A stretch of DNA of 64,000 bases from Coffea arabica (taxonomy: Eukaryota; Streptophyta; Magnoliopsida; Gentianales; Rubiaceae): NCBI RefSeq assembly GCF_036785885.1, contig NC_092323.1:11788501-11852500 (forward strand), given 5' to 3'. The translations under genes were made by a program, and so were the position numbers. Below, piece after piece: positions 1 to 64,000 of this stretch. Under the pieces are notes generated by a model that made no database searches, had not been told where the DNA came from, and saw only the letters and a list, made by a program, of their open reading frames with translations. How positions within the stretch are numbered: the stretch's first letter is position 1; each line of letters begins with the position of its first letter.

Positions 1-788
1 TATCAGTTCATAAATTCACAAGTGTGTTGGGCGGTATTACTGGAGATTATGATTCCTATATATTCATGCACATATAACGTTCTGTATTTCTAAATTTACT
101 AGGAATATTATGTTAGTTCCATTAGTGCTATTATGAAAGAAGAATCTAAGAGTTCTTTCGTGTCACCGGACCAATCATTATAAATTCTCTCACATGTATA
201 TTCATTTGCTCAATTATGTTTTATTACTACTTAAATCACTTTTTTTTTGAAATAGTTAGCAGAAAGAGTTTCAGCACGCGTTGCCGTTTAAATTTCTCAC
301 GCACACAGATAAAGCCCTACGAATCGAAAGCTTGCTGCTAAGCATAAAAATCTCATCACGGTCTCATTTATTGCGGTGATCCGCAAGAAGGAAGGACATT
401 TTATCAGCAACAAATTAGAAGACGCTTCTGTCGTTGCATTTCTCACAAGTATGTTGCTATCGTCTTGCTAGAGTTTCAGGCCGAACATAACATTTGTTTG
501 TTTATACACACGTCATTACCATCATTTCATTTCTTCACAAGAAAGTTAAAAAACTTATATTGTCCAATCTCAACAATTACCGGTATCTTGACACCAAAAA
601 TTCAACTAACTTGAGTATGAATTGTATTTTCAAGTCCTTGAGTTTTATTTTTCTTGGTTCAATTATGATTAACTTGGTTATATTTTGTAATGAAAGAGTT
701 GGCAGGCAAGGTGTAGAGTTTTGGTTCCTAATATAATGTATATTACATCTTCCATTACAGGTTTAAGAGTATAAGAGGGACGTGGAAG
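1..788. other. Upstream region and probable 5' leader of RG lyase copy 1
   Basis: No coding region is recognisable. An AG acceptor near 760, about 28 bp before the start codon of the first lyase copy, looks like the end of a 5'-UTR intron. The other two lyase copies also have a leader intron ending just before their start codons. The leader exon and promoter of copy 1 must lie in this stretch, but I cannot place the transcription start. Confidence 0.4.
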
Positions 789-2100
789 ATGAGCGAGAGG
801 AGACAACTGAATAATGTGGTTGGGTGGCTTGGAATATTTCTTCAGATATTGTTGCTTACTGAATGTGCAGTGACAAAAAAGTAAGTTTGTTGCTCAAAAT
901 CATTTTTCTTGGCTTCTTGATCTTGCGTCTTCTTCGCTGCGGCAGCCATTTTGTATGGGAACCCAAATTGGGAATTTTGCAAAATTTCTATAGTTTGGAG
1001 ACTTCTATGTCGGATCACTTTCTATTTTCATGACCTACTATTTCATGAACTAATTTTATGCAGAAGATTTACAGTTAAAGATAGCAAAGACCTGAAGAAA
1101 TTTCCTCCAGTTCAATTGCATAGGCAAAAAGATCACGTAAAGAAGAAGTACCTATTGACTATTTGTTCAATTCTATTTCAAAATTTTCCAATTCTTGAGA
1201 AATGTATGCCCTCTTCTTTTTTTGGTAGGTTGTGATGGATAATGGCCTGGTCAAGGTTACAGTGTCCGTTCCTGGGGGCACGGTTGCAGGGATAGAGTAC
1301 AATGGCATTCCAAATTTACTCGAAACAAGAAATAAAGAAACTAATAGAGGGTATACAACAATTTCCTTCTCAACGATGTTATGTTGTTTATTCTCCCCTT
1401 TCTCTTCACCACCCCCCACTCAAAAAAAAAAAAAAACATTGGGAATTTCTTTTTTTTTTTTTGGCAAATTTGACTTAAATTGAGTGAATGCAGATATTGG
1501 GACGTTGTTTGGAAATTCCCAGGTCATTCTGCTTTCGTTGAGGAGTAAGCCTTAATTCTAGTTTTGATGGTTGATTCGAATTTTTACGGCCTCTCCAACC
1601 AATTCATCAACTATTTCTTGCCAACATTAAGATTAATCCTTGGATCTTGGGCAAATTTTGCAGGCTGGAAGGTACCAGCTTTGATGTGATTACGGACGAA
1701 GAGAGTGGAGTAGAGCTTTCTTTCACAATAACATATGATGATTCGATCAATAGCCCACAACTGCCACTAAATATTGATAAAAGGTGCAGCCTAGCGAAGT
1801 CAATAATAAGTATCAAAATAGTTTCAAGTGCATGGTGAAGCATGTTTAGAAGTTTTTATTCACTACAAAATTCATTCATGGAGCAGTGACAAAATTGAAA
1901 CTCTTACACAGGTTCATATTGTTACGTGGCCACAATGGATTTTACACATATGCCATATTTGAACGTTTGGAAGGATGGCCTGCTCTTGATGTATCTCAGA
2001 CCCGGGCAGTATTCAAACTTGAAGAGAAACTGTAAGAATCACAATTGACAAAACTAAAAGGGGAGATTTTTTTTTTTAACAAATAAAAGAAAAAATAAAG

Positions 2101-2265
2101 ATGATGGAAACGAAAGAAAAGAATAACATATCAGCAGTTTTTTTCTTTTTACCCTCCCACTCCTCTTACGCCCTTTTTACTCTCAATTGTTAAATCCAAA
2201 ATTTAAACTCTGAAGCTGCCAGCGGAAAGAACTCTAAACGCCCTCCCATGGAGATTTTTTTTAAA
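2101..2265 (-). repeat. Possible SINE-like repeat in intron 6 of RG lyase copy 1
   Basis: The stretch CCCTCCCACTCCTCTTACGC and what follows resembles 8068-8160, where a box-B-like GGATTCGAACC is visible. Both would be read on the - strand. The similarity was judged by eye and the ends were not located. Confidence 0.3.
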
Positions 2266-3905
2266 AAAATTTTTTTGGTGTCCCTAAGTTCAATTTGATA
2301 GTTTATGATGTCCTATCAGCTTTCAATATATGGCTATATCCGATAAAAGGCAAAGAATAATGCCAACATTAGAAGATAGGGAAAGAGGTGAGACTCTTGC
2401 TTACCCAGAAGCCGTTCTTCTCACAAATCCAGCCAATCATTCTCTCAAAGTAGAGGTTAGTTCTATCAATTAAGCACTAGTAATGTGATTCTATTAATTA
2501 AGCCGTAGTAATATGATGTACCCTTTTTTCACTTCCCAATGTGTCAATTGTCATAATTCATGATAATTATGATACGATAATTATCATGAATTATCATTAT
2601 TCTTGATTTTTTTTTTTTAAAAAAACCATCATAACTGATGGAGTAATTTGATCCCTTAATGGGCAGGTGGATGACAAGTACCAATATTCTAGTGATGTTA
2701 AAGATACTCGGGTGCACGGGTGGATATGTACAAATCCACCCACTGGATTTTGGATGATAATCCCAAGTAATGAATTCAGAATTGGTGGTCCTATGAAACA
2801 AGAACTTACATCCCAGGCCGGCGCAACTACTATATCGGTGAGCATGGACTTCTATGAATTCCCATCTCTTGAAATATGTTTCATTGAATATAATTGTCTA
2901 GACGGTAGTAAGGGCTTAAAATCTCTAACAATCTTGGCATGTAAGATTGATATTTTACATATCATAACTTTGTTTTTTTCATTATGTCAGCTCCTCCTTT
3001 TTTAGATAAATTTTGAGATATGTAAACAAAAGCAAATTTTTAATGCTGTTTTTCACTCTTAAGTCGTTCCATACCAATCATTATGCTGGAGAAGACATGC
3101 GACAACAATTCAGAGATGGAGAGCCCTGGAAAAAGGTTTACGGCCCTGTTTTTGTCTACCTTAATTCTGTTCCAGAAAGTGGTGACCCCGACTCACTCTG
3201 GGAAGATGCCAAGCAACAGGTAATTTTAATTGGTAAAAATACAAAAAAAAAAACTCTAAATAAGATCGCACATAGGTTGAAAAATAACTGTGAGATTCTT
3301 TATCATATGGGCATTTTTCAATTATGGCAGATGTTACAAGAGACTGAGAACTGGCCATACGATTTCCCCCGTTCAGAAGACTATCTTTCTGCTGATCAAC
3401 GTGGCAGTGTTAGTGGCCGGTTACTAGTTCGAGACACGTACATAAACCTAAGCTTTTATGTCCTCGTACTTTCTTGCAAGCAATATTGCAAATATTTGAT
3501 TAGCACTAAACCTCAATAATTACCATCTTTCAGTGGCAAAAATCAGGATCTAAAGAATGGGAGCTTAGCTTATGTTGGCTTAGCTCTACCGGGTAATGCT
3601 GGATCTTGGCAAATGGAAAACAAGGTATGTACTTAAATCTAGTGGAGGTAGCCAAAATTGGATTTAGATGAAGATAATTTTTTTTAAACTTGCAATTAGT
3701 CTCCGTGATGACATGCATGATAATTGCTAGAGATAGTTGAATCTGTAAAATTACACCATTTTTGTGATGGGTTCAAGAGAAATTTAGTTTTGATAATCAT
3801 ATTATTTGTAACTTGTATAGTCTACTCACGCTTAATTTTAACAGGGCTATCAATTCTGGACACAAGCGGACAATAATGGTAACTTTTCAATTGAAAATGT
3901 CCTAC

Positions 3906-3913
3906 CAGGGAAC
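3906..3913. repeat. 8-bp target-site duplication, left copy
   Basis: CAGGGAAC here is repeated exactly at 5161-5168. The pair flanks the hAT element, and an 8-bp duplication is the hAT signature. The uninterrupted paralogue (14706 onward) has a single copy of the corresponding codons. Confidence 0.93.
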
Positions 3914-4118
3914 CAGGGGCGGAGCCAGAAAAAAATCTTAGTGGGGGCACAAATAATACTAAAATTTTTTATCTACTCTTTTTTTAATTTTTTGAGCAAA
4001 AAATAAATAAATTCACTAACAAGTATAAATGATATGTATATGCCATGAAAAACATAAAAAGACAAACTCAAAATTATTAATGTAATAATAATTTTATTTC
4101 AAAAACAAACTAAACTAT

Positions 4119-4385
4119 TTACAATTGTTCACGATGAGTTTTCATATTTTGATAACGGTTTACAACTTTCTCATTTTCAACTTCACAAAGTATATTTTTC
4201 TCAATATAAGTAACTAAACAATCATTCATCCAAGTGTCTCCCATTCTATTTCGCAACCGATTCTTCACTATATTCATAGCTGAAAAAGCTCTTTCTACTG
4301 TAGCTGTAGCAACAGGCAAAATCAAAGCCAACTTTAAGAGCATATAAACCAATGGATACACAATATCTCTCTTAGTCTCCACCAA
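4119..4385 (-). pseudogene. hAT transposase C-terminal dimerisation fragment
   Basis: An 88-residue frame includes LALILPVATATVERAFSAMN, the conserved core of the hAT C-terminal dimerisation domain. The following KNRLRNRMG and WMNDCLVTYIE match the usual order in plant hAT/TTF-type proteins. The N-terminal zinc finger and the catalytic region are absent, so this is a remnant inside the non-autonomous element. Confidence 0.88.
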
Positions 4386-4865
4386 CCTTTGAGCTAGATC
4401 AGAATATCTATTTAACTAAATTTACCCATATTTGTCCATGAATAGATGGGTATGAGTATCTTAAATTTTTGTATACGGGTATAAATGGGTTACCCAATTA
4501 ATCCATTTATAATTGTTTCCCCCTAAACCTCCTCTCTTCCTCCACCCATTTTTTTTTCCCAAAATTTTCATTTTATCATAATGTTAACTACTTTGTTTCA
4601 TTATTATTATTATGTGTTGGTTTTATCTTATCATTTTATTTTCTCTTAGTTTGTTAACTTGCTCTCCCAGCTACACATAATATACAAGTAGGTAGTAATA
4701 TTTTATTTTCTGGATAAAAATAAAAGAAAAATAAAAAAACTACTTCCTCTCTTTTTTTTTTGTTTTAATAAATAAGAAAAGTAAAACTAATTATTATTGC
4801 TCAGGTCATTCTTACATACTATAGCTAGCTAGTGTTACTTGAAGGAAAATAAATGATCCTGTAGG

Positions 4866-5060
4866 TGAAATGCACAAAGCATCCGGCATGCTCCGGCCAG
4901 CCAGTCAGAGTTGTTATAACAGATTTTTGTCCCGGATATCCATGCACTTCCGGACCTGCTCATTTCGACCTCAGCGGAACTGCTTTTGGTGCCATGGCCG
5001 TTCCCGGGAAAGAACAAAAGCTTCGCGATGCCGGAGTTTTGGAAATCAGCTATGCACGGA
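4866..5060 (+). pseudogene. Captured beta-expansin exon inside the hAT element
   Basis: After an intron-like end (CCTGTAG just before the exon), the frame reads [20 protein letters not shown]. It continues through a CPG..C segment, [16 protein letters not shown] and [12 protein letters not shown]. This is the double-psi beta-barrel domain of a beta-expansin, including the HFD motif. Only one exon with some upstream intron sequence is present, so no functional expansin can result. At the 3' edge a roughly 25-bp unit containing GTTTTGGAAATCAG is duplicated, which may be a scar of the capture. The orientation is opposite to the transposase remnant and the same as the host lyase gene. Confidence 0.87.
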
Positions 5061-5160
5061 GTTTTGGAAATCAGTTTTGGAATCCCCTATATATAGGGGG
5101 TTTTCCGGCGGCTTGGGGGGGGCTTAAGCCCCCACCAGCCCCCCCTTAAATCCGTGGCTG

Positions 5161-5168
5161 CAGGGAAC
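5161..5168. repeat. 8-bp target-site duplication, right copy
   Basis: CAGGGAAC is identical to 3906-3913. The lyase reading frame resumes directly after it with YSLYAWVPGYIGDY. Confidence 0.93.
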
Positions 5169-8067
5169 TACAGTTTGTATGCTTGGGTGCCTGGATATAT
5201 TGGTGACTACAGATATGATTCCTGCATCATCATCTCTCCAGGTAATTCGTTTTGTTTTGTTTTTTTTTTTTAAGTTTAAGAAATACCTTGCTTAGCTCAT
5301 TTAAATTTGATGACATTAGAAAAACCAAGAATGGAGGGAAAGCGGTCCAAATTGGAGCAAATTTATCATTTTATCCAACTTTAACAATTTGTGAATTGTA
5401 AGATCAGCCAAAAAATTGTTTTTTTCTTATCAAAACTAAACGGGTCTTGATGCTCAATGCCCTGATACGCAGGAACAAGGATCACACTTGATAATGTTAT
5501 ATATGAGCCTCCAAGAAATGGCCCTACATTATGGGAAATTGGGATCCCTGACCGGACTGCAATTGAGTTTTTCGTGCCTGATCCGAGTCCACGGTTCACA
5601 AATCCATTATATCTGGCTTACGAGAAGTACGTTTCAGTGGTTATACAACTATTATTACTATTGTTTTTTCAATCGATAGCCACTAAAGCCATAATATTTT
5701 TTTTTGGGGGTATAACATGGCAGGTTTAGGCAATATGGATTATGGGATCGTTACTCGGAAATATATCCTGACCATGATTTAGTTTTCACTGTTGGCGATA
5801 GCAACTACGAAACAGATTGGTTTTATGCTCAAGTAAATAGGTGATTACACTTGTCACTCTTTTCTTCATTGTAATAATTCTTTATGAGGGAAAGGGAGAG
5901 AATTGTGTGGCGCTAATGCTGAATTAGTCACATTTTTTACAGGAATATTGGAAATCATACCTATGTTCCAACAACATGGCAAATAGTGTTTGATCTCCAA
6001 AATATTGATGTATCTGCAACCTATACGCTCCAAATTGCACTGGCATCGTCAACTGGAGCTGCATTGCAAGTATGGCTTTCATGTTCATCTATTGCCAATT
6101 CTTGAAAATTTTCAATTGTACTTCCTTAGTGTTGGCAATTTATTTAACTCCTATTTAGTTATATTATGTAATACTAATATTTCTCTTTTGACTTCTTGCC
6201 AAGGTTCGAATTAACGACCCAAATGCTAGGATCCCCATTTTTAATAAGGGTTTGATTGGCAAGGACAATGCAATTGCCAGACACGGTATTCATGGGCTGT
6301 ATCGGCTATATAGCATAGAAGTTTGGGGCTCTCAACTTGTGCAGGGAAGAAATTCGATATTTCTCACGCAGTCAAGAAACTCATTCCCTTGGGAAGGGAT
6401 AATGTATGATTACATTCGTCTTGAAGGTCCGCCTCAAGATAACTGATGTCTAAGTAGCTATAGGAGCGAAAAGTGACAGATGGAAATTATAGATAGGAGA
6501 AAATAATGTGTGTTAAAATTGCATGTTATAAACTATGAAATTTATATTTCTGCATGATACGAACTATATATGGCAATGTAGGATAAATTTTGCTTAATGA
6601 TTGAAACTCGAAAAAAAAAAGACATAAGCATTCCTATCAACGACAAGGAATTGTTGACTCAGTTCCTGAAGCGTGCTTATTATGCCTTGTAGAGTCATAA
6701 TTCGTGCCATCCTCGGCAGACAATTCCCAAATGCAAGCCCTTTTCGTTTTCTGACTTTTTATTATGTATTGTTCATCTTCATTAAGACCAAAAATGTAAA
6801 GCAGGAGGATGTTCTTAGTTTCAACAGACTGAGGGCATGCATCTTAATGTATATTGAACTCATAATTTAAAATTTGCTGAGTTCTCATCATAGTTAACGA
6901 GTATTTCATCCAATATAATCACTGTGCTCTTTAGGTTGAAACAGGCATAACTAGTCATACTGGTTGCAACTTGCAAGGGAGTCAATTCTTTGTCAATCCT
7001 AGAAAATTTTCTGTAGATATAAATATTCTCTAATATTGGCAACTCATTATTGTAACTTGAAGATTTCTTCCTGTCTTAGCCAGTTTTTTCTTCACCCATC
7101 CTACTTTTTCTTTTTAGATTAATTGGTGATAAATTCATCTCACTGTATAATTCAACATTGTGGGAAAGAAGGCATTGAACCTGTGATATTGCAATCATCT
7201 GGAAATCTTGCGAAGAGGAATGTGACTACATTCATGCACAATTTGATATAATCATTGAGATTTTACAAGTGTACTTTTTAATATGAGAAAAAAAATCATT
7301 TGTTGCTTCTTTTAAAACGTTTCCTATTCCTTTTCATTCTTTACCTTTTATTCTCAACTTTTTTTTTTTTTTTATTGTTTTTGCTCTTTTATTTTCATTT
7401 CCTCTCTTGCTCTTACTTATTGATAGAATTCTTGATTTCCCCCATGTCCATGGTTCAACTGCGTGATTTTCTTGTTGTATATATAAATGCAATCTTTCCC
7501 CTAAGAACACTAAGCCCAAACTGTACTCATTCAAAATCACTTCGATTTCGTTTTCCAACTTAGATGAGTGCCTTTCTTTTTCTCTTCCTCATTTACTGTC
7601 ATTTCCTATCATTAATACTAATATTTTCGCTTGATTTTCCATAGTGATCATGGTTGTTATCCAAAAAATTTTGCATGATTTTTTTGTTCCGTAGCCCTGG
7701 AGAACTTGGAGCAAATAGAAATAGTTGGAGAGGGGCAAACTTGCGAGTTGCTGTGCATGCTTACCGGTGGGTATGTAGTGGCAGTATTGAAAGTTTAAGG
7801 CTTCATCCCGTGTTTTCCATAAACTGCTTTTTCTTTTTAGTATGACACCAGATGTTGGTGTTTGCTATTCAATTAAAATTGATTTCAGGAGAAAGAATAA
7901 ATTTCTTTTCCCTTCTTTGTAAAAAATGTACATTTTTATTTGGAAGAACAAGAATACCAATAATTTGGTATTTTTAAAAGTACTTTGAACTGCTAAACCA
8001 TTGTTTCTCCTTTCATTAATCTTCAAAAACATAACTACATAGCACTATTGAATAAAGGAACATTTTT

Positions 8068-8180
8068 CCCTCTCCCACCCCTCTTCACGCCCTTCCTAAC
8101 TCCTACAGTTAGGTCTAGGATTCGAACCCTGTATATCAGAGAAGTAACATATTACTACTAGCTTTTAAAAATGTACAATC
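8068..8180 (-). repeat. Possible SINE-like repeat with a box-B motif
   Basis: GGATTCGAACCC is the reverse complement of a tRNA-type box B. It is followed on the - strand by a pyrimidine/purine-biased tail. Part of the sequence is shared with 2140-2220 in the first lyase gene. No box A or target duplication was found, so the call is weak. Confidence 0.35.
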
Positions 8181-9567
8181 AAGTTTAATCTCAGACTTAT
8201 TGCATTGCCGTCAATTATTGAAGACAATTAGGCCCAACTTAAAAACCCCTGAAAACTGCAGGTACAGAAGTTAGAATAGGGAAGGCAAACATCAGGGGCA
8301 GTGGTCCCTGTAGCCATTGGAGTCATTGGACACCCTTATAGGCTTATACAATATGGGTAATAATACTAGTGGTAGTCGTTATCACATGATACTAGAAAAC
8401 AAAATGGCACGTCATAATGGGCTCTCGGCACTTTCACTACCAACGTCGAAAAGTGCATCACAAGTTGTTCCACAATGTTAGTTTGTTTTGCCTATTTTAT
8501 TTTCTTGAATTAGTAATTTATGAACTTCAAGTTGTTAAATAATCCAAGGATGTAAAGAGGAGATTCAGACAAAGTACACCAATTTGGTTCTCATAGTACT
8601 TCTGCTAATTTTGAAAGGCTTGTTGTTTTATCTGAGTCCTCGATTGTTTTGTTGAGATCTTGATCATGTTGGTGTGTCTTTTCTATGCACAATGAAAATT
8701 AGATGACCCGGGTCTCTTCATTTGGCATTTTGCAATCCATATATATTGAAAGTGATGAGAGAATCATATGAATACCGAAAGAAATTGTATGCCTTTAAGT
8801 GGAAGTGAAGCAAATTCCAATTTCAGTATGCATCATAATTTGCTTTAGAACTAAATATCCCAGAACCGCAAAAAGGAATTGCTTTTCTTGTAAAAAGTTC
8901 TATAGGAACTGCAAAGAATCTCTCTAGAGCATTAGTACTATTCTGATAGATCTTTTTTGGCCCCGAAGAACCCAACCGAAGAGCCAAAAGAAATTATTCA
9001 CTCCCTTGATAACTTTCACCTTATCTCTCTGAGTTAGGTTTTGCTCTCTTGATTAATCCCAGAATATGCTCTACTAGTCTTCACTTCATAGAAGAAAAGA
9101 AAAGTGAAATGTTAACATTGAAAAGGCAAAAGTTGTTCAGCGACGTCGTTGGCTATAAAGCCATGCTATGAAACATCATATTATCTGTTAGGTTATTTGG
9201 TCTTTGATTAAAACCGTACAGTGAAGGTTTCTTTATTGACCAAAACATTATCCATCTAATAGGTTGTTAGGCCTTTACTTAGATTATTCGATGCCGGGAG
9301 GCTGGATTACCTTTCAGGGCCGCTGCAAAATTAAAGTAAGAAGCACCATTTAGTGCTCTTTAAAGTGACTAAAGCTAAAGTGAATTTTACACCCTATTAT
9401 ATTTCCTCAGAGATCTATTACTTAGTACTTTATGCCGTCAGTAAATTAAAAAATGTGAACCCAAAGATGCCACAAATGTTTAATAGCCAAACTAAATGTT
9501 TGGTTAGGTGGTGATTGCCGAAATTCAGGATAAGAACCAAAGGCCTATTAAATTAGAGGAAATCTTA

Positions 9568-9696
9568 TATACATTGACGATATATACACTCTCACGATTA
9601 GGTGCATGACATTTGAGTAAAATTTGGATGTCAAATTTAAATTTAAATGAGTTATTATGTATACAATAATGACGATGTATACACGGTTAATGTATA
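9568..9696. mobile_element. Small MITE-like inverted-repeat element
   Basis: The left end TATACATTGACGATATATACA matches the reverse complement of the right end (9676-9696) at about 17 of 21 positions. The interior is AT-rich and non-coding. The total length of about 129 bp fits a MITE. No clear target duplication was found. Confidence 0.5.
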
Positions 9697-10504
9697 GAAA
9701 ATTGATTCATTAAATTAACCTATATTTCTAATTTCTCTTTGATTGATTACTGTTGAATTCATCGCTTAAGCATAAGTCAGAAGAATGTTTCAATGAAGAT
9801 TAACATAACGAAACTTCGTACTTCTACCTCCTTGTTCAGCGGTAGACATAAATGTGAGTGGAAAGGTTCTGCTAATTCGTGTAGATCAACTGGTTTTCGA
9901 TGCATACGAGTTTTCGCAGTTTTGGGTACTTGTGCTTTTGAACAAATTACAACATTTGCCAAACTTGAGAATGAGAATCAAAACCCAAAAGAAAAGGACT
10001 TATATATGCTTGATTAGATATTTTTTTTGGGATTTTCTTCAATTCAGAATTTTCTTTTACTTAATTTCATTTCAATAACGCGTCCATGCATTGCATACAT
10101 GGAAAATAATAAATGATGCGCCAGCACAATGTGTATTCGCTAGTGAACGCATTTAATGGAAAATATATTACATCCTACAAGTCAAGATTTAAAGCAGATG
10201 ATGTCAACTAAGGTAACAAAAGATAACTGAAAATTTCTTCCAATTTTGAAAATTAAAAGAAAATTGTAATTGGTCCTCCATTATATAATTTCATGTCTCA
10301 CACTCCTCAACTTTTTGGTCATTGACACGAGAAAACCTTCACAAGTCAGCCCATAAATACCTAACACTGGCTCCAAAAGGGGTACAGATAGATTCAGTCG
10401 CTGTAGGTCACCAAAAAATTCAAGGAGAAATGGAGAAGTCATTGAATTAGATTTCACATCCCAGTCATGAAATAATAGTACTACCTTCCTCAAATTGATC
10501 AAAG

Positions 10505-10851
10505 ACACATTATATACATAAGACGTTTTCAAAGTATAAAGTGCCTTGGGAATCAATTTCTCCGTTTTACCAGTAACGCTTGGTCATACGGTCTTAGATT
10601 CACACCTGAACCACATATTCCTTTTGTTACTTGTAGTTTCTTCTCATCTCCCCATACTTCAACACTTATTACCACCCATTGAAAGCAGCCTCTGCTTCTC
10701 TACAGATTGGAGAGGTAAGTTTCATTCAACTTAATTAATGTACATTGTTTCTGTTACTTTATTTCTTCAAGAAAAAGAAAGGGTTGGCAGCCAAGTTTTT
10801 GAGAGTTTTCCTGCATGAATCCTTGTACATTGCATCTTCTTGAATTGCAGG
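10505..10851 (+). promoter_or_regulatory. Putative TATA box and leader with intron, RG lyase copy 2
   Basis: ATTATATACATAAG near 10509 is a plausible TATA box. The leader then runs to GGAGAG followed by a GTAAGT donor near 10715. A leader intron ends at TTGCAG near 10851, 26 bp before the ATG. The transcription start is inferred, not seen. Confidence 0.45.
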
Positions 10852-10876
10852 CTCATTAAGAGTGCAAGAGACAGAG

Positions 10877-13227
10877 ATGGGGAAGATGAGCCAGAGGAGA
10901 CAATGGAGCTGTGTGGTGGGGTGGTTCGGAATTTGCCTTCTTCAGTTATTGCTGCTTGCTGAATGTACAGTGAGAAGACAGTTAGGTTCTTACTCCATCA
11001 CGTTTCCTTCAGTTCCTCATCTTGTGCTTGTCTTCAACTGCCATGTTCTTGTGAACCCCAAATTTAGGATTTTGCAAATTATACTCATCTGCAGAGAAGA
11101 TGGATGAACCTAGATTTTCTTATATAAACTACTAAAAACTGTTGTAGTGTTTGAAAAAAACATTCTTCTGTTCTTTTTTTTTGTGGGCTTTAATTATTGT
11201 TATTTTCATTTTTCTTTCACATTTGTTTATCTATAACTTGTTAAGAAGGTTACCTGGGTATGGTGGGGAGAGTCTTCTTTGTCAGATGAATCCAAGACTG
11301 CTGCTTTTTGGAAACAAGGGAATGATACACAGACATAGACATATTCTCTCACTCTCGTGTGCGTTAACTGTGATGAGGCACTTTTGTGCCCTGTGTTCTG
11401 TGCCACTTTTGTCTCTTTCACCCTTCCGTGACAAAGATGTGTGGTGTACTACCAATTTTTGTTTAAGAATGGACACTTGGGACTCTTTGGACCTCAAACC
11501 ATACCTTACAATAAAAACATTAGACAATCTCGTGATCATGTCCTAGCAAAAGTGAAAAAGGCCTTCATACATTATTGTTATTCCTCCTCCTCGAGCCAAT
11601 TTCATCCATCTGTACTCAATTGTCTATGAGCTTTTTAGCCCTCATCCATCCCAACTCTAGTCCCTCCTTTTGTTTTAGGCTCTGTAATCCACAATTGAGT
11701 TGACAAAATAAGAACCCTACAATTTCCAGTCCCCTTGAGGAGGAGAATTTGGTCCACTGCTATGAGTTTTAAGTATCAGAAACCATATGAAAAAACGATG
11801 TCATTTACTATGAATGCAGAAACGTGTGGGCAAATGAATGAACTGTTACTACTATGACATTCATTGACAATTTACTAATTTGAAATTTAAATGCAGAGAA
11901 TTAATCTAATTTTTGTTTGCCCTTTTTTTCTTTTACATTTTGTATCTTATGCAGAAGAATAACAAAGAAAGGCTTCCAAGACCTGGAGTCGTATCCTCCA
12001 GTTCGGTTGCATCTGCTAGAAAATCACGTAAAAAAGCATTATCAGTAAAATACTTCGGTTCTACTTCATGAATGATTTTCGAATTCTTCAGACAAATAAT
12101 TTCTAATATCTTTGGTTAGGTTGTGATGGATAATGGCCTGGTGAATGTTACACTGTCTGTTCCTGAGGGTATGGTGACAGGGATAGAGTACAATGGCATT
12201 GCAAATTTATTGGAAGAAAGAAATAAAGAAAATGACAGAGGGTATGTGCTCTGCCAATATTTCATTTTATCAAAATGTAAGTAAAACCTTCCGTCTCTTT
12301 TGCTCATTTTGGCTTAAATTAACTGCATGCAGGTATTGGGATATTGTTTGGAATTTACCAGAAGCTCATGGGAATATCTTTGACAAGTAAGCCTTAATTA
12401 ATACACTTCTGAAGGTATAACTGATGTTTAAAGGGCAAATCAACAATCCAAAATCATATAGTAGTAACTGAAAAAATGTTTCGAGGTATATTGGGTTCTT
12501 GAAGATTAATTCTTTGGATCTTGAATACAATTATGCAGGTTGGCAGCTACTAGCTTGAATGTGGTTTTGGAAGATGAGAATGGAATAGAGCTTTCTTTCA
12601 CCAGAACGTATGATGATTCCATTAATGAGGCACAACTTTCGCTGAATATTGACAAAAGGTGCAGTGTAAGTCGTGAAAATGAACCATTACCAATTTACCA
12701 TACCATACCTAGGGCAGCAAGAATGCATGATACTTAAATTCAATAGCCCCTAGAAATTAAATTCATTTTTGCTCCTTACAACTAACTAAAAATGTCAAAA
12801 CTGAAACTCTTGGTGCAGGTTCATTTTGTTGCGTGGCTATCCTGGATTTTACACATATGGGATTTTTGAGCGTTTGGAAGGATGGCCTGATATCAATGTC
12901 TATCAGGGCCGTACAGTATTCAAACTTCAGGAGAAGTTGTAAGAATCAATCAGCTCTAAATTTTCTTTATTAAAAACAGATTTTTTTTGGCTTAACAAAA
13001 AAAAAAAAAAGAAGGTAATTTGGATATTTATGTACAATAATCAGGTTTGAATACATGGCTGTATCTGATGAAAGGCAAAGAATAATGCCAACAGCAGATG
13101 ATAGGGCAAGAGGTCAGATTCTTGACTACCCTGAAGCTGTTCTTCTCACAAATCCAGCCAATACATTTCTCAGAGGAGAGGTTGGTTCCATCAATTAGCA
13201 GTTCTTGATTAGTTTTTTTTTTTTTTG

Positions 13228-13263
<36 letters not shown>

Positions 13264-15920
13264 TGGGGAAATCAGAAATGTAAATGACTTGGGTTGATGC
13301 CTTAAATGGGCAGGTGGACGACAAGTATCAATATTCCAGTGATAACAAAGACAATCGGATCCACGGGTGGATTTGTCCAGACTCACCCACTGGATTTTGG
13401 ATGATTACGCCCAGTAACGAATTCAAAACGGGTGGGCCTGTCAAACAAGACCTGACCTCCCATGTTGGCCCAACAACTTTATCCGTGAGTATATCCACAC
13501 TAGATATTTTTAACTTATGAAGCCCAAATCTAATTACATGGCATACCAGATCATTGGTTATCAATTACTAATTTAATTCTAAACTCCATTTCCTATTCTA
13601 AGTGTATTTGTGATTTTTATGGATCCGAGGTCTCACAAGTTGTGTCTTGCATAATTTTGAACAAGTTTTTCCCTCTGATGTGATGTAAATAAGTAGGATT
13701 TCGGCCGAAGTCATTTTAGGTATCCAAAAAATGGAGTTTTGAGTAAATAAATTGAATTTAGGTGTAAACAAGTTAGATTCGGGTGCAAATCAGCTAGAAT
13801 TGGTTTGTTATTGTAAATCGGGTACAATTTGGTGTAATTCGAGAATGAATTACTACTCATTTATCCACAAATTGCACGAAATAGAACTTGTGAGGCCCTA
13901 TTCCCGATTTTTGTGTTGGCTTTTGCTGGTCAGATGTACTTCAGCACCCACTACGCTGGAGAGCCCTTGGCGATGACATTTCGTGATGGAGAGCCCTGGA
14001 GAAAGGTTTTTGGTCCTGTTTTTGTTTACCTAAATACTCTTCAAGAAAATGATACTGAGCCTCTTTCCCTCTGGGCCGATGCCAAGGAACACGTATTCCA
14101 TTCATCTGCTAATTTTCTTCTACACAATAAAATCAACTTTTTTTAATATATATATATAAAAGATTATCATGCAATGACTTGAAAAGTTGTCACATTGGTA
14201 CTAATTAGTGAGTATTTTGGCAGATGTTAATAGAAACTGAAAGCTGGCCATACAGTTTCCCACTCTCGGAAGACTACTCTTTTGATTATCAACGTGGTAG
14301 TGCTAGTGGTCGATTACTAATCCAGGACAGGTAAATGTTTTTGGCTCCGTTTTACTACAATTTGTTGCCAACAACGTTGTAAACATTGGAACTGATTCTT
14401 GACCAGAATGAATTTTCTTAATTAGTTACATAAGTGAAAGGCTAATCACTGGGAACTCTGCATTTGTGGGATTGGCTGCACCTGGAGATGCTGGATCTTG
14501 GCAAACAGAAAACAAGGTTTCCACTACCTTGCTTATGAATGAATTAGACATAATTCAGTTTCTAATGATTACCTTATTTATGATAAAAGTACGAGATTTT
14601 TCATGTACACATAATTTTCTAACTTTGTACTATATTTTTTGAAGGCCTACCAATTTTGGGCGGTAGCGGATTCGGAGGGTTACTTTCTGATTAAAAATGT
14701 CCGACCGGGGAACTATAGTTTATATGCTTGGGTACCTGGATACATTGGTGATTACAAATATGATTTCTATGTCAATATCCGTCCAGGTAAGTAATTCCTA
14801 TTTGCTCTGTTTTAATCTCCTTTGCCTCATAAATTTCCTTCTTAAGAATGGCCTTAATTATACTACTGAATTTTCGTTTATTAATGCATGGTAATAATCA
14901 GGAAGCAGAATCACACTCGGGGCTTTGACATATAATCCCCCAAGAAATGGTCCAACATTGTGGGAAATCGGCATTCCTGATCGGACTGCTATTGAGTTCT
15001 TCATACCTGAACCAAGTCCAAGGCTGATGAATCAACTATATTCAGTTAACCAGGCAGAAAAGTGTGTTATATATCTAATCAACTGTCTCTAATTTGCTCT
15101 ATTATTTTTTATTAATAGGCAATAAGCATTTTCCATTTTTTTTTTGGGAATTACAGGTTTAGGCAGTATGGATTGTGGGATCGGTATTCAGAATTATATC
15201 CTTCCGAGGATTTGGTTTTCACAGTTGGTGTTAATAACTATCAAACAGATTGGTTCTTTGCTCATGTAAATAGGTACTTGTCACTTTGGGGCTCTTTTTT
15301 TCTTTTTGGTGGGGGTTTTTTTTAATTTTTGTTTGCTTGATACTGATACTGTCACCTCATTACAGGAATGTTGGAAATAAGACTTATGTTCCAACAACTT
15401 GGCAAATAGCTTTTGATTTGGATAATATTGATTTCTTTGGCACCTATATGCTTCAAATAGCTCTGGCATCAGCAAATGAGGCTGAATTACAGGTACGAAC
15501 TTCATATTTATCTATTGCCACCGCATTTCTTAATTTCTTTCTATTCCAACTACTTTTTCCTATTTTAGCTTGGAAATTCTTTTCAAGGGACCAAAATATT
15601 TCGATTGGTCTTTAATTAATGTACTCCAAAATAGCTTTTTGTAAATTTTGACAATGTATTTTATCTTCATGTCTAAGGTTCGAATCAACAATCCAGATGA
15701 AGAGACTCCATATTTTACAACGGGCACGATTGGCAAGGACAACGCAATTGCTAGACATGGTATTCATGGATTATATATGCTGTATAGCTTAGAAATCCCG
15801 GGCTCTCAGCTACTGTTTGGTAGAAATATAATATATCTCACACAGTCAAGAGGCTCAAGTCCTTGGAGAGGGATCATGTATGATTACCTTCGTCTTGAAG
15901 GTCCACCTGAATATACATGA
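10877..15920 (+). CDS. Rhamnogalacturonate lyase copy 2 (PL4), intact
   Basis: This is a secreted family 4 rhamnogalacturonan lyase acting on pectin RG-I in the cell wall. The 16 coding exons are: 10877-10980, 11955-12027, 12120-12241, 12333-12386, 12539-12658, 12819-12938, 13045-13180, 13314-13484, 13934-14092, 14224-14330, 14426-14516, 14645-14786, 14902-15061, 15157-15273, 15366-15492 and 15678-15920. Their lengths sum to 2046 bases, or 681 residues plus stop, and every junction keeps frame. The N terminus has a hydrophobic segment (GWFGICLLQLLLLAEC) that fits a signal peptide. The catalytic domain includes VVMDNGLVNVTLSVPEG and DDKYQYSSDNKDNRIHGWIC. The fibronectin-like middle domain includes YSLYAWVPGYIGDYKYD. 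The C-terminal carbohydrate-binding-like domain includes WEIGIPDRTAIEFF and IARHGIHGLYMLYS. An ATG 12 bp downstream (MSQRR) corresponds to the start of copy 1 and is an alternative. Confidence 0.93.
13235..13268 (+). repeat. Long poly-G tract in intron 7 of RG lyase copy 2
   Basis: About 29 consecutive G residues are followed by T and four more G, and preceded by a T tract at 13213-13226. It lies in the intron before the exon at 13314. Such a run can form a G-quadruplex and is prone to sequencing or length error. Confidence 0.9.
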
Positions 15921-16350
15921 TGTACGAGTAGCAGGAGAAAGGGAAATTGGTCATCGTACTTGTTCATTTTTTTTCTTTAAATAGAAAGGCATAAAGCATA
16001 ATTGGATATTCTAGTTCTCAGGAGCTTTAGATTATTCCTAGAAGATGATGAGAGAAGCTTACAGCCATTGAGACTGGCTGTTGATTTTGTAAGAGCTCTG
16101 TTCTTATCTCTAGTTAGCATCTCCTGGCCTTGTATCTTTTTTCTTTTCACGTTATTCTCGAAACTGAAACAAATGTCAAGTCAATACTAAAGAACAGTGG
16201 AAGAGAGGTCGGAATTCATACTTAAGCTAATAAATCCAATTGCATTTTGTGTTACCTCTCAATTTTGAAAAATTGAACATCTGCTCCTGCAAAAATATGT
16301 GGTTTTTTTTTTTGGCTTAAAAAAATGTGATTCTCTGTAAAGAGAAGTTA
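15921..16350. other. 3' flank of RG lyase copy 2
   Basis: The 3'-UTR and intergenic DNA end at the copia insertion. No gene or RNA is recognised. Confidence 0.5.
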
Positions 16351-16355
16351 GATGC
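16351..16355. repeat. 5-bp target-site duplication of copia 1 (left)
   Basis: GATGC here is repeated at 21781-21785, immediately outside the two LTRs. Confidence 0.92.
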
Positions 16356-16907
16356 TGTTAAAGTCAAGCCACAGCAGCAACTCTTGACTTCTTGCTGCAG
16401 CCGCAATTCTTGATTCTTGACTGTGGCAGAATTTTGTAATCCCACATCGCCAGAAGCTGAGGGAATAGCCTCCATTGTTTCCTATAAATAGAGAAGGCCT
16501 TTGAGAAGTTTAAGTGCACCACTTAAGAGAGTTATATGGGCTATTAGCTTCTTAAGTCATTTAGCCCATTCAGTCAAATATTTTAGGCTCTCTTATTTTG
16601 AGTTTAGGAATATTTTCTAAACTCTTTTGTAAGTGCCTATTGGCCTAGGAACCACTTTCCTACGGCTTTTGTATTTCTTCTTCATAGTAGAAATATTGCT
16701 CCTCCCTCGCCCGTGGACGTAGGTCAATTTACCGAACCACGTAAATCTTCTGTGTCTTTTATTTGCTTTGCTATCTGTCTTTATATGGTCGGTTTTACCG
16801 CCTAATTATTATATGGCTGGTATCTACCGCCTATCTATTATATGGTCGGTCATACCGCCTACTTTGTGCTAACTTGAGTTTGTCTATTTTCTGGCCCGGT
16901 CCTAACA
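16356..16907 (+). repeat. 5' LTR of copia 1
   Basis: The 552-bp LTR begins TGTTAAAGTC and ends CCTAACA. It differs from the 3' LTR by five substitutions, all C/T differences on this strand, and a 1-bp indel. A CCTATAAATAG promoter-like motif lies near 16481. Toward its 3' end it holds three diverged copies of a unit containing TATATGG.CGGT and ACCGCCTA (about 16783-16862). Confidence 0.95.
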
Positions 16908-16910
16908 AAC

Positions 16911-16922
16911 TGGTATCAGAGC
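16911..16922 (+). other. Primer-binding site of copia 1
   Basis: TGGTATCAGAGC lies 3 bp after the 5' LTR. It is complementary to the 3' end of plant initiator methionine tRNA, the usual primer of plant copia elements. Confidence 0.92.
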
Positions 16923-16945
16923 TGGTTGTTATATTTTGCAAGACA

Positions 16946-17112
16946 GGTTCATCTGGTGGGGCCCGTTCATCTGGTGGGGTCCGTCCATCCTGTGGGGCCC
17001 ACTCATCCTGTGGGGTCCGTTCATCCGTGGGGTCCGCTCACCTTGTGGGGTCCGTTCATCCCGTGGGGCCCGCTTATCTCGTGGGGTCCGCTCACCCTGT
17101 GGGGGCCGCTCA
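16946..17112 (+). repeat. GC-rich minisatellite of about 18-bp units in the copia 1 leader
   Basis: About nine diverged copies of an 18-bp unit of the type TTCATCTGGTGGGGCCCG lie between the primer site and the gag start. Unit length is a multiple of three and the tract is open in three forward frames, but no start context ties it to gag. It is most simply a leader minisatellite. Confidence 0.85.
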
Positions 17113-17179
17113 CGAGACTTGCATATTTGTTTGGCCAGTTTTTTGAGACAAATTTCACGTTACAGATTTTGTGGCAACA

Positions 17180-20100
17180 ATGACGATAACAAAGACGGTT
17201 GTCGAGAAATTCGACAGGAATGTCAACTTCGGAATGTGGCAGCTCAAGATGGAGGCCATTCTTGTTCAAGACGGAGTTGATCTAGCGATTCACGGAATCG
17301 AGAACAAACCAGAAGATGTAAAGGATGCGGATTTCGCCGATATGGATAAGAAGGCCAGATCCAGCATAATCTTAAATCTCTCCGATGAGGTATTGCGTGA
17401 GGTAGCAACGGAGACTTCGGCCAAGGCTATGTGGGATAAATTGAAAGCCTTGTATATGAAGAAGACAGTCGAGAATCGGCTATATTTGAAGCAGAGTTTG
17501 TACATGCTTCGGATGTCTGAAGGTACATCTATACTCTCCCATCTTGATAAATTTGATTCCATTATTATGGATTTGGGGAATATAGATTCGAAAATTGATG
17601 ATGAAGATCAAGCCCTATTACTTTTGTGTTCCCTTCCCCAGTCTTTTAAGCATTTCTGCGATACTATGATTTATGGAAAGGAAACAATTTTGTATCGGGA
17701 AATTAAATCTGTATTAAAATCTAAAGAGCAGATAGATAGGGACATTACTGGGGAAACTAGTGGGAGTCAAGCCGATGGCTTGTTTGTTCGGGGTAGATCT
17801 GAAAAGAGAAACACAGAAAATAGAAGTAGATCCAAGTCCAGACATAAAAATGTGGTGTGCAATTATTGTAAAAAGAAGGGCCATGTTATTTCTGATTGCT
17901 TTAAATTGAAAAATAAAGAAAAGCAAAAAGGGAAATTTGTTGAGAAAAATACTGAATCCGCTGAAGCTAGTATAGCAGCTGATGAGAATGATGGAACTAT
18001 TTTCTGTGCAACGGAAAATAATTTTAGGTCTAACAATGAGTGGATTTTAGATTCGGGTTGTTCGTATCATATGTGTCCCAACAGGGACTGGTTTTCAACA
18101 TATGAATCAACTGAAGGTGGAGTTGTCTTAATGGGCAACAACGCTGTTTGTAAAGTTGTTGGCAAAGGCACAATCCGGATTAAAATGTACGATGGTATTG
18201 TGAGGACGCTCACAGATGTTAGACATGTTCCAGATTTGAAGAAAAATCTCATCTCTTTGGGCACTCTTGAGTCTATAGGGTGCAGGTATTCAGGTGGAGA
18301 CGGAGTTCTCAAAATCACTCGAGGTGCTCTTGTTGTTATGAAGGCATACAGATCTGGTACTTTATATATTTTGCAGGGATCTACTGTTACAGGTGCTGCT
18401 GCTGTTTCTACATCAACTTTGTCTGATTCTGATTTTACCAAATTATGGCACATGAGATTGGGGCACATGAGCGAGAAGGGCTTATCTATCTTATGCAAAC
18501 GAGGTCTTCTTGGTAGTCAAAGTATTGGAAAGATGGGACTCTGTGAACATTGCATTTTTGGAAAGCAGAAGAGAGTTAGCTTCCAGTTGCCGGCAGTTCA
18601 CAGGACCAAAGGAACTTTAGACTACATTCATTCAGACCTCTGGGGGCCTTCTCGTGCTCCTTCTAAAGGTGGTGCCAGGTACATGTTGACTTTCATTGAT
18701 GATTATTCAAGGAAAGTTTGGGTATATTTTCTTAAGCATAAAAATGATGTTTTCCTAACTTTCAAGCAATGGAAAGTTTTGATTGAGAAGCAAACAGGAA
18801 AACACATTAAGCGGTTGAGAACAGATAATGGCATGGAATTTTGTGGAGGTGAATTTAATGAATTCTGCAAGAATGAAGGAATTGTTCGGCATCACACCGT
18901 CAGGATGACGCCTCAACAAAATGGTGTGGCTGAACGTATGAACAGAACGCTTTTGGAGAGAGCAAGATGTATGATCTCCAATGCAGGGTTGACAAACGAC
19001 TTTTGGGCAGAGGCGATCAATATGGCCTGTTATATTGTCAACCGTTCTCCTTCTGCATCTCTTGATTTCAAAACTCCTGAGGAAGTTTGGTCAGGTACTC
19101 CTGCTGATTACTCCAATTTAAAAGTTTTTGGTTGTCCAGCATACATGCACGTGAATGATGGAAAATTGGAGCCTAGGGCTAAAAAGTGCATTTTTCTTGG
19201 GTATGCTTCTGGGGTGAAAGGATACAGATTATGGTGTCCTGATCCCAAATCTCCAAAATTTGTGATCAGTAGAGATGTTACTTTTGATGAATTGTCTATG
19301 TTATCTTCCAAGAAAGAGTCTTCTAGTCTTTGTACTACTGATAGTACACAGAAGCAGGTGGAGCTTGATATTGGCAGTTCTGGTCCTTCTCAGACCAAAT
19401 CTTCTATTCAACAAATGCCAGTAGATGCACCTGAGTCTACTGTGGAAGATAGTTCAGAAGAAGAGGAATATTCCATAGCCAGAGATAGACAAAGGAGAGA
19501 CATTCGACCACCACAAAGATATGCAAATTTAGTTGCATATGCTTTGTCTATTGCAGAAGAAACTGATGCAGTTGGTGAGCCTTCCACCTATTCAGAAGCA
19601 GTTTCTTGTGATGATTCTGCAAAGTGGTTGATTGCGATGAATGAAGAAATTGAATCTCTTCATCGTAATGAAACTTGGGTTCTTATAAAGCCGCCGTCAG
19701 CTAAGAAAATTGTTGGATGCAAATGGGTCTTCAAGAAGAAGGAAGGTATTCCAGGGGTTGAAGATGCAAGATATAAAGCACGATTGGTTGCAAAGGGCTA
19801 TAGTCAGGTACAAGGTGTTGATTTTAATGATATATTCTCACCTGTTGTTAAACATAGCTCTATTCGTGTTTTGCTTGCTTTAGTAGCCATGTATAATTTG
19901 GAGTTAGAACAGCTCGACGTTAAGACAGCTTTCTTACATGGCGAACTTGAAGAACAAATTTATATGAGACAACCCCAGGATTTTGAAATTGAAGGTAAGG
20001 AAGACCATGTTTGCTTATTGAAGAAATCCTTATATGGATTGAAGCAGTCTCCAAGACAATGGTATAAAAGGTTTGATTCCTTTATGTTGGGTCATGGTTA

Positions 20101-21139
20101 TTTGAGGAGCATGTATGATAGTTGTGTTTACTTCCGGAAGTTAAATGATGGTTCTTTCATTTATTTGCTGCTTTATGTTGATGACATGCTCATTGCTGCC
20201 AAGAATTTGTCAGAAATTCACACTTTGAAACTGCAGTTAAATAGTGAATTTGAAATGAAAGATTTGGGAGCAGCTAAGAAAATTCTTGGCATGGATATCA
20301 AAAGAGATCGAGGAGTAGGGAAGTTGTTCTTGACCCAGAAAAATTATCTTGAGAAAGTTTTGGAGCGTTTTGGCATGAAAGGTGCTAAACCAGTATCTAC
20401 TCCTCTTGCTAGCCATTTTCGGCTATCTGCTGCTCAATCACCAAAATCAGATGAAGAGGAAGATTATATGGCACGGGTTCCTTATTCCAGTGCAGTCGGC
20501 AGTATTATGTATGCAATGGTTTGTACTCGTCCAGATATTGCACAAGCAGTCAGTGTTGTTAGCAGATATATGTCTTGCCCTGGTAAAACACATTGGCAGG
20601 CTGTGAAGTGGATTCTCAGATACTTGCGAGGTACTTCAAATGCATGTTTGGAGTTTGGAAGAAATAATAACACTTTGGTTGGTTTTGTAGACTCAGACTA
20701 CGCTGGAGATCTTGACAGGAGAAGATCACTTTCAGGCTATGTATTTTGCATTGGCGGTTGTGCTGTTAGTTGGAAAGCTACTCTACAACCTGTCGTAGCT
20801 TTGTCTACTACAGAAGCATAATATATGGCTGTGACCGAGGCAATCAAAGAAGCCTTGTGGTTGAAGAGTTTATTTAGCGAGCTAAGTCTATATCAAGGTG
20901 TTACTGATATTCACTGTGATAGTCAAAGTGCCATACACTTGACTAAAGATCAGATGTATCATGAGAGGACGAAACACATTGATGTGAAGTATCACTTCAT
21001 TCGGGATATCATTGTTGAGGGAAAAGTCCTTATTCAGAAAATCAATACTAAGGACAATCCAGCCGATATGTTTACGAAACCTCTTCCAATTTACAAGTTC
21101 AAACAGTGCTTGAACTTGATTGGTATTCATTGTTGGTGA
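17180..21139 (+). pseudogene. Copia 1 gag-pol polyprotein with one in-frame stop
   Basis: A single frame of 1319 codons is interrupted only by TAA at 20819-20821. The domains in order are Gag (UBN2/DUF4219 type), a CCHC zinc knuckle ([14 protein letters not shown]), aspartic protease ([12 protein letters not shown]), the GAG-pre-integrase HHCC region ([13 protein letters not shown]), an integrase core with D-D-E landmarks ([30 protein letters not shown]), RT with LYVDDML near 20170-20190, and RNase H with [17 protein letters not shown]. The stop falls in RNase H, where the family usually has an acidic residue (STTEA.Y), so it looks like a single point mutation. The annotated start is the ATG at 17180 ([11 protein letters not shown]). 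Confidence 0.93.
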
Positions 21140-21213
21140 TTTATGCCCATTGGGGCTTATGTGGAGAAGGTGGAGCAATTTTACTATTGTCGATAGTGGT
21201 ACTCAAAATTATG

Positions 21214-21227
21214 CCAAGGTGGAGATT
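21214..21227 (+). other. Polypurine tract of copia 1
   Basis: CCAAGGTGGAGATT lies directly before the 3' LTR. It is a typical plus-strand primer region for this copia group. Confidence 0.75.
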
Positions 21228-21780
21228 TGTTAAAGTCAAGCCACAGCAGCAACTCTTGACTTCTTGCTGCAGCCGCAATTCTTGATTCTTGACTGTGGCA
21301 GAATTTTGTAATCCCACATCGCCAGAAGCTGAGGGAATAGCCTTCATTGTTTCCTATAAATAGAGAAGGCCTTTGAGAAGTTTAAGTGCACCACTTAAGA
21401 GAGTTATATGGGCTATTAGCTTCTTAAGTCATTTAGCCCATTCAGTCAAATATTTTAGGCTCTCTTATTTTGAGTTTAGGAATATTTTCTAAACTCTTTT
21501 GTAAGTGTCTATTGGCCTAGGAACCACTTTCCTACGGCTTTTGTATTTCTTCTTCATAGTAGAAATATTGCTCCTCCCTCGCCCGTGGATGTAGGTCAAT
21601 TTGACCGAACCACGTAAATCTTCTGTGTCTTTTATTTGCTTTGCTATCTGTCTTTATATGGTCGGTTTTATCGCCTAATTATTATATGGCTGGTATCTAC
21701 CGCCTATCTATTATATGGTCGGTCATACCGCCTACTTTGTGCTAACTTGAGTTTGTCTATTTCCTGGCCCGGTCCTAACA
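21228..21780 (+). repeat. 3' LTR of copia 1
   Basis: The 553-bp partner of 16356-16907 has the same TG...CA ends and is followed by the GATGC duplication at 21781-21785. Confidence 0.95.
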
Positions 21781-21785
21781 GATGC

Positions 21786-24290
21786 CACGTTAAAAATTTG
21801 TACAAAATCGCAGACACCATTTGTCTATTTTAATCTGAACGAACCCCAAGAAAGAATAAATCCTTGGTGGGCCATTTAAGCTGAATAGGTAACCCCGAAG
21901 AAAACAACTATTGAAAAGGCTTAATTTCATTACTTCCGTAGCTTCTTGGAAACATTTTGCGGCATATGGTCATTAGTGCGGTCTGCAGTGACAAGATTGA
22001 GAGATTACTTGATGATACAGGGAGTGTAATTCAAAGGAAAAGTCACTTGAACAATTTCTTGAAACCGAATCAAAGATTCGAAAAAGGAGAGAAAACTCTC
22101 AATTTTATTGGAAAAATCCAACAAAGTTGATAAAAGTGATAAAAGCTCTTAAAGAAACCTTAAAGTATGTCTATTTATAGGGTTTTTCAAAATAAAAAAG
22201 AAAAAATAGAGTAAAAATTTAAAAAAAAAACGTTGATTTTCATTTTAAGCAGAAGACTATTCGATGTAAGGCGTGGGCACAATATATCAAAGGAAATCTT
22301 CTGATCAACTGAATGGACTTCTTGATATGAGATTTGGGCACACTTTAACGAAAAAATGTCTTTTGATTAGCTTGTTCCGCATCACTTGTTCTCCTAAGTA
22401 AGCAAAAATTTGGTCTATGACCTGAAAATAGATGCTCATAATGAGTAAGTTCGTAGTTTTTGCAAGGAAGAAGAAAAAACAAAAAACACGTCTTATGAAC
22501 CTAATCAAAATTTCTTCTCCGGGCTTTGAGGCGTAACTGATGCACGTTATACTCATTACTTCGAAAATTCCGTATTCAAAAGGAAACTAAGAATTCCAAG
22601 AATTTGGCACGTAATGTTGAATGTTGGAATTGTTAGAAATACAAATGGTAGATGTCTAAGCCGCGGTGCTGTTTCAACTTTCAAGTTTTCAACCAAGTGC
22701 CACAAAGGAAATAATTGGTCGCTGCTAGAATTCCAAAGAAAAGAAACAGCAATTTAAGATCATCAGACTTCAAGTACGTCTTGTTGTATTCAATGTCAAT
22801 TTTTCTGGTTTGGTCAAGAAGAAAAATACGCAAGCACGAGGTGAAGTTGGATTAAGAAACCATCCAATTATGGAAGTTCAGAACTAAATTTGACCAAAAA
22901 AAAAAACTTAAATTTCTACATAGAATACACAATCCTGAGCTGTAATCTTGATCTCTACTCTATAGCAGAAGAATCTAACTTCCTAGTTTTCACTTTTCTC
23001 ACATGCTTACGATGATATGGTGAACAGATTTCTTATTGACTCTATCTTTGTTCTTCCACTCTGAATTGGTATACTTATCTATCATATCTAAATTTAGCAT
23101 GAGAATCATGCCTCTTACTCGGTAACCTAAGTCTTAAAACTGTTAAATCAACCTCCAAATTTGACTGATGATAATATATATAGTTGAAACCATTTTATCT
23201 ATTCTTGTTTTAGGAATAATCTATTCTCAAATCTCATAAATGAATTTAATTTTCTAAAAGGCTTAACACTTGATCGCGTGCATAGTCTTATTATCTAAAA
23301 AAACCATACCAATTTTGAAGCTTGATGGACTCAAAAAAACATAAAAATGAACAAAAATAAATTTGAGATCCATTTTAGAAGGGCCGGCCCTCAAAAATTG
23401 GTGCTTCAAGTTATTTCCTTTGGCCTTCAATTTCTTTCCCAAAGAAAGAAAGAAAGAGGAGTTTCATTTTTGCAGAAAACACGAAGTGGTTTTTCTTTTG
23501 CATACTTTCTCTTCGTCTTGCTAACCGTTATAGTAGAGCATTATATTAAATCAGATTCTCCATCACATGTTCAACTGAGTTTGGTACGTGAGCTACCCTC
23601 TTCCATTACTTTGTGATATTGTCTTCTCTTTACTTCTGTGAATGTCAACTACATACTACTAAGAAAGAGAACATGACAGAATTTTCACCCCTGATATATC
23701 AAGTTTTAGGCTTCATCCTAATTGCCTATCTTGTCTAAACTTGAATCAAACCAAACTAAACGGTCTGGAAGAACTTGAGAAATCTATTAATTAACTCCAA
23801 ATGTGAGTGTGAACTAGACTACAAAACTTGCAAAACCCTGTGTTACCCCTCATGCTAAGTAAGTAGATTTCGGCTTTCCAGAGGGATCATCTTGTAAATC
23901 TGGCTATGTATTTTTGTCTTAATTAGTTTAGAAAATAATAGCCGTATGATTATAGCATGTAGAAAGTCCTAAATACTGTTTGGTAATTAGACCACATCTG
24001 TATTAGAATTCTTGCCAAAGTTTGGCCCAACCACCAAAACAGCTTTGAACAATCCACTAACGACTTCCAGAATTTCTTTTGACAAAGTATAGGAATTGGT
24101 AACTGACTAAAGTGTTCCCAATTCTTAAAAAATTGCGGTTGCATGACCAATTACCACCCCAATTCTAGCGCAAAGCCATAAAGATCAACCAGTCTTTTTC
24201 CATATATGCCATTGTACTCCAACAATAATGTATATGCATTCCAAAAGTCAAATGTAGAAACCTACGATACCTAATTCTTATCCCTCGTAC
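21786..24290. other. Intergenic region before RG lyase copy 3
   Basis: No coding family, RNA gene or bounded repeat is recognised on either strand. The open frames are short and AT-rich. Confidence 0.5.
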
Positions 24291-24306
24291 TTATGGGGTC
24301 TTTGCA

Positions 24307-24597
24307 CTATATATATATGGGACCTCAGAACATCAAATTTTTGAAGAATCCAAACGTAAGAAGAGCTCATGCATTAAGGCGAAACCAAGGTATATCAACT
24401 GAAACACATTCTTATTGTCTTCTCTTACAGGTTAACCAAGATCATTTACACATTTCGTGTTGGTTCTTTTTTTTTTTCCCCCTTTTCTTTGGGTCAAAAT
24501 TTGCCTTACGAATATAAGGTAGTTATTATTATTATTATTTGCATAATTGTTTTTTCCATTGTTATCTGGCTGGCAGGCTCTGTTATTGTGGTAGGAC
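24307..24597 (+). promoter_or_regulatory. TATA box and leader of RG lyase copy 3
   Basis: CACTATATATATATGGG at about 24306-24322 is a strong TATA-like motif. A probable leader exon follows, and a leader intron ends at GGCTGGCAG near 24576, 22 bp before the start codon. Confidence 0.55.
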
Positions 24598-27500
24598 ATG
24601 GAGAAGGCAAACTGGAAGAGACACTCCCATTTAGCGTTATTCTTGTGGTTTTTAGTTAGTTCGCGGTCCGTCTATGCTAGGTATATTTACCAAAGAAAAT
24701 ACAGAAATTAAACAACAAAAAGCACACATGCCTATAATACTATGGCCTAGATCAACATTTTGAGTTCTTCTTGATGATCAGTTCATCATACAAAATAAAT
24801 ACTCCGAATATACTTTGTCATCATTGACAAGCGAATTTAAGTTTTGCCCACTTTGTTTTTTTCAACATGGCGTGCATGGACTTTTATCAACCTATTCTTT
24901 TCTCTTCTTTCTATCTTTTTTGACTTCGTCTATATGTCTGTCCAATTTCAAAAATCTGACTGAAAATGTCTCTTTCATTACCTTGTTCAAATTGCAGAGC
25001 GAGTCGATTGAGAAATGTTAAAGAGCTGAAATCCTCTCCTCCACTCAACCTGGATGTACAGCAGGGCTATGTGAGTCTGGCTAATTCATTACTATTATTT
25101 AGTTAATTCAATTAATTTACTTCTGCAAATAAAGAAATATGTTGGGCTCTTTTTATTTAAAGAAATAAGTATACGTGTTTGTTTCTTTATAATAATCCTA
25201 TACATACTTCTTTTCCAGGTGGTGATGGACAATGGCCTCGTTAGAGTCACTTTATCCAATCCTGCTGGTATTGTCACAGAAATAAAATATGAAGGAGTCG
25301 ATAATGCTCTGGACTATAGTCAACGAGAGTCACGAAGAGGGTATATATTCACTTTTATTCCACTTTTTTTCTTGGTGTAGAAGGGCATTTGCATTGAGCA
25401 ATTATGCAAAAAGAATATCTTTTTCTTTGTGTCTATATTGTTATTGAACTTATCCTTTGAAATTCATACTGCATTGTTGTTTACACAGATTGATTTTTTT
25501 TTTCAAAAATTTACTGAATTTAAGCATAGTTTCTTTCCCATCTTGATGATTAATCGATAGTTAAATATGGGGGTGCCGAAATTTAAAAATGTAATTCACT
25601 AACCAAAACAAGGGTGCTTAGTTAAATATTCACATTAATTACTTAGCCACCTAAGAAATGGCACATCAGTTTTATGATATTGAAGGTAATTTTCCTTCAA
25701 AAAAAAAACAAAATATTTGATAAAATCATTCACTCCTTTAAACACTGTCACGGTGTTATTGCTGGCATTTTATTGTTGTTTAAGAAAACTATTACCAGAG
25801 GTCGTATTAACTCATCATTACAATACCTAAACATGACTCCTTTATATTTCATGCATATTTTTAGAAACTCGGAATTTATATCTCGTCTTGACTTGAATGG
25901 AACAACTATGATAGGTACTGGGATATCGTGTGGCAAAGGCCAGGCCAAGCTGATATTTTCACTATGTAAGTTCTTTGTTAGTTTTAAGATTTGTAATCCA
26001 TGAATAGACAGCAAAGGCAAACGTACATATAATGCCCACATCTCCTCCATGATCAAAATGAACTAATAAATAACTAAATTATTGATCATAGCAAAAAAAT
26101 GAGAAATGAAATGTAGAATTTTTTTGCAGTATCGAAGGAACAAGCTTCAAAGTTATGGCCCAAAATGAGAATCAAATTGAGGTTTCCTTCAAGATGATTT
26201 ATGATGCTGCCCATGATCAAAGTGGTTCAGCTCTACCCCTAAACATTGACAAAAGGTACTCTATCCATTGAAAACATTATGTATAGAGTTCCTAGTTGTA
26301 CCATTTGTTAATGTTTCTACACGTAAATTCTTGTTTTCATTTTAAACACTATATTTAGGTTTGTAATGCTGCGTGGCCAACCTGGATTCTACTCTTATGC
26401 CATATTTGAACGCTCGAATGGATGGCCGGGAGTTGATATCAGTGAATTAAGGATTGCACTCAAGCTTGACCACAGACGGTAAAAACCACAATCCACATAC
26501 ATCTTAGAAGTTCTGATTTGTAAAACGATGTTAAACACATCAAAAAAGAATTATTCAAGTTCTTTGTCGAATGAATATGTTTACCTTTTAGAAATTTAAA
26601 CTAAAAGGAGACAAGGGTTAGTGCAACTAGTAAAGAGTCAGTTGATCTCATGATTGTGCGTGGTAATAATTAGTTTAATAAGTTTGTATGATGAATTAGG
26701 TTCAACTACATGGCCGTAGCGGACAATATACAAAGGGTCATGCCAACGGCCAGTGATAGAACAAATGGTCAACCTCTTGCCTATCCTGAAGCTGTTTTTT
26801 TGACAAATCCGACCAATTTAACTTTCAAGGGACAGGTAGGTGTTCACACAATATTTCTCCAGTATGGCACGAAAATTACCTAATTAAGTTTAGCATCAAT
26901 TTTGTAATTTTTTTATATGGTAAAGAGTTAGTAAAATTCTGATTAATTACTAATGCAGGTAGATGATAAGTATGAATACTCAAAAGACAACAAGGACAAT
27001 CATGTACATGGCTGGATAACCTCTGATTCCCAAGTGGGATTTTGGATGATAATCCCCAGTTATGAGTTCAAAACTGGTGGCCCTATAAAACGAGAACTAA
27101 CATCCCATGTTGGACCGACCACCTTAGCGGTACAAATAATTTTCTTCTATATTTTTGTTGGTGCCAAACCCAAAACAAAAAAAAAAATCGTGAGGGCAAT
27201 ATATATAAATTCCAATTAATCTTTGCTTGATTTATGGTGTAGGCATTTCACTCCCGGCATTATGCTGGTGCCACCTTGAAAGGACTAAAGTTTGTCGATG
27301 GAGAGCCGTGGAAAAAGGTTTTTGGACCTGTTTTTGTATATCTGAATTCCAATTCAGACAGCCCTACATCATTCTCTCTTTGGGAAGACGCAAAACATCA
27401 GGTTAATTTATATTTTTGGCAAATCAGGTTTTTGGAAAAAAAGAAAAAGAAAAAGAAAAGAAAAAAATTGACAAATCATTCGCATATGACTTTTTTTTTA

Positions 27501-29577
27501 TTTTCTACTATAAGGATAACATATAACTCTCATTTGACTTGACCTGTTTATTATATGATTTTAGTCAGTAAAAGAAGCACGGAAATGGCCATACGATTTC
27601 CCAGCATCAGACGATTATCCTCATGCCACTCAAAGGGCCACGGTTAGGGGTCATCTAAAGGTCCACGATAGGTACCTTTGATGCTCTTTTTTTTTTTTTT
27701 TCCCCAAGTGAAAGAGTTTGATATTATATTTATCATTTTTCAGTTGCTTTCTAGAAATGGAACAAGTTTTTTTTTTTTTTCTCGCAAACATGTGTGAGTA
27801 AGAAACTTAGGACAAATTTTGTATATTGATTAGATACTTGGAACGATCGCCTTTTCCTGCCAAATCTGCATATGTGGGATTAGCTCCGCCAGGAGCTCCG
27901 GGGTCATGGCAACTAAATGCCAAGGTACATTTTGATATGTAGTACTTTTTTCCGGTTTCATAGTCTTTTTTAAAGAAACTCCTATAATGTTTTTTTTCTT
28001 TGGGTATTTAGCAGTACCAAGTATTTTTTAAATAAACTCATATTTGTCTTAACCTTTATGTTCCTCATCTTAGGGTTATCAATTTTGGACTCAAACTGAT
28101 GATTGTGGTCATTTCACCATAAGAGGCATTCGGCCGGGCAAATACAACTTGTATGCTTGGGTACCCGGAATTATGGGCGATTATAAGTCTGATTTAGATA
28201 TTAACCTCAGGCCAGGTAAATAAACTAATTAACTTCCATTGTTTTCTTTTCTTCTTTTTGTAACTTTTTTCCTTCTTTCTTGTATTTTTCGTTTTAAACT
28301 GACATTTTAGGCCGAAAAACTAGATTTAATTTTCTCAGGAATACAAAATTGAACAAACAAATCAACACTAACCAAATCTCAAGAATTTAATTACCAAATT
28401 GCCTAGTATATAGTATCCTAATTCCATTTTAAGTGTACATGAACTTCCACAATATTTATGATTTAAGTATACAAAGAAATGGTTTTTGTAAATAGTAAAA
28501 TTGTTGAAAATTGAATAATTTGCTTTGCAGGAGAGTACAAACTAGGAGAATTCGTGTTTACGCCTCCTAGAAATGATCCAACAATTTGGGAAATTGGCAT
28601 TCCTGACCGTACAGCTGCTGAGTTCTATGTGCCTGATGGAAATCCACAACTCGAAAATCCTTTATTCATCAACCATCCTGAAAAGTCAGCTCTCACCCCA
28701 AAACTATATCTTTTCCTGTTTCTTTTTTTTTTTCTTTCCTTTATTCATGCTGTTTTTTTTATATATATAAAAAATTCAGGTATCGGCAATATGGTTTGTG
28801 GGAACGTTATACAGACTTATACCCTGATCATGACCTAGTTTTCAGAGTTGGAGTTAGCGATTATCGAAAGGACTGGTTCTTTGCTCATGTAACAAGGTGC
28901 TTATAGTCTTTCTTCTACTTAATCCCATGACATTTTCATGTTTTTTTGGGGCTTCAAATCACTTTTGGGAGTCCTGAGGTGTAATTTTTGCTTTATGTTG
29001 CAGGAGAAGCGAAGATAATTCACGTCTACCTACAACTTGGCAAATTTCATTCGACCTCAGACAGGTCCTTCCAAAGGCAATCTACACCCTCCAATTGGCT
29101 CTGGCATCTTCCGCGGGTGCTGAAGTGCAGGTAACAATTGAAATTCTATATGTAGTGAACATACTTCCAAACAATGGATAAAAATTTATGAACCCCACTA
29201 TTTTATATTTTCTGAACTTTATAAGGTAAAATGCCAAAAAAAAGAAGAAAGCCACCCTTTATATTTTTTTGTGCTATTAAGAACATTTTTTACGATTCAT
29301 TTGAAGAGATTTGTATATCTAATCGACATTAATCTGATAGGTTAGGGTCAACGATCCAAATGCAAGTTCTCCTCAATTTTCTACAGGGCTAATTGGGAAG
29401 GATAATGCAATTGCAAGACATGGAATTCATGGGTTGTATCAGCTCTTTAGTGTTAATATACCAGGCAACAGGCTTGTATCAGGAACGAACACAATCTTCC
29501 TGAGGCAGTCAAGGGGTGGATATATATTCAGCGGGGTCATGTATGATTACCTTCGTCTGGAAGGACCAGCAGTGTAA
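24598..29577 (+). CDS. Rhamnogalacturonate lyase copy 3 (PL4), intact
   Basis: This family 4 rhamnogalacturonan lyase has about 671 residues in 16 coding exons, with the same intron positions as copy 2. It starts MEKANWKRHSHLALFLWFLV, followed by SSRSVYA, a convincing signal peptide. The catalytic domain has VVMDNGLVRVTLSNPAGI and DDKYEYSKDNKDNHVHGWI. The middle domain has YNLYAWVPGIMGDYKSD. The C-terminal domain has WEIGIPDRTAAEFYVPDG, IARHGIHGLYQLFSV and MYDYLRLEGPAV before TAA at 29575. All splice junctions I followed keep frame. It is more diverged from copies 1 and 2 than they are from each other, and its first two exons differ most. Its 3' end was partly duplicated just downstream. Confidence 0.92.
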
Positions 29578-30011
29578 ACAATTATGGGTTGAAGTCCTTA
29601 AGTTACTTTAGTAGGAAATCAGGATTCATTAGTTTGATAGTTTAGGATTCTTTTATTTCTTGGTTTTTGAGTATAGCTATTTAGGAAATTGTAGCTCAAA
29701 ATCTCAAGGCTCCCAAAGAGGGAAGGTATGACGCATTCATTTATTTCTTGGCACGACAACAATTCGTGCACTTATACACACAGTGATCAGCAATGTAGTG
29801 TGCTCTGCAATCTCAATTGTACGATAGATATTTAGCAATAAAAATTTCGAGCGGATGCATTTTCATCGTGTTCTGGGTTTTACCCAAGAATTTGTCCTTG
29901 ATGTCGGTTGATTTTCAGATCTATATATCTGTATTATGTTTTAATATACTTGCTGCCATTGGTGCAGATATTGGAATGAAATTATCATTTTTATGTACAT
30001 TAAAAAAAATT

Positions 30012-31125
30012 ATCATTATCGTATTTACGCCTCCTAGAAATGGTCCAACAATTTGGGAAATTGGCATTCCTGACCGTACTGCTGCTGAGTTCTATGTACC
30101 TGATGGAAATCCACGACTCCAAAATCCTTTATTCATGAACCATCCTGAAAAGTCACCTCTCAATCCAAACTAATATTTTTCCTATATATATAGTTAATAT
30201 TATTCGGGCACACACACATATAGAGTTAATATTATGTACATTAACAATATGTACATTGTAAGGCTAGAAGTTTTTTTTTTTTTTTTTTTGTGTTGAACTC
30301 TACAAAGTAACATGCAAAAAATTCCCCACCCTTTATATTGTTTGTCAATGTGCTACCAATTAAGACATCAAGCTAACACGAATTGATGATCTTCTGATTT
30401 TTTTTTTTTTCTGATTGCATCATATGTTCCACTAACACAGTTGCTGCATCTATCATTTTCGCACTTCTCTTTTTTGCGCTCTCAAAAGGACTTTCTACGA
30501 TTCATTTGAAGAAATCTGTCACCTTTGAAGTTGTACCATCATAGCGCATAGTGCATTTTTCTAACCTAATTTACATTGATCTGATTGTAGGTTATGGTGA
30601 ATGATCAAAGTGCAAGTTCTCCTCAGTTTTCTACGGGGCTAATTGGGAAGGATAATGCAATTGCAAGACATGGAATTCATGGGCTGTATCAGCTCTTCAG
30701 TATTAGTTTACCAGGCCACAGGCTTATATCCGGAAGCAATACAATCTACCTAAGGCTGTCAAGGGGTGGATACATATTCAATGGGGTCATGTATGATTAC
30801 CTTCGTCTTGAAGGACCGCCAGTACAAACAATTAGAGGTTGAAGTCCTGATGTTACTTTAGCAAGGATGGATCATTAGTTTGACAGTTTAGGAATTTTTT
30901 TTTTTAATTTTAAGGATAACTATTTAGGAAATTGTAGTTCAAAATCTCTAGGCTCTCAAAGGGGAGCTGCGATGCATTCATTTATTTCTTGGCACGACAA
31001 CAATTAGTGATCAGCAATGCAGAGTGCTCTGCATTCTCAATTGTAAGATACATATTCAGCTATACAAATTTCGATTGATGCATTTTTATCACGTTCTGTG
31101 TTTTACTGAGACTTTGTCCTTCATG
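30012..31125 (+). pseudogene. Partial tandem duplicate of the 3' end of RG lyase copy 3
   Basis: The exon 13 equivalent (about 30025-30163; WEIGIPDRTAAEFYVPDGNP) and the last exon (about 30592-30842; IARHGIHGLYQLFS, MYDYLRLEGPP) are present and nearly identical to copy 3. The exons between them (equivalents of 14 and 15) are missing. About 280 bp of 3'-flanking sequence is also duplicated: GGCACGACAACAATT and surrounding bases recur at about 29750 and 30992. There is no start, catalytic domain or signal peptide, so this is a gene fragment. Confidence 0.88.
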
Positions 31126-31557
31126 CAAATTTTTAAAACAAAAATATTGTTATTTGACATTACAATCATTATTTCTAATCAATTTAACTGTTTCTTTACT
31201 TGACAAAAATGCGTTTCTGGTCCTAATTTTTTTCCCCTTGGACAAGCTGTAGGGACTGGTTCTCTTGTATATATGTTCCCCCTTGGGCTTATAGTTAAAC
31301 TTTGTCCTACATTAAAGTTCTATTCCACTTAATCCCAGCAATTCTGTCATACAACAATGTGTATCATTGTGAGAGGAAAAGGTGTCGCGTTTGAATCTGT
31401 CTTCCTCCACAAACGGATTATTGTTACCTTCCCACCGCATGATGATATACTTGTAGTACTAGTACCTACCTCAGTCTTTGCCAATACATTTGTGCAGAAA
31501 ACCTCTATCTTGGCGTAGTAAAGAATCTAAACAATAAGGAAGTAGATACCAAAGAAA
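31126..31557. other. Upstream region of dehydrogenase copy A
   Basis: This is the presumed promoter and leader of the first dehydrogenase. The paired TGACGT boxes found before copies B and C were not seen here. Confidence 0.45.
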
Positions 31558-32570
31558 ATGGCCAAATCGCCAGAGACCGAGCACCCAATCAAAGCCTTCG
31601 GATGGGCCGCAAGGGACCATTCCGGTTCTCTTTCCCCTTTCAAGTTTTCACGAAGGTAATATTACTATTAATGCAGTGCTTGCTGGGATTTCACATGACC
31701 TACTAGAACATGTTCATTTGTTGACGTGTATTTGGTGGTAATAGAACTTTAATAGACTGGGATTGTTCGGTGCAGGGCTACTGGAGATAATGATGTACAG
31801 TTCAAAGTTATGTACTGCGGATTATGTCATTCGGATGTTCACATAATCAAGAATCAATGGGGCATGAGTAGCTACCCCATGATACCCGGGGGCCGGGTGA
31901 AACACCAATTACCATACGTCAAAGTTAACAATGAACTAAGAAGCACATAAAAACTGCATTAATCTCTTCATTTGTGGTTCTTTATCAAACAAATTGATGC
32001 AGGCACGAAATTGTGGTCGTTGTAACAGAGGTTGGTAAAAACGTGAAGAATTTCAAGGTCGGGGATAAAGTAGGCGTGGGATGCTTGGTTCAATCATGTC
32101 GGAAATGCGATAGCTGCAATAACAATTTGGAGAACTATTGCTCTGGACTAGTACTAACGTAGGTGCCAAAAACACTGATGGAACCATCACCTATGGTGGC
32201 TACTCCAATATGATGGTTTGTGACGAGCATTTTGTAGTTCGCTGGCCGGAGAATCTTCCTATGGATGCCGGTGCCCCTCTTCTATGTGCTGGAATCACAA
32301 CTTACAGCCCCTTGAGATATTACGGACTTGACAAACCTGGAATGCACATCGGTATTGTTGGTTTAGGTGGGCTAGGACATGTTGCTGTGAAAATGGCCAA
32401 GGCATTTGGGACTAAAGTCACTGTTATCAGCACCAATATTAACAAAAAGAAGGAAGCTATCGAGAAACTTGGAGCTGATAATTTTTTGGTTAGCAGCGAC
32501 CAGGACCAGATGCAGGAAGGCAGAATTAAATTAAGAAAATAATACTCTATACGACACACAATCCTATGCG

Positions 32571-32572
32571 AC

Positions 32573-32600
<28 letters not shown>
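32571..32600. repeat. AT dinucleotide microsatellite
   Basis: About 14 AT repeats lie in intron 3 of dehydrogenase copy A. Confidence 0.9.
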
Positions 32601-32603
<3 letters not shown>

Positions 32604-32647
32604 AAAAGATAGTTCACCTCTTATGTTTTAATCATGCTAATGTCTAC

Positions 32648-32764
32648 CTAACGCCTGGGTGCGGTTGGGGTGGCGCTGTACTCCAGGCGCAGGGGATTAG
32701 TCGGGCCGCCTTCGGGTCTTGACCCGGACACCCCTGTGTTGACAAAAAAAAAAAAAAAAAAAAA
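32648..32764 (+). mobile_element. Short poly(A)-tailed retroposon (SINE or LINE 3' end)
   Basis: A GC-rich body (CTAACGCCTGGGTGCGG... to CCCCTGTGTTGAC) ends in a run of about 33 A. It is flanked by direct repeats AATGTCTAC at 32639-32647 and 32765-32773. Target-primed retroposition explains the tail and duplication. No full tRNA promoter is visible, so it may be truncated. Confidence 0.8.
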
Positions 32765-33046
32765 AATGTCTACGTCTGTTATGTCAGCGTCTCGTGATTT
32801 TTCAATTGCCTTTTGTAGCTAAACTGGTAGATTAACAGTTTCGATTCTCGTGTCCTTTGTATAATTAATATGGCTTAGCATCTGGGTTTCATCTGTGGTG
32901 AAAAGCTGACTTGCCTATGCTCGGTGGGAAGAGCAAAGGAAATTAGGACTATTAAAAGTAGTGACCGGAACCTGGTAGAAGAAGTTTCACAAGGTCCATT
33001 GTACTTTTAAGAGAAATAACATGTGTGCCCCTCCGCAACTTATGGA

Positions 33047-33200
33047 CATTTGTATGCATCCAAAAATTATCATTAATTCCGGAGTAGCTCCCTATGCCTG
33101 ATTGGCGGGAAACAAGTTGCGGGCATTTGTATGTATTAAAAAATTATCATTAATTCGGGAGTAGCTCCCCATGCCTAATTAGCAGGAAACAAGCTGCAAA
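33047..33200. repeat. Two tandem copies of a 77-bp unit
   Basis: The units start at 33047 and 33124 with CATTTGTATG and share AATTATCATTAATTC.GGAGT and GGAAACAAG.TGC. They are non-coding. Confidence 0.85.
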
Positions 33201-35190
33201 GAGCGGGAAGATTTGGAAAAATTGGTCAGATGCAATAATCCTTGGGATACATGAAAATGAAGCCATGTGTATTTCAATCTAAATTTGTAAATGCTTACTT
33301 GACAAAAGTGTTATGACGGTTTAAATTTAATTGGTAGTTGACATAGATGAGTAATTATATACATAAATAATTGAAATTTTATATAAAATTTATTTTTATG
33401 TAAATACATTTATTATAAATTTATTAAAGAATTTTGGTTTATAAGGTTATTGTAATTTAGTAGCTACGAGTAGTTATATTGGCAAAATTTGATTAAACAT
33501 TAGCAAAAATTAGTTTTTCTTTAAGGATAAAATTGAAAGTTTAAAAAATGACATAAAAAGTTTACACTAACTACAATCCCTGCAACTCTATATATTCCAC
33601 AGATAATGGCTTTTAAACTGGAATCAAAATTATAGATGAATTATTAGAAACATAATTAACATAGTGCTTCAAGAAACCAGAATCGTGACATAATTAATCT
33701 GGTAGATTTTAATTTAAATTTAGAAACTAGATAAATAATCTTATACGTAACATGGCGACTTTCAAATTGATATCGAATTTGTAGATAAGTAATCATAAAT
33801 ATAATTAACATAGTGCTCCAATAAACTAGAATTGAGATTGTAGATAAAATACTCATAAAGATAAATCACATAATACAAATGTTTCAAGGATTGAACGTTT
33901 CAATTATTGAAATAACTATATGTTATCAACTTAAGTTTTAACTTTCCAACTAGTTGTACTGGACATAACAAACTATAAATCACAAATTTGACTAGTAATA
34001 TAGTGTCAAAATTTGAGACTTTTTAATATATTAACATTATATAATGATAAGGATAACCAAACTATAGTAAAAATCAAAGTTTACTCTTAAAAGTAAGTGC
34101 TAAATTTAAAGATTTTGTTGTGATATGGATATTGATATGGATTATCTAATGATAGCAAATACATTGAAATAAGCAAGCAATGATATCTAGATAAATGTTA
34201 ATTACAATCCCGTGTTCAACTTATCATGCACTAACATTTGTAGCATTTACAATCCCGTGTTCAAATGCACATCTAATGTGCGTGCAATAAAAAAAGTGAT
34301 AATATTTATGATCATATATTTTAAATAAAATTTTTATTATTGAAACAAACTTTAATCTTTTAAATAATTTTTATAAAACAATTTATATTAGTAGTTATAA
34401 TATTTAGGGGTAGTTATGTTGAAAACATATACTTAAATAGTTAGAAGTAAAAGTAGTGATGAGTAGTTATAGATAGTTAAAGTAAAAGTAGTTTTTATAA
34501 GGATAAAAAAAAGTTAATAAAATGTTAACCCCAAATCCCTTCCTCAAACTTTATATATAGTATGGATAACAATGCACCTACATTCACTAAGTATTCTATT
34601 ATACTAAAATGTATCTACAATCTTCACATTTGTTGTCCCTTCTTCTTTTTTTTTTCCATTTTGTTTAAAGTAATTTATCCAATTTTTTTTAATCTGTTCA
34701 TTAGTTCAAAAGCGATTTTTCTTTATTGCATTTACCCTTTTTAATTATTTTTAATATAATTTAACCAACATTTTTCTTTTTCTTTAAGAAAAAATAGTAT
34801 TCTTATAATTTGTAAATGTGATGGCTATCCCAACTATCTAGGATTACGCAAAAAAGAAAAAGAATAGTTGGTGCATATACACAATCTTCACATTTGATAC
34901 ATGAAGTTTTTCAATTGAGTAATTACATTAATGAATTATTCTGCTACATAAATAATCACAAATAACCAAAAGATAATCCAAAATGCAGAGATGAAATTCA
35001 CAGTATGGAAGCGTATAATTTTATAACCTTTTAACCTTTGTATGATTTTTAAAGAAAGTAATTGACTTTTGAGATACCATGCATGCATATTGAAATTAAT
35101 ATCGTATATTCAATAGTAACTTGTACAGTGCTTGTAATTAGAATGTAAAAGGGAATTAAGACTATTAATTATCCACAATATATATATAAA
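33201..35190. other. AT-rich non-coding DNA within intron 3 of dehydrogenase copy A
   Basis: No gene or element with definable ends was seen. Composition is strongly AT-biased. Confidence 0.5.
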
Positions 35191-35750
35191 AATATGAAAA
35201 AATTGTTCAAAATGTTATTCACATTTTGTTAAATGAATTTTTTCGCCATTTGAAACGACTACTTTTTATTTTGAATCAATCATGTGACCACTTACACATG
35301 GTCATTTTATTATAGGCAAAAAAGTTAGATCTCATTTATAATTAAATAAATGATCAAATTCATATTTATTTTTGCCATTAAAAAAGTAAAATCTGGCATT
35401 TTTGTCCTAAAAATTAATCTGACATTCATATATGAAAATATGAAAAAAATCGTTCAAAATGTTATCACATTTTGTTAAATGAATTTTTTCGTCATTCACT
35501 TTTAAAATAGTAACTTTACGTCCCTTACAAAATTAAGTTTTTAAAATTTCTTCTCAACCTAGGTTTTCGACTACATTTTATCCTGAATCAATCATGTGAT
35601 TTACATATGGCCATTTTTTTATAGGCAAAAAATTTAGATTCCATTTATAATTAAATAAATGATCAAATTCATATTTATTTTTGCCATTAAAAAGTAAAAT
35701 ATGGCATGTTTTTCCTACAAAGTAAAATCTGACATTCATATTTATTTTTA
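35191..35750. repeat. Diverged tandem duplication (units of about 246 and 310 bp)
   Basis: AATATGAAAAAA.TGTTCAAAATG-type sequence starts at 35191 and again at 35437. TGAATCAATCATGTGA recurs at 35272 and 35584. The second unit has about 65 extra bases in its middle. No coding capacity is seen. Confidence 0.8.
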
Positions 35751-35883
35751 CTATTTGCACTAAAAACATTTATTATTCAGTACGCAAGAATTAAATCTTT
35801 TCTAATGGTAAGTATTTCTTGTAATAATAATTAACAAGAAACCAATTTCATAACCATAACCCATTTGGTACCAACATGGCATG

Positions 35884-35888
35884 TTAAG
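35884..35888. repeat. 5-bp target-site duplication of copia 2 (left)
   Basis: TTAAG is repeated at 40675-40679, just outside the second LTR. Confidence 0.88.
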
Positions 35889-36111
35889 TATTGGAGATAA
35901 TGTATATCGTTGTAACTGAGTTCGTTATCAGTTTGAATTGGTATATAGATATCCTTAGATATCCTTATCAGTTAGGCTTTATCCTTAGCTGTATTTGTAT
36001 TCAAATAAGATCAGTAGCTATCAGTAGTGAGATGGGAGGTTTGTGCTATATGTATATATCCCCTGACGGATGCCTAATGAAAAATATCTTCTTCCTCTGA
36101 AATCTTTTTCA
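35889..36111 (+). repeat. 5' LTR of copia 2
   Basis: This short LTR (223 bp) begins TATTGGAGATAATG and ends CTTTTTCA. It has nine differences from the 3' LTR, about 4%. Both LTRs start with TA instead of the canonical TG. The borders are fixed by the TTAAG duplication, the primer site and the purine tract. Confidence 0.9.
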
Positions 36112-36123
36112 TGGTATCAGAGC
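36112..36123 (+). other. Primer-binding site of copia 2
   Basis: TGGTATCAGAGC follows the 5' LTR with no spacer. It is complementary to plant initiator methionine tRNA. Confidence 0.92.
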
Positions 36124-36150
36124 AAGAAACCTCTGTCAACTGAAAAAAAC

Positions 36151-39100
36151 ATGGAAGGAGATGGAAAGAAAATAGCGTCGCCATACACCTTGTATGCCAA
36201 TGATAATCCTGAAAATATAATCACCCAGGTACAATTAAAAGAGGATAATTATGATGAATGGGCTAGAGCAATCCGAACTGCTCTCAGAGCCAAGAAGAAA
36301 TTCAGATTCATTGATGGAACCATAGCACAGCCAGATGAAGATTCTGATGAATTAGAAGACTGGTGGACAGTGAATTCCATGCTCATATCGTGGATGATGA
36401 ACACGATTGAGCCAATGGTGCGATCTACTTTGACACACAGGGAGATTGCAAAGAATTTGTGGGAAGACATTAAAGAATGTTTCTCAGTGACTGATGGTGC
36501 ACGAGTGCAGCAACTGAAGACAGAGTTAGCAAATTGTAAACAGCAAGGACTCACCCTTATGAGTTACTATGCTAAATTGAAGCGATTGTGGGAAGAACTG
36601 GCGAATTATGATGTCTGCGTGCAAGTGTGGGGGTTGTACGTGTAATGTAGCAACTGAAATAACAAAGAAACGAGAAGAAGAAAAACTTCATCAATTTTTG
36701 ATGGGGTTAGACGATGCATATAGAACAGTGAGATCAAACATTTTCAGCACCACTCCATTGCCTAGTGTGAGCAAGGCGTATTCCTTGATGTGCCAAGAAG
36801 AATGGGTTCGAAATATTTCCAAGGAAAAAGAGATCAACAACGAAGCGGCTAGCTTTGTGGTTCAGGCCAAAATAGGAATCAAGGATAGAAGTGCCGTTTG
36901 TAAACACTGCAATCGCGAAGGGCATGATGCTGAGGGATGTTTTCAGCTGATTGGATATCCCGATTGGTGGGGTGATCGACCTAAAATGTCTGGTTCGGGT
37001 CGAGGAAGACAGACTAGAGACAGAGGACGTGGCAAGATGTCAGGAAGAGGACGAAATGGGGCACGAGTTAATGCAGCTCTAGTAATTGAAGAATCCACTG
37101 CTATAACAAAGGATTTTGCTACTCCTAAAGGACTAACAAATGAATAATGGGCAGCAGTTATGAGTCTGTTGAACGCTTGCAACTCAGAATCAGGGAATAA
37201 TGAGAAGATGACTGGTAAGGAAAACTTTATCTGGATAATTGATTCCGGCGCTACACAGCATATGACAGGAAATTCGAGCTGTCTATCTAGTTTGAACCAG
37301 ATATTAGGCTGTCCAATTGGCTTGCCTAATGGAGAACAGATGCTGGCATTGCAAAAAGGATCGATTCGGATGGGACAAAATATTCAATTAGACAATGTTC
37401 TTCATGCTTCAGGATTACATTGCAATTTAATCTCAGTATCACAATTGGTTGATGACTCAAAATGTAATGTGTTGTTTACTGATAAGCTTTGTTTGATATA
37501 GGACCGCACTTCGAGGATGGTGATTGGAGCGGGTGAACGATGCAAGGGGCTTTATTACTTCAAGAAGGAGACGCCAGTCCAAGCACTTCAAACTCGGATG
37601 TTGGATTCATGTGATCTTTGGCATCGGAGAATGGAGCACCCGTCTTCAAAGGTCATAGGTTTAATTTCTGGAATTAAGATTCAATTAGGTTCAAATAAAA
37701 CTTGTGATGCTTGTTTTAAAGCTAAGCAAACGAGAGAAGTATTTTGTTCCAGTGATATTAGAGCTAGTGAAACATTTGAATTGATTCATTGTGACTTGTG
37801 GGGACCATATCGAGTCTCTAGTTCTTGTAATGCATCTTATTTTCTTACGATTGTTGATGATTTTTCGAGATGTGTGTGGATATATTTGAAGATAGATAAA
37901 ACTGAAGTTGGAAATATTTTGCCAAATTTTGTTGCTATGGTTCAACGACAATTTGATAAGAATGTTAAGATAGTTAGAAGTGATAATGGCAGTGAGTTCA
38001 TTAGTTTGAAGGAATATTTTTTTGACAAAGGGATAATACATCAAACTTCATGTGTGGGAACGCTCCAACAGAATGGACGAGTGGAAAGAAAGCATCGACA
38101 TATACTGAATGTGGCTAGAACTTTGCGATTTCAGGCCAACTTACCAATCAGATTTTGGGGAGAATGTGTGTTAACTGTTGGATATCTAATTAATCGTACC
38201 CCTTCTCAATTACTGGGAGGAAAAACACCTTATGAAATGCTATATGGTCACTTGCCTGATTATCGGTCAATTCGTACATTTGGTTGCTTGTGTTATGCAA
38301 AGAACTTGAATCGTGAGAAGGATAAATTTTCTCCTCGAAGCCGTAAATGTATCTTTGTGGGTTATCCGTTTGGACAGAAAGGTTGGCGGTTGTATGATTT
38401 AGAAACAAGAAAGTATTTTGTGTCTCGGGATGTTGTATTTTGTGAAGATGAGTTTCCATTTGCAGCTGACCACGCACCTGATCATGTTCAAACCTGTAAG
38501 CATAATTCAATATCATCTCAAATAGATGATTACCTTGAAGAAGAGGTAAGTGGTCAGACAAGAGACAAGGAAAAGGAGCAGCTTGATCATGTTCGTGAAA
38601 CTCATGAGCATTTAGATTGTGTGCAGAATGACAATGCCGACGTAAGGGAGGGAGGTACAACAATTGAACCTCGAATGGAGAACGTAGAGACAGTAGAAGG
38701 TGTGACAGCACTTGGACGTGGACTTCGCTCCAAGAAAGTTTCTACAAGGCTGAAGGATTGTGTGACTTATGCAGTTCAAAGTGAAAGCCCCTCTGCAAGT
38801 TCAGCCAAACCATCATCATTCTCAGGTATGTCCTATGACTTAACTCAATATGTTGATTACACGAAATTCTCACCATGTCATCAAGCTTTCTTGGCAGCCA
38901 TCACAACCAATATTAAGCCAAGATTTTATCATCAAGTAGTTAAAGTTGTCCGATGGAGAGAAGCTATGCAAAAAGAGATTGATGCACTCAAACAAAATGG
39001 CACATAGACTCTCGTTGACTTACCACCAGGGAAGAAAGCAATAGGAAGCAAATGGGTGTACAAAATTAAGTATAATTCTGATGGGACCATTGAACGATAC

Positions 39101-40444
39101 AAGGCACGATTGGTAATTCTTGGCAACAACCAAGTTGAAGGGATCGACTACAACGAAACCTTTGCACCAGTAGCAAAAATGGTTACGGTCTGCACATTTC
39201 TCTCTGTGGCAGCAGCTAAAGGATGGGGACTTCATCAAATGGATGTTCATAATACTTTTCTCCATGGAGACTTAGCCGAAGAGGTTTACATGAAGCTACC
39301 TCCTGGATTTCACACTGACCAGCCGGGGAAGGTGTGTCGCTTGAGAAAGTCACTTTACGGTTTACGACAAGCACCATGTTGTTGGTTTGCAAAATTGGCT
39401 GAAGCTCTAAAACGGTATGGTTTTCTTCAGTCACAGTCTGATTATTCCTTGTTTACTTTGATGCGAGATGGGATACAGTTGGCTGTGTTAGTGTATGTGG
39501 ATGACCTTATTGTAACTGGAAACAAAACGCATTTGATCAATGAATTCAAATCATACTTGCGCCAGTGTTTTCACATGAAAGATTTAGGTGTTTTGAAGTA
39601 TTTTTTGGGTGTTGAAGTAGCTCGAAATGCTGAAGGGATTTTCTTGTGTCAGCGAAAATATGCTTTAGATATCGTTCATGAAGCAGGATTGTTGGGTGCT
39701 AAACCTTCGAAGTTTCCTATGGAGCAAAATCATCATCTCGCTAAGGGTGATTTGCTGTAGGACCCTGAACAATACCGAAGGCTGGTGAGACGATTGATTT
39801 ACTTGAGCTTAACTCGGCCTGAATTGTCCTATGGTGTGCATATTTTGGCACAATTTATGCAACAGCCACGGAAAGAGCATTGGGAGGCAGCCTTGCGCAT
39901 AGTCCGATACTTGAAAGGTAGTCTAGGACAAGGCATTTTACTCAAAATTGATTGCAATCTTGAACTGAAAGCTTATTACGATTCGGATTGGGGAGGTTGT
40001 CCATTAACTCGGAGATCACTTACAGGTTATTCCATCTTTCTTGGGAACTCTCCGATTTCATGGAAGACCAAGAAACAACATACGGTTTCTCGCTCCTCTG
40101 CTGAAGCAGAATATCGCTCTTTGGCTGCAACGGTTTGTGAATTGAAATGGCTAAAAGGTTTGTTATTGTCTTTGGGCGTGCATCATGATCAATCTGCTGG
40201 AGTATTTTGTGATAGCCAAGCCGCAATGCATATAGCTGCGAATCCTGTCTTTCATGAACGCACCAAACATATCGAAGTTGATTGCCATTTTGTTCGTGAT
40301 AAACTACAGAAAGGTATGATCAAAACAGTTTATGTTCGAAACCATGACCAATTAGCAGACATTCTAATCAAAGCTTTGGGTCGAGCTCAGTTTGAGTTTC
40401 TTCTTCGCAAATTGGGCGTTCGTGATCCTGACGCTCCAACTTGA
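36151..40444 (+). pseudogene. Copia 2 gag-pol polyprotein, frameshifted and with four stops
   Basis: Gag begins MEGDGKKIASPY. A frameshift near 36606-36615 lies just before the cysteine motif CKCGGCTC. The rest is one frame broken at TAA 37145, TAG 37499, TAG 39005 and TAG 39758. Domains seen are a CCHC knuckle (CKHCNREGHDAEGC), protease (WIIDSGATQHMTG), integrase core (HCDLWGPY, TIVDDFSRCVW, LQQNGRVERKH), RT (LVYVDDLIVTGN) and RNase H (SDWGGCPLTRRSLTGY). It ends at TGA 40442, close to a purine tract GAGGGAGGG and the 3' LTR. By comparison with the family, three stops replace glutamine codons and one a tryptophan codon. Confidence 0.92.
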
Positions 40445-40451
40445 GGGAGGG
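40442..40451 (+). other. Polypurine tract of copia 2
   Basis: TGAGGGAGGG lies immediately before the 3' LTR and overlaps the end of the polyprotein frame. Confidence 0.85.
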
Positions 40452-40674
40452 TATTATAGATAATGTATATCGTTGTAACTGAGTTCGTTATCAGTTTGAA
40501 TTGGTAAATAGATATCCTTAGATATCCTTATCAGTTAGGTTTTATCCTTAGCTGTATTTGTATTCAAATAAGATCAGTAGCTATCAGTAGCGAGATGGGA
40601 GGTTTGTGCTGTAAGTATATATCCCTTGATGGATGCCTAATGAAAAATATCTTCTTCCTCTGAAATCTTTTTCA
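40452..40674 (+). repeat. 3' LTR of copia 2
   Basis: The 223-bp partner of 35889-36111 begins TATTATAGATAATG and is followed by the TTAAG duplication. Confidence 0.9.
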
Positions 40675-40888
40675 TTAAGCTTGGGATCGTAATTCTGAAA
40701 ACACGACTAGTATGTTAAGCAGCTTGTTAGTAATAACAAAACTCAGGTTTTGACGCAAAAAAAAGTCGTTAATTCACTCAGGATTTTCGGGTTCCATCCA
40801 TTATCAAGGCAGGTTTATTAAGCCAACCCTACAGCCAGTTGCCTTATTTCAATTGGGCCCCAATTGACACGTGAAAGATGTCCACGCT

Positions 40889-41415
40889 TAGGCCTGTCAA
40901 CGGGTCGGGTCTAGACCCGGATCCGGACCGGATCCGTGAAATTATTGCGGGTATGGATAGGGATTTAATTCCGTTTCCCGGATCCGGATCCGGATCCGTT
41001 TTGTCAAACAAAAAACGGGTCGGATACGGAATATAGTATTCCGACCCGTATTAGACCCGGATCCGGATATAAATGAATTAATAATTTAAAAAATATATAT
41101 TTATCAATATAATTTGATTAGGGTGATGTATTTTAATAAAGTTAATTTGATTTCTTTTCTTATTTGATTTTTTCTTTGCATTAGTTAGAAATTAGTTTAC
41201 AAATATATTTTTTTCTCATTTTTATTAGAAATTATAAATTTTGGTAAATTTGTTCGGGTAGACCCGGATCCGGATCCGGACCCGCCGGATCCGGATTCGG
41301 AACATAGAATAAAAGACCCGTCGGGTAAACGGGTCGGATCCGGATCCGGCATAGTAATCCGGATCCGGGTCCGGAATATGAATTCCGGCCCGGACCCGGC
41401 CCGTTGACAGCCCTA
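40889..41415. mobile_element. hAT-type MITE rich in GGATCC/CCGGAT motifs
   Basis: The element is 527 bp and bounded by exact 8-bp duplications TCCACGCT (40881-40888 and 41416-41423). The left end TAGGCCTGTCAACGGGTCGG mirrors the right end, whose complement reads TAGGGCTGTCAACGGGCCGG. Both arms are packed with GGATCCGGATCC and GACCCG motifs around an AT-rich centre. There is no coding capacity. Confidence 0.93.
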
Positions 41416-42015
41416 TCCACGCTGAGTTGCCTTGTCAATACTTCTTCGGCCTACGGTGGAGAGGTCGTTCTACTTTCCACAGTAGAAGCAACCGGATGGC
41501 ATTCTTGATACGGTCTCTGCAGTTCACCCTCTTGTGCCATTGCTCGATATAATCAAGCCTCACGAGAAACTTATCATGGTTGGTGTGCCAGAAAAGCCAC
41601 TCGGAGTGCGGGCATCTCCCCTGCTTCAAGGCAATTGTCTAATATTACTTCCTTTCGATACCTTTTGTTTTTTTTTTTTCCACATAATTAAGTAGACATC
41701 AACCATGAAATCAAAACTGATATAGACACGAGAGTTGAATTACAGTGCATTGTCAGAATTTCTTATGTAAATGTACAACAAAATAATAATTGGGTATTTC
41801 TTTTATAAAAATAGGAAGGAAGCTGATAGGAGGCAGTAGCATTGGCGGGCTAAAGGAGACACAAGAGATGATAGATTTTGCAGCAAAGCACGGAGTAATA
41901 CCAGAGATAGAGATCATCCCGATTGATTATGTGAACACTGCGATTGAGCGTTGAAAAAGCTGATGTTAAGTACAGATTCGTGATTGACGTTGAGAAAACC
42001 ATGAAAGCTGCTTGA

Positions 42016-42599
42016 GGACTTCCAGAAACTGGTTTTTAACAGGATTATATTCTTAGTTTCGCTAATAAATGAGACTCCGTATGTATAGCGAGTTTTGGAC
42101 ATTTTGAACGCCTAAAATCCTATAACATTTCCATTTTTTAGATTTCATTTTCTTTAAATTTTAGTATAACAGAATACTGTGCAAACTCCTGCCTAGTTGT
42201 GCCTGCATTTGCAATTCAATTGCTACACATCTTAGTCTAAGAATTTATTTATTTATTTATTACAGATAACTAGTTGTGCTTCCAATAGCAAAATGGAATG
42301 TGTAAGTTGGAAAAGCCGTGTTTCCATAGTTCATGTAAACCAAGCAAATAATCTTCCTCTACAATTAGAAGAACAGTAGAAGAACTAGTTTTATCATTTA
42401 TGGTTATCCTAGTATATTTAGCAGTACATCATTTATTCTAACCAACTAACAAGATATCAAGATTGAAGATTAGATATAGAATAGAATAGAAATTATCGTG
42501 TCAACAAAAAATAAAAAAAAAGTTCGGTGAGTAGGCTGGCAACCTCCGCCACTTGTTCTTGAATCAGCAGTCCAAATTAAATTTGTGGCCAACTGAAAG
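42016..42599. other. 3' flank of dehydrogenase copy A
   Basis: No gene or bounded element is recognised. Confidence 0.5.
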
Positions 42600-42607
42600 T
42601 TTGTAAC

Positions 42608-43462
42608 TAGGTCTGTTAATTGAGCCATATGAGTCGGACCTTCATAAATTCATATTCAACTCATTTAATATGGAACACTTTCGGATTTCGGGTCATGAAT
42701 TTCAGGTTAATAAATGAGAAGATTATACTCAACTCACAAAATATTCGGATTTTGTGCCTTATTTGGACTTAACCCAAACTCACTTATTACTCCTCAATTT
42801 TCTCAATATAATTACTATATATTAAGTTATAAAACTAATTTAATATTCTCAGGATTACAATATTAAAACTAAACATGAACAAGTAATAACTCTTAAAAAG
42901 TACATAAACCAAAATTTTTTCAACAATATTTATATCTAATTCGTTCAAAACATTTGAAAAATAGTAATAAAACATGCAGTCATAAACCAATACATTTTCA
43001 AAGGTTGAAACTTCTTCATAGTTTTGTGACTTGAATTTAAGCATGCTTTGATGATTTGTGTTTCTAGACAAAAAAAAAAAAAAAAGTCAACCAATGTAAG
43101 GTCAATACAAAAATTTACTCAACTAATAAGAAAAGTTAGTTTCAGTTATGCATTATTAATATTGACTCTCAAAAAAGATAATAAAAGAGTCTTCATATGT
43201 AATTTTATATTTTGTAATTTGTTTATATTTAGTATTTAGTAATATAATATCAAAATCTAAATATTGTATATATAGGTAATTAAATGGTCGGGCTTATATC
43301 GAGTTTGAATCTAATGAGACCCAAACTCAATTCATATTTAATTTAAGTCTATTTTTTAGATCTAAATTCAGACAGGCTCAATGAAAGATCGCGTTCATCT
43401 GACTTTTTTTTTTGAATCGATCGAACCGAACTCGAGCTAGCAGTGTCGCGTTCACAGTCCTA
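42608..43462. mobile_element. hAT-type MITE, 855 bp
   Basis: It is flanked by 8-bp duplications TTTGTAAC (42600-42607 and 43463-43470). The ends TAGGTCTGTTAATTG and the complement of the right end, TAGGACTGTGAACGC, share the TAGG.CTGT.AA pattern with the element at 40889-41415. The interior is AT-rich without a transposase. Confidence 0.85.
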
Positions 43463-43470
43463 TTTGTAAC

Positions 43471-45470
43471 CAGAACAGAGCATGGCGATGTGTTGTCCTC
43501 ATCCCCGTTGTTCTTCCTTCTATAGACAGACGACACGACTTTGCACCACATATTCATCGTCAAAAGGTTCTTCAACACACTTCAATCACAAATCGTTGTC
43601 ACCTGTCACACTCCCAAACCGGACAATTCCTTGTGATCATTTGCCCAATGTTAGTTTGTTTACAAGTTGAAGAATTTTTGCTCGGCATCGAGGAGCCACT
43701 TTTGGGATCTTAACAACTCTTCCAATTCCCACCCCAACGCTTTGCCCTTGACAAAGTAGAGCCGTCCGAGAACAGCTGACTCTTTTTCTTGTGGAGGAGA
43801 GCCATGTATTAGTTTATCGGTACTTGTTTAATTAACGTTAACACGTAAGAAGAGGGTCATTTACGTTTCGAAGCAATAAACGATTAAGTATTGGTGCGAT
43901 TTCGCTAGTCTCCCGAAATTTGGTAGAGAGAAATCATCCGTTCTACTACTAATCATAAGTTGATGACCATGATGAAGACAGCAAAAGCAAGAGAAAACAA
44001 AAATATCAAGTGCTAATCCATTTTGACGATATATTTTATCTTGCGTGTCCACGTGGTAGGAGATAGGCATGTTTTGCCTAGGATTTCGATATCCTTTATG
44101 TTTTCCATACGAGTAGTAGTTTATTCCTAAGGGATTCGATATCGTTTATGTTTTCCAACAATTGTTGCCTAAGAATGAACAACAATAGTAGTTTATTTTT
44201 TTTTTGTTATTGATACTACTAATAATTGATTAATCAATTTCTCTATTTTGTTATTATATATTTGAAAAGTTAAATTTCTTAAATGACATTGAATTCAACA
44301 TTTGGGAAAAAAATCTTTTACTCACATACATTTTTTTTGTATAAAATATTGACCTACGAAATTAAGAAATAAACAAATTTTGACTAATCTAGTCTACTTA
44401 TTTAAACAATTGTTTAAAGAAAAAAAGGAAGAATTTAAAAAGAAAATTAACAAATAGGATACATTAAAAGGGGTAAATTTTTTCAAGCATATCATTCAAG
44501 AGGGCAAAATGCCTATTATTATAGTTTAGGGGATAAACTGTAACTGGGTAAATAGTTTATAGGGATTTTTTGCATTTAACCCTTTATCAAACGATTATTA
44601 CGAATCGGTTAGGAAATCACTGCTCCTAACATCACAGTGAAAGCAATCCCTTAGGAATCGGTTAAAGAAATATTTTTTTCTTTTTGTATTAAAAAAAGAT
44701 TAATCTTTGCTATATTGATAATATATACTACATTAATGGGTATCATGTATACACCAGCAGATTTGAATTCATAATAATTCATCTTACATGCGACATGTAT
44801 ATAGTCTTGTAAGTACAAACATTGTGTGATACATTTCTAGTGTAAAAAGCATTAATTCAACTAAAAAATAGATATATAATGTGTCCATTTGGATAGGAGA
44901 TTATTTGGAAAAGATTATCTAAAATAATATTATAGCACTTTTTGTGATATAATGTATGTGAGATAACAATGTATTCAAAAATTGTGTTTGTAATGCAATC
45001 AAAATAAATTTCGAAAAAAAAAAAAAATTTCGGCTGAACTTGACAACCAAACATACCCAACTTCGTTCTTAAAATTAGGCTTGGGAGTAGACGGTGTTAT
45101 GTTCGATTCATTTGGTTGTCTGTTCGCTTTAATATTTGGTTTATAATTTTATTATATTATTGTATTAACTGAATGTGGAATATTTTAATTATATATATAC
45201 TAACTTTTTTCATAAAACAACAATATAACGTGATTGTGCATCATATAAGGTAGCAAATGTAATAACGGAACAGAATTTACCGAATTGCTATGGCAAATTA
45301 AGCTGTCATTTGAGAATCGGGAAGAAGTTAGAAAACTGGAGATGTGATTCATGTGAAGCCGCCAGTCGCATCTGTGGTTCCGTGTACGCTTTTTGCATCA
45401 GCTGATTATCGTTTATATGCCATTTTATACAACAAAATTGGAACAATCACGACTCAAGAGTCAAATCATG
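43471..45470. other. Intergenic region before dehydrogenase copy B
   Basis: No gene is recognised. A possible AT-rich MITE lies around 44880-45055 (GTCCATTTGGATAGGAG to CAACCAAACATACCC), with ends only weakly supported. Confidence 0.45.
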
Positions 45471-45482
45471 AAACCTAAGCTC

Positions 45483-45523
45483 TGACGTTAGATTCTCTCT
45501 CTCCTACCTCACCAGCTACGTCA
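45483..45523 (+). promoter_or_regulatory. Paired TGACGT / ACGTCA boxes upstream of dehydrogenase copy B
   Basis: TGACGT at 45483-45488 and ACGTCA at 45518-45523 form an inverted pair 230 bp before the start codon. The same pair with nearly the same spacing and distance precedes copy C. TGACG cores are known sites for TGA-class bZIP factors; regulation of this gene is inferred. Confidence 0.55.
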
Positions 45524-45712
45524 CCCTCTGCCGCAAACTTCCGCCTATATGTATACATGCGGCCATTACCACGTTAAGCGAAGAACCTCGTCACTCCTTT
45601 CTCTAGTATTAGTGTATTACTGGCTGCGAGCCTACCGTCTATTGCTGCTTTCCTCGCTTCCTTTTTCGAACCAGTAAAAAAGGCTCAGCCCCGTTAATTC
45701 TGAAGTGAAGAA

Positions 45713-47717
45713 ATGGCAAAAACAGAGCATCCAGTGAAGGCTGTTGGATGGGCTACTAGAGACCCATCTGGAGTGCTCTCTCCATTTAAGTTTTCAAGAA
45801 GGTATAGTCACGCATTTACATTTTTAACTGGTTTGATGGTTGTTTTTCCTTTTTTTGGGTGGGTTGGTGGGATTATGAAATTGTTGTTGTTTTTGTGATT
45901 TTGCAGGGCTACTGGTGAGCATGATATTCAATTCAAAGTGTTGTATTGTGGGATCTGTCATTCGGATCTTCATTTCTGCAAGAATGAATGGGGCTTCTCT
46001 CAGTACCCCATGGTACCAGGGTAAGTAAGAATTTATGAATCCCAAGCTTGATCAGCTCGTCGTACTTTTTAATTTTTTTGAAAACTTGGCTAGCAAAATT
46101 ATGCTAATTTTGTTCAAATGCAAAAGATTACTTTGAAATCGACGCACTTCAGGGTAATTTTACGCCTGGTGTGTAAAGAAGGATGGAAAACTGGAAATGT
46201 TAGCAGTAACTGTTTCGTTGGATTGATAGTACTTTTGTATTTTATATGACCAAGTTTGAAGTTCTAGTATGACAAATTAATTATGATTTCTTGATTTAAT
46301 GGTGTTGTATGGATAGATTTGGATTAAGCGGACATTAAGACAAATAAGATTTCCCTCCTTGTTAAAGACAATAACAATGTTAATCATACTGACAAAATAA
46401 TGAAAAAAAAGGAGGAGGAATATTTCGCTTGTTCTTATACGACGTAGATTGATGATTCAAAACACCAACTTTTTGGGAGATAAAACAAATATTGAAGAAG
46501 TTGGATTGTTATCGCTTTTCTTTCAGCCATGATTCGTGAAGAATAAGTAAGGATCCTTTTAGTTTTGTTTTAACAATTGGCAAGGTGCTGACAACTACAA
46601 TTCATCAATACAGGCATGAAATTGTGGGTGTAGCAACTGAAGTTGGTAGTAAGGTCGAGAAAGTCAAGGTTGGGGACAAGGTTGGTGTCGGTTGCCTAGT
46701 AGGATCATGTCGCGGCTGTGATATGTGTTCCCAAGATCTTGAGAACTACTGCCCGAAACAGATACTAACATACAGCGCCATTGACACGGATGGAACACTC
46801 ACCCAAGGAGGCTATTCTAATATCATGGTAGCTGATGAGCACTTTGTTGTTCGCTGGCCGGAGAATCTGCCGATGGATATCGGTGCACCCCTCCTATGTG
46901 CTGGGATCACTACTTATAGCCCCTTGAGATATTTTGGACTTGACAAACCTGGCGTACATGTCGGTATTGTTGGCTTGGGCGGGCTTGGGCATGTTGGCGT
47001 GAAATTCGCGAAGGCTTTTGGTGCAAAGGTGACTGTGATCAGTACCTCCGAGGGTAAAAGGCAGGAAGCCATAGGAAAACTTGGTGCAGATGGTTTCTTA
47101 AACAGCCGTGATCCTGAGCAGCTGCAGGTAATTAATGTTTTATTGGAGTTGTCTTGGTTCCGAGATTAGTCACCGATTGATATTGTAGGTTTTGCTAGTT
47201 GCAACAAAACAATGTTTACTGATTCAAATTGTAATTGGTCTGTTTAATTGAATGAGCAGGCTGCGGCAGGTACCATGGATGGTATTATAGATACTGTTTC
47301 TGCTGTTCACCCCATTGTCCCATTGATCAATTTGTTGAAGCCTCATGGGAAGATTGTCATGGTTGGGGTACCCGAAAAACCACTTGAATTTGGCACATTT
47401 CCCCTTATAGCGGGTAAGCATTGCATTTCTCCCTTTGTTTTTCCCCTTTTTGTTGGCCTAGCATTTTCTGGTCGTACTACCTGTGCCTAACTTGCAAACT
47501 TGATGAATTTACAGGCAGGAAGACCATGTCTGGGAGTGCCATCGGTGGCTTAAAGGAAACTCAAGAAATGATCGATTTTGCCGCAAAGCACAATGTCTTA
47601 CCAGATGTGGAGATCGTCCCGGTGGACTATGTCAACACCGCAATGGAGCGCCTGTTGAAAGCTGATGTCAAGTACCGATTCGTGATTGACATTGGAAACA
47701 CATTGAAATCTGATTAA
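45713..47717 (+). CDS. Zinc alcohol dehydrogenase copy B (CAD / 8-hydroxygeraniol dehydrogenase type), intact
   Basis: This is a medium-chain, zinc-dependent, probably NADP-dependent alcohol dehydrogenase of the cinnamyl alcohol dehydrogenase family. Exons are 45713-45801, 45907-46020, 46614-47127, 47260-47413 and 47515-47717, totalling 1074 bases or 357 residues. Catalytic zinc ligands fit Cys47 (YCGICHSD), His69-Glu70 (VPGHEIVG) and Cys163 (LLCAGITTY). Structural zinc ligands are Cys100, 103, 106 and 114. The Rossmann motif GLGGLG is at 188-193, followed by VTVISTS, whose serines fit NADP preference. Among proteins I remember it is closest to Gentianales 8-hydroxygeraniol dehydrogenase (iridoid pathway), though family members also act on cinnamyl aldehydes and other monoterpene alcohols. 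The substrate cannot be decided from sequence alone. No targeting peptide is seen, so it is probably cytosolic. Confidence 0.92.
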
Positions 47718-48040
47718 ATCGTGCAGCCCATGCTCTCGAAAATGTAGCTTATACAAGAAAAGACCTAAAAATATCCTTTCCCTATTAGAATTTTTGTCCA
47801 GCTGTTATGGGATTGGATTTTTACTATTAATGAAATATATTACCATCTGTAGTGAGTAGTAGTTTTAGTTTGATACTTGATACGAGTCTCAATTGTAACA
47901 GCCTTGGAACTTGTTGCCGTCTTTCAATGTAACGGCCGTCCCTGTCACGGAGATGCTATTACTTTGAAGTTAGTCGATTATCATTACTTGTATCGCCCAT
48001 TAACATTCCTATCCTCCAAATAAATATCGGGAGAGGGCCA
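47718..48040. other. 3' flank of dehydrogenase copy B
   Basis: Probable 3'-UTR. An AATGAAATATATT-type signal near 47829 could serve polyadenylation. Confidence 0.45.
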
Positions 48041-48220
48041 GTTAAAATTTGATACGATTTGGTCTGGTTGTACTTTTTATATTATTTAGTATATAATTAA
48101 ATTATATTATTGTATTTGAAATAAAAGTAAAAATCGTGTACATGAATAAAATATTTGACTTATGTTCAATACAATATTTTGATGTATTTATACATAAAAG
48201 AATTTAAACATGTACATCAA
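48040..48220. repeat. Dispersed repeat, uninterrupted copy
   Basis: Resembles 63225-63299 joined to 63903-64000. Shared features are TTATATTATTT, a TTATTGTATT stretch, then AAGTAAAA, GTGAATAAAATATTT and CAGTACAATATT-like sequence. The copy near the window end is split by the foldback element at 63300-63893, so this copy shows the empty target site. Confidence 0.75.
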
Positions 48221-48554
48221 TAAGAAATAATCGCACAGAACGCAATTATATTCGATCCTAATCCATGTATCCGCTTGTACTTACCCTCATCTCTACTGTC
48301 CTTATTTTCCAAATAAATGTTCGCTCGTACTTCCCCTTGTCAATAGAGTCTGTTCTTAAGCCCATAAAATGATTGTGACTTGTCTAAAGATAATTCTTGC
48401 TAGTAGATATTATTGATATGATGTACAACCATTTCGTTTTTAATTTTCAAGGAAAACTCTCTTGTCATATATGGTTGTAACTTCTTAAGTGAGTAATTTC
48501 GTACGAGAAGAAAAGGTAATAAATTTGTAATTAATGTTGACGAATGCATAACTC

Positions 48555-48956
48555 TAAAGACCTGTTTGGCGTTGCGGTGATTTTAATAAAATAGCACTTT
48601 TAGATGCTAAAAGTACTTTTAAGGTGAACATTATTCTATAAAATTAGGAGTGAAACTTTTTGTATTAAAAGTATTTTTAGCAAAAGTTCAAATTTAGTGT
48701 TTTTAGAATAGCTTTTGTGTTTGGAAAAAATAAAATATTAATTTAATCACTTTATGCTATATTATGAACTAAATAAAGAGATAAATATATTTAAAAAATT
48801 TTCAAATTATATATTATCTAATACCATAAGTACTTATTGAAATATGTATTTAAATAATATACTTAAGGAATTAAAAGCACTTAAGTACTTAATAAGTGTT
48901 TTTATTAAAAACTCTATTACATAAAGTATTTTTTTTTCAATAAGTTAAAACAGGGC
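48555..48956. repeat. Possible MITE upstream of the long foldback element
   Basis: CCTGTTTGGC at the left and AAACAGGGC at the right suggest short inverted ends around an AT-rich body with TAAAAGTACTTTTA-type motifs. No target duplication was identified. Confidence 0.35.
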
Positions 48957-48983
48957 TTTCTCTAAACATTGAGACCGTGTTTA

Positions 48984-49930
48984 AGGGATAATTTCAAAAA
49001 CCTCTCCTGAGGTTTCTGACAATTTCACTCATCTCCCCTGAAGTTTGTAAAATTATACAAACCTGCTTGAGGTTAAGATTTTCATAACAAAGTTAGTCCA
49101 ATTATAAAAAGTAACATTAAAAAAGTATTTTAATGAAAGAGATGAAACTTTTATTTCGTAAATACCCTTTATGCATCTATATAAATAGTATTAGTAAATA
49201 AAAATAAAAATCATTAATACACATATTTAACCATTCAAAACGTTCATATTTAATAAATTAGACAACATAAATAAATAACAAAACTACACTAATGATTATA
49301 AGATTCAGCAAAATAGACTAGTCATCTCTTTTAATATGATGTTTATTATAATTCTTGTGATTTTGAATAGAAAAATTTTCAAAATTTGCCCTTTTTCCCT
49401 TATTTCCATGAAATTACTCTACAATTGTCTCTTTTATTTCCATTAAATTACTTTACAATTATCACAGTTTTAAGAGTTTCAAAGAAAATTAAAAGGAAGG
49501 AAATAAATAAAAATTCTGAAAATTTTTTTGTTCAAAATCATGAGAGTTATAACAAACATTATGTTAAAAGAGCTGACTAATCTATTTTGCTGAATCTCAT
49601 AATCATTGGTGTAGTTTTGTTGTTTATTTATATTGTCTAATTTATTAAATGTGAACTTTTTGAGTGATTAAATATATGTATTAATTGTTTCTAACTTTTA
49701 TTATTTTTATTCTTTTACTAATACGACTTATATAAATGCGTAAGGGATATTTATGAAATAAAAGTTTCATCTTTCTCTTTAAAGTACTTTTTTAATGTTA
49801 CTTTTTTCTAATTGGACTAACTTTGTTATCAAAACCTTAACCTCAAGGGAGATTTGTGTAATTTTACAAATTTCATGGGAGGCTAGTGAAATTGTCAGAA
49901 ACCTCAGGAGAGGTTTCCGAAATTATCCCT
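48984..49930. mobile_element. Long foldback element with arms of about 400 bp
   Basis: The left arm (48984-49387) begins AGGGATAATTTCAAAAACCT. The right arm (49512-49930) ends with its near complement, AGGTTTCCGAAATTATCCCT. The arms match along almost their whole length, leaving a loop of about 125 bases. No coding capacity was found, and I could not define a target duplication. It ends about 330 bp before the start codon of dehydrogenase copy C. A relative with similar ends lies at 53121-54317. Confidence 0.9.
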
Positions 49931-50002
49931 GGTTTCAATTAAAAAGAGGTTTCTGTTCAGTTGACTGCACAGTACACGCAGCCCCAAGAAAATTTTGAAT
50001 AT

Positions 50003-50069
50003 CCACGTGGCAAAACATGAAAGGTAAGCTATGACGTGGATTTGCTCTCTTACTTCACCTATCACGTCA
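50003..50069 (+). promoter_or_regulatory. G-box and paired TGACGT / ACGTCA boxes upstream of dehydrogenase copy C
   Basis: CCACGTGG (G-box) lies at 50003-50010, TGACGT at 50032-50037 and ACGTCA at 50064-50069. The TGACGT pair is 232 bp before the start codon and has a counterpart 230 bp before copy B. The G-box is only in copy C. These fit bZIP-type control, which is inferred. Confidence 0.55.
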
Positions 50070-50980
50070 CCCATATTCACTTGCTCAAAGCATATTTTAT
50101 ATTTTAAGCACAAAATTCAACCATAAATATTCGCCATGCAAGCCACCCTCGCCATCTTCTTGTCCTAAAACCCGAAACCCTCCTCAAATCTGCTGCCGCT
50201 CTACCGCTGCTTTCTTAGACCGAAAAGAAATAACAGTCCCCTTAATCTTTTCAGGGTGAAGAAATGGCAAAAACACCAGAAACGGAGCATCCAGTGAAGG
50301 CCTTTGGATGGGCTGCTAGGGACACATCTGGAGTGTTCTCTCCATTCAAATTTTCAAGAAGGTATTGTTATATATCTCCTTTTTCCATCATTTTGATGGT
50401 CGGTTTTTTGTTTATTATTCTCTTTTCTTGGTGGGATTTTGAAAGCGGTATTTTTGATGTTATCATGTCATTTTGCAGGGCTACTAGTGAGCGGGATGTT
50501 CAATTCAAAGTTTTGTATTGTGGGGTCTGTCATTCGGATCTTCATATGTCAAAGAATGAATGGGGCATGACACAGTACCCCGTAGTTCCAGGGTAAGTAA
50601 GAATCATTAGACCCTGTAATTTTAAGATCTTGCTTCTAATTTGCAAACATTGGCTGGCAAAAGTGAGTTTTTTTTCCTTGTTTGGAAGAGATTTATTCAG
50701 ATTGAGGAATTTTAGGTTAATTTTAACTGTCGGGTATGCAAGGGTGGAAATGATAGTAGTAAGTGATTTGTTAGATGAATACTAGTAGTCTTTAATTTGA
50801 CTAAATTGGAGTTGTACGGATTTGATTAATGCTGAAAACAAATATTTATGAATGTAACTGGCAGTCCTGAAAAGTGAAAACATGAGGATACGATGTTTCG
50901 AATAACTGGATTCTTTTTAAGTTTGAGGAAATTGACATTTAGTCAAACGATATGTCTCATGTTCTAAAACAACTTAGATT

Positions 50981-51156
50981 TTTTTTTTTTTTGTCGCAAC
51001 GATAGGATTCTTATAACCTAATCTAGCCTAATTTAGGGGAAAATGAGGGGGATTCAATGTGAGTAAACACTCCATCTAACAAGGCCAATTAAGACCGTCA
51101 CACATAGTGACTTTAGTCTTTGGTGATGACCACCAGGCCAAAGGCCTAGTGGCCTG
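50981..51156 (-). mobile_element. SINE in antisense orientation, intron 2 of dehydrogenase copy C
   Basis: The element is 176 bp, with a T tract at its left end (poly(A) on the - strand). It is flanked by nearly identical 14-bp repeats AAACAACTTAGATT (50967-50980) and AAACGACTTAGATT (51157-51170). On the - strand it starts with GGCCACTAGGCCTTTGGCCT and a box-A-like TGGCCTGGTGG. Confidence 0.82.
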
Positions 51157-51228
51157 AAACGACTTAGATTGATGATTGATGAAATTAACTTATAGCAGGA
51201 TGAACAAAAACAGAACTTGCTGGAATTT

Positions 51229-51252
51229 TCTCTCTATCTCTCTCTCTCTCTT
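51229..51252. repeat. TC-rich microsatellite
   Basis: A CT/TC repeat lies in intron 2 of dehydrogenase copy C. Confidence 0.85.
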
Positions 51253-52433
51253 CTATGAATAACAGTAACTTATTAAATGGTCTATTGTTATATTGATTAT
51301 TGGAAGGGTGTCGAATTCTGAATGGAATCCATTAATGCAGGCATGAAATTGTGGGTGTGGTAACTGAGGTTGGTAGTAAGGTAGAGAAAGTCAAGGTTGG
51401 GGATAAGGTAGGAGTCGGCTGCCTAGTCGGTTCATGTCGCAGCTGTGACATGTGTTCCCAAGATCTCGAAAACTACTGCTCGAAGCAGACACTAACATAC
51501 AGCGCCACTTACACGGATGGAACAATAACCTATGGAGGCTATTCTGATGTCATGGTTACTGATGAGCACTTCATTGTTCGCTGGCCCGAAAATTTGCCTC
51601 TTGATGCCGGTGCTCCACTTTTGTGTGCCGGGATCACTACATTCCGCTGAGGTACTTTGGACTTGATAAACCTGGCGTGCATGTTGGCATTGTTGGCCTT
51701 GGTGGCCTTGGCCATGTTGCGGTGAAATTTGCCAAGGCTTTTGGGGCAAAGGTGACTGTGATTAGTACCTCTCATAATAAAAAGAAGGAAGCCATGGAAA
51801 AACTCGGTGCAGACGCATTTTTAAACAGTCGTGATCCTCAGCAGATGCAGGTAATTAATGATTGGAATTGTGTTGTTCTGAGGATTTTGTTACCAAATGA
51901 TGTATAGGTCTTGCAAGTTGCAACATAACCAATTTATTAAGACGAATTGTGTTTCATCTATGACTGATTGTATGAGCAGGCTGCAGCTGGTACCATGGAT
52001 GGAATTATTGATACCGTTTCTGCTGTCCACCCCGTTGTTCCATTGATCAATTTGGTGAAGCCTCACGGGAAGGTTGTCATGGTTGGTGCGCCTGAAAAAC
52101 CTCTTGAATTTTCCACATTTCCTCTCATAGTGGGTAAGGATTTGTCTTTTTCTTTTCTTCCTCTCTGCTGGCCTCCCCCAATCACCGATAATTGGACCTG
52201 TGTCTAACTTGCAAAAATATGAATGAACAGGCAGGAAGACTCTTTCTGGTAGTTGCATTGGTGGTCTAAAGGAAACCCAAGAAATGATAGATTTTGCAGC
52301 AAAGCACAACATCTTAGCAGATGTTGAGGTCATCCCAATAGACTATGTCAACACTGCAATGGCGCGCCTGCTGAAAGCTGATGTCAAGTACCGATTTGTA
52401 ATCGACATTGGGAGTTCATTGAAATCAGCTTAA

Positions 52434-53120
52434 AATTGCTGGTCTCGCTCTTTTTAAAATAAAATAAATAAAATTGTGGGAGTGTACTTCCCTGTTACCT
52501 CTATTTTTTGCCGGGTTGATAGGAGATTTATGTTTCTGTTAGCCGAAGGCAGTGTATTATTTGTTCTGAGGGGAAGCTTTTGTTTTGATGTACTTGAAAA
52601 CTGGTATCTTCCGAGTCTCAGTGGTAACAACCTTAGTTGTTCTGGTCTTTTATTGTAATAGGCATCTTACTTCTCTGTTTTGGTGGAACATGTGCATCTT
52701 CCCTTCATAATGTTTTTAATGAAGATCACTATGTATTAGCACCAAAAAAATTTTAAAAAAACACGCACAACGGAAGCAATTTTGACATATACGAAAATAT
52801 ATGGGAAGAGAAGAAGAATAAATACACAATAATAACTCAATAATTTTGCTAACTCAAAATCCAATAATAACAATATCAAGTCATAGTTTTTTTTATCATG
52901 ATAACTCATAAATCTCAATTTAGAAACTTTTTCTTAAACTTACTCATGAAGACTCAATTCAACCCTCCAAAACCCAACTCAATTCTTTGAGGAACAATAT
53001 ATTAGACTAGTAATTATTGAGTACAAAACTTCGTAAACAGGCACAATTGTAAACCAAAACTTATTTGGACTTAAATTTGACTGTCCTTTAAACAACTTAA
53101 ACATAAGAAAAGGAAACTCC
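52434..53120. other. 3' flank of dehydrogenase copy C
   Basis: 3'-UTR and AT-rich intergenic DNA; no further gene is seen. Confidence 0.45.
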
Positions 53121-54317
53121 ACGGAATTTCACAAAACCTCCACTGAGGTTTCTGACTATTTTACTTAGTTCTCTTAAAATTTTGAAAATTATACTTATCT
53201 CTTTTGATTTGACATTTTGGTAACCAAACCTTAAAATAGGGTCAAAAATTTAATAAATACCCTTAAATGCCCTTATCTTATAAAGTTTAATTTGTTCTTC
53301 TAAATAATTGTAAAGTAATTTGGCACAATTATATATATATAAAAAAAAGAGTTTCAAATTTTTCATGCCAATATTTGTTATTTGATAATCAACTATAAAA
53401 ACAAATCTTTTGTAATAATAGGCTATTTTTTATAGTGCTTTGTTGTCTTATTCAGATTCTTTTTAAGATAGACAAAAAAGTAGTGTTATCTTTTTTCTTT
53501 AAGTTTATGGACTGTTTTTTTGATAAAAGTTCATGGACTGGTTCGGTAATGGAACTACCACAGTTTGGTAGTGATTTTGGGCCATTTGTTTTTAATTATT
53601 CTTGATTGTAAATACCCTTAAATGCCCTTACCCTTAAATGCCCTTATCTTATAAAGTTTAATTTGTTCTTCTAAATAATTGTAAAGTAATTTGGCACAAT
53701 TATATATATATAAAAAAAAGAGTTTCAAGTTTTTCATGCCAATATTTGTTATTTGATAATCAACTATAAAAACAAATCTTTTGTAATAATAGGCTATTTT
53801 TTATAGTGCTTTGTTGGGGATGCAGATTCTTTTTAAGATAGACAAAAAAGTAGTGTTATCTTTTTTCTTTAAGTTTATGGACTATTTTTTTTTTTTTATA
53901 AAAGTTCATGGACTGGTTTAGTAATGGAACTACCACAGTTTGGTAGTGATTTTGGGCCATTTGTTTTTAATTATTCTTGATTGTGACACAAAAAATGTCA
54001 CTAAAAAAATTAGATGATATTAAAAACTATCAAAAAATATTACTAGTTTAACGTTTGATGTAGAAAGATATTGCAGATAACATTGATAGTTCTTCTATAC
54101 TTCTAATGAAATATTAGAGAAATGAATAAGAAGGAAAAGGGGAAAAATTATAAAATCCATCCTTTGTACAAAACATGACAACAAGGGAGTTTTATTAAAA
54201 TATTAAGGTTCGTATTACCATTTTAAACGGACAAGAGAGGTAGATATAATTTCTGAAACCTTAAGGGAGTCAAATGAAATTATTAAAAATCTCAAGGAAG
54301 GTTTCTGAAATTGTCCC
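53121..54317. mobile_element. Foldback/MITE element related to 48984-49930
   Basis: The left end GGAATTTCACAAAACCTCC and the complement of the right end, GGGACAATTTCAGAAACCTT, match the terminal consensus of the element at 48984. The interior has an AT-rich tandem duplication. The ends are more diverged than in the other copy, so the borders are approximate. Confidence 0.65.
53270..53984. repeat. Tandem duplication with a 371-bp period inside the foldback element
   Basis: CCCTTATCTTATAAAG at 53270 and 53641 begins two copies that run through GGACTGGTT..GTAATGGAAC and GGGCCATTTGTTTTTAATT. They differ at few positions, so the duplication is recent. Confidence 0.9.
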
Positions 54318-55280
54318 AATCAAATTTGTACTAGGACACATAACCAAATAAACTAATAATGCTTGGTTTAAAATATTCTAACACTATGGATTACCCGTTG
54401 TTTTCTAGTTTACTGCTTTTGTCATGAATTCTTCTGTTTTATGGTTAAGTAGAAGTGTTACAAACTATGTTTTGCCTATGTGACCAGCATATTGCTATGA
54501 TATGGTAGTGGCGTCCCGGGATCTAGTCACAAGCAGTAATTGGTAACTCGTCTGAGATGAATGGAGATTGTCTTCCGATGCTTTGACGCACCTCAAACTA
54601 TTATATTAGGAAAAATATATAACATCGTCCCAGCAGATTCAGCGAACTCATCTTCATATTGATTCGCGAATGCCACTGGACGAAATTATTAGCACAAAAG
54701 CCATCTACGCTCTGTTGTCTGCCAATGAAACAAGATATTAGTAACTTGTCTAACCTTGATGCTCGGCATACGTACACTAGATATTAGTATATTATATACT
54801 TCAAATCTTTTAATTTTTTCTGAAATGTACAAGTTTTTACATTCCTTTTGTTGTTGTATATAACTGTTGTTTCAACATGTATTAATTTTTTTTTTTTGGT
54901 TTTCTGGGCATTGTATCTCTTAGGTATTGCATTTTTATTGGGAATCTTAATGTTATGTATTATTTACGTATAAAGCAAATAGATAATGGGAGAAGAGGAA
55001 TAAAATGAATAATAAAAATATTATTAACAAGACTCAACTCTTCGCCTTCATAAACTCAACAAAATAAATAGATATCCTATGCATAGTAAACATGGCTTAA
55101 TAAATAAGAAACAATTACTACAGCAAATTACATAATATTAGATCCAAATTAGTAAATAAGAAAACTTCAGAAAACTTAACTTGATCCAAAAAACTGCTAA
55201 ACAATAATATAAAAAACTTCTCAATTATTACTTTTGATTTAATATGTCAACATTTTCAAAACGTGCTTATACTTTCTTTT
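54318..55280. other. Non-coding AT-rich DNA
   Basis: No gene, RNA or bounded repeat is recognised. Confidence 0.45.
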
Positions 55281-55289
55281 TTTTTTTCC

Positions 55290-55735
55290 GAAACATTAGA
55301 TAATTTCATTGATATGTTGTAAACTATATAATTGTTGAGCAAAGGCCCAAATTGACTTTACAAGTGCATCTTGGCACTGGGAGTGTAGCCACCCTTCATC
55401 AAAAGAAATGCTTAATACATGCATGCTAACTAAATCAACCCTTTCGCCCGTTAAGTTAGTGGACAAAATGAATGAGCATTCCATAAACATTGAGCACAAA
55501 TTTCTGATGTCCTCCAAGTGAGAGTGCATTGCCATGTCTTTGGAATTAATGGTTTGGATCATTTTCAGCAACTGTTTCTGTTTAATCTTGATCCGAATCT
55601 TCTTCCATTCCTTCTCTCTTGCCTTACATAATGCTAACTTAACAGCCACTCCTTGGTTCCTGAGTTTGTTACCATCAGTAGCTCCTTTGAATGCCCACTG
55701 AGCAAGAATTCATGTCTTTGAATGCCCCTTGAGCA
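55290..55735 (-). pseudogene. RNase H-like (RVT_3) retroelement fragment
   Basis: On the - strand the frame reads WAFKGATDGNKLRNQG, then LALCKAREKEWKKIRI, QLLKMIQTINSKDMAMHSHL, EDIRNLCSMFMECSFILS and SISFDEGW. The order of an ALCKARE helix, a KQL..MIQ strand and an EDIR.L...F..CSF strand matches the RNase H-like domain seen in plant non-LTR retroelements and related proteins. The upstream reverse transcriptase was not found, and several usually acidic positions seem lost. It is probably a relic. Confidence 0.65.
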
Positions 55736-56673
55736 AGAATTTGTTCGTTATACAAGGATTTTGAATTTGTCTGGAGCAAAATGTAACAACCTGAGTAGTT
55801 CCCCTCTTTCAATGTGACAGGCGACCTTCACGTACAAGCACTTTTAAAGATTGGGGGCTTAGGATCGTGAACTCAGAGTTCTAAATAAAAATTGTTCATC
55901 TGATCAATTAGTGAATATTTCCTATAACCTTTTTAACATTCCCTTTTCGATCGTATGTACTTGGATTGAAAATTTTCCTCGTTTTTCAATTCTTTATATT
56001 TCACTGACATTGCGTTTCTTTGGTGTTGCATGGATTCTGGATTTGTCAAGAAACAAAACTTAAGTTTGTTCTGAAAGCTTGCAGGGTTTTGGATTTTCTT
56101 TTCAAAACTTATTTATGTTTGAAGGTTTGAAAATAAAGTAACTGATATAATTACCTATGTAAATTTGTAGTATATAAGAAGGACAATGGTAAAACTTGGT
56201 ACTAGCACTTTCCGAGAGTGCTGTCCTTTATCCATAATTTAATATTCAACATTATTTCTTAAACGTCATCAGATAAGTCATTAATGGCATATTTCGACCA
56301 AAAAACAAGTTTATTTTACAAAAGAAAATGAAAAAAAAAGAAGAAAAATAATAAGAGGCGGCTAAATTCATTTTCAGACAAGTCACCAGTCCGCCGTCTG
56401 GATCACCCGGAAGACCACAGGCAACAACATCAATCGACATGAAGAGATGTGTCATCATCCATGCAGATGTAAACATCAAACATTATAAAAAGTTGAATCT
56501 TAGAAACAAACTAGTCACAATTCAGAAGTCACCATACATTATCAAGCACTTAAATTACAAATGCATAAATTCAAGTAGACACAAACTTCAAAGGTTAATT
56601 ATTTAAATAAACACACTTAACTAGTATCAAAAAAAAAAAATACCAAAGTAGCTACCAAATTGCTTATAATATA
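55736..56673. other. Non-coding DNA before the Helitron end
   Basis: No gene is recognised. A short imperfect repeat of TTTGAATGCCC(A/C)(C/T)TGAGCAAGAATT occurs at about 55686-55742. Confidence 0.4.
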
Positions 56674-56703
56674 CTAGGTGGCGACACCGCGCTGTGCGCG
56701 GTG
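56674..56703 (-). other. Helitron 3' terminus (hairpin plus CTAG)
   Basis: On the - strand there is a perfect 8-bp stem (CACCGCGC / GCGCGGTG) with a 3-base loop. It is followed after 7 bases by CTAG and then a host T. This is the standard plant Helitron 3' end: a subterminal hairpin, CTRR, and insertion between A and T. Confidence 0.85.
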
Positions 56704-56999
56704 GAATACATGCCCAGTTAATGTTTAGCTAGTAATGTTGGTGAGAATGAAAATTAGTGAAATACTAAACAGAGTAAAATTATTTGAGTAATATAGTTTT
56801 GTTATAAATATTGAATAGTCATCCGAAAGAGGTTCTAGTTCTACAGGCATTCTAAATACGAAAATCAAACAAGTTCAATTTTAGTCTTGAATGTTTAGGT
56901 TGTTGAAGCTGAGCTGATCAACGCCTAGAAAAGCATCCAAAAAGTATGAATTTATAATGCTGAACATAGTAGCTCGAGATAGCCTGAATGCAGCAGAGC

Positions 57000-58855
57000 C
57001 TAGAATCTAACAGATATCAACGCAAAGTTCCACCAAAATTCATCCGAAATTGAACAAGGCCATCGGGCAGATCAATAGCTTCTCCATCATCAATAAACAT
57101 AGAATCGTTCACCTGTCCAAAAGACTCCAAATTAATCATAATCCAGACAAAAAATGAGGAAAAGGAAAGAATCTTGCAATACATGTATCTGAAAACAAAA
57201 TTATTCCCACAAACTATTTTCTCAAAATGGCAATATGACCAAAAACGAACTGACATATGGACTCTTTCTCCACCGCTGGCCTATTTTCTAATCTGTAGGG
57301 AAGTGCACAAAGGATGAAAAGGTCACACATGCATTGCAACATAGCAAAGATTCTGTAACAATTACAGCAAAAGCACTAATATTTCAAGTTTTCCCTGTCC
57401 TCACTAATACGATAAACCTTCCATCATCTAACAACTTAGCCAAGGATGAACAGGCCTCTAGACTTGCTTTTAAAAGCATACACAGTGACCATGAATCTTG
57501 TAAGCAACTACCACCCTTGGAAAAAGATAAACTACTTTTACCCACTAAGATTATTCTCTAGCTCAGGTGTAACAGGTACTAATATATTATTCCAACTTAT
57601 TCTTCAACTTTGAATGATCTAAGCATGTTTATTCAATGTTCTCTTCAATATATTCCTTCACTGCACATACTTTAAGCATGTTTGCATAAACCAATAGAAC
57701 TAAGACTTGCACAAAAATGGACAAACCAAATATCTGCATCCAACGAAAGTGGAAACAAATGAAGCAAACTTGTGCCCGCAAGAGAAGAGCATCAAGTAAA
57801 GCTAAGTGAGCAGGGAGACATACTTCTTGTATATTCTTTCTATCTCCTCCACCACTCAAATCATGCCCAAGAATACAACCTGCAAGACTTGACCTGACAT
57901 GTAAAGAGAACAAAAGGCTGAATTTGCATGAGATATAATTAATTCATAAAGTAAACTGTGAACCCAGCTTTAGCAACATCGGAGCCATCAGGAATCAGGG
58001 AACTAACACTATGGGAAAAGGCAATGATAAGAAAGATAGGAAAACAAAGAACTATTTCTACCAGAACTGCAAGATTGAGTTAGCAATTTCCCAATCTTCA
58101 CGTGGAAAAGTAGAACAACTGCACGCATAGATAAGAAATCAGAAAATTACAAGTTAACATCAAACAAGGGACATTTTGCAGTGGAATTACGTAAGTATGC
58201 ACTTTGCATGCCACAAGGGAGATGTACAGTACCCTAAATCTACTGAAATAGGTTCATATGGTCAAACATCTTCAACATTCATACTCCAATGATGTAATTG
58301 TTTGCCAATCTGGTTGTTTCATCCTTAATTACTAAGACAGTTCTGATTTTCAAAAAAAGTTACAATGTTGATGAGCAGGAGAAATGCAGAGAGCTTAAGT
58401 TAGCATTTTAAGGCTAATGCATCAAATTATGACCCACACACCTCTGGCTATGATACACATTATCTCCTTAAGCACATCATTGTCAAATGTTCAAGATCTA
58501 ACCTCAACAGAGCATCCATGAGTATTACTGCCTCAGGACTTGCTTTCAAAATCAAAGATGGTGCCTAGGTACATCATATCAGAAAAAACCAGTTTAGGCC
58601 ACATCAGACGAGCACTAGTACCACTCTATGATTTTATGAAATCTAAATTGGAATCAAGATTCTATAAGAAGCAAGCCATGAAGAAGGAAAACTCCTATTG
58701 AATAGAGAACTTCGAACACTTACTGTCTGACCAATTTCTGACATCAAGCAAGCAATATCAGCAATCACTTTCTCGTCTCCCGTATTAAGAGTTGGAAGAA
58801 AAAGCACTCCCTTTAGAAATCCAATTCTGCTTAACAAAGCTTGTGGCAAACCCTA
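57000..58855 (-). pseudogene. Importin-13 / transportin-3-like gene fragment (captured exons)
   Basis: Consecutive exons read on the - strand. First is GLPQALLSRIGFLKGVLFLP to MSEIGQT (about 58723-58853). Next is APSLILKASPEAVILMDALL (about 58503-58568). Then SCSTFPREDWEIANSILQFW (about 58060-58120). Then SSLAGCILGHDLSGGG, continuing to AHLALLDALLLRAQ (about 57765-57900). Last is VNDSMFIDDGEAIDLPDGLV, continuing to QFRMN (about 57030-57115). The order and wording match the HEAT-repeat middle of plant importin-13-type nuclear import receptors as I remember them. The last exon has a 1-base insertion after QFRMN and then a stop where glutamine is expected. The roughly 1000-residue protein is represented by perhaps a fifth of its length, so it is not functional. 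Confidence 0.8.
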
Positions 58856-59350
58856 TGCAATAAAGGACGAGGAATTAGGATATAATACAGAAGTTCTTAT
58901 TCAGGAAACTTGATTGTTTATACTCCCTAAATAAGCACGAAGAATAACTGCAGTGGAATCAAAACAGTATAGCTAAAGAATTGCAAGAACAACTCTCCCT
59001 TGTTTTGTCAGTAAGGTTGCTATGTTCCCCAATATAATAATCTCCCATGGTAAAATAAACTGATAATATTTCGTACACATGATCTTAGTTTAAACGCTGC
59101 ATTTTCTAGAATCATGTAACAGCTATTATATTAGTATATATTTTTTACTCTTTTCTTTCAGCTTCACTAAAAAAGGCCTTAACCATCTTCTGACGTCTCC
59201 CATAGTGGTGTTGGCAAGAAGGTAGCAAGAAGAAATATGTTAGTCTTCTCGTGAATTTAGACATGATGGATGGATTTGTTTTGCGTACAACATTCATATA
59301 GTGCACAATGGCACTTGAAGAATTAAAAAGGAGATTCCGCACAGGAATAA

Positions 59351-59891
59351 GATTGTTCAACAGTTTTGCTCTCCAATTCTGCATCTTACACTACTTCTGC
59401 AATGGAGTTGTTTGATGCATCTGATGCTCAAGGTTAAGCTATTCGAATAGCCCAATGAACTTTATGAAATTAAGAATCTCAAACCTGATAGTACCTTTAA
59501 ATGGAAGCAATACTATCTACTCAACATCTATGATCTTTTACTGGAAACAATTATCTTGATTTAGTAAAGATTTCTTTATGACGATAGACACTTGGAGCTG
59601 TATAACCACGGTTAATTGTTAAGATTGTTCAACAGTTTTGCTCTCCAATTCTACATCTTACACTACTTCTGAAATGGAGTTGTTTGATGCATCTGATGCT
59701 CAAGGCTAAGCTATTCGAATAGCCCAATGAACTTTATGAAATTAAGAATCTCAAACCTGATAGTACCTTTAAATGGAAGCAATACTATCTACTCAACATC
59801 TATGATCTTTTACTGGAAACAATTATTTTGATTAGTAAAGATTTCTTTATGACAATAGACATTTGGAGCTGTATAACCACAGTTAATTGTT
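59351..59891. repeat. Tandem duplication, period 272 bp
   Basis: GATTGTTCAACAGTTTTGCT at 59351 and 59623 starts two nearly identical copies running through GGAGCTGTATAACCAC. Non-coding, within the probable Helitron. Confidence 0.92.
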
Positions 59892-60839
59892 GAAATAATA
59901 TGCCATCTAGTTCATACAAAAATCTGTTTTTTGCATTACCAGAACTTATTTATCACAAAATAGAAATAATAAGTCAAGACTGCAAAGAACTAATATTTTC
60001 AACCAATATAAGAGGAAAGAAAAAATTCATAAAATATACTGAAAAATCATATTGAGAAAATCAAACAGGTAATAGAAGATCAAGAAACAGCAATAAAGAA
60101 ATGACAAACATAAAAACTTACGTTTTGGACAGAGCATAAAAAATGCTCTGAGCTTCAGCTGTAACAGCAATCCTAAATCTTTCAGCCTCTAACTCAGCTT
60201 GCCTGAAAAATGCTACTTATAAAATCAACCACAATAATCACAAAATAGTCCAAATCCACAACTTGGTCAGAAATTAAAATAAAAAATTCGAAATACGTAA
60301 TAGCAGAGTCTTCTCTGGCTTGAAGATTATTAAGATCAATAAAAACATTTCTTGAGATCAAGAGGGTCTTCACTTTGACCCAAAAAGGTAAACTCCTTGA
60401 TGTAATTGGCTTTCAATAGCCTAATATTCCTGTTTGGCCTTGACCCAAAATGTATTCCTTCTTGTATTTCTCAAATCCAAAGTTAAAGAATTTCAAAACC
60501 CACAAGAAAAATTACCAATTCATAATAAATACTGTAAATGCATGCGAAAATACTGAGAAGAAAAAATGAAACTTTTTAAGGGAAAATCTTGATAAAACAG
60601 GAGTAGAAGGATATTAAGAGCAAGTATGTTGGATGAGCGGTCAAAGGTCAAGACTTGGCCTTGAAATTCTTCTCCAATAGGGGTCTTGATGGAGGGTATG
60701 CATCCTATTGTGAAATCTTTGTTACTGTTATGAGCTTCCATGGATTTAGGCTTATCTTCTTTTCGGCTTGTATTTCAGCTGATTTGAGGTTTTGTAATGG
60801 AGCACCAGTTTCTGAAGAGGAGAGACAGAAGAGAAGGAA

Positions 60840-62240
60840 AAAAATGAGGGAACTCAAAAGATAAGACTAAACCTATCGCCCAAAAGAAAATTCATGTGGT
60901 GTGGAAACTGGAAAGGAAGGGAAAAAAAAAAGGAAAAGAAAATGAATGACAAAGAAGATAGACCACAATGGGTGCTCTACAAAGGTACAACCAATCCCTC
61001 TTAGCATCCGAAAGATATAAAAATAGAAATCGCGCAGGCATTTCTCTGCGAGTAGGCAGAACCGCAGAAGGCAATATAAAGTCGCACACAAAGGATCACA
61101 AGAATACACATTGCAAAGCATCTAACCCAACAGAACAAAGGAAGAAGGAAATGGAGAAGTAACCGACAACAATAACAACAAGAACAGAAAAAGCACAACA
61201 GGCCGATGCGAAAGGAAGCAGAAAGGAAATTACCTGAAGTAATAGGCAAAGGAAAGCAGAAAGGACAAGCCAGAGGATCCAGCTGAAACGGCGCTGCATA
61301 AGTAATATGAGACGAAAATAAAAAAGATGTGGAAAAGAAACCGCATGAAAGACTAAGAAGCAGCTGCACAGAGGCACAAGCAACAGTAAGTATATTATGG
61401 TAAACTAAAGCAAAAAATAGTGTAAAAGCAACATATAAAAGGCATTTGGGGAAAATTATAGAAAATAAAAGATCAATTAAGAAAGGGAAATGCAAGGCAA
61501 AAGCCGGAGATCAGAGGGCGGGTCAAAGGAGGAAAGGGAGGGAAATGAAAAAAGGAGATAAAAGCAGCAGGAGAGGTTACCTGGCGCAGTGAAACGGGCA
61601 AGGAGGAGCAGCAGCAGCAATAGCAAAACAGGAACGAAAGAGCAAATGGCCGATTGTGGGGAGAGGCAAGGAGAAGAAACAACATGGTTCATGATGGCAG
61701 CCACCTAAACAGTCAACAGGCAAGAGGAGACAGTAGGTAGAGAAGACGCGAAAGGGGGCGAAAGGCACAGTAAGTTCCGAAGGGGAGTAGCTACAGAGTG
61801 GGGGGAGAGAGGGGAAAAGATGCGTGGACAAAGCAATATAGTACCAAAAAGAAGGTGAAGAGAAGACAGAGGAAGAAAGGGAAAGAAGAGCAATTTGTGG
61901 TGGAGAAAAACACTGACGGGCTCAACCTAACAGATGTAGAAAAGTACAGTGCAGTCAAACAGGACTAACGAAAGACGGGGAGAGTGTAGAAGGAGGCAAA
62001 ATTTCGAGTGGGTGGAGCCGGTAGAGAGGAGACTGACGAAGTGGCAGAGAGGTGCCTGACGAGCTCAACCAAACGGGCTGCAGAGCAGGGGAAAACAGTG
62101 CCAACGAAAGAGACAGAAGCAGGACCACACCGAGATGAAGGATCAGGTGCAACGACTACAGCTGCCAACCAATCAACCAGCGCCACATCACCAGGGAGCC
62201 AATCCCCTCTCGCCACGTGGAGGACGACCACGTCCGACGT
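60840..62240. other. Purine-rich (+) / pyrimidine-rich (-) tract
   Basis: About 1.4 kb is dominated by A and G on the + strand, producing many overlapping long open frames on the - strand. These frames are composition artefacts: no two share family motifs and no conserved protein is recognised. It may be the 5' part of the Helitron. Confidence 0.5.
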
Positions 62241-62937
62241 GGACACCGGGCTTCCGCCCTTAGTCTATATGGTTAATAACAAGGAATAGCATCAATAATT
62301 AGAAACAAAATAAAAAATAAAATGATATTATTCATCAAAGTTAATATCATCCATGTCATCATCTTCATCCAGTGTATATACACTAGGTAATTTTCTTCCA
62401 AAAGTTGATAATGGTTCCAGAATTTCCATCACATCACAGGCTCCAATCTACTGGTAACAATCTTTTTTTCTTTACCTTTCTTACTTAACCATTTATTTAT
62501 ATTTCAAATAAATTAATATCAAATTCACCCAATATCTCAATATAATAGATAGTAAATTAGTAATAAAGTTGAATATTAAAAAATTAAAAACTTAATTGAT
62601 TAAGTTAAATCTTTTTTTTTCTTTTTTAAAGACAATTTGTGGGGCGTACGCTTTTAACACTCCACTTCAGAGGCGCGTCCAAACCCCTAGGCGTACGCCC
62701 TGGTCTCTTAGACGCATGCTCTAGAATACTATCGTCTTATGCGATCGCCCAAGGGCGGTATTGGAACCCTTCGCTCTGGGACTCGCCCCACGAATGTCTT
62801 TTAAAACATTGGGTTGGAGTCAGCAACTGCACTAAAGATTGGTTGTACTTGTAGGCTCTAGTTATGAGGTCTGCTGTACTCATTATGCTAATTACTTAAT
62901 AGTTTCATTTTCATACCACTAATACCCACATGAGACA

Positions 62938-63015
62938 CTTACGTGGCTCATATGGTAAAGATGGATCTTTTTTTTTTTTTATAAAAGATTGTGTGTTCGA
63001 ATCCCACAATCGATG
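62938..63015 (+). repeat. tRNA-related SINE head (possible)
   Basis: GTGGCTCATATGG resembles RNA polymerase III box A, and GTTCGAATCCC is a box B about 50 bases downstream. A T tract lies between them. No cloverleaf can be drawn, so a SINE is more likely than a tRNA gene. Confidence 0.5.
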
Positions 63016-63290
63016 TGAAAGATGTGTTAATAAGTGATTGTAATAATGTAAGCGATCTATGATCCCATAAGAATGTAAGTAACTTATGATTTCGAAAACA
63101 TGTTCTGACCGGTGATAATAATCAAAATCGAATCCACTCAAGACTAAAAAAAGAGACGCTCACAACTTCTGCAATGACAATTTTATTACTTAATCAAAAC
63201 CTAAGAGAGGACCTAGTGCAGTTGGAGTTTGGTACTGTTCGGTCCAATTATTGTACTTCTTATATTATTTGATGTACAATTACATTACAT

Positions 63291-63299
63291 TATTGTATT
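63291..63299. repeat. 9-bp target-site duplication (left) of the terminal foldback element
   Basis: TATTGTATT here pairs with TATTATATT at 63894-63902, with one mismatch. Confidence 0.7.
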
Positions 63300-63893
63300 G
63301 AAAAAATTGCCAAATTGGTTCCTCACATTTTTAAAAAAAATATTTTTGATCTCTCACATTTAAAATTAGCCAAATTAGTCCCTAAAATATAAAAATGTCT
63401 GCCCTATTGGTCCTAGAGCTCATTTTCACTCACTTTTCCAGCGAAAAATCACACGCCCCTATCACGTGCCCATATTTTTAAGAGCAAAAACAAAAGCACA
63501 CTTCGTTCTCTTTGTTAAACAAAAAAGGCAACCAAACCTAAACCACTTTTTCTCCCCCTTTCCTAATATAGGATTCAAAAGTATATGGGATTCCAATACC
63601 TCTAGTTTCAAGTGCAATTGTAGCTCCTATCCTCTTCTCAAGTTCTAGAGATGAAAATGAGGAAGGGGGAGAAAGGGTGGTTTGGATTTGGTGGCCATTT
63701 TTCATTTTAACAAATGGAACGAAATGTGTTTTCAGTTTTGCCCTAAAAAATATGGGCATATGACAGGGGTGTATAGTTTTTGACCAGAGAAGTGAGTGGA
63801 AATGAGTTTTAGGACCAATTGGGCAAACATTTTTATATGTTAGGGACTAATGTAGCTGATTTTAAATATGAGGGATCAATTTAGCAATTTTTC
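63300..63893. mobile_element. Foldback element, possibly Mutator-like, 594 bp
   Basis: The left end GAAAAAATTGCCAAATTGG and the complement of the right end, GAAAAATTGCTAAATTGATC, begin arms of roughly 250-290 bp that match almost throughout. Shared motifs include ATAAAAATGT.TGCCC and CATTTGTTAAA-like sequence. A 9-bp duplication with one mismatch flanks it, as for Mutator-like elements. No coding capacity. Confidence 0.85.
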
Positions 63894-64000
63894 TATTATA
63901 TTCGAAGTAAAAGTGGCGTACGTGAATAAAATATTTAACATATATTCAGTACAATATTATGATATATTCATACACCAAAACTTTGAACATGTACAATAAC

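Follow-up and report, generated by a model that had tools for sequence, protein, structure and literature searches.

A hAT transposon with ends from two subfamilies carries a beta-expansin exon within a rhamnogalacturonan-lyase gene of Coffea arabica

A coding exon of a polysaccharide lyase family 4 (PL4) rhamnogalacturonan-lyase gene of Coffea arabica is interrupted by a complete, non-autonomous hAT element of the Pack-hAT kind, which is 1,247 bp long and occupies positions 3914–5160 of the window, i.e., the whole stretch of 64,000 nucleotides analyzed here (C14:11788501-11852500); genome searches covered 131 contigs with 1,197,963,845 bases, on which apparent homoeologs pair up between contigs (C3/C4, C13/C14, C19/C20, C21/C22). 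The element is a three-part chimera: its left end derives from one hAT subfamily (A), its middle from a beta-expansin gene and its right 82–85 bp from another subfamily (B). We consider it highly probable that the A-type 3′ end, the copied expansin piece and the B-type right end were combined by template-switch capture and that the product was then mobilised to seven sites. How cut-and-paste transposons acquire pieces of host genes is still debated. Here, donors, junctions and several cargos are available in one genome, together with an empty site and a relative in which the transposase frame is open, and thus gap-filling, fork-stalling and composite-excision models become testable on the same ends. 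The nearly constant right breakpoint was the feature least expected.

The insertion is flanked by an exact 8-bp duplication, CAGGGAAC, with its left copy at 3906–3913 and its right copy, an exact match, at 5161–5168. The homoeologous lyase gene on contig C13 (L082) represents the empty site and contains a single, uninterrupted CAGGGAAC; the joined window flanks aligned to it with 96.8% identity over 3,052 columns, through the insertion site. The interrupted exon extends on the plus strand from 3845 to 5241, with exon parts at 3845–3913 and 5169–5241 and splice limits set by eye. Pfam matches to fn3_3 (PL4 domain II) were found on either side of the element (E values of 6.9e-8 and 4.2e-7), together with a CBM-like domain (domain III) downstream of the insertion (E = 7.8e-18) and a weak match to RhgB_N upstream of it (E = 0.011). 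The target is accordingly classified as a PL4 rhamnogalacturonan lyase with its domain II split and its domain III downstream. An earlier note on this DNA, written from the letters alone, had placed the transposon in a lyase coding exon, and the fn3_3 matches on both sides as well as the uninterrupted homoeolog bear this out.

Upon entering the element, the lyase frame continues for 30 codons and meets an in-frame stop at 4004–4006; therefore, unless splicing removes the element, the product ends within domain II and lacks domain III. Judged from this stop in the sequence, the insertion would have knocked out or truncated the lyase in the window. The frame of the expansin exon runs to a stop at 5147–5149 and does not join the lyase frame. 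As one of a set of young exon-carrying hAT copies, the element broke a pectin lyase gene on one subgenome, and the site in the homoeolog is uninterrupted. More copies of the interrupted lyase gene are present in the window at 10774–15932 and 26357–30820, most pieces with 66–86% DNA identity; hence, the insertion sits within a tandem PL4 lyase cluster.

The element begins and ends with CAGGGGCGGAGCC...CCGTGGCTG. Its left 490 bp (3914–4403, minus strand) correspond to the 3′ end of a subfamily A hAT (end CAGGGGCGGAGCCAG), including the C-terminal end of the transposase gene, and are 98% identical to positions 1–490 of the related element L020. A 98-codon open stretch on the minus strand (4119–4415), the first codons of which read into the cargo, encodes the hAT C-terminal dimerisation region (PF05699, Dimer_Tnp_hAT, E = 9.8e-9), as the earlier note had recognized. 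The right 82 bp (5079–5160) constitute the terminal module of subfamily B, which ends with CCGTGGCTG, contains an inverted repeat around CCCCTATATATAGGGG and is 98–100% identical to 33 other listed places.

Several observations assign the element to the hAT superfamily: 8-bp duplications that are exact in 7/7 copies and single at the empty site, the transposase dimerisation fragment in the element and the full frame in L020, and CAG-type short terminal inverted repeats, with CAGGGGCGGA at both ends of L020. The element's own terminal repeats, CAGGGGCGGA and CAGCCACGGA, match at 7 of 10 positions. The exact duplications from which, together with CAG-type ends, a hAT transposon had initially been proposed were recovered in all copies and agree with the homoeologous empty site. 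Pack-MULEs are characterized by duplications of 9–11 bp and by MULE ends or transposase; we rejected this class on account of the 8-bp duplications in all seven copies and the hAT nature of the transposase remnant. A chance origin of the terminal and duplication matches was rejected as well, given seven copies with their own exact duplications and the single CAGGGAAC at the homoeolog. The designation as a Pack-hAT is based on the non-autonomous structure, on host gene sequence copied from identifiable donors (beta-expansin genes on C4 and C3) and on post-capture transposition, as the same cargo occurs at seven loci with different duplications.

The cargo covers window positions 4406–5059 (element positions 493–1146) and consists of two blocks of one beta-expansin gene, both on the plus strand. 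Block 1 (4406–4666) is a part of intron 2, with 93% identity over 264 columns to the donors (L018, positions 5621–5358; L019, positions 5622–5361). Block 2, which is 98–99% identical to the donors, comprises the 3′ end of intron 2 up to the acceptor TAG (4667–4864, placed by alignment to the donors) and the entire exon 3 (4865–5059), encoding part of the double-psi beta-barrel; the exon was delimited by eye, with 194 nt up to the donor splice site and 1 further nt, i.e., the exon side of the cargo ends 1 nt beyond the exon 3 boundary (GCACG|GTCAG). Between the blocks, 502 bp (C4) or 506 bp (C3) of the donor intron are missing from the element, with an overlap of ~1 bp, and this gap could be a later deletion. 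The frame at 4865–5149 matches DPBB_1 (Pfam, E = 2.1e-10), and among PDB entries the exon is most closely related to Phl p 1 (E = 4e-15) and to beta-expansin 1a, entry 2hcz (E = 1.3e-12).

The donor loci, C4:3676961 and C3:3670655, matched the exon over 195 bp with 99% identity, and across these 195 bp a single synonymous difference, AAA to AAG, separates exon 3 from the donors and its frame is still open. Both loci contain a four-exon beta-expansin gene as read from open frames, with splice limits set by eye. The donor profile scan covered the C4 copy, in which Expansin_C was found (E = 1.1e-24), along with a weak match of exon 2 to EXPB1_D1 (E = 0.014). DPBB_1 in the exon, its relative Phl p 1 and Expansin_C in the C4 donor identify the cargo as beta-expansin. 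The plus-strand double-psi-barrel exon with part of the preceding intron, noted earlier, is confirmed by the domain match, the PDB relatives and the donor alignment, and so is the transport of a cell-wall gene fragment by a DNA transposon into a second cell-wall gene, from beta-expansin donors to a PL4 lyase target. The extent first given for the cargo, 4800–5070, had to be revised to the larger region described above, with two intron 2 blocks and the full exon 3. The search for the donor expansin that had been advised led to the two homoeologous genes on C4 and C3, in which the exon/intron boundary was located by eye. The cargo differs from the donors at 20/655 and 17/653 positions and the donors differ from each other at 18/656; eight sites are common to the element and C4 only, nine to the element and C3 only, and nine are private to the element. 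Because these differences are star-like, capture and subgenome split appear to be of similar age.

Using the element as query, the whole-genome search identified seven full-length copies among at least 41 matches. As 40 of 2,417 first-look candidates were scored, relatives of the element are undercounted; the 34 other listed matches all stop at or before element position 502. An exon query of 204 bp yielded nine candidate places, all scored, which are the seven elements and the two genes. Further copies with the same ends and cargo, for which the earlier note had proposed to look, therefore exist. Their 8-bp duplications are exact in 7/7 copies and differ between all sites, and the flanks are unrelated; tandem or segmental duplication was rejected as the source of the seven copies on these grounds. 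Four copies (L001–L004) are identical across 1,247 bp, L005 has one change and L006 three, and L007 has four changes plus a 5-bp insertion located in the exon. The identity of the first four would be at most an indirect sign of current transposon activity. If between 5e-9 and 1e-8 substitutions per site and year are assumed, the mean of 1.14 changes per copy corresponds by rough dating to ~0.09–0.18 million years, and the most changed copy, L007, taken alone, to 0.32–0.64 million years. The available text of PMC11018527 dates the polyploidy event of C. arabica to 350–610 thousand years ago and the divergence of the two coffee subgenomes to 4–6 million years. Most copies probably moved after the polyploidy event, which is not certain for L007. 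The spread is far younger than the capture, because most copies are identical or nearly so.

Six of the seven copies lie on even-numbered contigs, which is suggestive of a subgenome bias at most. Two of them (L002 and L003) are on C14, 127 kb apart. The region C14:44907860-45035931 holds two expansin elements, and an element carrying polygalacturonase sequence (C14:45028723) lies ~5 kb from one of them; this suggests that related insertions are clustered locally on C14. L005 (C20:15654707) lies in a 499-codon frame, two codons short of its end, and by eye this frame resembles an NLR protein; L006 sits among short repeats.

The left and right ends trace to different parents. The subfamily A element L020 is 3,622 bp long, has exact duplications and contains an uninterrupted 812-aa frame that matches DUF4371 (E = 1.2e-85) and Dimer_Tnp_hAT (PF05699, E = 5.9e-8). 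L084 and L085 are complete A relatives with duplications and longest frames of 437 and 686 aa (3.9-kb pieces); in L086 the longest frame has 335 aa and the right end was not recognized in the 3.9-kb piece. Element positions 1–490 are common to all four A relatives read. The right ends of L020, L084 and L085 are CCGCCCCTG or CCGCCCTG with other subterminal sequence, and the element's right 82-bp module is absent from all three of these subfamily A right ends. Among the 40 candidates scored out of 229, no fewer than 33 non-expansin places have this module with 98–100% identity. A 36-base part of it occurs at 125 places genome-wide (62 + 63, with at most two mismatches, expansin copies included); the reversed control of this pattern gave 0 matches. 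A Ds2-type element would derive both subterminal regions from one autonomous parent; here, the left one is from A and the right one from B. The hAT identity given in the earlier note holds; the different parentage of the two ends, the presence of seven copies and the existence of sister elements that carry other cargos go beyond it. A second mixed-end case is L060, which combines the B right end with a third kind of left end (CAGTGACGGAGCCAGG).

Subfamily B joins this one right end to many cargos. Besides the expansin copies, we read 53 locus entries with a B right end, 45 of them distinct by flank (the merged pair L038/L039 occupies two contig positions); these 45 out of 125 places are a non-random set of best matches and low contig numbers. 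Both ends and a duplication were found in 33/45 (32 exact, one mismatched), and for the other 12 the left end was not found within the 1.5 kb examined. According to the 150 bases adjoining the right module, the 45 copies fall into 12 types, among which L060 and L067 have common adjacent bases; a nine-member type, to which L034 belongs, may represent the sequence of the parent itself. One type carries a polygalacturonase (GH28) cargo with an intron (PF00295, E values of 2.8e-8 and 2.1e-7; ADPG2 in PDB, E = 2e-7). This cargo had 15 full matches, 14 of which adjoin a listed right-end module, and a pair on C21 and C22 (C21:43791441 and C22:60655028) that matches the first 607 of 626 bases only and likely represents the donors. 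The polygalacturonase-carrying sister elements L033, L028, L046, L061, L062 and L065 are 852–860 bp long. Another cargo type has eight copies, 8/8 of which adjoin a listed module; a pair on C19 and C20 lacks its first 6–7 bases. A further type occurs at five places with 99–100% identity, four of them beside a listed module; its C11/C12 pair matches the whole query with 83% and 94%, so donor status is based on the lower identity only. The cargos of L029, L037, L050 and L055, with one or two open stretches each, gave no Pfam family above the cut-off. The only two cargos nameable by gene, expansin and polygalacturonase, are both from cell-wall genes.

When seven B types were compared pairwise, the shared left end varied from 133 to 444 bp (490 bp in the expansin element, there from A), and the shared right end measured 81–100 bp among the same seven types, or up to 110 bp in one type if the L042 sequence is taken as the assumed parent. 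The right breakpoints cluster along the outer margin of a stretch of the B end that forms a hairpin, with a folding z of -4.0 in L033 and of only -1.2 in the expansin copy, which has lost the outer stem. At the right junction of the cargo, positions 5060–5078 (plus strand) repeat exon sequence after a jump back of 25 bp with the microhomology CGG. What follows can be read in two ways, either as a second jump-back of 17 bp over AG with a switch at GGAA into the B end, or as an 85-bp B end with three extra bases common to L029-type elements; the second jump-back is therefore not certain. Under both readings, the jump-back repeat and the microhomologies suggest template switching during synthesis, in line with the gap-filling and FoSTeST models (PMC8277862). 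The left junction with the cargo has an overlap of 0–1 bp or a 2-bp filler, which does not suffice to prove template switching there.

According to the capture model that we favor, the cargo would have been copied, not cut, from a donor expansin gene by DNA synthesis that exchanged an A element for the expansin gene as its template, jumped back one or more times and finally passed via a short microhomology to a B-type end; the most likely setting is gap or stalled-fork repair near the B-end hairpin. The transposase of related elements, e.g., L020-like ones, may move the element in trans; a single enzyme would need to accept the ends of two subfamilies. More tentatively, and with clear doubt on our part, the right terminus of subfamily B (~82–110 bp) might serve as a capture port, with the hairpin (GGCCGCCGGAATCCCCTATATATAGGGGGTTTTCCGGCGGC) stalling or breaking synthesis and repair jumping at the hairpin edge into unrelated sequence, so that one near-fixed end would have gained about a dozen passenger types, several of them amplified.

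Two other routes to such a structure have to be weighed. The first is the classical route known from maize Ds2: a single element is excised, repair of the gap is aborted, and filler DNA takes the place of the middle between two ends of common parentage. For Ds2, the available text of PMC3260210 describes filler with exons and introns. This route fits most B elements, which have left ends of one type, but the right end of the expansin element differs from those of its A relatives L020, L084 and L085, and we rate the route as possible rather than likely. Somewhat less credit is due to composite excision, in which an A and a B element on either side of exon 3 were moved together by their outer ends and later trimmed by deletions. 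Such a tandem-insertion model was put forward for Pack-CACTA elements and extended to other Pack-TYPE elements including hAT (PMC8903248, available text), and the two ends do derive from two subfamilies, with a similar end mixture in L060. However, neither type of end was detected by BLAST within the 9.5 kb surrounding either donor exon (more diverged ends could escape such a search), the cut should have removed exon 3 or scarred the donor, yet both donors retain the exon, and the jump-back repeat at 5060–5078 resembles copying, not deletion. We regard composite excision as unlikely.

Another reading, in which the expansin segment is an old part of the hAT family, found no support. Presence of the segment in all autonomous relatives, which the earlier note had named as an argument against capture, was not observed: the cargo is absent from 4/4 A relatives with transposase sequence that were read and was found in 0/40 B-end entries (33 distinct loci), and the genome search with the exon returned the seven element copies and the two genes only. 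An old hAT component without any capture was consequently rejected, its probability being close to nil. The other argument considered there, an exon unrelated to expansins, is contradicted by the Pfam and PDB searches, both of which give expansin. A different question is whether the cargo is under selection, with the element either encoding a functional chimeric protein or regulating expansins. Exon 3 is open with one synonymous difference from the donors in 195 bp, and its orientation antisense to the transposase makes an antisense RNA conceivable; but an open frame is expected in young copies even without selection, the exon of L007 has the 5-bp insertion, and the exon frame stops at 5147–5149 with no link to the lyase frame. 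Selection on the cargo is hence very improbable. The exon alone probably makes no useful expansin, and any effect on the donor would go via antisense or small RNA, because exon and transposase gene are oriented in opposite directions; judging from this orientation, such an effect on expansins is possible.

The capture of gene pieces by hAT elements is already in print (available text of PMC2528002, PMC3260210, PMC8903248 and PMC8277862). As far as the available text goes, Pack-hAT and other Pack-TYPE elements of maize and rice (PMC8903248) resemble the coffee element as non-autonomous hAT elements with 8-bp duplications, a captured host gene and insertion into genes; unlike them, the coffee element has ends from two subfamilies and breaks a coding exon instead of adding one. 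Ds2 and Ds-l4 of maize (two and nine cases of gene-fragment filler, respectively) likewise have hAT ends around filler with exonic and intronic sequence from a gene at another locus, but Ds2 keeps about 200 bp of Ac per end, in contrast to the two-subfamily ends and the several multicopy cargos in coffee (PMC3260210, available portion). Hatvine-6 of grapevine is a hAT family with common ends and variable, often genic middles, and the available description (PMC2528002) is in terms of these variable middles, without a shared right breakpoint, a hairpin or chimeric ends. The FoSTeST model for animal Pack-TIRs, as presented in the accessible part of PMC8277862, has in common with our interpretation the multicopy capture by fork stalling and template switching, later transposition and short microhomologies; its hAT example occupies three chromosomes with three different duplications, and the coffee element differs as a plant element with more copies than this three-copy example and with one-sided breakpoints beside a hairpin. 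Neither a near-fixed right breakpoint serving many cargos nor two-subfamily ends around one hAT cargo was found stated in the available portions of PMC2528002, PMC3260210, PMC8903248 and PMC8277862, and the word hAT has 0 occurrences in a 2026 review (PMC13317346). We found no literature on a hAT transposon with a captured expansin and, in titles and the beginnings of abstracts, nothing on such an element for hAT gene capture in Coffea.

Additionally, other features were observed in the window. Two direct repeats of 553 bp at 16356–16907 and 21228–21780 are 98.9% identical and resemble the LTRs of a young retrotransposon (16356–21780). The segment 35888–40675 contains 225-bp direct repeats with 96% identity, 4.3 kb apart, and is perhaps a second LTR-type element. 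Finally, the region 61001–62000 exhibits a strong purine bias over 1 kb (AT skew 0.58, GC skew 0.32), with no listed tandem repeats.
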